In this document: piece by piece, positions 1-64,000 of the stretch
Numbering within the stretch: the first letter of the stretch is position 1
Layout: each line of letters opens with the position of its first letter
NCBI RefSeq assembly: GCF_035582795.1
Contig: NC_134370.1
Location: forward strand, 53,679,501 to 53,743,500
DNA: 64,000 nucleotides
Direction: 5' to 3'
Origin: Mycteria americana
Taxonomy: Eukaryota; Chordata; Aves; Ciconiiformes; Ciconiidae
Program-made: the position numbers and the translations under genes
The notes under the pieces: generated by a model
Databases searched by the model: none
What the model was told of the DNA's origin: nothing
Seen by the model: only the letters and a program-made list of their open reading frames with translations

Positions 1-630
1 AAGTTGCAGCCTTGTTCTGTAATATCTGCATGAGTATTTTATAATGTTAGAGGTTATTAAGCATGTTGATGTATAAAAATAAGCAGAAAGGTTGGCTGCT
101 TATAGATCATACAGCAGAAAGAGATACTAGCTACATAACAAATTAGTAACAGCTGGATGATTTGGAACCAGAAGGCCTAACATGCCAGTACAGGGCAAAT
201 TTCACTCAGTTTACGAAACAAGACTACTTTACCTAGGGCAATAAAACAATGCCTCTAGATTGGATTTTGCAGAACCTGGGGCTCCCTTGTGAAACTGCGT
301 GATAACTTAGTCATGACAAAGATGCCACAGGATCAGGGAGCCCAGCAGAGAAATTCTGCTGCCTGGAAGGATTCTGGCTTGAGAAATCCCGATCGCTTGA
401 AGAGTTGAAATTAATAAAGGAATTAAGCTGGAGGTTACAAAATTAAAAACGGAAGTCTATGCTTCTATGATTTAGTATGTCTTTATGAATATTTTGATTT
501 CTTTAACAATCATTTATGTTTAGAAAGATTTCATGGTATGAAGTGCTTAAGATTTTCTGCTTTTAGATTCTCTTTTGGCAGAGGGGTGGGGTTTTTTTCA
601 GTGGAAAGAATCTTCAGCTTTAATGTCATA
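1..630. other. AT-rich DNA, nothing recognised
   Basis: No open frame of note and no clear repeat. It should contain the 3' UTR of the candidate CARD gene if that model is right, but I could not pick a polyadenylation signal. Confidence 0.4.
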
Positions 631-818
631 TTACAAAATAAATTTTCTTGCTGTCTTTTGTTCTTTCCCTTTGACAGCCATCATTGCTGAGTAATGCCCA
701 GGGTCATACTTTTGAAAAGCAAATTCTTCCTTTGCAACATTGCTGCAGGACCTGATGGCAGAGCATATATCCACTTGTCCTTTTATAAGATATAGGTTGA
801 ATTCTGTAAGGGGTGTGT
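631..818 (-). CDS. Candidate terminal exon of the CARD gene
   Basis: A strong acceptor (a pyrimidine-rich tract of about 40 bases ending CTCCTGTGCCAG) leads into 61 codons and a TAA. It begins DTPLTEFNLYLIKGQVDICS and continues to KEEFAFQKYDPGHYSAMMAV before a basic tail. The 'F-x-LYLI...DICSAI' spacing faintly recalls the UPA half of ZU5-UPA/FIIND modules that accompany death domains, but this is an impression from memory and not a domain call. No convincing AATAAA was identified downstream before the window edge. Confidence 0.45.
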
Positions 819-3800
819 CTGGCACAGGAGTTAGATGCAGATCAGTAAAGAAATAGGAAAGGGAAAATCAGCAATTGTAGAAATGGTTTTAGGAATATAT
901 ACACATACATTCACATGTATATACAATTTTGGAATATTAAGCAAGAAATGCATTAAATGTAAGGTTATTTGTTCCACCAGAAAACATACAGCGAGCTAGT
1001 AGTCCAGATCATTACTTGCTTGGACAAAACTTCAGACTGACCCAAAATCTTCACCACAGAGTGCAGAGAGCTTCAACTGAAGTCAAAATAGTTGACCCAA
1101 GGTATCAAAGATAAATTTAGTCTGGATAAAAAGTCCTGAAATAATGCCTAGATAGCAGTTATTTTCCTAAGAGAATTTATTACCAGAACAAAACTTACTT
1201 GAAAAAAATATCTTCTCACATCTCTTGGCAGAGCATCAGATATTTTAGTAAAATACAATCATTTTCTTCTGCAACAAATTTCTACCCTTAGGAAATCTTA
1301 GTACAAAAAGTCACTAGCATTCAACTCATATTTAGTGACAAAATTGGACCAAAGTCTCTAATGGGACACTTAGCATAAATACGGCATTGCAGAGTGATTG
1401 TCCAGTTCGTTCATTGCTAAATCCTGCTTCCACCAAATTAATAAATTATATTAATTGCAAGGAAAGCAGAAGTGGGCCTTTAATCACACGATGATTCAAG
1501 AGATAATCCTTGTTAAAGAGTAGGTTTGTTACCACTGAAGGTGACAGATTAACAAATCCTGACTTTGATGGTTACTATTTTTTCAGTCCTGTGGCAGGTC
1601 TTTACAAGGACCTTAAAGTTTCCCTATTTATAATTTGATTTCTACTCCCTAGTTTTGTTCCAGCATTTTAGTTCAAGTGGTTTTATGGTTGTCCAACATA
1701 AAATATGACTTGTTGGTGTATGACATGTTACCTGCTACCTCTGCAGTGTATGAACATATTTTGATTTCTACAGCACTGAGTCAGCATTCTGATGAGTTAG
1801 CATTTATATTCCCGACAGCTGTTTATTCCTCTCAATGTAATTTCAGAGATAAATGTCCAGAAGGGATTTGCTGCCCCAGATCTATCAGAAAACATATTTA
1901 AGATATTCTGTGGTATTTAAATCATAAAAAAAATATTATTCAGTAACGCTAGGACAAAAACTGTCCTAATTTTTAATATTAAATAACTAATTTAAACCTT
2001 ACTGTGTTATTTTTAAATATAATGTGGTAAAAAGTCAAAGTATTTTTATTTTCTATGCAAAATCACATCAATGGTTTCTAGGGACATTATAAATTTAAGA
2101 AACATACTGAAACTTCCAATCAGTATTTTTATTTTACTCCTTTTATTTAGAGTTGAGAAAGTAGCCTTGAGAAGAAAAGAAGGGATAGGAACCAGTGCAC
2201 ATAAAGGACCAAACTGTTCCTGGAACAGCTGATTGATTGTGTCTTACTAAAGCCATGGGACTAGTTGGCACAGTGGAACATAAATCTTGATAGAAGGCAG
2301 AACCAGTAGACGAGGAGTCACTGCATTCTGAAATTCTTCAGGTGATGCTGCAGGGTTGTTTTGGCAAATATGGTGTAGGCTATGGTCATTCATATGCCAT
2401 CATTTTTTATCTACATTTTTTTTGTTTTAGTCTTCTGGTAAAGCAATGCAGATGGTGCAGAGTAGGATAGAGTGTATTTTCCTGCACCAGCCCTATAGAC
2501 TCTATAGGGTGCACTACCTGTGTTACCACAGCTGCCTTATCTTTGAATTTTAGTAAGAGTAAACTCTTCCTAGGAGATGTTTCTTCTAAACACTCTTCTG
2601 TTAGATGTGGGTTTACAATACGGCAGGGAAATTAAAGTTACTGTTAGTGAGATTATAGAAGTGTATGTTATCTGTGCAAAAGTAAAATCCAGTTCTGAAT
2701 CCCATTAAATTAATGACTGTGATCATCATCTGGTGGCAATGAATTCTACAGATTACTTATGATTTTGATAAAAGAATTAAAAATAATACTTAATTGCTCT
2801 GTTCTTCTCTATTCTTTCAAACTCATTTTTTTCCTCTCTCAGGACAAAAAGTAAAAAGGGATTCTTCATATAACTTCTCTAAAAGGTCAATTCATATCCC
2901 CTCGTACTTACCTTTTGCCTTTTCCTACTCTCTAATCTAAATCAAATGGTCCCTTTTTTCAAACTCAGATAGAAAGATACGTTTGCTTATTAGAGTAATA
3001 ATATATATTGCCTAATAATTTTAATTTTATCCTTACTGATTTTTTCTTTCTTCTTTACTGGGATAGACTAAAAGAACAGTGAACAGTATTACAGAGCAGA
3101 GTTTTCCAATAGACTCTTTCTGCACCCTAATATTTTGTTTGCTCTTTTGGCTGCTGTAGACCACCAATCATCAGTTCTTACTGAGCTTTCTGTATTATGG
3201 CTAGTGCTTTTTTTTTCCTCCCATGGTAACTATAAATTTAGAAATAAAGATAATAGGCCAAATTAACTTGCAGGCAATTCCATTAATCTCAGTTATAACT
3301 GTGTCCGTAAATGAACAGACAAACCAATGAATAAAACTATCATGGTTACTACTCCAGTAAAGTAAGACTTTTAAAATACAAGCAGTACTTTTGATGCTAA
3401 ACTCTTTAATAAAACACCAAAACTTGAATATTATTACCCCAGGACTTTTTTCCCAAATCCTTATGTCAGTAAACGAGGTTAAACAGGAGGTGAAAATCTT
3501 CATCCATATTTACCATTAAAACTTAAGCTATGGGGCAGACTTTCCTGTGAAAAGAAACTGTCTTGAATCTAAGCATTCAAGATCATTTATATGGCTGTGA
3601 CATATGTACCATAAAGAAAAATGTGTAAGTAGAAGATAATAATCTCTTTGATCTATTAATTAAAATTTATTTGGGCCATTTCTGTACAAGTGTTGCATCA
3701 CCAATGTAGACTAATGTATAGCTTTCTCAAAAATCATTAAGTGAATCTTGAGATTGGACAGTGGTTACAAATTATTTGATCCCTTCTAAAATAAATTCAT

Positions 3801-6800
3801 AATCCTGTGTCTGCATTTGTCAGTTTTCTTCTGGCTTTGTAAAACATCCTGAAGATTGCAGTACCTGTACTGTAATTTTGTATATGTGTGGTCAACATTC
3901 CACTTAGATTTAAAAGTGTAGTGAAGAATGGGTATCAGGGTCAATATATTTGTATAAAAGGTATTCTAAGTTTAATGCATTGCTTTATTCCCAGATTTGT
4001 GGATAGTACAATTTCTTAATTATAGCTCAGTCTTAAAAGATGTGAAAAAAAAGGTAATTTGATTGATTGAAATGCTGCTTTAAGTGATTGTGTATGTAGC
4101 ACTCTGCCTCTTGGGAAATCATTAGCTTGCACGGTAAACACCTACATATACTTTCACTGCAAGAACTCTAAAAACTTTGTGCTGAGATTCACATGACTAT
4201 TCATGCAATATCCAACACAAAAGCTTCCAAAACACTGTACAATATACATTATGAATGATACCAAAAGCAACAATAATTTTTTTTTTTCATAAATGGAGTA
4301 CCTGTTTCTTGGTAATATTGTTACTAGTGTTATTTGTATGACTTCAGTGCTTGGAGTTCCCAGGTGAGACTAACAAATGTGTATTCTGACTTAGAAGCGT
4401 TGATAATCAAAGTGTGTCTTTATGGAAGTACTGCTATGACAGAAAGATCTAAATGATGTTATTACATATAGTTTAATACATTTTTTTCCTCAGTGTGCAA
4501 GCAGAGCATTTGCCAACAGCACTCTTAGAAGAAATATTTTTATGGCAATTTTATGATTCAGTGCTGTTGGGGTGGAGCTGTAGCAAAGAATATGTAAATT
4601 TACAGAGAGGTGATCTTTCTAAGTACAGCCAAGTCTTAAGACAGAATGCTTCTCTGAAAAGTTTTTACTAAGGTGCAGTCATTTTGTTATGATCTCTTAC
4701 TCAAGGACTGGTTTAAATGTAAGTTAAGTTATGGCAAGAATATATGTATGTTCCAAGTGACTGATCAGCACAGTAACAGTGGGTACGCATACTACTAAGT
4801 CCACCTCCTCTCACACATACCGCTTCTCAAAACCGACACTTCCGTTTTATTAATCTTTACCAAAAACTCCTCACTTTTGTCAGAGGAAACTATTATAGAG
4901 GGAAGAATCATCTCAGGAGGAGAATATTGGGTGGCTGGCTGGCTGCTGGACAGGCAGCTGTAAGGCCCAATCCCCTTGTCTGTGTTTGGGCTACTACAAC
5001 GCTGCAAAGTGTACCTGGGAAGCATACGTAATGCAATAAGGCTCTCTGGGTAGTGAAGAGAGGGCTTAATATGCATATAGTAGCCCCATCACAGCTCCCA
5101 AGATATGGTATTTAGCTGGATTACTGGTGTACTCTGACTCTTTCTGATGCAAAGAACAACCTTTTGGGCATTCTTAGCCAAGAATAGCCAAAAATAAGTT
5201 AGAGTAGTCTGAGGCTGCACTAATTAACTGTAGAAGCCAGAAATTAGGGTAATTCAAAGATCAGAAAAAATGTTTTCAAGGCCAAAAGCTGCTTTCGTCC
5301 TTTTTCTGGTTTTGTTGCAAGCAGAATCCAAGGAGAATGGATAACTGGGTTCTGGATATTTTGAGACATAAGATATTGTGTCAGGAAGCATGCATAATGC
5401 ATTGCTATGGTAATGGTTACCAGTTGGTATCTTTTATGGAAAAAAAATTTAAATTATGTGTAAGTGTAGTTAGCTTACATAAGCAACTGCTACTTTAGTC
5501 AGAAGTGCCTTTTAGTTATCTATAATATCTTAGAACTTGTCATATTTTACATTTTGTGTAGCAAAGGTAACAGTTTACAGAAGTGACAATTTATGTAGAA
5601 GAAAATGCAGGTTATTACCCTGAGCTGAACAGGCTACTAGAGAAACAGTCTTGTCTTTATTATGGTGTACTATACTTACACAATACAATTAACTACAGTA
5701 TCTGATAACTGCTAATGTGCCAACATTTGCAAGAAATTCCAATAACAGACTGGAAAGTACTTTTTATGGTATTTCTAAAATGGAAATCTCAAAAATGACT
5801 TGTGAAAGACACTTGTTCTGACATCTTTATTTGCTTTTCTCTTCTCATCCTTCATTTCTCTTTTACACTTCTTTCTACTGCTGACTATAGCCATGGCTTA
5901 TGTGTTCCAGGTTCCAAACTGAGATGAGCAGCTTCCTGTCAAATGAGTGAATGCTACTGGACAAATTGACCTTGACATGACTGCTGTGATGCCAAAAGCC
6001 ACAAGCTAACTGGTAACAATTGTTAGGTATGTCAACGCTAATTTTTATTGTTGATGCGTGCTATAAAAATATCAGGTGGTAAAGAAGCACAACAGTGCAG
6101 TCACTTGGTTCATCAAAATCTAATCCTCTTGAGCCTCAATAAATGTTTGGGATCAGACATAATGTGAATAAAACCTTTTCCATATGCATATTACCTGCTG
6201 TATTAGCTCCGAATTTACAAAACATGTTTGCACTAAAAATACATGCAAAATTAGGGATAGCACCCTCACAGCAGTAATACTGGCAATGACTTGGGCATGC
6301 CAAGTAGCAGATGTTTGGAGGAAGTCAGTCAAGGTTTTGTCTCAGTAATTGCTGGCAAGAAATGGCTGCTCCTGCTTTTCTTGGTCCTTGATTGCATTGG
6401 CTCAATACATCCTCTCTTGCAGAATACCTCTATGAAGAGGTGCATAATCCATGACAATTTTCTTTTACAGATTCTTCCCACACAAATTTCATCAGGAGAG
6501 CAGGATTTGTTTTCTATTTCCAACGTCACTCCAAGACATTCGGATGTGGAGAAAAACATGACCATTCAGGAAGGAGCTCTGTGTTTCCATACCAAGCACA
6601 TCCTTAGAAGCTCTTTCAAGGACTAACTACTTCTCTAAATAATCCTTAGAGGTAGGAAAATGTGAGGTAGAATAAACAAGAGCACCAGGCTCTGCTTTTT
6701 CCTTTCTAGTCACTATTTTACAGAAACCCCTATCCTCCCAACTTCTTTCCCCAGACAAAACATAGAAGTTTGTGAGGGGGAAGGAAGGAAAGTAGTATCA

Positions 6801-9800
6801 TTTAAGCCTGTGAGCCTACTTTCAGAATAAAGGGAATTAATTTGCACATACAGAATTGTTCTGTACAGAATATGGGGTACAATCAGTCCTGCTTGTTAAA
6901 AACACTGCATGGCATTGGCACCACTGAGGGTTGACTGGAATGCTACTTTACATCTCTACACAAGAGTTACTACATCAGTAATGTAAAGATGATTACAGGT
7001 AAGAAATTACAATTATGTTTGAAGACTGTCATGTCTGGATTTCAGTGGTATTTCCTGTTCATAAGTCAAGGCATCTCATTAGAAATGGGTATATTTCAGA
7101 TTCCCTACACGTTTGTTTAACTATTAAAAAGTTAATGAATCAGAGCAACATGACAATCCTGCCTGATACAGCATGGACTTACTGTATTTACTAGGATTTA
7201 GAAGTGTGGTTTCTGTAAAGTGCTAGCTGGTGCATTCTGAAACATGTTCTAAAAGTACAGTGACCTCATTTCTGTCTTTGGATGGAGCCTCTGGTTACTC
7301 TGAACTGCCTGCTCAGTGGTTGGTTGATTTTGTTCATCTTACAAATTACTCACTAACAAAAAATGAATGAGCCGTGGCACATCTAAGGACCCTCTAATTT
7401 GAAGGACCTCCTTGTCAATGTCCTACTGCCATTGCCAGTCTGGCCTGGCTTTTCACCACACCAAGAAGAGGGGGAACTTTGACAAGGGGGATCCAACTCA
7501 CTGTGAAGCTATTTTCTGTTTCCTTATCCTGTTACATCGCTGAACAAAGCACAACTAGGCAGGACCTAACAGCTTCTTGGACACCTTTTAGAAGCAATGG
7601 GCGCTGTCGTGTTCACTGTACCCTACTTCAGTTTCCCATACTCCATATCTGATCATTTAATTCCCTTTTTCCTTTTTTTATCTCTTTACATAAGCTGTTT
7701 CTTTTCCAGAATAAAGAGTTCCAGCCTGCTCAATTATTTTTCTTATGGAAACCATTCTGTCCCATGCGTTTGATCATAGTTGCCTTTCTCTGAAATTTTC
7801 CAGATCTAATGCAACATTTTCAAGATGCAAGCACCAGAACAGCACACAGTATTCCAGGTGTGAGCAAACCGTGGCATTATAGACTGGCATAATTATATTT
7901 TCTGTTTTGTTCTTTTTTCCTCTCCTAACAATTCCAAACATTTGCATTTTTGGACTGCTGCCATGCACTGAGTTGATGTTTTTATGAAACTATCTATCTG
8001 TCACAATCCCAAACTTTCACTTCTGAGTGGTAACAGGCAGCTCAGAGCTCATCACTTTATTCATAAAGCCAAGAACACATTGCCCATGTACATCATTTCA
8101 CATTTATCTATGCTAAATTTCCTCTGTTATTTTATTACCCAGTCACTTAGTCTTAAGGCCCATCTACAGTTCTATGCATTCAGCCCTCACACTTCCTACA
8201 CTGAGTAAAGGTGTATCCTCAGCAAACTTTTTCACCTCGCTGCTAAGACCTTTTTCCAAACAATTTTTGAGTTTGTTAAGAAGAATCAGTCCCCTGCAGA
8301 ATTCCAGTGATGACTTCTCTCTGTATTCTTATTATGCTCGCATGGTTGAAGGTTTGGGAGGGGGCACGATTATGGTGCTGGGAATGGGGTATTCATCACG
8401 GGTCTATAGCTCTGTGTTGCAGAGCTGTGTGGTCCCTTAGCTCAGACTTCATGCATAAGAACCATTTGCAGTACTGTACTATGCTCTGTCTCTTGCAATG
8501 GGATCCTGCATACTAGCTGATCAACCTGATCTGTGACTTCTCGTTCATCTGTGCCTGACACACTGGTCAGGAAGTGAGGGGATTTTTCAGCATTTCGCAG
8601 CAGTTGTGGACTGCGTTTTCTGCCAAGATTCTGCATTCACTGAAATCCTCTTGAAAGGGATTTCTTCTATATGCAGTCCAGCCCTATGGCCTTTGCCCGT
8701 CATGTGATTTGACCCCATATTACATACACCCCTTCATGTGATCAGATACATGAAGTCTCACATGTAAGAAAGAATAAACTTCAGAAGTCTAACTTCTAGT
8801 AGGAGGTAGGATGCTAATAGCCTTTGCCAAAGGAATGCATCAGGGCATAGAAAAAGTATTTTAGAGCAAAGGAAGTTTGACAGTACACAGCCTTGTGACC
8901 CACTAAGATAGGACCCAATACAGCAGTTTAGTGAGGAAACTATGTAAAAGAGGAGTAGAAAGTCTATGGAAATACGATTTGGTTTGAAGTACGCATGCAA
9001 AAAAAGGAACTATATATAATCTGTTGGAAGTGAGTGAGTATACCAGGAGCAGTTAGTAAGACAGATAAAACCTGAATGTTTAAATGGCTATTGGTTTTTA
9101 TTCGGTTTGGACTTCATGGGCTTGATTTACCACTACAGTGCATTTAATTTTGTTGTTTGCATATGGGAAAGTGGGTATGAATGTTTCCAAGTCAGCAAGG
9201 AATCATCTCCAAATACGTGAAGCATGAAAATTATCGTATCTCTGAATTTGGGCTTGTACTATTCACTGGGTTGCATTTGGATGCCGTTTGTTCCTATCTG
9301 GGGAGCACAGACTCCAAAAGGGTATTTTGTTTACCACATGCAATGAAGGAAAGGCAGTATTCGTCACTATGCCTTTGAAACATCATTGTTACACTTGGTT
9401 AGTAAGGAACACGGACTCATTAAGTGATACTGGCACATCAAACCAAGAAATGCTTCTAAACCTCTTATATGTATTCTCTCTATTTTTTCTGGGGTGTGTG
9501 TGTATCATGTCCAGGAAAACTGGGCAAACAAATCATCACTACTAAATTTTATTATATTGTTACAATTCTAAATAATCATTCGCAGCAATAATTTCAAATA
9601 GGTAGCCATGGAATTTTTTAACAACTGTGACATAGTACCATCTAGTGGCTGAATTGAACAGGACTTTATCAGAGTCTGGTAGCTTAAGTTTTCAGTATTA
9701 ACTGCCAAATGCTGCATAGTTGCTGCTTGAGTTTATTATTATTATGGTGCAGAAAGCATCCTTCTACTTTCAATAGATATGTCACTTACTGGGTAACCTT

Positions 9801-12800
9801 GCAAATCTAAATATAACAAGGCTATTTATTGCCCTGGCTTGTGCACCCAGCTTTTTCTCAGACACAGCTTTTTGAATCCTGTGATTTTGATTGGGGAGGA
9901 TGGAAGATACTTGAAAAAATGTCTTTGCAGTTTTAAATCCAACATTACTTTTTGAGATTTTTTTCAATTACTATTTCACTGAGTATTCGTTGCAAAGAAA
10001 AGTCAGTTCTACCTCTAAAGCAAAAAGTTTAAGGGAGTTCTGAGCTATTACTTTACAAATGGTATGGCAAATGAGAAAAGGCCAATTTACTACATTCATT
10101 CAATAAGCCTGATACTGTAACACCTTCTCAATCATCCTGTCTTAGTGTGAATTTACTTTTTGTAACTAAGTTTTTTTAATTGTTAAGAAAACAAAATGTT
10201 GTAGTTACTTAGCCAGACCATAAATTTTCAGCCTAACATACAGTATAGATAATGTGATGTTTATATGATGAAATAGTAAGAAGTTAAATAGAAACTTACA
10301 TTTATAAGCATCAGATTGCCATCTTACAGAAAAATACAAGTAATTCTTTTGTGACTGCTAGAATATAGTGCCTTGTCAGATAATTGGGTCTTTATCCTCA
10401 ACAGTGCTGAGATTAAGGCATGAATTTAATTTTTTTGATTGTGCTCCCTGTGCTCTTACCAAGTTTCTGAAGGAAGACAAAACGTATGCCAAAATGCCAT
10501 AAACATTCTAATTCCTAAATTAATAATGATGTTTAGAGGTGTCAGATGCCAATATATGGCTGTCCAAATAAATTGTAAAAATCTGGTGCTGTGTCTTAGC
10601 TCTGCGCTTCTTCCTGAATAAATGCTGTTTACACAATTTGTACACATTATTTTTTATTATCTAAAGCAAAGCAGTGACTGTCTCCTTTCCAACAGGACTT
10701 ATAATTAGCAGTGAAGTTTTGCCACACTTAAGCTTTTTTTCCCAGTGCAAAATGTTGAATTTCAAATGTTGAAAACTGATTTATTTAAAAGCTGTAAAAT
10801 ACAATTCCAATAGATTCAGCAAGGTATATTCTACAATAGAACTGAGCCATTCCAAAATTTTAAACATAAGTAGGAAATCCATAAAGCAGACTTCAAATAC
10901 AAATTAATTACATGTACTATAAAGTATACACACAAGCATAATCCATTTACATGAAAATGGAAAAGCTGCGTGCAAAAATTTCTTGTTGCTTGCAGTGTGA
11001 AAATAAACGGCTTGTGTTATAACAACTGCAAAAATAGTATCTGATTTTCACAGTTTGGATATTACTTATTCTGATAATTTATTTGACAGACATTGTGACA
11101 CAATCTTTTCTTAATACAGGGGAAAGTAACATATATATGTACTATTAATGCTACTGAGAGTTGTCTGCTTCAGCATTTTAGTTCTCAATCAGTAAGAGAA
11201 TAAAAACTGTTGTCGGAGGAGAAAATAGAAAGCCTGAGGAAAATAATTAACTATTTTCTTTTATGTCATCTGCATGATTTTCACAGGGCCAGCATCGAAT
11301 GTCCAGTGATGCTTGAGAGATAAAGGAAATTGGGGGGGGGGAAGTGTTGAAAGCACTACTAATTAATTAGAGGTCATATTCAGTCAATTACTGACCCAAC
11401 CTATAATTCCACCCACTTGTCTAATAGAGATTGTCCTTTTTGGAGGGGGTATTCTGGGAAAGAAGGTACAGAGAGGACAATAAACAGAACCAGGGACAAC
11501 ATTTTGTGATCCAAAACCAGACCAAGAACATATCCTTAACACTGATTTGCAGAAGACATGCAATATGGTACTTCCATCTGGCATCTTTGTGAGGGTGTTT
11601 GTAGGTGCTTGTCCTGTGAAGTCCTAGACCAAATCAAAATATGCAAACCCCAAACTTACACAGTTTCACTTTTGTTGAAGATCACATTTTTACTGTATTC
11701 ATGAGAAATGCTGGAGCTGTATCAAGAGGGGAAATTGTGAAAGTAGAGCAGGGTATCCTTATTAGGGGTCTCACCTTTAAATGAAAAATTGAGTGTGAAT
11801 TCACACACCTTTGCATCTTTAATTTTGTTTTCTTTTTGCCCAAGGTGCTTTACTAACTGAACTATGTAATGACTATAGCTGGTTGACTCTTAACAGGATA
11901 ATCTTAGTATTTAGAACTGAGGTGATTTTGCTCTTCCCAGACATGTAAAGTAACCATATGTACCACCTATTCTGCAGTGATAAGACTCTGATAACTTGTA
12001 TTAACATAAATATAAAAACATAGCTTTACAATTGCTATGTAATTGTGTAACATCTATTATTATCTGTATTATCAAAGTACTCTGGCTCACCATGATGCTC
12101 CCACTGACATCGTCTGGAATTTTGTCATTGACTTAGAGACAGGAAGTTCTTGTCCTTAGAGTGTCTATGTGTCTGATACTTTTCTATCATTGGAAAAAAT
12201 ACCCTACAAATGATTGAGAATATTTACAAATATTGGGAAAAGGACAGTGACGCTATTTTTCATTTCCTCTTTATGCTCATCTCTTCTTTTCTAACTACTG
12301 CTATGTATTTCTAGTTGTCTTTATGCATTCTGTAGTTGTGCACTGTTGTATTTATGGATGGTACTTTCTGTCTCTGGTTGCCTTGTTGATAGGGTCCCTG
12401 CAACTGTGGTTTGTAATGTGTGAATTTATGCAAGATACATGCGGGTGGCACATTTGCTTTGCTTCCAGCTATATTGTTTTCTTCAAAGGTGGGGTTGTCA
12501 TTTTCACAAATTGTTACAAGCACTTTAGACTCTCTTCTCCACAAATACCGTGTTGATTAAGATTTTCTTTCTGGTGTTTGATACAAGTGTGGCAATGAGA
12601 AAAAACTAGCATAAGCCAGTTACCTATTAAATTTTTCTCTTGGATGGAGGAGATGAGTGTCAGCATACAACAGGAGGTGTGGAAAGAATGGCACTTTTTT
12701 AACCTAGTGTCAAGGTATATTTTTTTCCCAGGACACTAGTGTTGATGTAAATTGTGTGCTATTGCACACCAGTTTGTCTTCTCATTGAGTTCTCTGTTTC

Positions 12801-15800
12801 CAATAGGGGTGACTATTCCATTCTTGCTGTGTGACTTCTGGGGCTACATCAACTTCCACGCTTAAAACTGATACACTACAGGGAGAGTATAGCCCCAGCA
12901 TCTTTTTTTCTTTTTCCAGGGTATATGCAGGATTGATACACCATATGCTTTCTTATCAGGTGGAATGTATATAACATTCTTATAGTGAGAGTACCTGACT
13001 CTGCAAACACTGATACTGTCATGTGTTATGATATCTGGTTGATTTTTTTAGAGCTATCAAGTATTTCCAGCACAAACTAGCTTCAGGAAAGCTTTTGTAT
13101 TTGTCTACTACTTCCCTAATGTGGTTCTTCAGCTGCAGGCACTTCTTAATTGGTTTGGTTTTGTAAGTGAATTGTCTTGTGATGTTACAGGACCAGTCCT
13201 ACAGAATTAATCTATTTAAAGCCAAATGGCACATATTCAGATTATGAATGATGGCAAGTCTCCTGGAACTCTTGCGAATGTATATGGAGAAAGGAGTTCT
13301 GACTGGGATTTCATTAGTTGTGGGTATAGATCAGCCCATACTGTACAATTTGGGCCCATATTGTACGGTATCAAGTGTCTTTATATTCTATTACCATTTC
13401 ATGTTTCACTGCTACTCAAGATGAACTTAACCTCTTAGGACCACAAGTTTTTCAAACACTTCACAGTCATTAAGTTTTACTACACTTCTACAAGCTAGTG
13501 TAATCCAGTCCCTAGCTGAAACTTAACAAAACTAACCTAGACATGCAAAGATATTAAGGCTTCATAGTTTACTGTTTATATGCTACTGACACATCAAAAC
13601 AGCAGTACAGCTTTTAACTACTTTTCAAGCATTTTTCTCAGAATGTAAGTTTCTGTGTTAGCTGGACATACGTAAATTATCTACAGTATTTCTTAACTGC
13701 TAATGAGCCCTAGTCCATTCTCAGCTAGATTCCTTATTGAATTAAGCAAAACATGATTCCAAACACACAACTGCAAATGCCTGAATTGAATACTATCTAC
13801 ATAAAATGCAGCATTTTAGGACTTTCCAAAGTTTTGTTTGTGTCCTCTTTTTAAGGAGGACACAATCTCTGAAGCAGGGACTTAAATCTCTGAAGCAGGG
13901 ACTTAAATCTCTGAAGCAGGAACTTAAATCCTAGTATGCCAGCATGTATCAAGTTACATGCTGTTCTTACATAAGTCTTCCTCAGTTTCTATTCCTCTTA
14001 AAATAAACAAAAATAACAGGAACTGTGATAATTAACTGAGGTTGTCTCCCACATTCCAAGAAAGTTAATGAGTAAAATGTACTTCTATGTATGTACTTAG
14101 TCCTTGAACACTGAAAACTAGCAGTGTCATCAATGCATTACATCACTACTGATACCTGTAGTAAAGACCAGAGGTGGTCTGCATTCATCAGCATCAAAAG
14201 ATGTTCATTATACAAAATAGAATCATAGTTTACAAATGCCAAGTAAAACCAGATGCAAATGAAAAACTTCATCCAAAGCATCAATGAGAAAGCATCAGTG
14301 AAAGCATCAGTGGTGTACTTCATTTACATGGAAACTAAGTGACAGGAAATATTGTGATCATTAAAGACATCATGACACTGATAATTTTAACCTGTATTTG
14401 TTGAATGATTGATTCAGTTGTTCCTCAGCAGAAGTGCTTCCTTCTTGGTCACTCATCTGACAGGTTTCATGCAGCTCCATCTCTGATACAGCCCTCAGTT
14501 TTGTTTGCTCTGATAACGCTGGGAAACGTCTATGCATACGGTCTGGATAACAATAAAGAAATTTCTCTAATAGCTGATACATAGTTCAAAATAACACCTA
14601 CACTTTGATGTGATTCTGTCTGTCATGGTGCATTTGGGTAAGCGGCTGTTTTAGGTAAACATAATTTCTTTTGACCTTTTAAAGTTTTTCCCATATTCAT
14701 ATTTCCAACAGACTTGAGAGGTACAGGTCAGACAATTTATAGGAATTTTGGAAATAAACCTGAAATTCTTACTCCATATAAACTCCTGCCTGCCAATAAA
14801 GAATTGGTTTCCTACTGTATCATATAGACAAGTAACAACCAAATGTTTCTCCCCATGGAGTCACTAGGAGCTTTGCTTTATCCTATAATGAGAATTTTAT
14901 CAGAGAAGAGCAGAAAAATCAAGTCACTCGTGTTTTGAAGAATAAATACTGCTTTAACACTCCTTAAATTACTCTGGGTGTAATTCTTTGAAATAATGAG
15001 ACGAAAGAGTTCCAAGTGGTGTTAAATCAACCGTGTGCAAGCAGCAGTACATCATTCACTGGCCACATTTCACTAGCACAGTTCACAGTTTTTGCAGTGA
15101 ACTACATTAGTCCAGAGACTGAGTGACCTCTTGGAACCATGCCACATTTCCAGCACCTGTCAAATGGTTCTGTCTGTAGGGCATGAAGGCAATGGAAACA
15201 CATTAAAATACCCATATCTGCCAACATGGGCAGGTCCAGAAAACATAAATTGGCCCCTGCTGTACATGCAGTTGATGAATAACGGGGATTGATTCTATCC
15301 TGTGTGCTCAGTCAGCCTGCCATAAAGAGTCTCTTTAAGAAGTACAGTGGACAGGATGGCACACAACTGCTATGTTAGCTGGGGTGTTGAAGCCACATAG
15401 CACAGGCATAGCAACTTCTCATCATGCGTCTAGACAGTATTCCTTCCATTTTGATTCCTTTGTCCGATCAAACAGCTTTTATAGGGTGGAGAAGAAAATT
15501 ACTTTAATGGAAATAATAAACAATGCTCTTTTTCATCATATCTTTCTGTGTACCTTGTAACGGGTTTATCAAAATCAATCTATAAAAAACCACAATGCAT
15601 TAAAATCCATAATGCATAATCCATCTAATTGAATCTGCAACATATGCGTGCATGAATTTAAACAGATTATGTGCATGAATTAATGTGAATATATAGCATG
15701 TGGTTTTCTTTGCCTGCTATCCAGTAGATTATTATTAGCACTAAGAGATTCTAAAACTAGCTTTGCACACTTGATGTATGCTACTGGGGGAGGGGAAGGA

Positions 15801-17841
15801 GGAAAGAGTGTAATAGTGGCTGAGCTAAGGCAGCCCAAGGCATTTTTCTGCCTACACGAGGCACAGACAGACAGAATGGATTGGAGATGCTGTTCCAACA
15901 GTATCCTTTACTCTTTTGGAAATGTGCAGCATTGGCTTTCTCCTTTTCTCTCAGTATCTACTATGATGCTGTCAGGGAGACAGAGTCCTTGACTTGCACC
16001 CAACTGCCAAGGCCATCACCCTTTGTAACAGTACTACCCCCAAACCTTGTACCCACCGGAAGATTTAAGTCTGTTCTGTAACAGGCCCCTGCATGAGACG
16101 TTTAGGTGGTATAGAATAAAAATCTCCCTGCGCTGTCTCTGCAGTTAATTCAGAGGAAGCCAAAACTTGATTCCAAAATGTGTATTCTGAAAGACCTGGC
16201 TTTATAATGTATTTATAATTCATTGTATTGTATTTGTATGCTTTTTAAAAAAAATGATAGGGTAAAGAGGCCCTAAGTAGCCTTTTCATAACGCGGTTTT
16301 CCATGAAGTACATTCTACATGTATTAAAATCCACAACAACATTTGTGAACCTCCTTCGATTTTCTTGTAACTGCCATAAAACCGTACTGTAAATTCATCT
16401 TGAAAAGATACACTAAATGGACATCTGTTCATAAGTAAATTATGGTAAAATATCTGTTGCCTTCTCGAGTAATTGGATCTCTGTCAATTTTAAAAGTAAT
16501 TAGGTTTTCAAGAGAGGACACGCTACAGCTGTTTTAAAGGTCAAAATGGTTTTAGATTTTAATTTTTCTTATTTAACTTACTAAAGTTCTTACAGTACTC
16601 AGACTTACTGGTTTTTACTTATAAATAGTTGTAATACTAAGGCGTTTAAACCTGTTACTGAACGGATTGGTAAAAGACATGACTATTTTAATTAAATTCT
16701 AAAAGGACATCCTGTATACAACCTTTGAGCGCAACCCTGCAGTCATTGCTGAGAAAACTCTAGCTGACTTGACAGACTCAAATTTGGAATATAACAGACA
16801 CAAAAAATAAAAATAGGTCACTAGGATATAATTGTAAACACTCTGCACATATTTTTTCACATTATCTTTGCTAATATCCAGTAAAACTTTGTTTCTCAAA
16901 TAGGTATAAATAGTGTCTGATGTCCAAATAACATTTTGATTAACTTCAGTTGTAGTGTTGATATTTAGTAATGCAATCTTTTTCAAGCAGTTGTTTACAG
17001 ATAGGTATAGTAAATAATGTGTATAATTTATAGGTATAGTAAATAATGTGTATAATAATAGTAAATAACCAAAAAAATGTGAAAGGAATCAATTACTCAG
17101 GCACTATGCCTACAGAACTTCTCAATCTATTTTTAAATATTTCAGACAATGGGAAGCAAAGTAAAAGATCAGTGTTACATTTCTGAGCTAAGCGTTATCG
17201 GTAGTACTTAGGAATCCTTTTCCCTATCCTGACTCTTATTCATTAATAGCAGCAATGTTAATATACAGTACCAGTTTAAATGTTCAAAGTATAAAAATAA
17301 CATACATTTGTTCAATAAATTTTCCTTCCCATTATTTTCTCTTTTATAACAAAGAACCATAAAGACAGCAAATACTCTCTCTTGTTTAGTGCAAGAGAGA
17401 AAGTAAACACTAATTATAGCAAATAACTATTAGTGTCAAAGGATTCCAAGACATTACCAATATACACTTAAGCATTTCAGAGCAGACAGCGACCTTACCT
17501 TCATAGCCAAGGAGAAAGCATGTCAGCAAGTTAGGACAGACCTCCTCCAAAATGGAACAAAAAGCAGAGAAAGCACTTGGGCCTTTTAAAGATAGTTTAT
17601 CTAAAAAATATTCAGTTCTCTTCTTGTAGCTCTCCTGGGACCAAATGTCTTTGTATTCCTCCAAGGAAAAGACTCTCTTGTAAACCAAATATGACAGCAC
17701 TTTGTTCACATCCAGCTCTTCCAGTATTTTCTCTCTCTGATTGCTTGGGATTTCAGAAAGCCACTTATTCCTGTTTTCATTTTCTCTTTTGGTAGGTTTT
17801 GCACAGTTATAAAACCAAGATTTGGCTGCTCTTCCAAACAT
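631..17841 (-). CDS. Unassigned CARD-containing gene (four-exon model)
   Basis: Candidate spliced gene, function not assigned. Model exons in transcript order: 17841-17499 (start codon, CARD), 14542-14392, about 5014-4821, and 818-631 (stop). Seen directly: each piece is open, is bounded by an AG acceptor and a GT donor, and the phases chain correctly (exon 1 ends phase 1, exon 2 runs 1 to 2, exon 3 runs 2 to 1, exon 4 runs from 1 to a TAA). The total is 876 nt, or 291 residues. Residues about 33-110 look like a CARD; the rest has no domain I can name and includes an acidic, Ser/Gln-rich linker. CARDs in general mediate homotypic assembly of apoptotic or inflammatory complexes; a role here is inference. 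Weak points: introns 2 and 3 are long, so exons may be missing; the exon 3 acceptor is ambiguous (5014, 4957 or 4945 as first base); and the GTTAAA donor of exon 2 is weak. Confidence 0.45.
819..4820. other. Presumed last intron of the CARD gene
   Basis: AT-rich sequence without a supported gene. A short frame near 1198-1260 on the - strand reads protein-like (ISDALPRDVRRYFF) and ends at an AAG-type GTAAGT donor, but a stop lies before any usable acceptor, so it is not called. A - strand GTAAGTAC donor near 2911 has stops in all three frames directly upstream. Confidence 0.35.
4821..5014 (-). CDS. Candidate exon 3 of the CARD gene
   Basis: An open stretch ends at a usable donor (AGCG|GTATGTG). 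Several acceptors give the same phase: first base 5014 after GCTTCCCAG, 4957 after CCTTACAG, or 4945 after CTGTCCAG. The protein is Ser/Pro/Gln-rich at first, then more ordered: PPEMILPSIIVSSDKSEEFL followed by VKINKTEVSVLRS, which looks like beta strands. No family was recognised. The phase fits both the preceding and the following candidate exon. Confidence 0.35.
7705..8325 (-). mobile_element. Old internal CR1 LINE fragment
   Basis: Read on the - strand, the sequence follows the 3' half of a CR1 reverse-transcriptase frame as found in turtles, crocodilians and birds. It includes a recognisable 'HLEYCVLFWCLHLENVALDL' block, the counterpart of the usual 'HLEYCVQFWSPHLKKDIEKLE'-type consensus, with upstream blocks matching the 'LLNFNINKCKVM..'-type region further right. 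Both ends are truncated and the 3' tail is absent. Divergence looks high, so the insertion probably predates modern birds. Family assignment comes from memory of the consensus, not a search. Confidence 0.72.
13867..13929. repeat. 21-bp unit in three tandem copies
   Basis: The unit begins CTCTGAAGCAGGGACTTAAA and is repeated three times head to tail; the third copy carries one G-to-A change. A small recent tandem triplication with no coding content. Confidence 0.9.
14392..14542 (-). CDS. Candidate exon 2 of the CARD gene
   Basis: 151 nt, open, entered by a good acceptor (pyrimidine-rich run ending TTATCCAG) and leaving by AG|GTTAAA, a weaker donor. It starts with two bases that complete the GA|AC join with the CARD exon (giving Glu then Asp). 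It encodes a charged, probably disordered stretch with EMELHETCQMSDQEGSTSAE in its middle. No known domain was recognised. Its claim to be an exon rests on splice-site quality, phase fit and protein-like composition. Confidence 0.42.
14543..17498. other. Presumed intron 1 of the CARD gene
   Basis: No supported gene. Frames on the - strand near 14651-14842 and 16699-16986 do not have paired splice sites and good composition. A tandem duplication lies at 17001-17059. Confidence 0.35.
17001..17059. repeat. About 30-bp tandem duplication
   Basis: Two adjacent copies of an AT-rich unit containing TAGGTATAGTAAATAATGTG, followed by a partial third (TAATAGTAAATAA). Confidence 0.85.
17499..17841 (-). 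CDS. CARD-encoding 5' exon
   Basis: An open frame of 114 codons plus one base runs from an ATG in an A-rich context (A at -3) to a near-consensus donor, GAAG|GTAAGG. An in-frame upstream ATG at 17943 would add 34 residues, but the shorter start is preferred because the extension is low-complexity AT-rich sequence. The core reads KILEELDVNKVLSYLVYKRV, then an EEYKDI turn, then LSLKGPSAFSAFCSILEEVC and an LL-rich last helix. This matches the CARD pattern of caspase-2, CRADD and caspase-9 (an E-L helix 1, a 'KGPxAFxAFC' helix 5, and a terminal 'LL'). It could be an adaptor, a caspase prodomain or a CARD-only protein; no caspase QACxG motif was found anywhere on this strand. The fold call is fairly firm; the gene identity is unknown. 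Confidence 0.72.
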
Positions 17842-18640
17842 TTTGATATTTAAATAGAAAATAGAAAATTCTACTTCTACATTTATCGTGCAGTATTCAC
17901 AAATCTGTGAATTTGTGAATATTTCATTGTGCAAAGTAAACATAATGTGGATGGATAGAATGCAAATACATTCTGCTGTCTGTAATTATTGTAATTCTAA
18001 TGCAATAAAGAAGGCCTACATACAAATTATAAGGAAATCTAGCTCAGTGCCTGCAGCCTCCTAAGAGGATTACATTACACTAATTAGCCCTTTACAACTG
18101 TTAACAGCTTCTGAACCGTAATGATGAGACTGAGAATTGCTTAGTTACTGTTACTTTTTAATTCTGTAACTGATCTTCAAAGATATCCCTTTGCAAAAAA
18201 TAATTCATTCAAGAAGACAGCTGATCAAACTGAAATAATCTGTACAAGCTGGTACAGGACATAAAATAAAGTGTCTTCTATACACTTTAATTTGGTATTC
18301 CTCAGAGGCCATACCCAAACCACAGTATAAATGCCCTCCACTTCTTATTCTTTCATAAAATATTAGCTTTACAATGCCATGAAATTATAAATTTAGAAAG
18401 AATATTTCTGTAAATATATTGTAATCCTATACGCAAAAGGTAAAAAAAGGTTACAGAATAACACCTTTTTTGTGAAGGTAAATATGTCACTGTTAAGAGT
18501 AACAACATTTCTGCGTGTTTAGATCTTTAAGTTGTGTCCAAGCAAAATAAAACACCATATAGCATCCATTTCATGAACCAGGTTTAACAGTGGAGATTAC
18601 CGCAGTCCTAGTGGAGGTGTTCTGCCACTGATAATCACTC
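17842..18640. other. AT-rich upstream region of the CARD exon
   Basis: The 5' flank of the CARD exon is AT-rich and lacks a CpG island, unlike the promoters of the four conserved genes in this window. No TATA-type promoter could be assigned with confidence. An upstream non-coding exon may lie further right. Confidence 0.3.
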
Positions 18641-19190
18641 ATTGTGGATCACACATTACATAACCTCCCTTATGCAAATGCTGCTTAATACATGGACTTT
18701 TTGGTCTTGTTTTCATACTTTCTGTCAACATAAATTCCCTGTATAGAAAAGCTATGAGCACTTCCTGCTTCCTCCTCCTGTTTCTTAGTCTATTTTTTCT
18801 ATTTCCATTACTTCCAACTGGTAATACATCCATGGCCTCACTCATGTGGCCTTATCTGCAGTTTTCTTAAGGGTACTTTACCATTTGTGCAGCAAACAAA
18901 AATATTTTGCCAAACTTTTAGGAAAACAAGTTTTATAATATTTTCAGTCCGTGTGATCTTAAGATGCAACCACTGTATCCTCCTGTCAGGCTTCTTCTGT
19001 TTCTGAAATTTCAAGTATTCATCAGTCAGCATTAAAGTTGACCACTGACCATATAATATTTTAGGAATTTTATTGTATATATCACCATCCAAACAATTAA
19101 TTAGCCAGTCTTCACAAAATCGTTGGAAGCATTGCCTGTCACCTTGTGGTTGTTTGTAGATATAACAAGCCTTGTATCTGACACATTATC
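18639..19190 (-). other. Unassigned open region, two overlapping frames
   Basis: On the - strand an open frame of about 115 codons runs from just inside 19190 to 18838. Its middle reads GDRQCFQRFCEDWLINCLDG, followed by KIPKILYGQWSTLML. A second frame of 68 codons (18845-18639), rich in Arg and Lys, overlaps its end by 8 bases. A GT donor with phase 1 (AATG|GTAAAG) lies inside the first frame. Cys, Trp and charged residues make it look less random than neighbouring sequence, but I recognise no family. It could be an exon of an unknown gene, a decayed gene or retroelement remnant, or chance. It is not called as a CDS. Confidence 0.3.
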
Positions 19191-21379
19191 TGGAGTAAGT
19201 ACGAGTAGAATTATGTGTTATTTTAAGCCATATTAATGGTCCCAGTTTAGAATGTTATGGCTCATTGACCATAGCAGTGAGACTCTTGTGCTTCTTCTGT
19301 AATCATCTTGAACCTACTCAGGTAGAGCTACCTATGCACTGCATGGCATCACACACCACACGAAAGATGACCCCCTTGGGGGAAGATAGGTGCTGAAAGG
19401 CATCTGCTATCCTATTAGCTGGGTAGTACAGCTAAACAAGGGTAATATGCAGTAGGCAGAGAAGGTAGCCAACCTATCTGAAAGATCTGGCACATCTTCT
19501 AGGCAACGTTTAAAAGTAAGGACTCCTTTATAAGCCTAATTCTTAAGATTCCCTTTGATTTTGAACCTCCATAGAGGTAGTACAAATACTACACCCCTCC
19601 CCACCCCCCGCCCCCATTCCTTCCATATTCTCAATGAAACTTCATGCTTTTTTTTTCTCTCCAAGTTGTTTCTCTCTTGGAAGTTCTACTAATATTAATA
19701 CTGCAGTATCTCAGCAGGTAAAAGATCCTGATAAAGCCTGGTGCTCCACATGTTAGACAGCATCTTATGAATCAGCCTTCTTAGCCACTATAACTTCTGA
19801 TGGTAAGTTTTTCCATTACTTCAATAAATGCTAGAGCAAGCCCAAAGTTACAGGTTTTCGGTTCATAAGACAAGTGCCCAAAGATGAGATACAGAGGATG
19901 TAACCTGAATACATTTCTCAGAGTTTAACCTCAAAACTAAATCTGTGTTTATTTTATTGTGCTGATAACAGTGATTGTCATCAGTATCCTAAATGGAGTA
20001 ATAAATTCTGCACGGTAGTGAATTTAGAAGTTAAAAAAACAGCTAACCCATCAGATTAATAATGAAATTAATTTTTAAAGGAAGCTATAGAGTATGTCCT
20101 ATTTTTACACATGTCCATGGCAGTTCTGCCCATGACAGTCCATCCTCGAAGAAGAGTGACTTTGTTGTAATACATGATAGACATAGGTGTTGGCAAGTTG
20201 CATCTCTTCAGAAAAGTAAGGAAGATTTGGTGCAAATCAAAAACGTACATAGGTATCAGTTTGCTGAGGGATATTCTCCATATACCTTAAATAACAAAAC
20301 TAGTTTTAAAAAAAAGCATTAAAAAGTTTAGCTGGGGCAGAATGACTAGAAGAATTAACTACAAAGCTGTTAGAGAATTCTGGGCATTCATGGGAGAGAA
20401 AACTACTCTGCAATGAAAATGCAAAGAAAGGTTGGTATGACATCAACTGGTTAATATAGACAGTGAATTGTAACACACACAGTGGTCATCATAAATAACA
20501 GCTTGAAATTTGTGAGTATACAGTACAGGAGTGTCTTTGGGCTCCATGCACTGAATAATTCACAGGTTTTTTTCTAAAGGAGTACAATGTTTTGAGCCAG
20601 AAATATCCCCATTATTTTTGTTGGTAAAAGAATATATCCTTTTAATCTCAAATATGTTTTTATAAAATCTTAAAACCACAAAGAAAAATGGTGATATCAT
20701 AGGAAATGTATCAAATTGTGGACCAATACAAAATTTTACTCTCTGCCTTCTCACATGCCATGTAGTTATTTCCATCTGTGTAAACTGGAGAATAAAATGT
20801 TAAAATTCTGATTTGGTAATTGCCAGAATTCTAATAAAAAGCCACACCTTGCAAAACCTGAGTATTGGGTAACGGCAAAAATTTGAAAGTGTGCAAAAGT
20901 GTGAATACAGAGAAGTGGGTATAAAGTACAATCAAGGGAGGAAACCAGAGAAATTGAAGATGACAAAGTGTTTGAGACAAAAGGATACATGGAAATACAT
21001 GGTGGAAATAAACAATTTGTGGTGGAAAGCTATTGTTTTCCCAGCGTCAAGGAACTGAGGGGTTTAACTGCGATGACCTGTAAATGATACAATGCAGACT
21101 GTTTGACTGCAATAGCAGCAATAGCAGATGTACAGTCTTTCCAAGCTCTGAGTCCTAACTGCCTAGCAACTCAAACCTCTTCAAATTATTTACCTTGGTG
21201 CCAAGTTCTGCAATTTGTGCAAAGATCCTGTTTAGTTCAGACAGCCTAATTTCATAAGAATTGGTGTCAAACAGGAAGCATCCACTAGAAATAAGCTCTG
21301 GCAGTGTTTATGTGACATTGTAGTCAAATAAGGATGCAGTCTGACCCACACTTTTTGACATTGACATCGTTTCATAAAG
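19191..21379. other. Intergenic DNA, nothing recognised
   Basis: Ordinary AT-rich sequence. A frame on the + strand at 20062-20322 and opposing frames there look like chance openings. A C-rich homopolymer-like patch occurs near 19594-19613. Confidence 0.4.
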
Positions 21380-21920
21380 AGAATAGTGAAAGGGGGCGCG
21401 GCACAGACTGTCAGGGCCCTGGGAGCACTAACTGGCCTTACTGGCCCTGACTGACCTCCCCTGGGGCCTCCACCCATGCCCCTGTCCATGGGCCCAGGGG
21501 TTCCATTTAAGCTCAGCCTGGACCACCAGTCCCTGCCTGAGCTTCATCAGAGATGCGCTTGTCCCTGGCTCCTGTTGCTCTGGACTGTGACCTGTGGGCT
21601 GGCTTCCTGGTTTGACTTTGCCACACCACCATGGACCTGCCTGGTAACCACGGTGTCTGGCCCCAGTTACCATCATGCGACCTGACCTGTGGATTGCTTT
21701 CCTGGCTTGATCTCAGACCTGCCTCATCGCCATGAACTCTTCTGGCAGTCTGGACTCCTGGTTGGTCCTGACTGCCACCCCCAGGCTTGCCTGCCTTGTT
21801 TGAGTACCCTGAGACTGGGCCCTGGCAAGCCAGCCCCTGTCCTGCCAGCCTTGCTTATGGCATTGGGCTCCCTGTCCTGTCGGACGCAGCTGGCCCTTGT
21901 GGCTCCCTGACACGCATAAT
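21380..21920. repeat. GC-rich insert with degenerate internal repeat
   Basis: About 540 bp of C+T/G-rich sequence sits in AT-rich surroundings with abrupt edges. It contains two degenerate copies of a block about 96 bp apart (TGACCTGTGGGCTGGCTTCC near 21587; TGACCTGTGGATTGCTTTCC near 21683), plus many CCTGCC/CTGGC words. Open frames on both strands follow from the low stop-codon density of this composition, not from coding. It may be a dispersed repeat or the GC-rich end of an unclassified transposable element. No terminal duplications were established by eye. Confidence 0.55.
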
Positions 21921-23100
21921 TGCTTGGCTCAACACCAGGATGTTAAAACTACTTCTTTTAAAGTGTGTGCAATGGATCTTAGAGAAGGGCAAGAAAAATG
22001 CCCTCTTTGAAACAGTGTTCTTGTAATCTTATGGCCCTAGGGGAAACTATGAAAAAAGGTGAACCTGATTATGTGGACCTGCAGAGGTGGAGGTGTAAGT
22101 GACCAGATTGTACCAGGAGGTGCAGAAGTGGTAGGGAAGGATGGCTTGGGCTGAAGTGAGATCTTTTATAGGGGTGGGAAGGCATGCGTTGCGTGAAATA
22201 TTGCTTATGTGACAGTGTTTTGGGTTTCAATTCCTCTGCTCAGCTTGCTTTTGCCACTTTTTATTCATCTTTTCCATGTTCCTCTCTTACCTGCAGACCT
22301 CAACTCCCATTGTAATGCCTGGATCCGAGCTGGTTTTTGGAGAAAGTGTGGCTGTAGGCAACTCTCACATGTGGATGTGTTTAATGGACAGTGATCAGAG
22401 AGAAAGGACAACAAACCAGCCACAGTTGGGTGTTAGGGCTGACAAGACCTAAGAGCTGGGCCTCAGCAGTCTGTAGGGTGGAGCACCTAAAGTGTATGCT
22501 AATGAACAGGCCACATGCAAGTGGGTGCCATCCATATTTTCCATACTCTGACAATGTCTCTGTCTTTCGAAGGCACCTGGTTATTATCCTTTTTTGTTTG
22601 TATAATCCTTTGAAGGACCAAGACATCGGTGATGTTACATGTAGGTCCTTTGAAAGCATCTGTTTACTTAAATGGTATTGTTTAAGTGTTGCTTTTCTGT
22701 ATTTTTAATAGCAAACGAGCTCCACAGATGCTGAATTGGATACTTGGGAACATAAAGCAAACTTCATGTGTTTTTTCCCCTCCGTATTACAAACTACTTG
22801 TGCCTGTCATGCTCTCCACAAAATGGCATGAGCAGGATTTTGAGAATTAGTGATGCGATTCTTCACTGCAGCCCCAGTTTATTCAGCTTCTTGTTTATGA
22901 GGGTTGCAGAGAAAAGCTTTTCAAAGAACATTTTTAGGTAAATTGAAGCGGGGCTCAGACACAAGTTGTGGATATTGACGCTTCCCAATTGCTCATCGGC
23001 CTCAGAGCAAGATGGGCGGGTATGTTTATTTGTTTATATTTATGTATATTAACACCACAGCAGTGAGGGCTACAAATAGGTATTCACCCAGTTAGAAGAA
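21921..23100. other. Upstream flank of TARS3
   Basis: Intergenic sequence between the GC-rich insert and the TARS3 CpG island. Frames seen on both strands at 22380-22710 overlap each other and show no family features. Confidence 0.35.
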
Positions 23101-23109
23101 CGAATAATG

Positions 23110-23890
23110 ACAACAGGAACTCCCCTGCAAGGCCCCTGAAGTCCCCCGGCGCCTGGGCGGGGTCACCGCTGCAGCGACCGGCCTGAGCGCCTCCGCCGGA
23201 GGGGGCAGCACCGGACTCGGCGCGTCCGAGGCGGGCCGGGGAGCGACCGGGGAGGCGGAGCGTCCCGCCGCAGGAGGGCGGAGGCAGCCCGCTACCGCCG
23301 GCGGAAGATGGCGGCCGCGGCCGCCGAGGAGGCGGCGCTGCGCTTGTCGCGGCAGGAGCAGGAGCTGCGCTGGCTGACGGCGGAGGTCGGCCGACTGAAG
23401 GAGCAGGAGGCGCCGTGCTGCGCTGGGAGCTGCAGCGCCGAGCTGCAGCGGCTGAGGGCCGAGAACGAGAAGCTGCGCTACCGCCTCCTGCACCTGCGCC
23501 GCAGCCTGGCGGCCGAGCTGGGCAGGGCGGCGCCGGCGCAGCAGCGGCCGCCGGGCCCCGCGCTGGCGGAGCCCCCAGTCGGCGGCGAGGTAGCGCCCGG
23601 GGCCGGGACATCCCCGGCGCCCTCCTCGGTGCGGGTGGGGGAGGGCGGCGGGCCGCGCCGGGCCTGGCGGGAGCGAGCGCCCGCATCGCTGTGGGGTGGG
23701 CCAGGCCTCTGCGGGGAGGGGAGGGAAGGGAAGGGAAGGGAAGGGAAGGGAAGGGACGGGACGGGAGGGACTCACGAGGGCGAAACGCCTGGCCCGGCCA
23801 GCGGGGGTGGGCAGTGGCCCCGGGGATGGAGGACTGTCTCGGTCTCTGTCCGCACTCCTCATGTGCCCGGAGCACTGAGCAGTGCTTCTC
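23110..23890. promoter_or_regulatory. CpG island over the TARS3 promoter
   Basis: Dense CpG sequence begins abruptly near 23110, covers the TARS3 first exon and fades in intron 1. No TATA box is apparent, as expected for a housekeeping-type start. Very long open frames on the opposite strand (Pro/Ala/Arg-rich) are composition artefacts of the island. Confidence 0.85.
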
Positions 23891-26800
23891 CTGATAGTTC
23901 CTGCCTTTTCGCAAAGGTGGAACAAGTTTATCAGGCCACCGAAAGCTGGTTTTGTTGCTCACTAGGCCGTTTCGGTCTCCCAGGGTCTCGCTAGGGAGAT
24001 TTTGCTGGTGATGGTTGCAGTAGTAAAATTGGGGAGGTTGTGTCGAGCAGATTTTGCTTGGTGAGCAGTTTTGCTGTGTCTGCTGAACATCAAAAGGACT
24101 CAGTTTAGATGTGTCATGAGGTCTTTCCTCTGTACTAAGGACATATCTTACTTGATTGTAATGGCCTTTTTAGCCCAATATTGCGCTGATTTGGTTTGTT
24201 TTGTTTCAGTGATTGCTGGGAAAAGTCTTAAAAGCATAGGGGTATACTTCATATTATCACTGTTTTTAGAAAGTCTCCAGTGCAAGTCCAACTGTTGTGG
24301 TGACTCAAAATAAGGAGGAAAAGAAAAAAGAAAATGAAGCTGTGAACCGACATCGGAATGATGTAAGTGGTTATTTTATACCACATAATAATAGAAGAAG
24401 GAATATTGTTTGGCTAGGTTCAGAAAAGGTGCTGAAATCTGCATCTGCTGTATTTTGAAATCCCAGGTTTTGGGAAGAAGGCTTGCTATAGCATGCATGT
24501 AGAAAAAATCATTATCTAAGAGCTTCATATTGCATGTAATTAGTAAGGTTACTTACACAGTCTTAGATCTGTACTTTTTATGTACCAGAAGAATTTGGGC
24601 TATTGGGAAATAAGGGTCAGGATGTTCCTAAAGAGAGTGATGGTTCATGAATAGTTAAACAGCGTGCATGATGACTGAAAGAGAATGTTGGCAGCACTAG
24701 CTGTATTTCAATATATATATTAATAATTCACCTTATGCTGAACTAAAGGAAACTTCCCATCAACTATCTTATTTGAATCTGATGCTTTGAATGGTATGTC
24801 AGAAGTGAGAGCTCGTTGGAGTGACATCCAAACTAGGATGTCAGCCAAATATGAATTCCGGGGCAGGAACATAGGCTGCTTTCTGAGGTTAAACTCACAA
24901 AGCCATTTAGGCCCAGATTGATGAAGGTGCATTGGAAAGCCACTATAAAACAGTCAGCAAGTTGCGTGGGACTGTCCTGTGTATGATTATTTACAAATGC
25001 TTTACTGCATATTAGTAAAAATTGTAGTACAGTGAAATCTGGTCTCGGTTGTAACCCCTAGGGATGCATGAACGCTGTAAATCCTTTTATTCTATTTCTC
25101 TCACAAATATGTATATGTATGATTTAATTTATTTGTTACAGCTACAGTGTGAGCCAAGCTTCATAGAAGACAGACTGAAGCTTTATGAAGCACTGAAAAA
25201 AGAACATGATGCTTTGCTAGCTTACAGAGCAGCCAACCAGAGCAAACCTATCAAAATTACTCTGACAGATGGAAAAATGGCTGAAGGGGAATCTTGGAAA
25301 ACCACGCCATATCAATTAGCTGTAGGAATTAGGTAACCTGCAGATTGAAGAGTTGTACTTTTGGAGTAATAAATCTGTTACTATCGTTTGTCTCTTAACT
25401 TGTTGCATAAAATATATGTCACGCTCAGTGGATGGTGACTCTCTTAAGTTGGTTTATTTGGAAAGCATTGAAACTTCAGCTTAATGCAGAAGAAATAGCT
25501 GGGTGAAGTTACAGTTCTGAGTGATGCTTGAGGTTCTGTAATGGGATCATAATGCTTGCTTCCAATTAAAAAATATAACAATTAGTGAGACTGCTAGGAA
25601 TTAATAGAGACATCTGAAGTTTTGTGAGCTACCAGATAACAGTAGAAACTGTTGTTAGAAGCAATCTTTCCTCCAGATCCCCAGCACTGAAAACTGTTGA
25701 ATGAAACTTTTAAGACCTTAAGGTTGTATACCTTAAAAGTAGAAAAGTGTTTACGAAGACCACAGAAACAAAAATTAAAGGTCTGTAGGTGCTATGAGAT
25801 GTGGGTGGGGTCTCATGGGGTTTAGAAACCTATGCACTTTAACAAATCTGAACCTAAATGTTTTGGTCTGTTGCCATCATTTGTGTTTTTTAGTCAAGTG
25901 TTGGCTTCAAATGCAGTCATAGCCAAAGTGAATGGGGAATTGTGGGACTTGGATCGTCCACTGGAGGGAGATTGTACTCTGGAGCTGCTTATGTTTGATA
26001 ACGAAGAAGCAAAAGCTGTGAGTGGTTTCTGCTTGATTAAAGGAACTAATGACATGAAATTGATTGCAGCATTATGCTTTCAAAATCTTGAATTAAAAAA
26101 AAAAAATCCCCAAAACTGTTCAAGTAATGTATTTGTCATGATTCGACAAAGAAGATTAGATACTAAATATCTGTAATCTGTAGGTGAAAAAAATCTTGGC
26201 GTTCTTTTCTTCCCTTCTCTTTTACGTAAACAGGTTATTTCTCAAATGAAATTGTATAGAATGTCTTGATTTGTATGCTAACTTGAAATAGTTTGTTTTA
26301 TAAGACGTGTTATATGGTTTGACTCAGTGCATTTGAAGATCAGGCACTGAAAGCAACAGTGAGGCTGTCTTACAGTTTTCTAAAAATCATCCAATATCAG
26401 ATTTGAGTCATAAATAAAATCTACACCTCCTTGTACTGGCACTGTTTATTAGAAACTTAAGTAGGCATATCTTGGTCAGTTAAGCTATGAATATACTTTG
26501 CGGCACACCCAGGATTTTTTTTTCACGGGATTCAGTCTTACGCATATGTTTTATCTTGATGCACTAGAATTAGACTTCATTTTGTCAAAGAATTATTCAT
26601 GTGATAAACCTTGTTTGAGGCATTTCAGGAGCCTGTAAAAGCCTTATCTTGTAGCAGTGGCTATAAAGTGGTCTGAATTAATAGGGACTTAGAACAGAAG
26701 ACCGGTATTGATCTCCTGGGTCGTTGACTCCCCTCTTCTGACGTTTCGGGTAATGTGGTTTACAGTCCTATTAACAAATGCATTGTATGTGAACAATGGT

Positions 26801-29800
26801 AACTTAATTGGCTACGTTGCTTTAGATGCGGTTAGTATTGCATAGACTTTTAACTGACCAGAAACTAACTTACAAATGAACAAGGTATATGAACAAGGTA
26901 TACAATAAGTACTAAGGTGACAGAATTGTGCAGAGGTATAATCATCTTTCAGACTGAAATAAGATGGGAATTTATTGCTGCATCTGCCATTATATTAATC
27001 ATTTAGTGTACTTCAAAATGAGAACAGAAAATTGTTGTACTTCTCTCAGAATTTAAACAACATTGATCCCAGTGTATTTCTCATCTGCAGATATACCTCT
27101 GTTTTGTTTTTTCTTTTTAGTTACACAATGCCAATGACCCCATGAATTGCTCACCTGACTTTATTTGCAGGTTTATTGGCATTCAAGTGCTCATATTCTT
27201 GGAGAGGCCATGGAAGGTTATTTTGGGGGCTGCTTATGCTATGGACCACCAATTGAGAATGGATTTTATTATGACATGTACATTGAAGATAGGTAAAATT
27301 TCAGTTTCTGAGAACTTTAATACTCTGTATTGAAGCTCAGTACTAGAAATATTTTTGCTCAGTCATGTTTCTGCATGTTAAAAATAAAATCGTGTATCTA
27401 GTATGGTTTAAAACTGACAGGTTAGTCTTCATAGTATAGGCCTGTGTATACATACATATTGAGTGTGTGTGTTTATTTAAATACAAGAGCAGTGTTCAGA
27501 CACCTGCTCCTTAAGACTTGCAGTTGTTGAATGTTCTGTGAAAAAATGTAGAGTGTTTGGGTAAAACTTTCTGAAGTTCCTGGGAGGTACAGGAGACAGT
27601 TTCTTTGAAGAATCATGGGAGTTTGGTTTCAAAGTGCCATAGTCACTTGTAGAAATGGCACGTATGCATGTAACTCGTATAGGTGTTTACTACTTTTCTA
27701 ATCCTTGTGCACAGCTTTACAATTCTGTTTTTTCCTTGTTTATCTTTCTGTAGTCAGGGAGAATACCGAATCTGCATCAGCTGATAACCTAGCTCTTGCA
27801 GCTGGGTTGAGACTTTTTTTTTTTCCTTAAATCATACATACTTTGAGCTACAGACCTTCCAGACATTTAAACATGTCAAAGACTGTTCTAGGAGTGATTG
27901 CAGTGGGTTTGTTCAGGGTGATACCATTTGCATTTCTGAGTTTCGTGTCTGAAAGTACAGCCGATTGTAAGAAACTAAGAAAATACTGTGACAAATCACA
28001 ACATGTCCTGTGTTTTTCAAATTATAGCACTAGAAAGTGGTCACTTAAAAAATGGGGATATCAAAATAATTAATTCATATTTCTTCTGCCTGTGTCTATT
28101 TGTTTAGAGGTGTATCTAGTACTGAATTCCCACTACTAGAGAACCGCTGTAAAAATATCATAAAAGAGAAGCAGTCTTTTGAAAGGCTGGAAGTCAAAAA
28201 GGAGATCCTGTTAGACATGTTTAAGGTAAATCTTTGGAGTAGCTGTGATTCTGGTACAATGATCTTTTAAAATATAACTTTTATAAAATACTGCATGTGA
28301 CTGACTCATCAGAATAGTACCTGTCTAGTAAAACAAAGAAAAAGAATAGCATCCTTTTCCCCCTCTTCATATCCCTCTCAAGCATTCAGGATGTTTTCAG
28401 GCAATAATAAAAATAATTTCTTATTACACAAAAACACCTCAAGCTCAATGAGATGACAAATGAGTTCTTAAAAGGCATACATTCATTCTGGCTCACTTGC
28501 AGAGACAAATCAAAAAAGACTTTGTCGTCTAGTTTTCTGTTTCATACAGTGAATATTACTAGTCTCACTGTACTGTGTTTTAATTGCCTTTCAAAAGTGC
28601 TTTGAGGTGTTCAGGTGGTAATCGCTATGCTTAACACACCCTCAGGGAAATTAAGATACTTTTGTCTCTTTCTCTTGTTTTATAACTCTTCTGAAAGGAT
28701 GTTGAACTTTTGCATACATATATGTGTTCATGTGACTTTTTATTTGTGTCTTTTACTGATGCATTTGCATTATTAATACATAATTTAAAAATAGAATTTT
28801 ATTAGCCATTTTATTGATGTTTCTGCCTTTTCATGTTTCCCCACCCAGTATAACAAGTTTAAGTGTCGTATCCTTAACGAGAAGGTGAACACACCAACTA
28901 CCACAATATACAGGTAAACAAAATTAAGTTAAAAGGTATTATATTTCCATGGTTAGGTATACTTCATTGAAATTGAGAGGAGAAGAATTTTTTTTTTTTA
29001 GTCTAACTTCTGAATACTTGTGTGATTGGGACTTAAGTTTGCAACTAATATTGCTGCTTATGTAAAATCAGACCTTTTCTTTCCCTGTTGGGACAGGTTA
29101 GGTCTCAATCTGTGGACAAATGGCAAATGCACTTTTCCCTCATTCTGTCTGGTTTCAATCAACAGATTAAAATAAGTTACCACCCATGACATTGAGTTGC
29201 TGGATAATGGGTAAAGCTAACTCATAGCTGAGTGTGGGGTGAGGATCCTGCTCATTCAGTTGCTGGGGATAAAACTAGTTGGTTGGAAAATGGCAAAAAC
29301 ATTTTTTTCTGTTTGATGTGCATAGTTTGAAATTTCCTGGCCAGCTTTAACAAAGTTTACATGTGGAACTATATGAATAGCTGAGTGTGATACAATGCTC
29401 TTTATATTGGATCAAGTATTTACTGAGTGAATATTCTGCTTCAGGTAGAAAGAACAATTACATTTAAGATGCACTGAATTTGCTGAGTGTTGCATACGTA
29501 TACTTATTAATGTGTTTGAACATGTTAAGCATTAACTTGTATGCCATTAGTGACCATATTTAAAACTGATGGAGTGTTTTGAAATAAACGCTTTTTTTTC
29601 TTTTGGTGTATAGATGTGGTCCGCTGATTGACCTCTGCAGGGGTCCACATGTGAGACACACTGGAAAAATTAAGGCCCTTAAAATATTTAAGGTAGGTTT
29701 AAATTAACTGTACATTAAAACTTGACTGAACTATGGATCAATTGATTTATTTATGTATTTATTTCTGCTGAAGTGATTATGCTAGGTTCCTTTGTATTGT

Positions 29801-32800
29801 TTTCTTTGCTTACTCTGAAAATAGTCCTTCATGTTTTTTCCCCACTCCCATCGTACAAGTAGAACTACAGACTTCCATCATCCATCTGCTGTAAACTGCA
29901 AGGTTTGCTGATTCTTGACCATCACAATACAGTACATTAGTGAAAGTTAACAGCAGCTTTTTTTTTATCAGAGTATTAGTGCAGTAACATGCATGCTTAG
30001 ACTATAATGAAGAGCACTGCAAAAATAAGCTAGTAGTGACTAGATCAGCTGTGGAACCAATTATATCATGCCCAACAGAGAAGTGTGATGCCTAAGCTAA
30101 TGTGGCAGTAATGTGCTAGTATCTCCAACCAGCATTGCACTGTAGTACAGATGTGCTAGTTTGAGTCTGTACTAGCTGTCGCATCTGTGTGTGGTGTGTG
30201 TATGCACTCTATTCTGCAGGAAATGAACATCCAAGATATTCATTGGGTCAGAAAATAGTATTTTGACCTTGTAAGATGGTATCTTTCAGGTACAGGAGGT
30301 AAAGTGGACACTGGCAGATCCGCAAGTGCTGCTGTTTAAAAATCGCATTGCTCACAGGAAAGCCAGAGACAGTGTTTGCAGATATCTCTGGTTATGATGT
30401 AGTTTAAGTTACTTGGAGATGCTAATTTTGGTAACCTTTTTAGACTGACCTCATTGGAGCATTCATCATAGTTGCTTTTGCTGGCTTCCTAACTGAAGTT
30501 TATGGAACTCTTAAGTTCCAAGAATTAAGTGTTATGTTGTCAAAACAGCTAGGATTTAACTGTGAGGGTGAGTTAGTTTCATTTTATCTTCCGTGTTTCC
30601 CTACTGCATTGTGTTTTGAATGTCAACAAGTGCTGCTTGATACAACGTGGGATAATATAACATGCCATGATGTGAGTTAAAACAAGGTACCTAAGTAGAC
30701 TAGAAGTATGGCTTGACCAGTACTTTCATTTACGTGTTCTGTATTAGTATGCTGACTAAAAGGCAGTGCAAGTGTCTTTGTATTATAAACAAATGCTGGA
30801 TGACTGCATATAATTGTTTTAAGGAAAAAAATAACAACATTTGAATGCATAAGTGTTTATTCCTCCATTCCCTGAGATTATATATTATCTTAAAGTATGG
30901 GTTTTGTACATCAGAATTCCTCTACGTATTGGGAAGGAAAATCTGACATGGAAACTCTGCAGAGAATATATGGAATATCCTTTCCTGATAACAAAATGAT
31001 GAAGGAATGGGAAAAATTCCAGGAAGAAGCCAGAAACAGGGACCATAGGAAAATTGGAAAGGTACGCTATTTTGTGGTCTACTTCTCTTTTATGCTTCTG
31101 TAATAGAATTCATTCTTTTTTGTTGTTTTCTTCCATTTTTTGACAGTTTGAATGGGAGCCAGTTCAAATTCCTTGGTGTCAGTTGTACTTTAAAATTTTA
31201 ATTCTACAAATGCAGCTTGTCACTTTCATACAAATGTTAAACTAATGTTGGGAAGAAGTAATGGGGTAGTCCCTCGGTTTAGGGAAGTATATCTTAAACC
31301 TTTTTATGTAGGGTCTTTTCAGATCCTACCTAAACCACTACATTTTTCATAGAAGAGAAAAATTATTGAAAATTGTTTAAATAATATGGTTTGGTCATTC
31401 TTTATTATAGGCATAAATAAGGTAATATTAAGTGTATGTATGTGCAGTACTTCAGCTGTTGTAGAGGAACGTATGAACAATATTCACAACAATTTAAATG
31501 AACAGATCTAATCTATCAAGTATAAGTCAGAAGACATTAGATTGACAGAGACGAGGATGGTGACCTAATATCGGTCACGTTGGTGTGCAGTCTCCTAATT
31601 GTTGTCACCTTTGCTATAGTTTTGTAGAGAAGATGGAGTTACAGGGAGAGTATTTGAGAGAAGGCAAGAAGTAGCTTTCTGGATGTTTAAAGGCATAATG
31701 GGCAGTACAGGTGAAAGCAGGGAGGCATTTGTTTGAAGAACTCCTGTGTAAGTGAAGGTCAGCATCATTGGCCAAGAGGATGCAGGCATGAACCTCTTGC
31801 TACTTACTGGCAGATGTGAAAGAAGAGACTGTGAAGGGCCTTCATAAGCAAAGGTAAACAGCTGAGGGTAACTCAAAAGAGGAAGAGCCACTGAGGAATT
31901 TACAGAAAACGGTGACAAAGGGAAGAAGTAGAAAAATTATCTTTACAGAAGTGTTCATGCTTATTTCTATTAACTCATTAAGACTTGAATATTTGTATAG
32001 TATTTGTTTGATGATTATTTCTATGCCTTTTCAAAAACAAATTATCTAGTATCAGTCAAACAACTTATCTAGCGTCTATGTATCTAATATCTATGATACT
32101 GAAGAGGCTAAGGTTCTCCAAAGATGTATCAGAGCCACACTGCTGAGCTTCTGTTTTTGAGACAGAATTCTGATAAAGAATGACCAGCTCCCAGGCTTCA
32201 GCCATCAACCCTCAGATCTGATGGGTATATGCTTATTTGCTTTGGTTACTAAAGGTAAGATTGGTTAAGGCCTCAGGATTTTGAGAAAATGTGTATTTAC
32301 ATAGTCACAGAGTCAAATGGAATTCCAGTGTTGTTATGAACTTCTAAGAGTAAGAACTACAGATAAATTAACTACTGTTGCTGAGAACTTTTAGACTTCT
32401 GGAAATTACCTTCTTGCTGTAATATTGCATTTTTGTGAACAGAGTCTCAACATGTGTGAAGTCGTCATTTTCTGCAGTTCTGCAGTTACATCTGAAGTGG
32501 TGTTACAGCATTCTGTTTTTCATTTACCTAGGAGCAAGAACTCTTCTTCTTTCATGATTTGAGTCCTGGAAGCTGCTTTTTCCTTCCCAGAGGTGCCTTT
32601 CTTTATAACACACTCGTGGATTTCATACGAGTGAGTATATACTACTGCAATTACTAACGAGCTTAATATCAGCTGTTGATCTTAAGTTATAGGCCATTCA
32701 TAGCACGAGCTACCATCAGAAAGAGAAACATCTGTGTATGTAAACATACACCAGATTTTCACTATGATTATACAGATCTAATCTTTTTGAAAATAGCGCA

Positions 32801-35800
32801 GAATAAAGCATTGACAGGTCTTTTTTCCAGTTGTGCAAAACCTACATGTGCAGTAGTCCTTTAGTCTCCCAGTAAATTGTAATCGTAAGAACACAGTTAA
32901 AAAGAATCAGGCTTTTGCTTGTCAAAAGCTCTATCACCTTTTAAATGTTGAATTTGTTTTGTAGGGGGAATATCACAGGCGTAATTTTAGTGAAGTTGTA
33001 TCTCCAAACGTCTTCAACAGTAAACTCTGGGAAGCTTCAGGACACTGGCAGCACTACAGTGAAAATATGTTCTCTTTTGAGATTGAGAAGGAAACTTTTG
33101 CCCTTAAACCAATGAATTGTCCAGGACACTGGTTTGTACTCTCAACTGAAAAACTTCTTATTGTACTGTATTTATCCTTTGTGGGACTGAGGGGAAATAA
33201 ATGGAGTATTAATACATGTTATCATGTATGTTTACAATAGACTACTAAGCAACTAGTGCGTCCAGAGAGCTCCCCTGACAATGTCCCAAAGCAGACCAAA
33301 TACAATTCTTGTAGGAGGATCTTTCCAATAAGTCTGCACTAAGTGAGCTAGGTTTGTGCATGCTAATACAGTCTGTACCACTAGTAAATACAAATTATGT
33401 TGGATAGAGATAGGCATCAGATGTGGCTTACCAAAAGAAGGTACAGATCAACCAGTCTAGATTGTTACTGTCATAGTGTTTTTTCTAGGTGGTCTTTAGC
33501 AATTTGTTCTAAGTGCTGCGCTTTTTCTGTTTGCCTGCCTTTTAGGATGCAGGCAACCTGCATGAATAAATACTTAAAAATGTGATTACTGTCTCTACTG
33601 ACCTTGCTTTAGTTTCTGTGTTGTCTTAAATCTTCTATAAGAAGGATAAAAGGAAGGTTCTTTCATGTTCCTTCCAGCTTGATGTTTGCCCATCGTCCAC
33701 GATCCTGGAGGGAAATGCCTCTTAGACTTGCAGATTTTGGAGTTCTTCACCGAAATGAACTCTCTGGGACTTTAAGTGGCTTGACTCGTGTAAGGCGCTT
33801 CCAACAAGATGATGCTCACATCTTTTGCACAGTAGAACAGGTAAAAAAAAAACAAACCAAAACCAAAAAAACCCAAACCAACAACCCTCCCCCCACCAGT
33901 CAATCGAAAAAAAGAACCCCTTCCCCAGTGCAAGCCAACACTAAACACAAAAAAAATCCCCAAAGTATTTAAACTCTAGCTTCTTCTGTTGTGTTGCTTT
34001 GTAGCATAATGCTGCTTTTAATGGTTTTTTTGATAGGTTTAGGTGCTTCCTTCTTAGTCATCTGATATTCTTTATTTCTTAACCTTCTGCAATATTGCTT
34101 AAGTCAGTAGCCTGTTGAACTTAGCTTCTGTTACAAGTTTCTCAAATTTGTTATTTATTTTGTGTTAATAATGTTAATATTTTGTGTTAATAATTTGTGT
34201 TATTTATTTTTCTCTTCGAAATTAAAAAATGCTTATATCAAAAGAAGAAAACAGTGTTATTGGAGGGATGTTACTGATTGTGAATTATGTAATAAGATAT
34301 TCTGTATAGAATTTTTCCCTTTAGAAAGATACATTGAGCAACTAAATCCCAAAAGGTAAAATCTTTTGCATCTCCCATCTCCCTCTGCAAAGAAAAAAGC
34401 TGTTGACCACATTTTGTTTTCCATAGTAATGCTGAATAACTACTTTATTTTGTCAGTAATGCCATAGATTTTAGTGGAGCTATGTGAATAAATTCATGTA
34501 CTCTTGTCAAGTCTGAGTCATGCAATTTGGCTCCAGAAGCCCAGGCTTAACAAGAACATTACTTTTTTTTGCCAGGCTTTGAAGCCACACCACCTCTGTT
34601 CTCTCTTCACCCATTACCTAGATTTGGGTTTGTAGGATGTAATTTTCATGTGATTTTTAATTATTTATTTATTTATTTAATGGACTCATAGTCTGATTAT
34701 GAGGAATTCAGTAAATCCGATTACATTTTTATGTAAGTAATTTTTAACTAATATCTTTTGTTTATATTTAAGATTGAAGAAGAAATTAAGGGCTGTCTTG
34801 ATTTCTTGAAGTCAGTGTACGCTGTCTTTGGTTTTACCTTTCAATTACATCTTTCTACAAGACCAGAAAATTATCTAGGAGAGTTAGAGATCTGGGATCA
34901 CGCAGAAAAGGTAATTCATTTAAAAGCAAACAAACAAAACCCTTAATAGTTGTTTTCGCAGAGGTGGATATTTAGCTAAGCGCTTTCATGTTGAATAGTG
35001 AAATTAGTGAAATTGCTTAAATCAGATGCTAAATATTGTCCTTAGTGGAAATGCTTGTTGAAAAATGTCACATTAACCTTGAAGTTTCTGTATAAAATGA
35101 GAGCTTTCTGATTCTCACTTAGCCCCTTATCTTGAACTGATTTGATTTTTATTAATCTTTTTTTCCAATTAATCACAACATTTGTACAAGGAACTACTCT
35201 TATTTCAAGATTATTTATCATAAATGACTATATGCTTGAACAATAGGAGTTATGCTGCTCCCTGTTGACTCCCTTTGTATTTCAAAGGCAAATGCTTTGA
35301 CTTACAGTAATGAAAGGCCCTGCTATACCTTTTTTAATTATTCTCTCATTTTTATGATTAGCAACTTCAAAACAGCTTGAATAACTTTGGAGAGCAATGG
35401 AATTTGAATCCAGGAGATGGAGCATTTTATGGTCCTAAGGTTAGTGAATCAGCATTTTATTACAACTATGGGATGGACAAGAATACAGGTACAATGCAGG
35501 CAAACTATATTTAGTAACCATGTTATTTTACTTCACAGATTGATATTAAAATCAAAGATGCTATTGGCAGGTACCATCAATGTGCTACTATCCAACTTGA
35601 CTTCCAACTACCCATTCGATTTAATCTTACTTATGTTGGGTGAGTGGTTAAGCTAAATATCTTCCTCTTTTAAATGAAATAATTAAAAAATTGGTTTCTT
35701 TCATTATCTGGAATTCCCATTAAACTGAGATGTATTAATGCTCTGTTGCTCACTTAACAAATGACTAGCCTGTATATCAGTAGCCTGGTTAGGAGGGGAA

Positions 35801-38800
35801 ACGCCCCCGGTGAGTAGAGGACTGAGTCATGAACTTGAAAATATTTCGTCAATGTAATGATAGCTCACTTTAATTGTAAATGCTGCTGATTGCAGGAGAA
35901 TTGCATGATCTCTCTTGTCTGCCAGTTCTGAAGACAACTGAGCATATATAATGCTAAAGAAAACTCAGTTGAGTCAGTTTTCCCTTTCAGCCTAGTCACT
36001 GTTTCTCCTTTGAAGACCTTGTATACCAATTGAGGCATATCTTAAGGAACTAGTAGGTTTGTAATGAGTACTTAATTCTTTTTATGAAATAAAGTTAGTT
36101 AAATTTGAACATAAACCAAATGTGAACAGTTTTTAATGAAAATCTCACTTCAGCTTCCAGCTAGGAAGAGGGATATTTATCCGCTGAGTGAATTAATCTT
36201 AGTACCATGTTGACTTGAACACACATTTGCTGGGTTGTTTTTCTTGCTGTGTTTGTTTTTGCATATTATAAAGAGTTTGATGGGGAAGATAGAGTAAGAA
36301 TCTTTGTTACTTTTTGGTCCTGCTGCATGTTCTACAGTAGATGTCATAGCTCTTTGGTAGGTGATAATGGTGTTACGAACAGCAGCTGGCTTCTTTTTAA
36401 TCACAGGATTGTAATTTAAGGCAAGAAATGAACAGTAAGGGCAGGTAAGATCCTGTGCAACAAAACAGAAGCAAGACATAGTGGAAAAGAAAGAGCGAGG
36501 AAGAACATAAAATATTAAAATGCACAGAAATAAAGCTGAGTCAGTCACGTGTCTTTTCAAACTTAGGAGTTTGTGCCTATGCCACTAGCTACAGGCATGA
36601 TTATTTTAAGTCACTATGATTATTCAGTATTCCTTTAAAAGCCCAGGTGACTTCAAGTACATTTTCAATAAAACCAGTAGATTTTGCCTAAGTATACATA
36701 ACTGAATTTTGTCTTTCCATAAAAAGTAGAATAAAAAATATTAGTAGGATTACCTGTGTGGGAGCTAAGAGAATTTTTTTTTTCAACTTTACTTATTCTT
36801 TTTCAGTAAGGATGGCGATGATAAGAAAAGGCCAGTGATTATTCACAGAGCTATTTTGGGATCTGTGGAGAGAATGATAGCTATTCTAGCAGAAAATTAT
36901 GGAGGAAAATGGTATGTGGCACAAATGCAGTTGTTAAGAAATGTTTAACAACGTAGGAAATGCAGATCCTCCCTAATGTCCCATATATTATAATGTGAAA
37001 TAATATTCCTAGAATTTCCTCAAAATTAGTAGGTAAGATTACAAGAAAAGTCTAATTTTATGGTCTGATTTGTATGATACCCTTTTATTAATAGTTCATT
37101 ATTAGAAATTCAATTTCATGAGATTGCAGGAAAAATTATACAATAAAGCAGAAATAAGAATTATAATTGAATGTATATGTGCTGCATTATTCTTGTTCCT
37201 TTTTTTCTTAAAAATCATGCTTTTGTACTGGGAAGATGTTAGACATGTAAAACAATTACTTATACAGACATGAGTTAGTCCTAATATGTGAAATAGTTTT
37301 TTAACTGGTACGATGTATTGTTTCATCTTTAATGAAGAAGTATCTTCAGAGTTTATTCATGTATTTAAAGTATTAAGGAAGAGTTAATTCTTGCTTTCAG
37401 CCACCTATCTGTCTGACTGTCCACGTTTCACTATAAAGTTACACATAAAAGTGGAAATTATGTGAAAAAATAAAATTCTGTTTACAATTGTGAAGTCAGC
37501 TAGGAAGCGAACAGAAGATCAAAGTTCTGCATATGTCATTTTACTGGAAATAGTGTTTGCTATTTTCTATGAACTTGAAAAGAGGAAGATAATATATTAT
37601 CCAACATCCTTAGCTAATATAAATATTTTTATAAAGTAAAGAAATTATTATTGGGGAACATGACTATGGATATGAATGCAAATGTAAAATACCCATTTAT
37701 TTCATATTTTTCTTGTCCTGCTTGCCAGGCCATTCTGGCTGTCTCCACGGCAGGTCATGGTTGTGCCTGTGGGACCTACTTCTGAAGAGTATGCCCAGCA
37801 GGTGAGAGTAGGGCCTTCCTTTTTATAGTAGCAAGCAATTTTAATAGCTCCTCAAGTACTTGTCCTAGAATGAAGAATGAATGCTTTAATAATTTTGGGG
37901 ACCTGTTTGGAGGGGAGGGGTAAATTTTTTCACATAGGCTAAAATTTGTATAAGCCTGAGAAAGGGATGTGTAACTTTAAGTGTTTTGGGTTCTGTTATT
38001 TTGTACCTACTTCAGTAATTATTAAGGGAAAAAACATTCTGGATGACAAACCTTACATACTACCTAATGCTTCATTACAGATTTATCTACTTGAAATAGG
38101 GGCAGAGCTGGTTTCTTCCATTTCCCAGCATGTTTACTCTTGACTACATGACATTTGACCATGGTTGTTTTTATCTCTCTCCCCTTTTAATGCAAGCATA
38201 AGTGGGTTTGTTCCTTCTCTTTCTCCTTTCTCAGACTGAGGAAACATTTTTGACATTCAGCAGTGTAGCTGTCTGAGGAGATCAGCAAATATTTGATATG
38301 GATGTTACCTTGCTTTGTCTTCCAACTGGAGTCCTGCTAAGCCCTTAAGTGTGCATGCAGGTTTCTTCAGATAACTTCATTGACTTCTGTACAGCGATTC
38401 AAAAGAGCAAAATTATGCACATACATGAATTAATTATTGGAAGAGATCAAGGATTACAGCATGTACAAATTTATGTTGTAGAATATATACTGTAATATTA
38501 AGTGAGAGTTTTTTGGTTTCTTTTTTTTTAGGTTTGCAGCAAATTTTTTGAAGCAGGATTGATGTCAGATGTGGATCTAGATCAAAGTTGCACATTAAAC
38601 AAGAAAATCAGAAATGCACAGCTGGCCCAGTATAACTTTATCTTAGGTAATTACAGTATCTTATGTTTCTGAATACCATTTAAGTTTTAATGTTGGGCAT
38701 AGAGTTTGTCTAGACTCTCTTTTTGTAATGTAGGTAGTCAGTTTAACATTGTTTGTGATATGTGTTGCAGTGGTTGGAGAAAAGGAGAAAGCAAATAATG

Positions 38801-38919
38801 CTGTCAACGTGCGAACGAGAGACAACAAAGTTCATGGAGAGATTTCAGTATCTTCTGCTGTTGAGAAACTCAAGAAATTTAAGAGTTCACATATTCCAAA
38901 TGCAGAAGAATTATTCTGA
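23308..38919 (+). CDS. TARS3: Threonyl-tRNA synthetase 3 (TARSL2)
   Basis: Charges tRNA-Thr with threonine (cytosolic class II synthetase). Nineteen exons, all phase-consistent, 2409 nt, 802 residues, equal to the human protein: 23308-23589, 24270-24362, 25142-25332, 25894-26017, 27171-27292, 28108-28225, 28849-28913, 29614-29692, 30915-31061, 32532-32630, 32965-33131, 33678-33840, 34773-34910, 35362-35439, 35539-35639, 36807-36911, 37729-37801, 38532-38646, 38771-38919. An N-terminal leucine/glutamate-rich coiled-coil extension (residues 1-94) distinguishes TARS3 from TARS1. A TGS domain lies at about 159-223. The editing (SAD) domain carries HSSAH from about 234. The catalytic core holds the zinc ligands Cys492 (NCPGHC), His543 (DDAHIFC) and His669 (IIHRA), with the same spacing as the bacterial enzyme. 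The anticodon-binding domain is about 692-802. Exon 11 ends at TG|GTTTGT, splitting Cys496. The gene looks intact. Confidence 0.97.
23719..23765. repeat. (GGGAA)n microsatellite in TARS3 intron 1
   Basis: Short pentanucleotide GGGAA run immediately downstream of the first coding exon, inside the CpG island. Confidence 0.85.
33841..33962. repeat. A/C-rich low-complexity tract
   Basis: Begins directly at the donor of TARS3 exon 12 (CAG|GTAAAAAA) and runs about 120 bases with runs of A and C and very little G or T. Reading through gives only Lys/Thr/Pro/Asn-type codons and is not real coding sequence. Confidence 0.8.
34659..34680. repeat. (ATTT)n microsatellite in TARS3 intron 12
   Basis: Short ATTT tetranucleotide run about 90 bases upstream of exon 13. 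Confidence 0.85.
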
Positions 38920-39193
38920 TGTTGCTGTTAGGAAAAACAATTATTAGCTGTCCATGTCAAATGGTGTTTCTTTCCTCCTGTACAGCAGTAATGCTCATCT
39001 GAGAGAATTTTCAGTTAATGGATACACAAAATAAGCAAATGTAGCAATGTTGGTGCTCCAGGAATAGCATGAGAGGACAGATGCAACTGCCAACTCCTTT
39101 GACAATCCCATGGGATTCCAATCTGCGCAAGTTGCAGAATGCTTATTTTAAAAGCCCTACACCTCTGCTAAAATATGTTGAGTTTGCTGTGGA

Positions 39194-39199
39194 AATAAA
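39194..39199 (+). promoter_or_regulatory. Possible TARS3 polyadenylation signal
   Basis: AATAAA 275 bases after the TARS3 stop codon. It is the first canonical hexamer in the 3' flank, but the downstream sequence is not strongly GT-rich, so use is uncertain. Confidence 0.45.
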
Positions 39200-40640
39200 T
39201 CGGGGCTGCACAAAGTCAAGGAACAGGAGGCTGGGAGGTTTACTGGCTGCTGCTGCGATTGCTGAGCTACCTCAGTCACGTAGCAGTTGCATAACTGATG
39301 TGACCTGGAATCCAAAGCTTGGCAGTTGGTAGGTGCATCAGGAGCATTTCGGTTTAGTATTTTCCTAACTCTAGATTATATAATTATTGGGGGGGAGGGG
39401 GGCAATGGCTTGATTCTTTCTGAGTTTATGTTCACAGGCTACAAATACATTGGTGTCTTTGTTGGAAATCTCAGTGAAACAAGGCACTGATTGAGTTGGT
39501 GTGATAATTGGTTGCTGTAAAGATGATTGCCAAGAATGAAGTTGAATTACTCACCAGATCTGTGTGTGGAAAGTGTTTTATTTTTTCCTGTGTTTGTTGA
39601 TTTGGCTTTTTTCTAAAACAGGCAAACCTTTGAAAAAAGTTTCTGTGTGTAACTTAGTGCTGTATTTGCTTGGGATACTGAGAACACTGAAAAGGTGCAG
39701 ATGACAATTTTCATTTTAAAACACAGCATGTTGGAATTTAAATTGGCCATATTCATCTGACTCGTTTATGCTTATAAATGGTTTTAAAGTTACTGTTGCG
39801 GGCACTTGAATCAGATTTTTATGACATGAATTTTTACCACGATTTTTCTTTTCACTTTTATATGCTGTTTTTTAGTTGCAAGGCTTAGGTAGTGTTTGAT
39901 GTTACTCAATTGTCTAAGCTATACAACTGTCTAAAGCTATACAATTTATATTGTGATTTAAATATCACTGAAATGAAGCAGAAAATATTATTTAGTGCAT
40001 AAATGTTATACAAAGCTAGTGTTTTCCTTCTGCCTGACACTTGCAGACTTGTGTTCAACAGGCCTGTTTTTGGTTTTGTATTGCTTTGGTTTTGTGTGTA
40101 CATTTTTACCAACTGATTATCCTCCACTTTTAAAAGAAAAAAACAAGAAAAAAACTGAAGGAACAAGTGCTGGGAAAGCTTTCTATTCCACTTTACAGAA
40201 TTAACATGGGGTGCGGAGGGTGATTCTTATGTATATTTATTATTAGTAATATTTTACGTATAAAAATATCATCTCTTTATGGACTACAGTCTACCTGATA
40301 CATATGTGATGCATTCCGACTGCAGAATTAAAACTTTGGGGTTTTTTTTACAGTGAATTTCTAGGTTTTGCAAATACAAGACTAACTTTTTTAGCATACA
40401 TGTATCTATGCTGCCCCCATTTGAGTTTTCAGATAACCTGCAGCAATGAGAGAGGTCATTGAAGGACATAAATGAACAAAAATAATATAAATTAAAATTG
40501 TCTACAGGGAGAGGTATGTAGAGAGGAGGACAGGCAGGCACAGGGCAGAGGGAAGAAAGCAGTAAGGCAGCCTGAGGAACTGAGCAACACCGTGATGAAT
40601 GACGTTTCAAAAGACGTAGTAAGGTACTAAACCAGCAGCT
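39200..40640. other. TARS3-TM2D3 intergenic region
   Basis: About 1.4 kb without a gene, with a G-run near 39390-39402. Part may be extended TARS3 3' UTR. Frames on either strand look accidental. Confidence 0.4.
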
Positions 40641-41480
40641 GCCTGTTGTTTCCTTAGTGCCCGCGCAGGATTGCTGGGGAGCGCGAAGCGCGAAATGCGG
40701 TAACAGGCTGACTGAACTCCCTCTTTTCCCACGGTAGCGGCAGTCGACCCGCGGCCGGGAGCCCCTCCCGTCCTGAGGTCCGTCCTTCCCGTCCTGAGGT
40801 CGGTCCCGCCTTCGGGCTGCGGAGGGGCCGGGCCCCGCGCGGGGCTGCGGCTCAGCGGCGGCGCCGCCTCCCTCGTCAGGAGCGGCGGAGCCGGCAGGCG
40901 GCGGCAGGGAAAATGGCGGCGCTGCGCGCCCTGCGGAGGCTCTGCAGCCTCGCGCTCTTCCTGTCCCAGCTCTACGTCCTCTCCGGCCGAGGTGAGCGCG
41001 GCCGCCGCCGCTTTGCCCCGGCTCCCCGAGGCCGAGACAGGGCGGGTGGGGTGGGAGAAGGGGGGCAGGGGAGGGGAGGGGATGGAGCCGCCGCCTGCCC
41101 GCGGGCCCGTGGACGGCTCGGGCGGGCCGGGCGCTCCGAGCCCCTGGCTCGGCGGGGGGCGCCCGGCGGCGCCGCAGCGCCTCGCCTGCGGGTGGGGGCT
41201 GTTCTCCCGAGTGTCTCCAGCCGATCCCCGGGGCGGGGGCTGAACGCGCCCCTGGCGGGTCGGGCTTCTGAGCGGCCGAGCTGGGGGGGTGACGGTGACC
41301 TCGGCTTGTTGAAGATGTGGTGGCACTTCCCTGTGACTGGGCGGGGCGGGGGAACCAGGTGCTTCGGGCATTGCTGGCTTTCATTGTGCGCTGCAGGGCT
41401 GGTACTTCCTGCTGAGATGCTCGGTGTTAGGACGAAAGACAGGCTAGGCCCCGCTCACCCACTGGTCTGCTGCGCTAGGC
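40640..41480. promoter_or_regulatory. CpG island over the TM2D3 promoter
   Basis: High GC and CpG across the first exon of TM2D3. Just upstream (about 40768-40806) a CCCGTCCTGAGGTC motif occurs twice in near-tandem. Intron 1 begins with several G-runs (41045-41085) capable of quadruplex formation. The long opposite-strand frame through this island is a composition artefact. Confidence 0.85.
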
Positions 41481-44400
41481 TTCCACAGCGTCTTCCGTGC
41501 TTACTCCTCGTCCTGCATTGCGCGTGATCCAAAATGTAACTGGCGAGGTACTGGGGCTTCTCGGCACCGTCTGGGTCGGTGGATGTGACAAACCTATGTT
41601 TATGCTTCCACCTGGGCACAGCCCACTCGTGCTGTGCGTGTGCTGCCTTACGGGCTCAGGCACAGATCTGCGCGCCGCGGAGCTCCGCGCAGCCCCGAGT
41701 CCTTGGAATCGTGGGATTCGCCCAGAGACAAACATGAAGTGCATGCACGAGTACAGCCATGGCTGCCAGCCAGTTCTTCTATTCTAGCTTTCTATCAAAG
41801 AAGTAGCTGCATCGCTTGACTAAATGGTTTTGTTCAGTAGCAAGTACAGTGTAAAATCTGTTTTCTGAGCAGTGTTTTTTAATTCTCAAGAATCAAAAAA
41901 TAAGACTGAATTGAAATGAACGTGGTTTCTTGTCTAAAAGGAATGGTTCAATTTTAATGCTCATTTTAATGTTCAGTGTAAGCATCCTATTATTTATAGA
42001 ATAGGAAAACAGATTTTTGTAATTTTCTTAATTCTCATTACACTTTCCACTTGTAATTTCATATCAGTGTGCTGAAATCAAACTGTGTCTGAAGACTAAT
42101 TTTATTCTAGAAATACCACTTTCTCCCTGTCTTTTTTCTTGTAGTAGGATCTTTGATGACCACAAAGCATTCACAACCACAGTCTACATTTGCAAAAAGT
42201 CTAACTTCAACAAGTACAAATACTCCCTATTTTAAAGCAGCAGGTACAATATTATGTTGTTTCTTTTGTTTTTCTCCTGTGGGCCTTTTTCTTTGGTGTC
42301 TTGAGTTTAATAGTAGAGTTCTTGAATTATGTCTTTAGAAACCTGTACATGCTTTCACAGTGGTAAAAGACATTATAGGATAACACATCATGAGTTACTC
42401 TTCAATGACCTTAACAACTACTTTGGATTATATAAATTAGAGAATTGGTTCATGTAAGATCTTATAGCTAGAAAATGACTAGTTAAACTGCCATTGTGGT
42501 TCATGTGTTTTACACCCTGTCAGGACGGAGGAAGTTCTTGAAAGACTCCAGCATTCTGCAAGAACTTGTTACTGTTCCCTCTCCAACACAAATACAAGGT
42601 TTTTAGCTAAGGGATGCATCAGGATTGGCTGAAACGCTGTTCTCGCTAGTAATTTAAGAGGTGGTTCTGAACACATGCAAACAGCAAATGGCTGAGCTAG
42701 CTGTAAACGATTAGACCTGAGCTAAAAGTAGGTTACATGTGTCAACCTGCTTCCATACCTAAACTGATTACTTCCGCTGAGAAATACTGGCTGAGGTGGC
42801 ACTAATCCGTGCTAAGCTCTGTTCTGGTGCTGTACTGAATTGTGGTGCTGTGCTGTCCTGTACAGAACTTCTGTGAGACCCTTGCAGGGTACCCTGCTGT
42901 GTTGTGTGGCTTGCTTGACTAACGCAGTGGTTCCCACAACACAAACTTGCAATGCTGTTCACTGTAATAAGGAAAGCCCTTTATACAGTGTCAATGCGTG
43001 TGTGCGTATATATATGTATAAAAGAAAACATGTATATATATACTTTAGTCTATATAGCTTTTTTTAATTCATTTTCTTAATTTTATTCACGTGTTTCGCC
43101 TTTCAGAAAGTACAGAAATTCCACCTTATGTGACTAAATGTCCTAGCAACGGGCTTTGCAGTAGATTGCCACCAGACTGTATGACATGTAACACAAACTA
43201 TTCCTGTATATATGGGAAGCCGGCCACTTTTGATTGCAAAGTCAAGCCACATGTTCATTGTGTTGTAAGTAAGCTGTTACTTTTAAACCCAAATTTAAGT
43301 ACTTTTAATTAAACTGTGGCATCTTGTCATAAAATACAAAAAATTGATTTCCAGGTTCTTACATAGGCAGGTTTGCAGATCTGTGATACAGTAAGTCATT
43401 CAATGGTAGACTGTTGCTGAAGAGGCAGACCTACCCTTCTCTGTTTGCCTTTCTTGCATTGGATCTTTTTGTTATGCAGCCATGCAGTTGAGTTAAATCA
43501 ATTTGTTGACCAATCGAAATTGAAACGATTTGAGAGTGGGGAGGCTAAATATTTGTCAGAGCCACAAACTGATCTTACAGGTGAGACTGAATGAATCTTC
43601 CTTTTGGCAGTAGCCTTAGACTGGAGGAAACAGTAATGGTAAACTGCACTTTACTAACTCTGTCAGTTTTCTAATGTTGATTTTTCTATTTTACTTGACT
43701 ACATAGAGGCACAGAGGTAGCGAAGAGAGTGATTGTTATTTTGCCCAAAATGTCTATCCGTGAAATGTAATTTGATACTGCACACTGTGAATCTTTTTTT
43801 TTTTATTACTAGTGAAGTGATAATGCTGTCCTTTTACAGGATCAGAATAACTACGAGCAGGAGAACTTTACAATTAACATGACATGCCAGTTTTGCTGGC
43901 AGCTTGCAACAACTGATTATGTATGTACCAATTCTACAAACTGCATGACGGTTTCTTGTCCACGACAACGATATAATGCCACTTGTACAGTACGGGATCA
44001 TATTCATTGTCTAGGTAAGGTGAGCTAAAACAGATTCTGTAAAGAAGGTTTTTTTCTAAAGAATTTCTTAACATTTTTTGTAGTGGGTCAATCCAATGAT
44101 TGTTTATGTCCATTGCAGTAACAGCCTGCACCTTGATTAATCTACTGAATTTTTTTATAGTTACATTTTAATTTTGAAGCATAATAGTGACATCTAACTG
44201 TAAACATTGGCTTTTAATACTGTTGTATACCTTCACGTGAGAGAAAATAGTTCTGTTTTATTTTTGTCAACTTCTACGAATTAAACTAATTTGGACACCA
44301 CTAGTAGAATCAATATCAAGTGTCTCAGTGGGATAATTAAAAAAATTGACACTGGTTTCACCCGACTAGTTTAATTTTCCCCCTATTTGTTCAGTGACCT

Positions 44401-46089
44401 TGCATGTTGTCTGATGTGGGACAAAGATGGATGGAACAGAGGACTGTGGAGTACATATGAGCTTTTGTGCGGATAGTGTTTGTTTCAGTTAGTGTCAACC
44501 CTTTTAGACTCTTGTTAGAGAAATGCAGTATCTTCTTGCTTGTCATTTTTTTACTCGTTACGTGGTCTTTGTTTGCTACATTAAGGTTTGAATGTTTTCT
44601 AATGTTTAGGTAATCGTGTCTTTCCTAAGATGCTCTATTGCAACTGGACTGGAGGTTATAAGTGGTCTACTGCCTTGGCACTAAGGTACACGAGAAATAT
44701 TGGATAATGTCAGGCTAAAATAGATAGTATTATTAGAAATAGGTTGATTGTCTATAAAATCTTCAGTTTGTGTGTTTTTCTGCTTGGTATTTTTACTGGT
44801 GTACTGAGTAACCAATATGTCATATAGTCTAGCTTAGAATTTGGATGCATAGGATGCCCAAAGACTTCATATGCAACGATACTAGCTGTCTTCAGTAAAC
44901 AGAGCTTGAGAGAAAACATTTACCCTATTTTTGCATTGAATGTACTTTCTTCAGAGTAAATGCCAATGATTCTTAGGCTTCACAAAGTGATGCATTTTCT
45001 GAGTAGAGAGGACATGCTTGCTTTTATTCTGTATGGTGTCAAATGAGGTACAAATGCTCAGAAAATCTGCAGACTTATGTTTTCTTCTCCCAGTTTTTAA
45101 TATGTTTTAATTAGGGCTGAAGATTCTCCAAATTACTTGGCATCTGAAATGACTGCAGCTGTTTCTGAATTTGATAGGTGTCACTGACTGGCTGTAGTTG
45201 GTATACATTTATTACGGCTTCCTTCCCAAATGTAACAGCTAGAAATGCCTTAAGACAAAGTTTCTTGTGTTTTAAATTGTTAGGGAAGAGACCAGTGTAG
45301 CAGTATTGAAAGAAACTATTTAGGTTATTTTTGGAATATTAAGCCATTAGAGCAGCACAGTAGTGATTTGAAAGTAACCAAAGTTCTTTTGGTGGCAAGA
45401 CCTCTTCCATTTAAATTTTAATATTTCAAAAGTGGTTAATGTGATAAATGAGGTAGTAAGACTCTCTATTCCTGGAGCCAAAGATACAATAAGACTCTGA
45501 TTAAGGCGGTGATCGAACACACTCTCTGCCACCAGCTGGAGAAACTTACTGCATGGGGCTGAATACAGCCTTTGGGTCTGGTTCATTAGCTTGTTTGTTG
45601 GGGTTTTTTTAGCTTCTGCTAGCTTAGAAAAGTCAAAATACATTTATAAATTTGAGAGTTTGGGGTTTTATTGCTTGTTGTGAATGAAAAACTGTCAAGT
45701 CTCTGGATAATATTAATTAGCTAAGAAACAGTGATATTTCATCAAAAGCTTTCTCATTTAATAACCCAGTCAGCTCTTTTTGTACAAAAAAATGTATAGT
45801 TTCTTGAGTGATGTAGAGCAAAACTATTATCAACTTGTAGGTATGTCAGAAAGAAGTGTGTATGGATACCCAAACTGACTTCATCTGAAATAATAATCAT
45901 GAGTCATGTTTCTTTTCTTACAGCATCACGCTTGGTGGATTTGGTGCTGATCGTTTCTATTTGGGCCAGTGGCGGGAAGGTCTGGGAAAACTCTTCAGCT
46001 TTGGTGGACTTGGAATATGGACACTAATTGACGTGCTGCTAATAGGTGTTGGCTATGTGGGACCTGCAGATGGTTCCCTTTATATTTAA
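40913..46089 (+). CDS. TM2D3: TM2 domain-containing protein 3
   Basis: Vertebrate relative of Drosophila almondex, linked to Notch signalling; a membrane protein of the secretory pathway. Six phase-consistent exons, 753 nt, 250 residues (human about 247): 40913-40991, 42145-42243, 43107-43264, 43840-44014, 44610-44685, 45924-46089. An N-terminal signal peptide (about residues 1-26, LALFLSQLYVLSG) is followed by a Ser/Thr-rich stretch. Next comes a Cys-rich luminal region in exons 3-4 (CPSNGLC, CMTCNTNYSC, CQFCW) with N-glycosylation sequons. The C-terminal TM2 domain has two membrane helices around the family DRF motif at 205-207. Exon 2 has a tandem TAGTAG acceptor that could add or drop one Val. 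The upstream neighbour TARS3 has the same orientation. Confidence 0.97.
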
Positions 46090-46255
46090 ATGTGGGTGCA
46101 ACGTGTTTCAGAGAGGAGTAATTGCTTGGAAAGGTCTCTAAGTAAAAGAATGTAGAGATTGGAGCCTTTAAGTAGAATGAAGAACAACTGTTCTTTATAT
46201 GTGCATACATTTTACTGTACAGTATCTGTACTTAGTTTGCCTTTAACTAAGGTAA

Positions 46256-46261
46256 AATAAA
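46256..46261 (+). promoter_or_regulatory. TM2D3 polyadenylation signal
   Basis: AATAAA 167 bases after the stop codon, the first canonical hexamer downstream, consistent with a short 3' UTR. Confidence 0.75.
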
Positions 46262-47090
46262 AGAGTGGATCACTGAGTAAGTTGAAATTCATTTTCTTTC
46301 TTCTATGGACGTGCTATTTTTCTATGAAAAAAGTTGAACAGCTAACCAAATTCTGCACTGTGCTTGGACATGGATGATCTGTCAAGCACCAAGAGAGATG
46401 CAAACTAACTTGAATATTGAGTTGTTTACTTCATATTTGTATGCTTGAATTTAACTTTAAAGCTAACTTCCCTACGTATGTCAGTAATATATTCTTTTTT
46501 TCGTATTTGTGGGAGGATAATTTATTTGCCTGAATTACTCTAGCAGTATGTAGACCACCATGTTTTATGATGTTAATCACATTCATCTCTGGTTTGGGAT
46601 ATAGCAAGAGCCAACATTTGCTTAGTGACTTCTAGACTTAAAATTGTGGGGTTTTTAGAATTAGATTGCAGTGACTCTAAAAGCTAAATATGAAATAATT
46701 GAAATAGAATTTAGGATTGTTCCAGAATGTCTGTTTTGGTTGGTTTGACCTGCATATCAGTGAAAGGTACAACTCCTATCCTTGTGCTGGCAAGCTTGCC
46801 ATGTTCATGTAAAAAAAGGGTTGGCAAAATAATCAATGCGTTTATCCACTTCCGACTTCGTAACAAGATGATGTAGCAAACTGTAGTGCCATTACGGAAG
46901 AATAACTTAGTTTAGTTCACTTAAATACTCGAAGGTGGCTGCCTACCTCTCGGCCAGGCGACCTCTGGCCGTGCCCTCCCCCTTGCGCTGGACTTGAACT
47001 GTCGCTTGTGTAGTACTAAGGTGCAGTAAATCTGAAAATCGCATCACTTGAATAAACTTGAAGCTTTATGGAATTAAATATTAATAGCGT
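46262..47090. other. TM2D3-ADAL intergenic region
   Basis: About 0.8 kb between the TM2D3 polyadenylation signal and the ADAL CpG island. No gene or repeat recognised. Confidence 0.4.
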
Positions 47091-47680
47091 TTTTTATGAC
47101 CTCGCCTTCGCTCCTGCTGCACCTGTATTCCCAGCACGGGGGGTTGGCGGCGGGAGGGAGGGAGCGGGGTGAGCGGCGGGGCAGTGGCACTTACGCCGGC
47201 TGCTCGCCCAGGGGCGGGGAGCTGCCCCCGGCTGGGAGCACGAAGAAGCAGGGCCGCCTGCTGCCGGGGCGGGAACGGAGCCCTCGGGGGCGGCACGCAG
47301 CCCTCGGGGCCGGGCCGGGGGGGGGGAGGGGGGCGGTGCCGCCGCCGTGACCCCGGCCGCGGCCCGCCCTCCGCCGGCACAGGCGCCGTCATGGCGGCGG
47401 AGCGGGAGCGAGAGCTGCGCTTCTACCGGCAGCTGCCCAAAGTGGTGAGCGGCGGGGGCTCGGCGGGGCCGCCGCGGCGAAGCGGCCGAGGCCCGGCCCG
47501 GCCCTCAGGTGCGGGGCCCCGGCTGCAGCGGGCGGCCCCGGGCGCTGCTCGCGGGTGCGGGAGGCCGCGGTGGAAGCGGGTCGGGCGGGAGCGGGGGCTG
47601 AGGCGCTGGCGCTGGAGCTGGCGGTGCATCAGCACTGCAGCACTTGCGGGCGGGCGGACAGACAGCCAGCTAGACAGACA
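47090..47680. promoter_or_regulatory. CpG island over the ADAL promoter
   Basis: A GC- and CpG-rich block begins abruptly near 47095, includes a long G-run with interruptions (about 47311-47335, quadruplex-prone) and spans the first ADAL exon. Long frames in several phases and on both strands here are composition artefacts. Confidence 0.85.
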
Positions 47681-50600
47681 GCTGCTGTTGGCTCAGAGTT
47701 CTGTCAAATGCGCACTTTTTCTGAGGTCCTTCATCCTACAGAAAAATGCGGTAGGTGCTTTCCTGTCCAGCTTGTTTGCAGTTCTCGGCGTCTCATCTTC
47801 CAATTACATCAACTGAGCATGATCTTTATTTTCTTTTTTAGTCCTGTTTTCCCCCGAGGCTAGCCCAAGAAGTCTGTCTCAGATAACGCTTTTTTTTCCA
47901 TGTCCCTAGGGGTGTGCCTTACTTCGAGCATATCTGTGGTATCGTTTTGTACGTGTTACTGCGGTTTTATCGGTGTTACTGTTCTGGACTTGCAAAACAG
48001 CAAATGGCACGTACTCCAGCCGACAGCTTATACAGCCGATGGACGGGTGCACAATCAAACCCACATCAAATCACACCGTCCCTGTATTCTCATGCTCCTT
48101 TTCAGTACGATGTTTTTCAGAGTTTATGTTTCATGTCTATCTGAATTCTGTGAGGTATTTCACTGGTAAGACTGTGAAAAATTTAATGTGGAAGTAGTGG
48201 TATGTACCTGGCTTGATTTCCAGAAGTGGTCAGCAGCCATAGCTCCTGGTGTATAGGTGGAGTTGTGCACCTTCACAGTTTAGATAATGTGACCCCTTTT
48301 CCTCTGCTTGTGAACTTAATACTTTAAAATAGGAATCTGAAATATAATATTTCACAAAATTGTAATAATTAAATCTTGAAGGAGTTACAATTTCAATGTG
48401 TCTTCCAATCAAAGGCTTGAAGAAATATTTCCCCAATTTTTCTTTTCCCAGTGAGAAGGGATGCGTTCCAGGGGGGCGAGGGGGTAGGTAACAAAGCAGA
48501 TGCTTTGCAGATACATTTTGAATGAGTTGGGAGGGCACTAGGGACATGTTCCGTATGTCAGGAGCCAAGAGATCATAAGAAGGAGCAAAGGTGAAGCGAG
48601 GAATGGAGCTGAGGATCGTAGGTTCGGACCCCAAAGGCAGGTTGTCAAGAGACAGTCTCGGAAAGCTGTCTCGGACAAAGGAGGGCGATTACTCCAGTTG
48701 CTGTTAATGGGTAGAGGTGGCATCTTGCTGGATTTCTGCTGTGAGTTAAAACTTCAAAGTATGAAAAAAAGAAAGGTGAGTGGATATACAGATGTTGCTA
48801 TTTTCTAACAATGTACACATACGTTTAACTTGCAGTGGATGGGGAAAGAGTTCTTGAATCCTTATTATACTTTTCTCAACACCGAAGCAGCTGTTCGCTT
48901 CCTCCTCACCGTGAATTGCACCACTCCAGCAACGAGCTGGAGAGCCCTTTTTCCTGAGCTGGCTGTGCTCCCGCCGAGATCATTGCTAACAACAGCCCAC
49001 CAAGTGAGAAGGAACAAACAGGACAGTCTCAGTTGAACTGGTGCATGCAAAAGCAGGAGGGAAACAATTATTAGCCAAAACCAGAGATAACTGCTATTTT
49101 GTTCTCAAACTCGGAGTGAAACAATAATGTAGGATACAAGAACAGTAATACAAACAAGGTGTAGAAGCCATCCTTTTCACTGGACACAAATCCATAGGAT
49201 TTTTTTTTCCTCTAGGAACTTCATGCTCATTTGAACGGCTGTATCAGTTCTGCCACTATGAAGAAACTTATGGCCCAGAAGCCATACCTTCAGATCCAGA
49301 ATGGAATGACTGTGATTGACAAAGGAAAGAAAAGAACCTTAGATGAGTGAGTATATACCTCTGTGTGTGTGTGACAAACATTTACCAAGTGTCTGTTAAT
49401 TAAGTTCAAAACAGAGAAATGTATGGCCTTATATGCTGACTGCAGACAATACATTTTCAAGTCTTAGTTACGGTACAATGTGTTAGATTTTTTGCTACTT
49501 GTATCTATAGAATAACTTCTTAGATGTTTGCGGACTAAATGGAAATCTCATGTTGATTAACTCCTTTTTTTAAAGGATTTAAAATTTTCACTTGTAGCGT
49601 ATGCTTTTCAGAGAAAATTGACTCGTATAGTTTCCTTTTTTGGAAACTTTGAAAAGCTTTGTGGCAATAATAATAATAATTTCTGTCGCAAATGCATTGT
49701 TAGCATCTAAAGTCAGAAATAGCCATTCAGATGGTCTTTGTATTTGAAGCTACAGGCTGGTTAACTGAGCACAGTGAGTACATGTTTTCAAAGTGTAGAT
49801 TTTTTTTTTGAATGCTCATTTTACTGTTCAACACTTGTCCAATTAATTTTTTAACTTTTTATTTCAGATGTTTTCAGATGTTTCAGATCATCTATCAGAT
49901 TACCACTAGGACTGAAGATATTTTACTGGTAAATTAATTAAAAGTTTGCTTAAAACAAGCAGGCGATACACACAGTCAAAATTAGTTGGATTAGCAGCAT
50001 TGGGTTCAAGTAACAATATCAATGATGGTCCCTTCAATCGGAGGTCAGAATTATTATTGTAAAACACATTAATTTAGAAACACAGGATTTTATATAACTT
50101 GCATTTAATTTTTGTGAAAGCAATGAGCTTCCACTATGGTGGTCATTATGACCACTCAGATGCTTGGACTGATAATGTCTTAAAAATGTGATGTCTGTTC
50201 ATTGTTACCAAAGCTTTGATTTACCGTAGTCTCCTGTTTCTTCCTTGGTTCATTACGTACCAAAACTACAGAACTAGAATTGCCCTTTGTTCACATCAGA
50301 TTACAAAACTGTCAAGGAGAACTGCTGTGTGACCAAAATAGGGAGCAGAAAGTGGTGTAGTGTCCTGTTCTTTCCTCCTGGAAAGCGGCTTTTAGGCAGC
50401 ATGTGAAACGTACAGAAAGGTACAGTAGCCGTGAAAGGGGTTATGACTGCGCCAGTTGAGAGGTATCCTTGTTCAGACAAGGAAATTCTCATTTGTCCCA
50501 ACGCTCTTTAGTATCACTGAGGGAACTGAAGGTACCCTCTGTGGGGTAGTATTTCCAGAGATGGAGCGTGCTAAAACGCATAGGGCCTGAAAATTTTGCA

Positions 50601-53600
50601 AGTGTTTCACGCCAAAAGGTATCTGGGTCTTTTAGTTGTAAAGGAAAATATAACCAATTATAAGCATTACTTTCATGATGTTGTATACACTGTTTCTTAA
50701 TCAGATCACTAAAGATGTTATTAAAGAATTTGCTGATGATGGTGTCAAGTATCTGGAATTGAGGAGCACTCCTAGAGAAGAAAAGTCCACAGGTACAGTC
50801 TGTTCTGGTTTTTAATTCGTAAGTCTGATGTGCTATAAAACTTAGTTAAGACTGTGTTAATAACAAGTAAAGTCAAATTTAGTTGGTTCAATAAAAACAT
50901 ACTTTAAATGTAAAAGCAAAGATTTAACCATGTAAAAACATGTCACTTTACTGTTAGATTTTTGAGGACAAAAATGTGTTGGTTATAACTCTACTACCCA
51001 AGAATTTGGGTTATTTGCTTTAGTATGACATCTGAGTCTGCTAATATTTTTAATAGCTGATACATTTTCTTTTTGTTACTTCATTTTTTATTGTCTTTTA
51101 CTTGTGGTTTAATAAAAACACCTAAGAGAAATCCTGTTGCTACTCTCTGGTTCACACTGAGTTATTTTCTTTCTTCTAGATGCTTAGGAGAAGGCTTTAT
51201 TCAAATGTATGCTTCAAAGTAAAGCTGTGTTTATAAACAGAATTAGAACTATATAGATTAGAAGACTATGGACTAAAATCAAAGGTGCAAAATGAAACTT
51301 AGGAGGCTAGAGAGCTGGGTCTGCAACATAATAAAATCAATTCAAGTATGTTTATTCCAAATGTGTACATGTGTTTGTAGGTATGACCAAAAGGATGTAT
51401 GTTGAAACTGTACTTGAGGGTATAAAGCAGTGTAAAGAAGAAGGCTTGGATATAGATGTAAGGTAAATAAAGCACACGGAGTACCTCTGTTTCAAGGTTT
51501 TGTGTAGTCTGATGCTTGGTCATGGTTTGCAGACAGGTTTACAAACCATCAGTGTAGGAAAGAAAATGGTGCTTAAGCTAGACTGCATGGAATGGAAACA
51601 GGTAATTCATATGGAAACCTGAATTTTTATCTTCCTTTTTACTGATAAAGAATGAAACTGGGTAAAGCTTTTTAGCTCTAAGACTGTCCGTTCTCTGCAA
51701 CATTTTCAGGAACAGCAGTGTTTTTGATGGAAATTGCGTTAAAGACCCCTTTTTCACGGCCTAGATTTCATTGCAAAGATTTTGCTTGATTAGCTGTACA
51801 GGCAACCTGCTGTAAAGGAGAGGTGGTCCGAACCAGCAGAACAGTTTCAGAAGGTGTCAGTGGTTGCTTGAAGGCAGGCTGCTTGCCTGTCTTTTATACT
51901 CTTAGTCGCAACCCTTGTTTGATTTATTTGTGGAAGCTGAAGAATTCTCATTCTTCACGTGTGCACCTTGGAGGGGTTGCTGGCCTGATAGTGCAGGCAG
52001 CAAATGAGCAGTGTATTGTTCCCTGCGCTCCCTCTCGCCGTGGCTGTTGCATTTCACAGGCTAACGTGTTTATCTAATTTGTGTGCCTCTGCACTTTGGT
52101 GCCTTCATTCCTTGAACGGTTTCCTATAGAAATACTCCTTATACTCAGCCGTGAAGGATGTGAAGTGCCATTTTTGTTGGTGTCAGATTTGCTGGTCTCC
52201 TGATATTACAGCTTGTATTTAACATAATACGTACATTTCTCTCCTAGATTGTTAATAGCAATAAATAGAAGAGGTGGCCCGGCAGTTGCTAAGCAGACTG
52301 TTAAGCTTGCTGAAGAGTTCCTTCTTTCCACTGATGGGGTTGTAGTAGGACTTGACCTCAGTGGTGATCCCACCGTAAGTTTTTGTTTTATTTTGGTCTG
52401 TTCTTGAAGATAAATATATAATGTTGTGCAACAGCAAGTGGTTCTAATCGTACTTTATTCTTACAAGTTTTTGTCCGATGCTTGTTGCTAGTTTGAATGG
52501 GTTGCTCATAATCTTGATACCAGGTTAATCCCTGTTGCTGTAAGGGGCAGATACTCTAACAAAGAATCAATAGATTAATATATGACACTGAAAAAAGAGC
52601 CACTGAAAAGTAGAGTTTATCTGGGAGGTGTCTGTTACTAAATTGTCCCAGTCAGATTGACTGGGTTGAGGCAAGTTAAATAATATTGCAAGTTGATAGT
52701 AGTGTAAATTTTGTTGAGATGTACCAAATGCTTATTGCATAAAATGTTTTGAGGATATCTGTCAAGTTGAAATGAAATAGCTCTAGGTGGTAGTTGTAGA
52801 AGGGATATAAAAATCAAGACAATTGGCTTGTCAGTGTTGGGCATCATCTGAACTACTGATGTTTGACCAGTTTGTCTAAATTGTGCCCATATAGCAGAAC
52901 GTTATGTGACTTGCTGCCTTCAAAACTCAAGTAATGGGAAAAGAAAAATAATTCAGTGTAACTGTATTTGAATTAAGTATTTTGATATTGCTAGACTTCT
53001 TAATTATTGTAATAGGAGGAGTTTTGTAAAACAAGCTGTAGAACAGTGATATGTTTCTGTCTTCAAGGCAGGACATGGGCAAGATTTTGTGGAACCCCTC
53101 TCAGAAGCAAAAAAAGCAGGTCTAAAGCTGGCGTTGCACCTTTCAGAGGTAAAAGTTTCCTTTATTGTGGTCCTTCTCTGCTATTCCCATTTTATAAAAA
53201 CCTTGATGAAACTAAAATTAACTTCTGTGCGTTTTGAACTTCTCAGGCCAAAGTAGCAATGGTTTGGGGTGTTTCGACAAGAGAGAGAAAAACAAGGAGA
53301 AGTCTTCAACAATCTGTTCTGAATCTGAACTGTCACATTATTTCTTCCTGTATATATCTTTTGGAGGGTTAGGTGTGAATTTGAAAATTAGTAATATTCC
53401 AAGACATCCACTGTTTTCTTCCTGGTATTTTATCAGAAGTCATGTATAGTAAAATTTGTATATTTTCATGAGTAGTCCTGTTAGCTCTGCTTGTAGCAGT
53501 AGAAAGAGTTGGGCTTCTCCATACAATCTGTTGAAGTGGTGGCTGAAGTTTACTCTGGCAAGTCTGATAAATACTGAAAATACTTTTATTTCTTCAGGAA

Positions 53601-56421
53601 ATTAAGCATAATATATGATGTCACAGGCCTATTCATACTTGTTTCTATTTCATTAAGGAGGCTTTTGCAGGTTATTCCTGCATACTTCTCTGAAAATTTA
53701 TTTCTTAATGTCTCAGTGGTCTTTTGGGTTTGTTTCATTTTTTGTTTGGTTTTGGCCTCTTGCAGTTTAAGTTCTTCATGCATCATTTTTTTAATCCCTG
53801 TGTAAAACAAGCGTTAAAGGTGGTCTTGACAGGGAAGTTTTGAAACTGAAGCATACAAAGCTGACTTGAGGCCTCCAACTGAAAGTACTTCAGAACTGCC
53901 AGTAGTGATCGTCTGTTTTTACACGCCAGTTTAGGATTATGGCTTCTTCAGTTTGTAATTCCAAGTTGAGAGTCACTTTCATGCACTACTTTGTTCTTTA
54001 CGGGGTACCAATGCAGATATTTAGTCTCACTAACACTTTCTTTTGGATAAGATATGCTGTGAAAATAGAACTTGAAGTCCGTTGTAATTATTTAATGTGC
54101 TGTTTTATGCTGCCTTGACAGAATGTGAAATATATCCTTTCTAGATTCCAAATCAAGAAGAGGAGACCAAAATTCTCCTGGGCCTGCCTCCTGACAGAAT
54201 TGGACATGGAACATTTCTCAACTCTGCAACAACAGGTTCGGAGGAGTTAGTGCCACTCGTTCGACAGAATCATATACCTATTGGTAAGAAAAAAAGTTCA
54301 GAAAACTACTTGGTGATCTCTAGATTTCAGAATATCATACATACCACTGATCTAGTAACTCTGATTTGTCTTTGACCAGAGGTGACTTAGAAAAACGTGG
54401 CAGTGTATGTGAGAGAATAGTCTATAAAGGTACACTGGTAACGCTTTTGTGGCATATTTGTGGCAGCAGACAACAATTGATGTCTCAGATGAAAACAAAA
54501 CTAAATCAGAACTTTTACTTCCTGTGCAAGGCTGTGTGGTGTTTCTCTGTCTGGTTTGCAAGCTCCCTAAATTTTCTACCCAGCCAGTAGTTAAGAAGAA
54601 ATTGATTACCAAACTTTCCTCAGAATCTGTTATCAAATATTTGAAGCATAGAAAATCAAGGAAACAACAATAGTTGGTTTTAATTTTAATTCAGGAACAG
54701 AAATAAGCCAATTAATGTGTCAAAAACTTAACATGTCTTTTGTTTTGATATATATCCTTGTTTCTTCTTTTTTTTCCCGTAGAACTTTGCATGACATCAA
54801 ACATCAAAACTCAGACAGTGCCTTCCTGTGACAAGCACCATTTTGGATACTGGTACAACATGGGCCACCCTGCAGTGCTTTGTGTAAGTTTTTTGATTTT
54901 AACCATGTATTTCGGCAAAGAGCCAAACTAGTGTGAAATTGGAGAAGGAGGTCTCCTTTTATGGATCAGAGCTGACTGACTATCAATTTCTGACCTTGCA
55001 GCAAATCATCTGCCTATAGGAAATCATCATGTTCTGTTTGAGAAATGCATGTAATACAAATGGGAAGTTTTAGTATTTCTCTTGGTTTTATTGTAAAGCA
55101 AGACCTTTTTTTCTGTATAGATAAGATGATCAGCTGTGCATGCAATGAACTTCTTAACTGTTTGCATACTGACAGATTTCTCTTAAACGTACTGGTCCAA
55201 TGCTTGCATTTAAGCTTGTGCTTACCTGGGTATTTATTATGTTGGATGAGAGTTCTTGAGTTCTCTTGACAGCTAATTAAAGTCCTTAAATGTTGAGGTG
55301 CCCACTATTTTTGCTGGCATTGGCAGGATTTTACTATCATCCTGTTGGTTTAACCCCTGTAATTTGTAGCATTGTCCAAGTGTGCGTATATATTACAGCG
55401 TTGTGCTTATCATTCAAATAAGCCTCAATCCTTATTGTATAAAGTATTTATTACTGAGTTGGAACTCTGTTGTATTAGGTGAAAAATAATTCATGATTAG
55501 AGATTATTTTTGAGATTTTCAGTTGTGAAAAGTCTAGATAACCAATGGAGTCACCTAAGAATGCAGTTTACCCATAAAGGCCTATAAAAACAAGAGTAGT
55601 AGAAGAAGGAGATACTACAGTGTCTTAAGTTCAACAGGATGTAGTTAGCATTCTTCTCTGTGGGGAGTCGCAGATGGGTAATCTCATTAACCCTGAAATA
55701 ATCCTAACTTGCTCCTTTTAGATTAATAATCTTTAGGTGGCTTTCAATCGTATGTTTTTGATGCTAGCCTAGTACTTCAGTCAGTATCAAGAAACTGTTC
55801 TAGTTGGCACTAAGTGTGGAGGGTGAGGCAGTTTCTTCCCTGAAGATGCAGGAATAGAGAGTATGCTCTAGTTCCCAGGTCTGAGGAAAGGGAAAAGAGG
55901 AATAAGGAGATGTGCAAATACTGATATAGCTTGCATGTATGCATCATTTGATAGCCATCTTTCAAGCAATTTTAATAGGAAATCCTATTTTCTTGATAAA
56001 TTGTACCATCACTTTAAGAAGTTTTCTTGTACGTTTGAATAATTTATTAATTTTGAGTGAAAGTAGGGCAAATAAAGTATGAAATAATTACCCACAGATG
56101 AAAGAACCGTGGAATAAAATGTGAAACAGCAAGATTGAAGTCGTTTGTAATGTGTAGAAAAAAACCTTTTTGATGTAGAGGAACTAATTTAAACTTTTTT
56201 TTTTTTCTTTTCTTTCAATTCAACTCCAGACTGATGATAAAGGCGTCTTTGCAACAGATCTATCGCAAGAATACGAGCTGGTTGCAAAAACATTTAATCT
56301 GACTCGATCACAGATGTGGGATCTTTCCTATGAATCAATCGACTATATCTTTGCTTCAAGTGTAGTAAAATCAAAGCTGAGGGAACAGTGGTGTAAACTG
56401 AAGCCAACTCTGTTTGATTAA
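47391..56421 (+). CDS. ADAL: Adenosine deaminase-like protein (N6-Me-AMP deaminase)
   Basis: Zinc-dependent amidohydrolase known to deaminate N6-methyl-AMP to IMP, clearing modified nucleotides in the cytosol. Ten phase-consistent exons, 1056 nt, 351 residues (human 355): 47391-47444, 49216-49346, 49868-49928, 50705-50792, 51381-51462, 52248-52374, 53068-53148, 54145-54283, 54783-54883, 56230-56421. Active-site pieces are visible: the metal pair His21/His23 (VELHAHLNG), His205 and Glu208 (ALHLSE), His229 (DRIGHGT) and Asp290/Asp291 (TDDKGVF). Exon 7 uses an AAG acceptor (CTTCAAG|GCAGG) in preference to a CAG four bases on, which would break the frame. The ATG context GCCGTCATGG has a G at +4. 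The gene looks intact; intron 1 holds a possible in-frame extra exon. Confidence 0.97.
48836..49003 (+). other. Candidate in-frame cassette exon in ADAL intron 1
   Basis: 168 bases, exactly 56 codons, open in the phase set by ADAL exon 1, bounded by TTAACTTGCAG| and CACCAA|GTGAGAAGG. It starts with WMGKEFLNPYYTFLNTEAAV and shows no known domain. Inclusion would separate Val18 from the HAH metal site by 56 residues and would probably spoil the enzyme, so it may be a cryptic or regulatory exon, or chance. Confidence 0.35.
49664..49680. repeat. (AAT)n microsatellite in ADAL intron 2
   Basis: A short run of AAT triplets, five or so units. Confidence 0.8.
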
Positions 56422-56741
56422 TCAAACTGTTGTTCTCAACAGCTTGGGTGCATTAGCTTAGTTAATAAGCACTTTTTACTGAAGTCCCTGGCTTGTTTCA
56501 GACTTCAGGTTTATAAATCCAGCCCATAAACTGTGCCTGTGCAAAATGAAGACATCAGGAATGCATCCTTTGTTAGTGGGGACAGAAGTAAATGTTCTTT
56601 CGTAGTTGGGAAGGGCTCTCAACCAGTGACTTGAATTCCAAATGTGTTGTCACATCATTTCTCTCCAGTTCATACGACATTTTAAAAAAATACTTAGTTG
56701 AAATATGTCATCATACTACAAACATTTGAGAGTCAGAACAA

Positions 56742-56747
56742 AATAAA
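56742..56747 (+). promoter_or_regulatory. ADAL polyadenylation signal, proximal
   Basis: AATAAA about 320 bases after the ADAL stop. The sequence following it is T/G-rich (AGTTGTTGGGGTTT), compatible with a cleavage site. Confidence 0.6.
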
Positions 56748-57142
56748 GGCACAGTTGTTGGGGTTTAAAATGCCTCTGCTGGCAACATTACACCAAGCAG
56801 TTTGTATGTATGGTGTGTATATTTGGGTTTTGTATTGTTTTTAAACAGAAGTTTTGAGCAATTGGTTGAATGTGAAGACAGAAACAAACTCAGGGAGAGT
56901 GAAGTACTTGTCTCAAAGGAATTAAATATTGCATCTATTTTTATTGGCGTACATGTATGACTGAAGCCTGCTGTGGATTGTGTAGCATATGTGGTGGTGC
57001 CTATTGATGCGCTCGGCACTGGTAGTATTTAGACAAAGTTAAGAGTCTTGAATGCCTTAGCAAATTGTGAGCTACTTTGGGGGGAAATGGTCTAATTCTT
57101 AAAATGCTTTTTAGAATTGCTGCTTGTTTCTTGTAAAAAAGC

Positions 57143-57148
57143 AATAAA
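57143..57148 (+). promoter_or_regulatory. Possible distal ADAL polyadenylation signal
   Basis: AATAAA followed about 40 bases later by a GT-rich run (57189-57222, GTGTGCGTGCGTGTG type), which resembles a downstream element. If used, it gives a longer ADAL 3' UTR. Confidence 0.4.
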
Positions 57149-57188
57149 AATAGCTTCAACCTCCATGATTTTGAAACCACTACTTCAA

Positions 57189-57222
57189 GTGTGCGTGCGT
57201 GTGTACGTGCATGTGTGTGCTT
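57189..57222. repeat. Imperfect (GT)n/(GTGC)n tract
   Basis: Alternating purine-pyrimidine run of GT, GC and AC steps; read on the other strand it gives a His/Thr/Arg-rich artefact frame. Confidence 0.8.
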
Positions 57223-59510
57223 GAGATCTACAGAAGCGAAGCACATATAACCTGCTGCAGGATTTGGTGAGTGTGAGTCCCCACAGCGGAGTCGCTGTCT
57301 CCGAGCGGCACCACTTCTGTTCTGGCAGCAGAAGCGTGCTCCTTGGTTCAGGCAGTGACGGGATTCGCTCCACGTGTGCATGTGTATTTTGATATGGAGA
57401 TATCAAAATATATATGAACATACACATGCAACAGAATCTAATACTAGATATTGCTAGCTAGTGTAGGAAGTAGCCAGAGAGAAGGTATTTCATACCTAGA
57501 ATATTTTTACATTGACTAATTAAACAAGCGAACATTCTGGGCTCTACAAGGAACACTGAATATAAATACAATGATACAAAAGCTGTTCATGACTTCTGTT
57601 TTGGTCTTTTTTAATAAAATCAGCATAAAGTAGTTGTTCTGGCTGCAAAGTGGCAATAAGAAAGAAAAAAAGGGTGGGGGGAAAAAAAGGGTGGGGGTAA
57701 GATAGCAAAGAAGTTGGTATGTCTGTGTGGCTACCTGAGGTTTCCACAGAATGTTTTCCAAGCAGAAAACATTCCTGTTGGAGATGGGGGGAAATTACAT
57801 GAAGCAGAACTGTGGTTTTATGTATTCTTATCTGAACTCAGAATAAGACCTCATGCTTTTTATTTATAAACAGTACTTTAAATTACTTTCCAAATAGTTT
57901 CACTGATCACGTTATCTTTTGTTGTTTGATCACATTGCATTATCACACGCTGTTTGATCAAGTTTGTATTTGCTTTCTACAAAAATAATTACTATGGTAA
58001 ATGTATTCTTTTACCTTTCTTATTGAAAAGCTTTCTAAAGACAGGTTGAGCAGCTTTCTGGAATGTTAGAGTTACGTGTATCTTAGTCTCAGGATAAGTG
58101 GGCCTACACTCAAGTGAGATGGCATTCTCTTGTAAAATAAGTTTTATAATATTTTTGTAGGTTATGGCCTTCTAATAACTCTTCAGTAACATAGTATTTG
58201 GTTTATTAGCAAAGAAAAACTGTCGACTGCCTGTTTATTTACTAAGGGGTCATCCTCAGTGTTCATTTTATCTGTCAAGTCTAAAACTTCCTAAAGCAAA
58301 ATAAGACTCATAATTAGTGTCTGATGAGGTTTTTAGTTTCAAACTGTGTTTTACAGAAGTAAGTTTGATTTCTAAGGTTTACATGTTGCATGTGACATGT
58401 AGATGTGTTCATTCAGAAAGCATAGCCCTGGTAAACACTGCTGTTTTCAACTTCCTTTCTTCCCCTGCAAGCATACAACGTCTTAGAGATTTTTAACATT
58501 ACGGACTGTTACATGTAGCTCTCAGTATTTCCATTTAATTGACTTCTGTGTGTCTTCAAAATACTGCTTTGCATCAGTTGTAGTACTGCCCCCAAACAGT
58601 GTGGTACATGGCATCACATGGATGCTGCATAGTTTTTTAATTTAAAAACTTCCCTGATTATTAATGAAACAACAATGTTCTGGATACATAGTGAAACAGT
58701 GCTGTTATATGTAATCTAGAGCTATGGAATCACTCTTTGGAAGACTGTGTACTTTCCCTGTCACTTAGATACTTGCAGATGTGCTGCTGATTTAAAAAAA
58801 AACACCACCACTTTGCGTTTAACAGTGTTTATAGTGTCTCAGCTGGTAATGGAAGTCAGGAGGTAACTTGGAGGATTCCATTTGTGTGAAGTAAAAGAAC
58901 CAGGAATATATTTGGGTGGCTGAAGAACGATACACAGAACCAGGGGATTTCTGTATATTGGTTTCTAACTGTGTGTTACTGCAGTTATTTACACTGCAGA
59001 AGTGTAACGCTTAGAGTAGAAATGAAAGTTGGAAAGAATGGGGAGAAGTTTTGGAATGAAGAATCATGATCTGATTAGAACTTCGTTGTGCACAGTTCCC
59101 AAGTTGTACAGTAGAAGCTGAAACTATTGCTGGGCTATTTTTCAGGAGTATGACTTCTGTAAGTAAAACTGCAAAGGTTCCTTCTTTGGCTTCAGGGAGG
59201 ATTATAGTTAATTTTAATTTAAGCGCTTGTTGCTGAGCCTGCTTGTTAAATTCGGAGTTAACTGCGAGATAACCATTGTTTAGTTTATAATGTTGTATAA
59301 AAATGACTGTGACATACAGTCAGAGTGAAGCATCACCACTGAAGTAACCATCAGTAATGGGGCAGAGGACTTTTTTTTTCCCCCTGAATTCAGTGGAAAT
59401 TCCAAGTAACTATTTCTAGAATTTCATATGGTATAAGATGAGCTTTGAATATGTATTCAGGTGCAGCTCAACTTATTATTTAAGTAAACAAAATACATCT
59501 AGACTGAGCT
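57223..59510. other. ADAL-LARP6 intergenic region
   Basis: No gene recognised. It contains a duplicated polypurine block (AAAAAAAGGGTGGGGG twice, 57666-57697) and a more GC-rich patch of about 150 bases at 57225-57370. The two flanking genes point toward each other here. Confidence 0.4.
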
Positions 59511-59520
59511 AAGATTTTCA

Positions 59521-59526
59521 TTTATT
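59521..59526 (-). promoter_or_regulatory. Possible LARP6 polyadenylation signal
   Basis: TTTATT on the + strand is AATAAA for LARP6, about 930 bases past its stop codon. Other candidates are possible. If this one is used, the CR1 copy lies inside the 3' UTR. Confidence 0.35.
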
Positions 59527-59919
59527 TCCATCTGATTATATGAGATAACACAGAACAGTCTTCAATGCTCAGAGTCTTTGTTCACATCACATGAAAAGAC
59601 ATACTTTGGTCCTACTAAACAATATTGTCTTTGGAGATGTATGCAAGCAGAGAGCAACTGCTCACTGTAGCATAAGTTTCTCAGAGTTCCTTTTTGAGAC
59701 AAACACAGAAAGTCTTCAAAACCTCTCTTCCTTATGATTAGGCTGATAACATACCACAGCTTATCATAATACAACCGCTAAACTAAGTATTTGCACACTG
59801 CTCTTCAGGATCATAGCTTTGCAAATAATGTAGTTACATGAATTATTTATATGCCTGTTTCAAACTAATACATTAAAAAAAAATAACAATGCAGATAAAG
59901 GCATTGCATTAGGTAAGTG

Positions 59920-60318
59920 CATAAGATGATTAAGAGACTGGAGCACCTCTCATATGAGAGGCCTAGACAGCCGGGGCTGTTTAGACTGGAGAAGGCCCAG
60001 GATCTCATCAATGTTTTTAAGTATCTGATGGGAAGGAGTAAAGAAGGTGGAGCTAGGCTTTTCTCAGTGATGCCCAGTAACAGGAAACACAAAGCAAACA
60101 CAGGAAATTCCACCTGAACATAAGGTAACACTTTTTAACTGTGTGGATGGTTGAACGTGGGAACACATTGCCCAGACAGGTTGGGGAGTCTCTATCCTTG
60201 CAGATACTCAAAACCCTAAGTGACCTGCTGTAGTGGACCCTGCTTGAGCAAAGGAGGTGGACTAGACAATCTCCAGAGATGCCTTCCAACCTCAGCTATT
60301 CTCTGATTCTGTGAAGTG
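59920..60318 (+). mobile_element. CR1 LINE 3' end, 5'-truncated
   Basis: It encodes the familiar C-terminal CR1 reverse-transcriptase segment RLEHLSYERPRQPGLFRLEK in somewhat decayed form. The well-known CR1 3' UTR follows (GTGGACCCTGCTTGAGCAAA, GACTAGACAATCTCCAGAGA, CCTTCCAACCTCAGCTATTC) and ends with an ATTCTCTGATTCTGTG tail. The severe 5' truncation is normal for CR1. It lies antisense to LARP6, about 140 bases downstream of the LARP6 stop codon. Similarity to the consensus looks clearly higher than for the 7.7-kb fragment, so it is younger. Confidence 0.93.
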
Positions 60319-60458
60319 AATATACAAATATACAAATGACAAAGTCTCTATATGAATACAAAATTTTTAAAATTAAATACTGACTTAACTTAGTCACTCA
60401 AGTGACAATTTTTCACCAGGCTTGAACAAAAGCAGTTGACTGACTTGTGAAATTGTTT

Positions 60459-62895
60459 TTAAAGAACGATTTCATTCTTTGTAGCCTTCCTTCTTTCACA
60501 TCCATTGTGGAATCCTTTAGTGCCATCAGGACCTTTAGGCAGCCGCAGCACCCCTACAGGCAGACCATCTGCATTTTGTATTTTCCGAGCTAACATGGGG
60601 CTACTGACGGGACTCTTCTCTTGTGTTACAGTTTGGGCTTTTCTTCTCTGTACCCAGGGGCTACCAGAAGGAGTGATACTGCTATCCGAGGAATAATCTG
60701 TACATTTCCTTGGAATTTCAGGGCTAGTGCTTGGGTTAAGCTTGCTGTCTTCAGCCAGCGGAGACTTTTTGGTTAGTTTTCTTAGTGAAGATGGACTGTT
60801 CCAAGGACTAGATCTGGGTGACACATTAGGACTCAAATGGGCGGCTGGGCGAATGACGGGGCTCAAATTACTCATAGTATTTGTTGCAGTACTTTTGCGT
60901 CCTGACAATGGTGATGTAGGATTACTCTCTGGGTCAGAAGAGCTATTTGCTGAAGATTCATCACCAACAAACTGAAGTTCCTCAACTCTCTTATTAAGGG
61001 ATCTAGCCTTCTTAAGACTCTTGCTGGTATCTTCATCACAGTTCTTGTCTTTGGGAACTTTTTTCTTTGGAGGTTTCATGCCTATTAGGACAACTTTCAT
61101 GCCGGTCTCTTTCTTTTCAGCACACATGAAGGCATGAGCACGTATGGCAGCATCTACTTCTTCAAATTCTATAATTGCACATTCCTGAGTTCCCAGTTGG
61201 GTGTACCGATTGCTGACCCTCCTGATATCAGGTGGTAGATCCCTACCAGGCTTGAGAATACGAACTGATGAAATTACACCAAAAGTTACAAAGGCTTTGA
61301 GGATATGCTCCATTATCCTTTCTTGCATGCATCCGTTTTCTTGTTGTTTGTTAAGAGCCTGCAGCTCAGAAATCATGTGGATATCATACACCAGTAACAT
61401 CCTGGTAGGGACGTTTTCGCTTGGAAACACTGGAACAGGAGTATTTCTTCTAACCTTTCTGTTATCATCATTGAGCTCAAGAATGTTCGAGTACTTCAGT
61501 GCATAGGCTGTGGTTCTCCAGTCACGGGTCAGGTGTTTCACCTTGAAGACAGACACAGGTTAAGCACCACAACTGATCAAACCCACTCAAACTAATTACA
61601 GAAAGTGTAAGGCAGATGCAGAGTGTAAGGCAGATGCAGGCTCCAGTCTACGAACAGAAACCTGGATTTAAATTTCATGTAGCAGACTTGAGTGAAAAAG
61701 TAAAAGTTTTCCTGCTATAATGGGCATCAGTGAGCTCCTGTAAAGCTCATGTCCTTTGAATCTACTGAAAATAGAAACTGACACTAAATTTCAAACTGAA
61801 AATCATTACTTTATCTTAAAGCCTGCTCAAGGGATGTTCAGTCATTCCATATCTAGGTCTGAACCATGACCAAAATGCACGTTCTGTGGGTTTTATTTTG
61901 TTAAATTTGCCAAACAAGTAGTTTTGCCAAGTTTAGGACTTCATTTTATTGACCTGATTTTTCCTCCCTCAAAAATATCACTTTAAAAAAACCCACAAAC
62001 TTCTCCATTTCCAAGGAGTGTTTTTAAGAGTTTATCTGTTACCAGTATAATCTGTTTGAAGTGGTCTGAAGAAACTGGGAGTGCCTTAACTTCTAGACTG
62101 AATAGCTCTACAAAACTGTCAGATTTAGAATCTTGACAAAGTGTTTCTACTGTAATTTTAGAAATCAGTTACATACACATATTTACACAGGAGTTCCTAA
62201 TGTAAAAAGAAAAAAAAAAGAATAAAGAATAAAACCCACCTCACCTTTAAGTGACTTAAGTTACCAGATACTTTCTACTACTCTTAATTTTTGGATCTCC
62301 ATACATTTGCAAAGGTCAGATTCACCATCCCTTCTCAGAGACAAGAAAATAACTTTACCAGGATTACTTAGCTACTCATGAGTAGCTGATCTAGAAACGA
62401 ATTTTATCCAATGTCCCATTTAGTATGCCCTGCTCTCTCCCAGAATGATAATTTAAAAGCATAGTTGCTTAAAAGCCCATGATTTCCCTAGCCCATCATA
62501 AATGAGTTCAGCAACTGAAGTTCTGGGTTAAGAACAAACCTAACCGTCACACCAAAACTGAATCAACCCCTAAGAGAGGCAGATAAAGAGGAAGACTGTA
62601 AAACCACCTCTATAAAATAATTTATTTTCATCTATCTCTCCTAATGTTTTTAGATTCATCAGGCTTACACAAGGCACTTCAAATCTTAAAAAGTTAGCTT
62701 ACCTTCTTAAAAGAAGTGAGGAGTTTAACACTGACATAGCCCATCTTATTTCTTCTCACATGCTTTAGAAGGAAGGCATCTTTCTCAAGGTTCTCATCTG
62801 AGAAGTAATATTCAATCTGTGCTATTAACTTCTGGATCAGGTCATTTTCTGGTGGTTTCCAGTTCTGGTCAGAGTCATCATCATTCTCCCCACCA
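60459..62895 (-). CDS. LARP6: La-related protein 6 (acheron), 5' exon outside window
   Basis: RNA-binding protein that recognises the 5' stem-loop of type I collagen mRNAs and controls their translation. Two exons are present: 62895-62703 (193 nt) and 61541-60459 (1083 nt, stop included). The first carries the La motif (QIEYYFSDENLEKDAFLLKH). The second carries the RRM (from about MLLVYDIH to VVLIGMKPPKKK), a basic nuclear-localisation-like patch, a Ser/Pro-rich region (NSSSDPESNPTSP, SPWNSPSS) and the C-terminal LSA motif (DGLPVGVLRLPKGPDGTKGF). Exon joins are phase-correct: the upstream exon must supply two bases before 62895, and 62703 to 61541 joins Lys to Val. Human LARP6 has three coding exons; the acidic N-terminal exon is not in the window. 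The gene looks intact as far as seen. Confidence 0.96.
61603..61638. repeat. 18-bp tandem duplication in LARP6 intron 2
   Basis: The unit AGTGTAAGGCAGATGCAG appears twice head to tail, about 60 bases upstream (in transcript sense) of the last LARP6 exon. Confidence 0.9.
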
Positions 62896-64000
62896 CTGGA
62901 AAACAGTTAAATCATTTTATTAACAGATCTTCATCTTATATTAGTGGATTCAAATAGCCTTTCAAAACGAAAAGGCATTCATAATGCCGATTCCAACTTA
63001 CTTTATATGTAGGCACTGAACAGGTATCACCCTATCCATCTGAGGCAGGAGGCCAGCTCAGAGGATGAAGCTTTCCAGTCAGCATAAGGAGTCAAGTTCC
63101 TGAGCTCATTCCAAAAGCTTATCTCAGTGTAGAACAATGAGACATATACACTAGCATCTTCAAAACACTCTCCAACTCAAATCCTACACCAAAACGTGAA
63201 ATGCAGGTGCACAGGGACTTGGTGCTATACAAAGTTCCTCCAGTGACAGTGTTTTATTTTTCAGTATGAAGCTATTAAACGTAGACTTGACATTTATGTG
63301 CTTCATGAGTAGTGTCACATACCAGTGGATGAATATTCCAACTTGATGCAATCATGATTTCTCAAGCCTCGTCACTGCATGAATGCAGGAGCCAGTATCC
63401 AGGTAGTAAGAAAGACTATTGCACTTTTTACAGGTCACTTCCAGAGTGACAGAGTAATTTAGTTTACCAAGGGGCTTAAGCTGTATGTACATTTCAGATT
63501 AAGGACTTTGGTGCAGTAGCAGCTCGTGTATCTCAGGAACAGCTGTACATACACACGTACGGAGGTTGCTAAGAAGTCATTCTCATTTCCTCTCTGCCCC
63601 TCCCAACATGTTGTCTAGGTATCTGTGCAAAATGGAGCACTACTGAGCACCCTATTGCAAAAAAAAGATACTGCAACCATGGATTTGAGGTAAACTTCTT
63701 GCCACATATAGTTACAGAAACATGCTTGTTGCTGAAATACAAACGACCATTTAAATTGTTATCTAGCATTGAGGCAAATAGTTCACCCACAGACTACAGC
63801 CATAGATGTTGCTATAAGAACTATAATGCACAAGTCTATCTTAAGCCAGAGCCATTTTTTTAAAGCTGTTAGCAGTCTAGTTTTGCTGTGGGACCATCAC
63901 AAAAGTTTCTGTTAAAAAAAAAAAAATCATCCACTAAGCTCCCTAGACCCTATAAATCATGTATTACTTTGGTCTCCCATGTACCCCAGCAACAAAAAAA
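62896..64000. other. LARP6 intron 1, partial
   Basis: No exon recognised on either strand up to the window edge. A frame of 73 codons at 63569-63790 on the - strand lacks splice sites and family resemblance. Confidence 0.6.

Follow-up and report, generated by a model that had tools for sequence, protein, structure and literature searches.

The window, by which we mean the whole stretch of DNA analysed here (64,000 nucleotides of the Mycteria americana genome; G000:C6:53679501-53743500), carries on its minus strand two exons that open a protein with an N-terminal CARD (a death-fold domain) and, further to the left, two open stretches that a sequence-only reading had proposed as the third and fourth exons of the same gene. 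Counted from the first letter of the window, with P numbers denoting retrieved proteins, the features of this region are as follows.

17842..17943, minus strand: in-frame N-terminal extension of 34 codons from an upstream ATG at 17943 (ATG contexts, homologue peptides, counts)
17499..17841, minus strand: putative exon 1 of the CARD isoform of TJP1, from the ATG at 17841 (MFGR...) to the donor AAG/GTAAGG (Pfam PF00619, orthologues, predicted model)
14392..14542, minus strand: putative exon 2 of the CARD isoform of TJP1, DRMHRRFPALSEQ...FNKY plus AG, with junctions as in annotated ZO-1 isoforms
14370..14391, minus strand: continuation past the exon 2 donor as far as a TGA (RLKLSVS, then stop); P0001, P0002 and P0003 end alike
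1..14391, minus strand: part of the putative TJP1 intron 2, the next exon lying outside the window
4821..5014, minus strand: proposed exon 3, apparently a chance open stretch in the intron, matched by 0/163 proteins
631..818, minus strand: proposed exon 4, unsupported, its frame broken in the sole relative, P0025

To the right lie open stretches of other genes, which we take to be TARS3, TM2D3, ADAL and LARP6. Eight open stretches in the neighbourhood were scanned against Pfam, with a match in six.

25826-26176, plus strand: TGS domain
36769-36948, plus strand: weak class II tRNA-synthetase match, below the cut-off
45889-46089, plus strand: TM2 domain
56188-56421, plus strand: adenosine-deaminase match, just below the cut-off
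62694-62906, minus strand: La domain
60459-61559, minus strand: SUZ-C motif

The tRNA-synthetase gene (presumably TARS3), whose first Met is at 23308, is oriented head to head with CARD exon 1, at a distance of about 5.4 kb (17943-23308). A CpG-rich island at about 23.0-24.0 kb (60-82% G+C in 250-base steps) coincides with the likely TARS3 start, and this divergent pair may share a promoter.

The sequence-only reading had joined the four minus-strand stretches (17841-17499, 14542-14392, 5014-4821 and 818-631) into an unassigned and perhaps lineage-restricted CARD gene upstream of TARS3, and its account of the letters is accurate: the stretches lie at these coordinates, have AG/GT borders and share a phase that yields 291 residues and a stop. 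The CARD, too, is genuine. It occupies residues 34-105 of the exon 1 product (numbered from the ATG at 17841), which matches Pfam PF00619 with E = 1.2e-10 and 41.7 bits against a cut-off of 23.9, and the predicted structure model has the six-helix death fold and aligns with CARD structures. By sequence, the nearest solved CARDs are those of RAIDD and caspase-9, both weak matches (E about 0.014-0.06), and in the fold comparison several CARDs, including those of CARD9 and CARMA1, are indistinguishable as nearest to the model. The CARD exon has a single match in the 1.35 Gb genome (nine candidates scored). It is separated from exon 2 by an intron of 2956 nt in the window; exon 2 in turn ends at a weakly scoring donor (CAG/GTTAAA) that splits an Arg codon, leaving two of its bases in exon 2. 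The first part of intron 1 (17410-17498, minus strand) keeps an open frame and is nearly identical among birds (P0005-P0007). Bird sequence is thus conserved even beyond the exon 1 donor, so that protein-like conservation within birds, taken by itself, is no proof of coding.

Searched with the proposed 291-residue protein, the databases returned 25 proteins, the strongest of which span exons 1 and 2 only; a profile search gave 139 matches, and among the 120 listed are named proteins from birds, turtles, lizards, snakes and many teleosts. Two of the teleost proteins (P0053 and P0117) are named as tjp1b or ZO-1 isoforms, and in three others (P0052, P0054 and P0106) the CARD runs on into a linker like GKPSLRRIKGRIHRSKSLDSIDLLDSN, which together pointed to TJP1, the gene that encodes the junctional scaffold protein ZO-1. 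When only long proteins were sought (query residues 1-165 only; length window 757-2408 aa; 325 candidates), 41 records were returned, and all 41 are named ZO-1, zona occludens 1 or tight junction protein 1. They come from birds (19), squamates (11), frogs (7) and teleosts (4), several being isoforms of one species, and there are no mammal records among them. The CARD is present in 40/41, the exception (P0163) beginning in exon 2, and the 18 CARD-bearing bird records are 1842-1997 residues long. Exons 1 and 2 recur in these annotated proteins together with the junction 17499/14542, as the sequence-only reading had drawn it, and the exact exon 2/3 junction YR/VTPSSE is found in 37/41, the other four being teleosts. 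Most of the matching isoforms are named 'isoform X' and were taken as computational predictions. In a domain scan, P0124, P0158 and P0161 each have a CARD, three PDZ domains, SH3, GUK and ZU5.

Sequence records from birds, lizards, frogs and fish already include the CARD-bearing N-terminus of ZO-1, which belongs to a known isoform of a known gene; what had been taken for an unassigned gene restricted to one lineage has the N-terminus of TJP1/ZO-1 as annotated in birds, squamates, frogs and teleosts. Three avian ZO-1 isoforms – from Phaenicophaeus curvirostris (P0123, X10), Pezoporus occidentalis (P0124, X2) and Columba livia (P0128, X6) – have the same exon order and junctions as the window and 93-94% identity to it over the CARD exon, with no substantive difference, the N-terminal extension being 34 codons in the window versus 25 in P0124. 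Identity to the window over the CARD exon is 90-94% in five birds, 65-69% in two lizards, 61-65% in two frogs and 56-57% in two teleosts, whereas the ZO-1 body is 91% identical in the two frogs and 81% in the two teleosts; exon 2 is barely recognisable in these teleosts (5/51 residues). Given this faster divergence of the CARD and the poor match of exon 2 in the two teleosts compared, the CARD may be weakly constrained.

The common phase and the GT/AG borders of the four stretches speak for a separate four-exon CARD gene, restricted to one lineage and ending at 631, but such a gene is almost certainly not what lies here. No homologue of proposed exon 3 occurs among the 163 retrieved proteins, and proposed exon 4 is matched in one of them (P0025, 38/62 residues), which follows the window in frames -1, -2, -3 and -1 again across 1099-528, beyond both ends of the exon. 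Such frame switching means that the exon 4 frame is not kept, as one sees where non-coding DNA has gained and lost bases. Neither 14392/5014 nor 4821/818 is a confirmed join, and the retrieved proteins give such a gene no conserved terminal exons of its own. The supposed odds of '1 in 27' for a chance fit in phase fail as well. Over positions 1-14391, acceptors that open at least one phase-fitting internal exon of 120-260 nt number 59 on the minus strand versus 69 on the plus strand, compared with 42 ± 9 in 30 first-order shuffles (the minus strand lying about 2 SD above the shuffles); with a crude splice-quality filter, which proposed exon 3 passes, the counts are 14, 18 and 10.3 ± 3.8. Since the opposite strand has phase-fitting exons just as often as the minus strand, the chance argument gives no support. 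Annotated bird, squamate, frog and fish proteins, moreover, splice the CARD exons to TJP1.

The sequence-only reading had warned that its model might be incomplete, rightly, as the gene appears to continue into TJP1 to the left of the window. A tblastn search with ZO-1 of the 200 kb that adjoin the window on its left in this genome placed the TJP1 body directly beside the window, on the strand that also carries the CARD exons (negative positions lie left of the window).

G000:C6:53498590-53654365, minus strand: TJP1 body, tblastn ZO-1 segments in order
-25135 to -25267 (G000:C6:53654233-53654365), minus strand: putative TJP1 exon 3 (linker), tblastn E=4e-13
-137260 to -137316, minus strand: shared ZO-1 exon, STTMEETAIW... 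(MEETAIWEQHTVTLHR), from homology and an in-phase splice

Exon 3 (VTPSSENPNG...SIDFCEFT) lies 39.5 kb beyond the exon 2 donor, to which it is joined in phase; its acceptor consists of a long T tract and CAG, and its donor is GTAAGT. Exon 1 (343 nt), exon 2 (151), exon 3 (133) and the shared exon (57) add up to 684 nt, phase 0, and the spliced translation reads ...NKYR VTPSSENPNGATCSVSQGKPSLRRIKGRIHRSKSLDSIDFCEFT STTMEETAIWEQHTVTLHR. The flank holds 17 ZO-1 segments at 62-98% identity (tblastn, E<=3e-5), two further matches being cross-matches between PDZ repeats. Beyond the shared exon, ZO-1 segments lie at -143 to -164 kb and the C-terminal ones reach -180.9 kb; with the CARD exons included, the gene spans about 199 kb. 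The exons for PDZ, SH3, GUK and ZU5 that follow were placed here by tblastn, the domain scan having been done on the parrot orthologue P0124. When the splice model was carried through 16 further exon regions against a human ZO-1 guide sequence, 820 of 911 aligned columns were identical; one stretch (with 16 guide residues absent and about 10 mismatched) and the last join are imperfect. From these sequence comparisons we conclude, with a probability of roughly 96%, that the coding sequence of TJP1 (ZO-1), in its CARD isoform, begins with the two minus-strand exons 17841-17499 and 14542-14392.

Where translation of this isoform begins is less clear-cut. Among the 163 retrieved proteins, MFG is itself the start in 37, and in 107 a Met precedes it by fewer than 60 residues; for these 107, the distance from Met to MFG is exactly 25 residues in 79, 26 in eight and 21 in six. 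By eye, the extension peptides appear related across birds, turtles, frogs and fish. As bird conservation extends past the exon 1 donor, it is weak evidence on its own, and the argument for the extension rests on the frog and fish match; judged by these peptides, many species may in fact initiate translation at the upstream ATG.

A second product might arise at exon 2. If its donor were read through, translation would end at the TGA at 14370, giving a CARD-only protein (171 residues here) besides the ZO-1 fusion, and the window itself reads RLKLSVS and then TGA. P0001, P0003 and a named pigeon protein (P0002) share this end, finishing in RLK-S-S at the same point past exon 2. In the bird contigs of P0001 and P0003 (1364 and 2403 bp), exon 1 is joined to exon 2; being shorter than the 2956 nt intron of the window, these contigs suggest cDNA, although those species may instead have a shorter intron or a processed copy. 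Together with the weak exon 2 donor, the three read-through ends suggest that some transcripts may end in intron 2. Against this, no AATAAA or ATTAAA is found on the minus strand from 14369 down to 12000 (about 2.4 kb), and retained introns in pre-mRNA contigs would give the same picture; we regard the CARD-only form as distinctly improbable. The long-protein search, with its window of 757-2408 aa, is by design blind to such short forms. CARD-only proteins can cap or block CARD assemblies, and by analogy a short protein of this kind could do the same.

For the ZO-1 fusion itself, the mRNA would be spliced in the order exon 1 (CARD), exon 2, exon 3 and shared exon, and the product would be a ZO-1 scaffold with an N-terminal CARD, three PDZ domains, SH3, GUK and ZU5, the domain order being that of the orthologues. 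Transcription in birds would presumably begin at a separate upstream start, in the interval that separates the CARD exon from its head-to-head neighbour at about 23.3 kb. If it behaves like the CARDs of other proteins, the domain may self-assemble or recruit another CARD protein, and so may let the CARD-bearing subset of ZO-1 enter CARD-CARD assemblies, while the PDZ-SH3-GUK body would tether CARD oligomerisation or signalling to the junctional membrane. This mechanism is a guess drawn from the other CARD-MAGUK proteins, tentative and on balance doubtful. Less likely still is the broader proposition that a CARD-MAGUK version of ZO-1, driven by a promoter of its own, is ancestral to teleosts and tetrapods, kept in teleosts, frogs, squamates, turtles and birds and lost in mammals. 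Were it true, CARD signalling (apoptosis or inflammation) in non-mammals would be linked directly to the scaffolds of tight or gap junctions, and this function would be independent of the CARD10/11/14 line. If mammals are without the CARD, no study of the mouse or human protein can have covered this part of ZO-1. What the analysis yields in any case is the removal of a false orphan gene and a corrected 5' model, in birds, of TJP1, a central junction gene; the points of interest are the role of a CARD on ZO-1, its retention from fish to birds despite faster change, and its possible absence from mammals.

Two known systems resemble the arrangement proposed here. CARMA or CARD-MAGUK proteins consist of a CARD, a coiled coil, one PDZ domain and SH3-GUK. 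Like CARD10, CARD11 and CARD14, the predicted bird protein has an N-terminal CARD on a PDZ-SH3-GUK scaffold; unlike these single-PDZ proteins, CARD-bearing ZO-1 has three PDZ domains and a ZU5 domain (P0124, P0158, P0161), and in this it departs from the CARMA family.

The second system is zebrafish tjp1b, for which the passages on its isoforms in one paper describe three transcription starts (PLoS Genet 2023, PMC10703405). A literature search covering titles and abstract openings, outside preprints and most subscription journals, returned no other account of a CARD isoform and none in birds. As described there, ZO1b-Alpha (2005 aa) is the only tjp1b isoform with an identifiable domain in its unique N-terminus, namely a CARD; its transcription starts separately, and its expression is largely non-neuronal (PMC10703405). 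The tagged CARD isoform was unseen in injected zebrafish embryos, for which, according to the authors, failed in-frame repair or the stage could be the explanation (PMC10703405). Our own teleost comparison used two teleosts, the zebrafish sequence itself not being among the compared letters. ZO1b-Alpha as described in those passages is alike in plan to the bird model, with an upstream first exon coding for the CARD, added exons and the shared PDZ/SH3/GUK/ZU5 body (PMC10703405). Its order runs from the CARD and its own first exons through exons 3 and 4 to the shared exon 5 (PMC10703405), so that an exon 4 precedes the shared exon in zebrafish, whereas in the bird model, as in the bird records, exon 3 is spliced straight to it.
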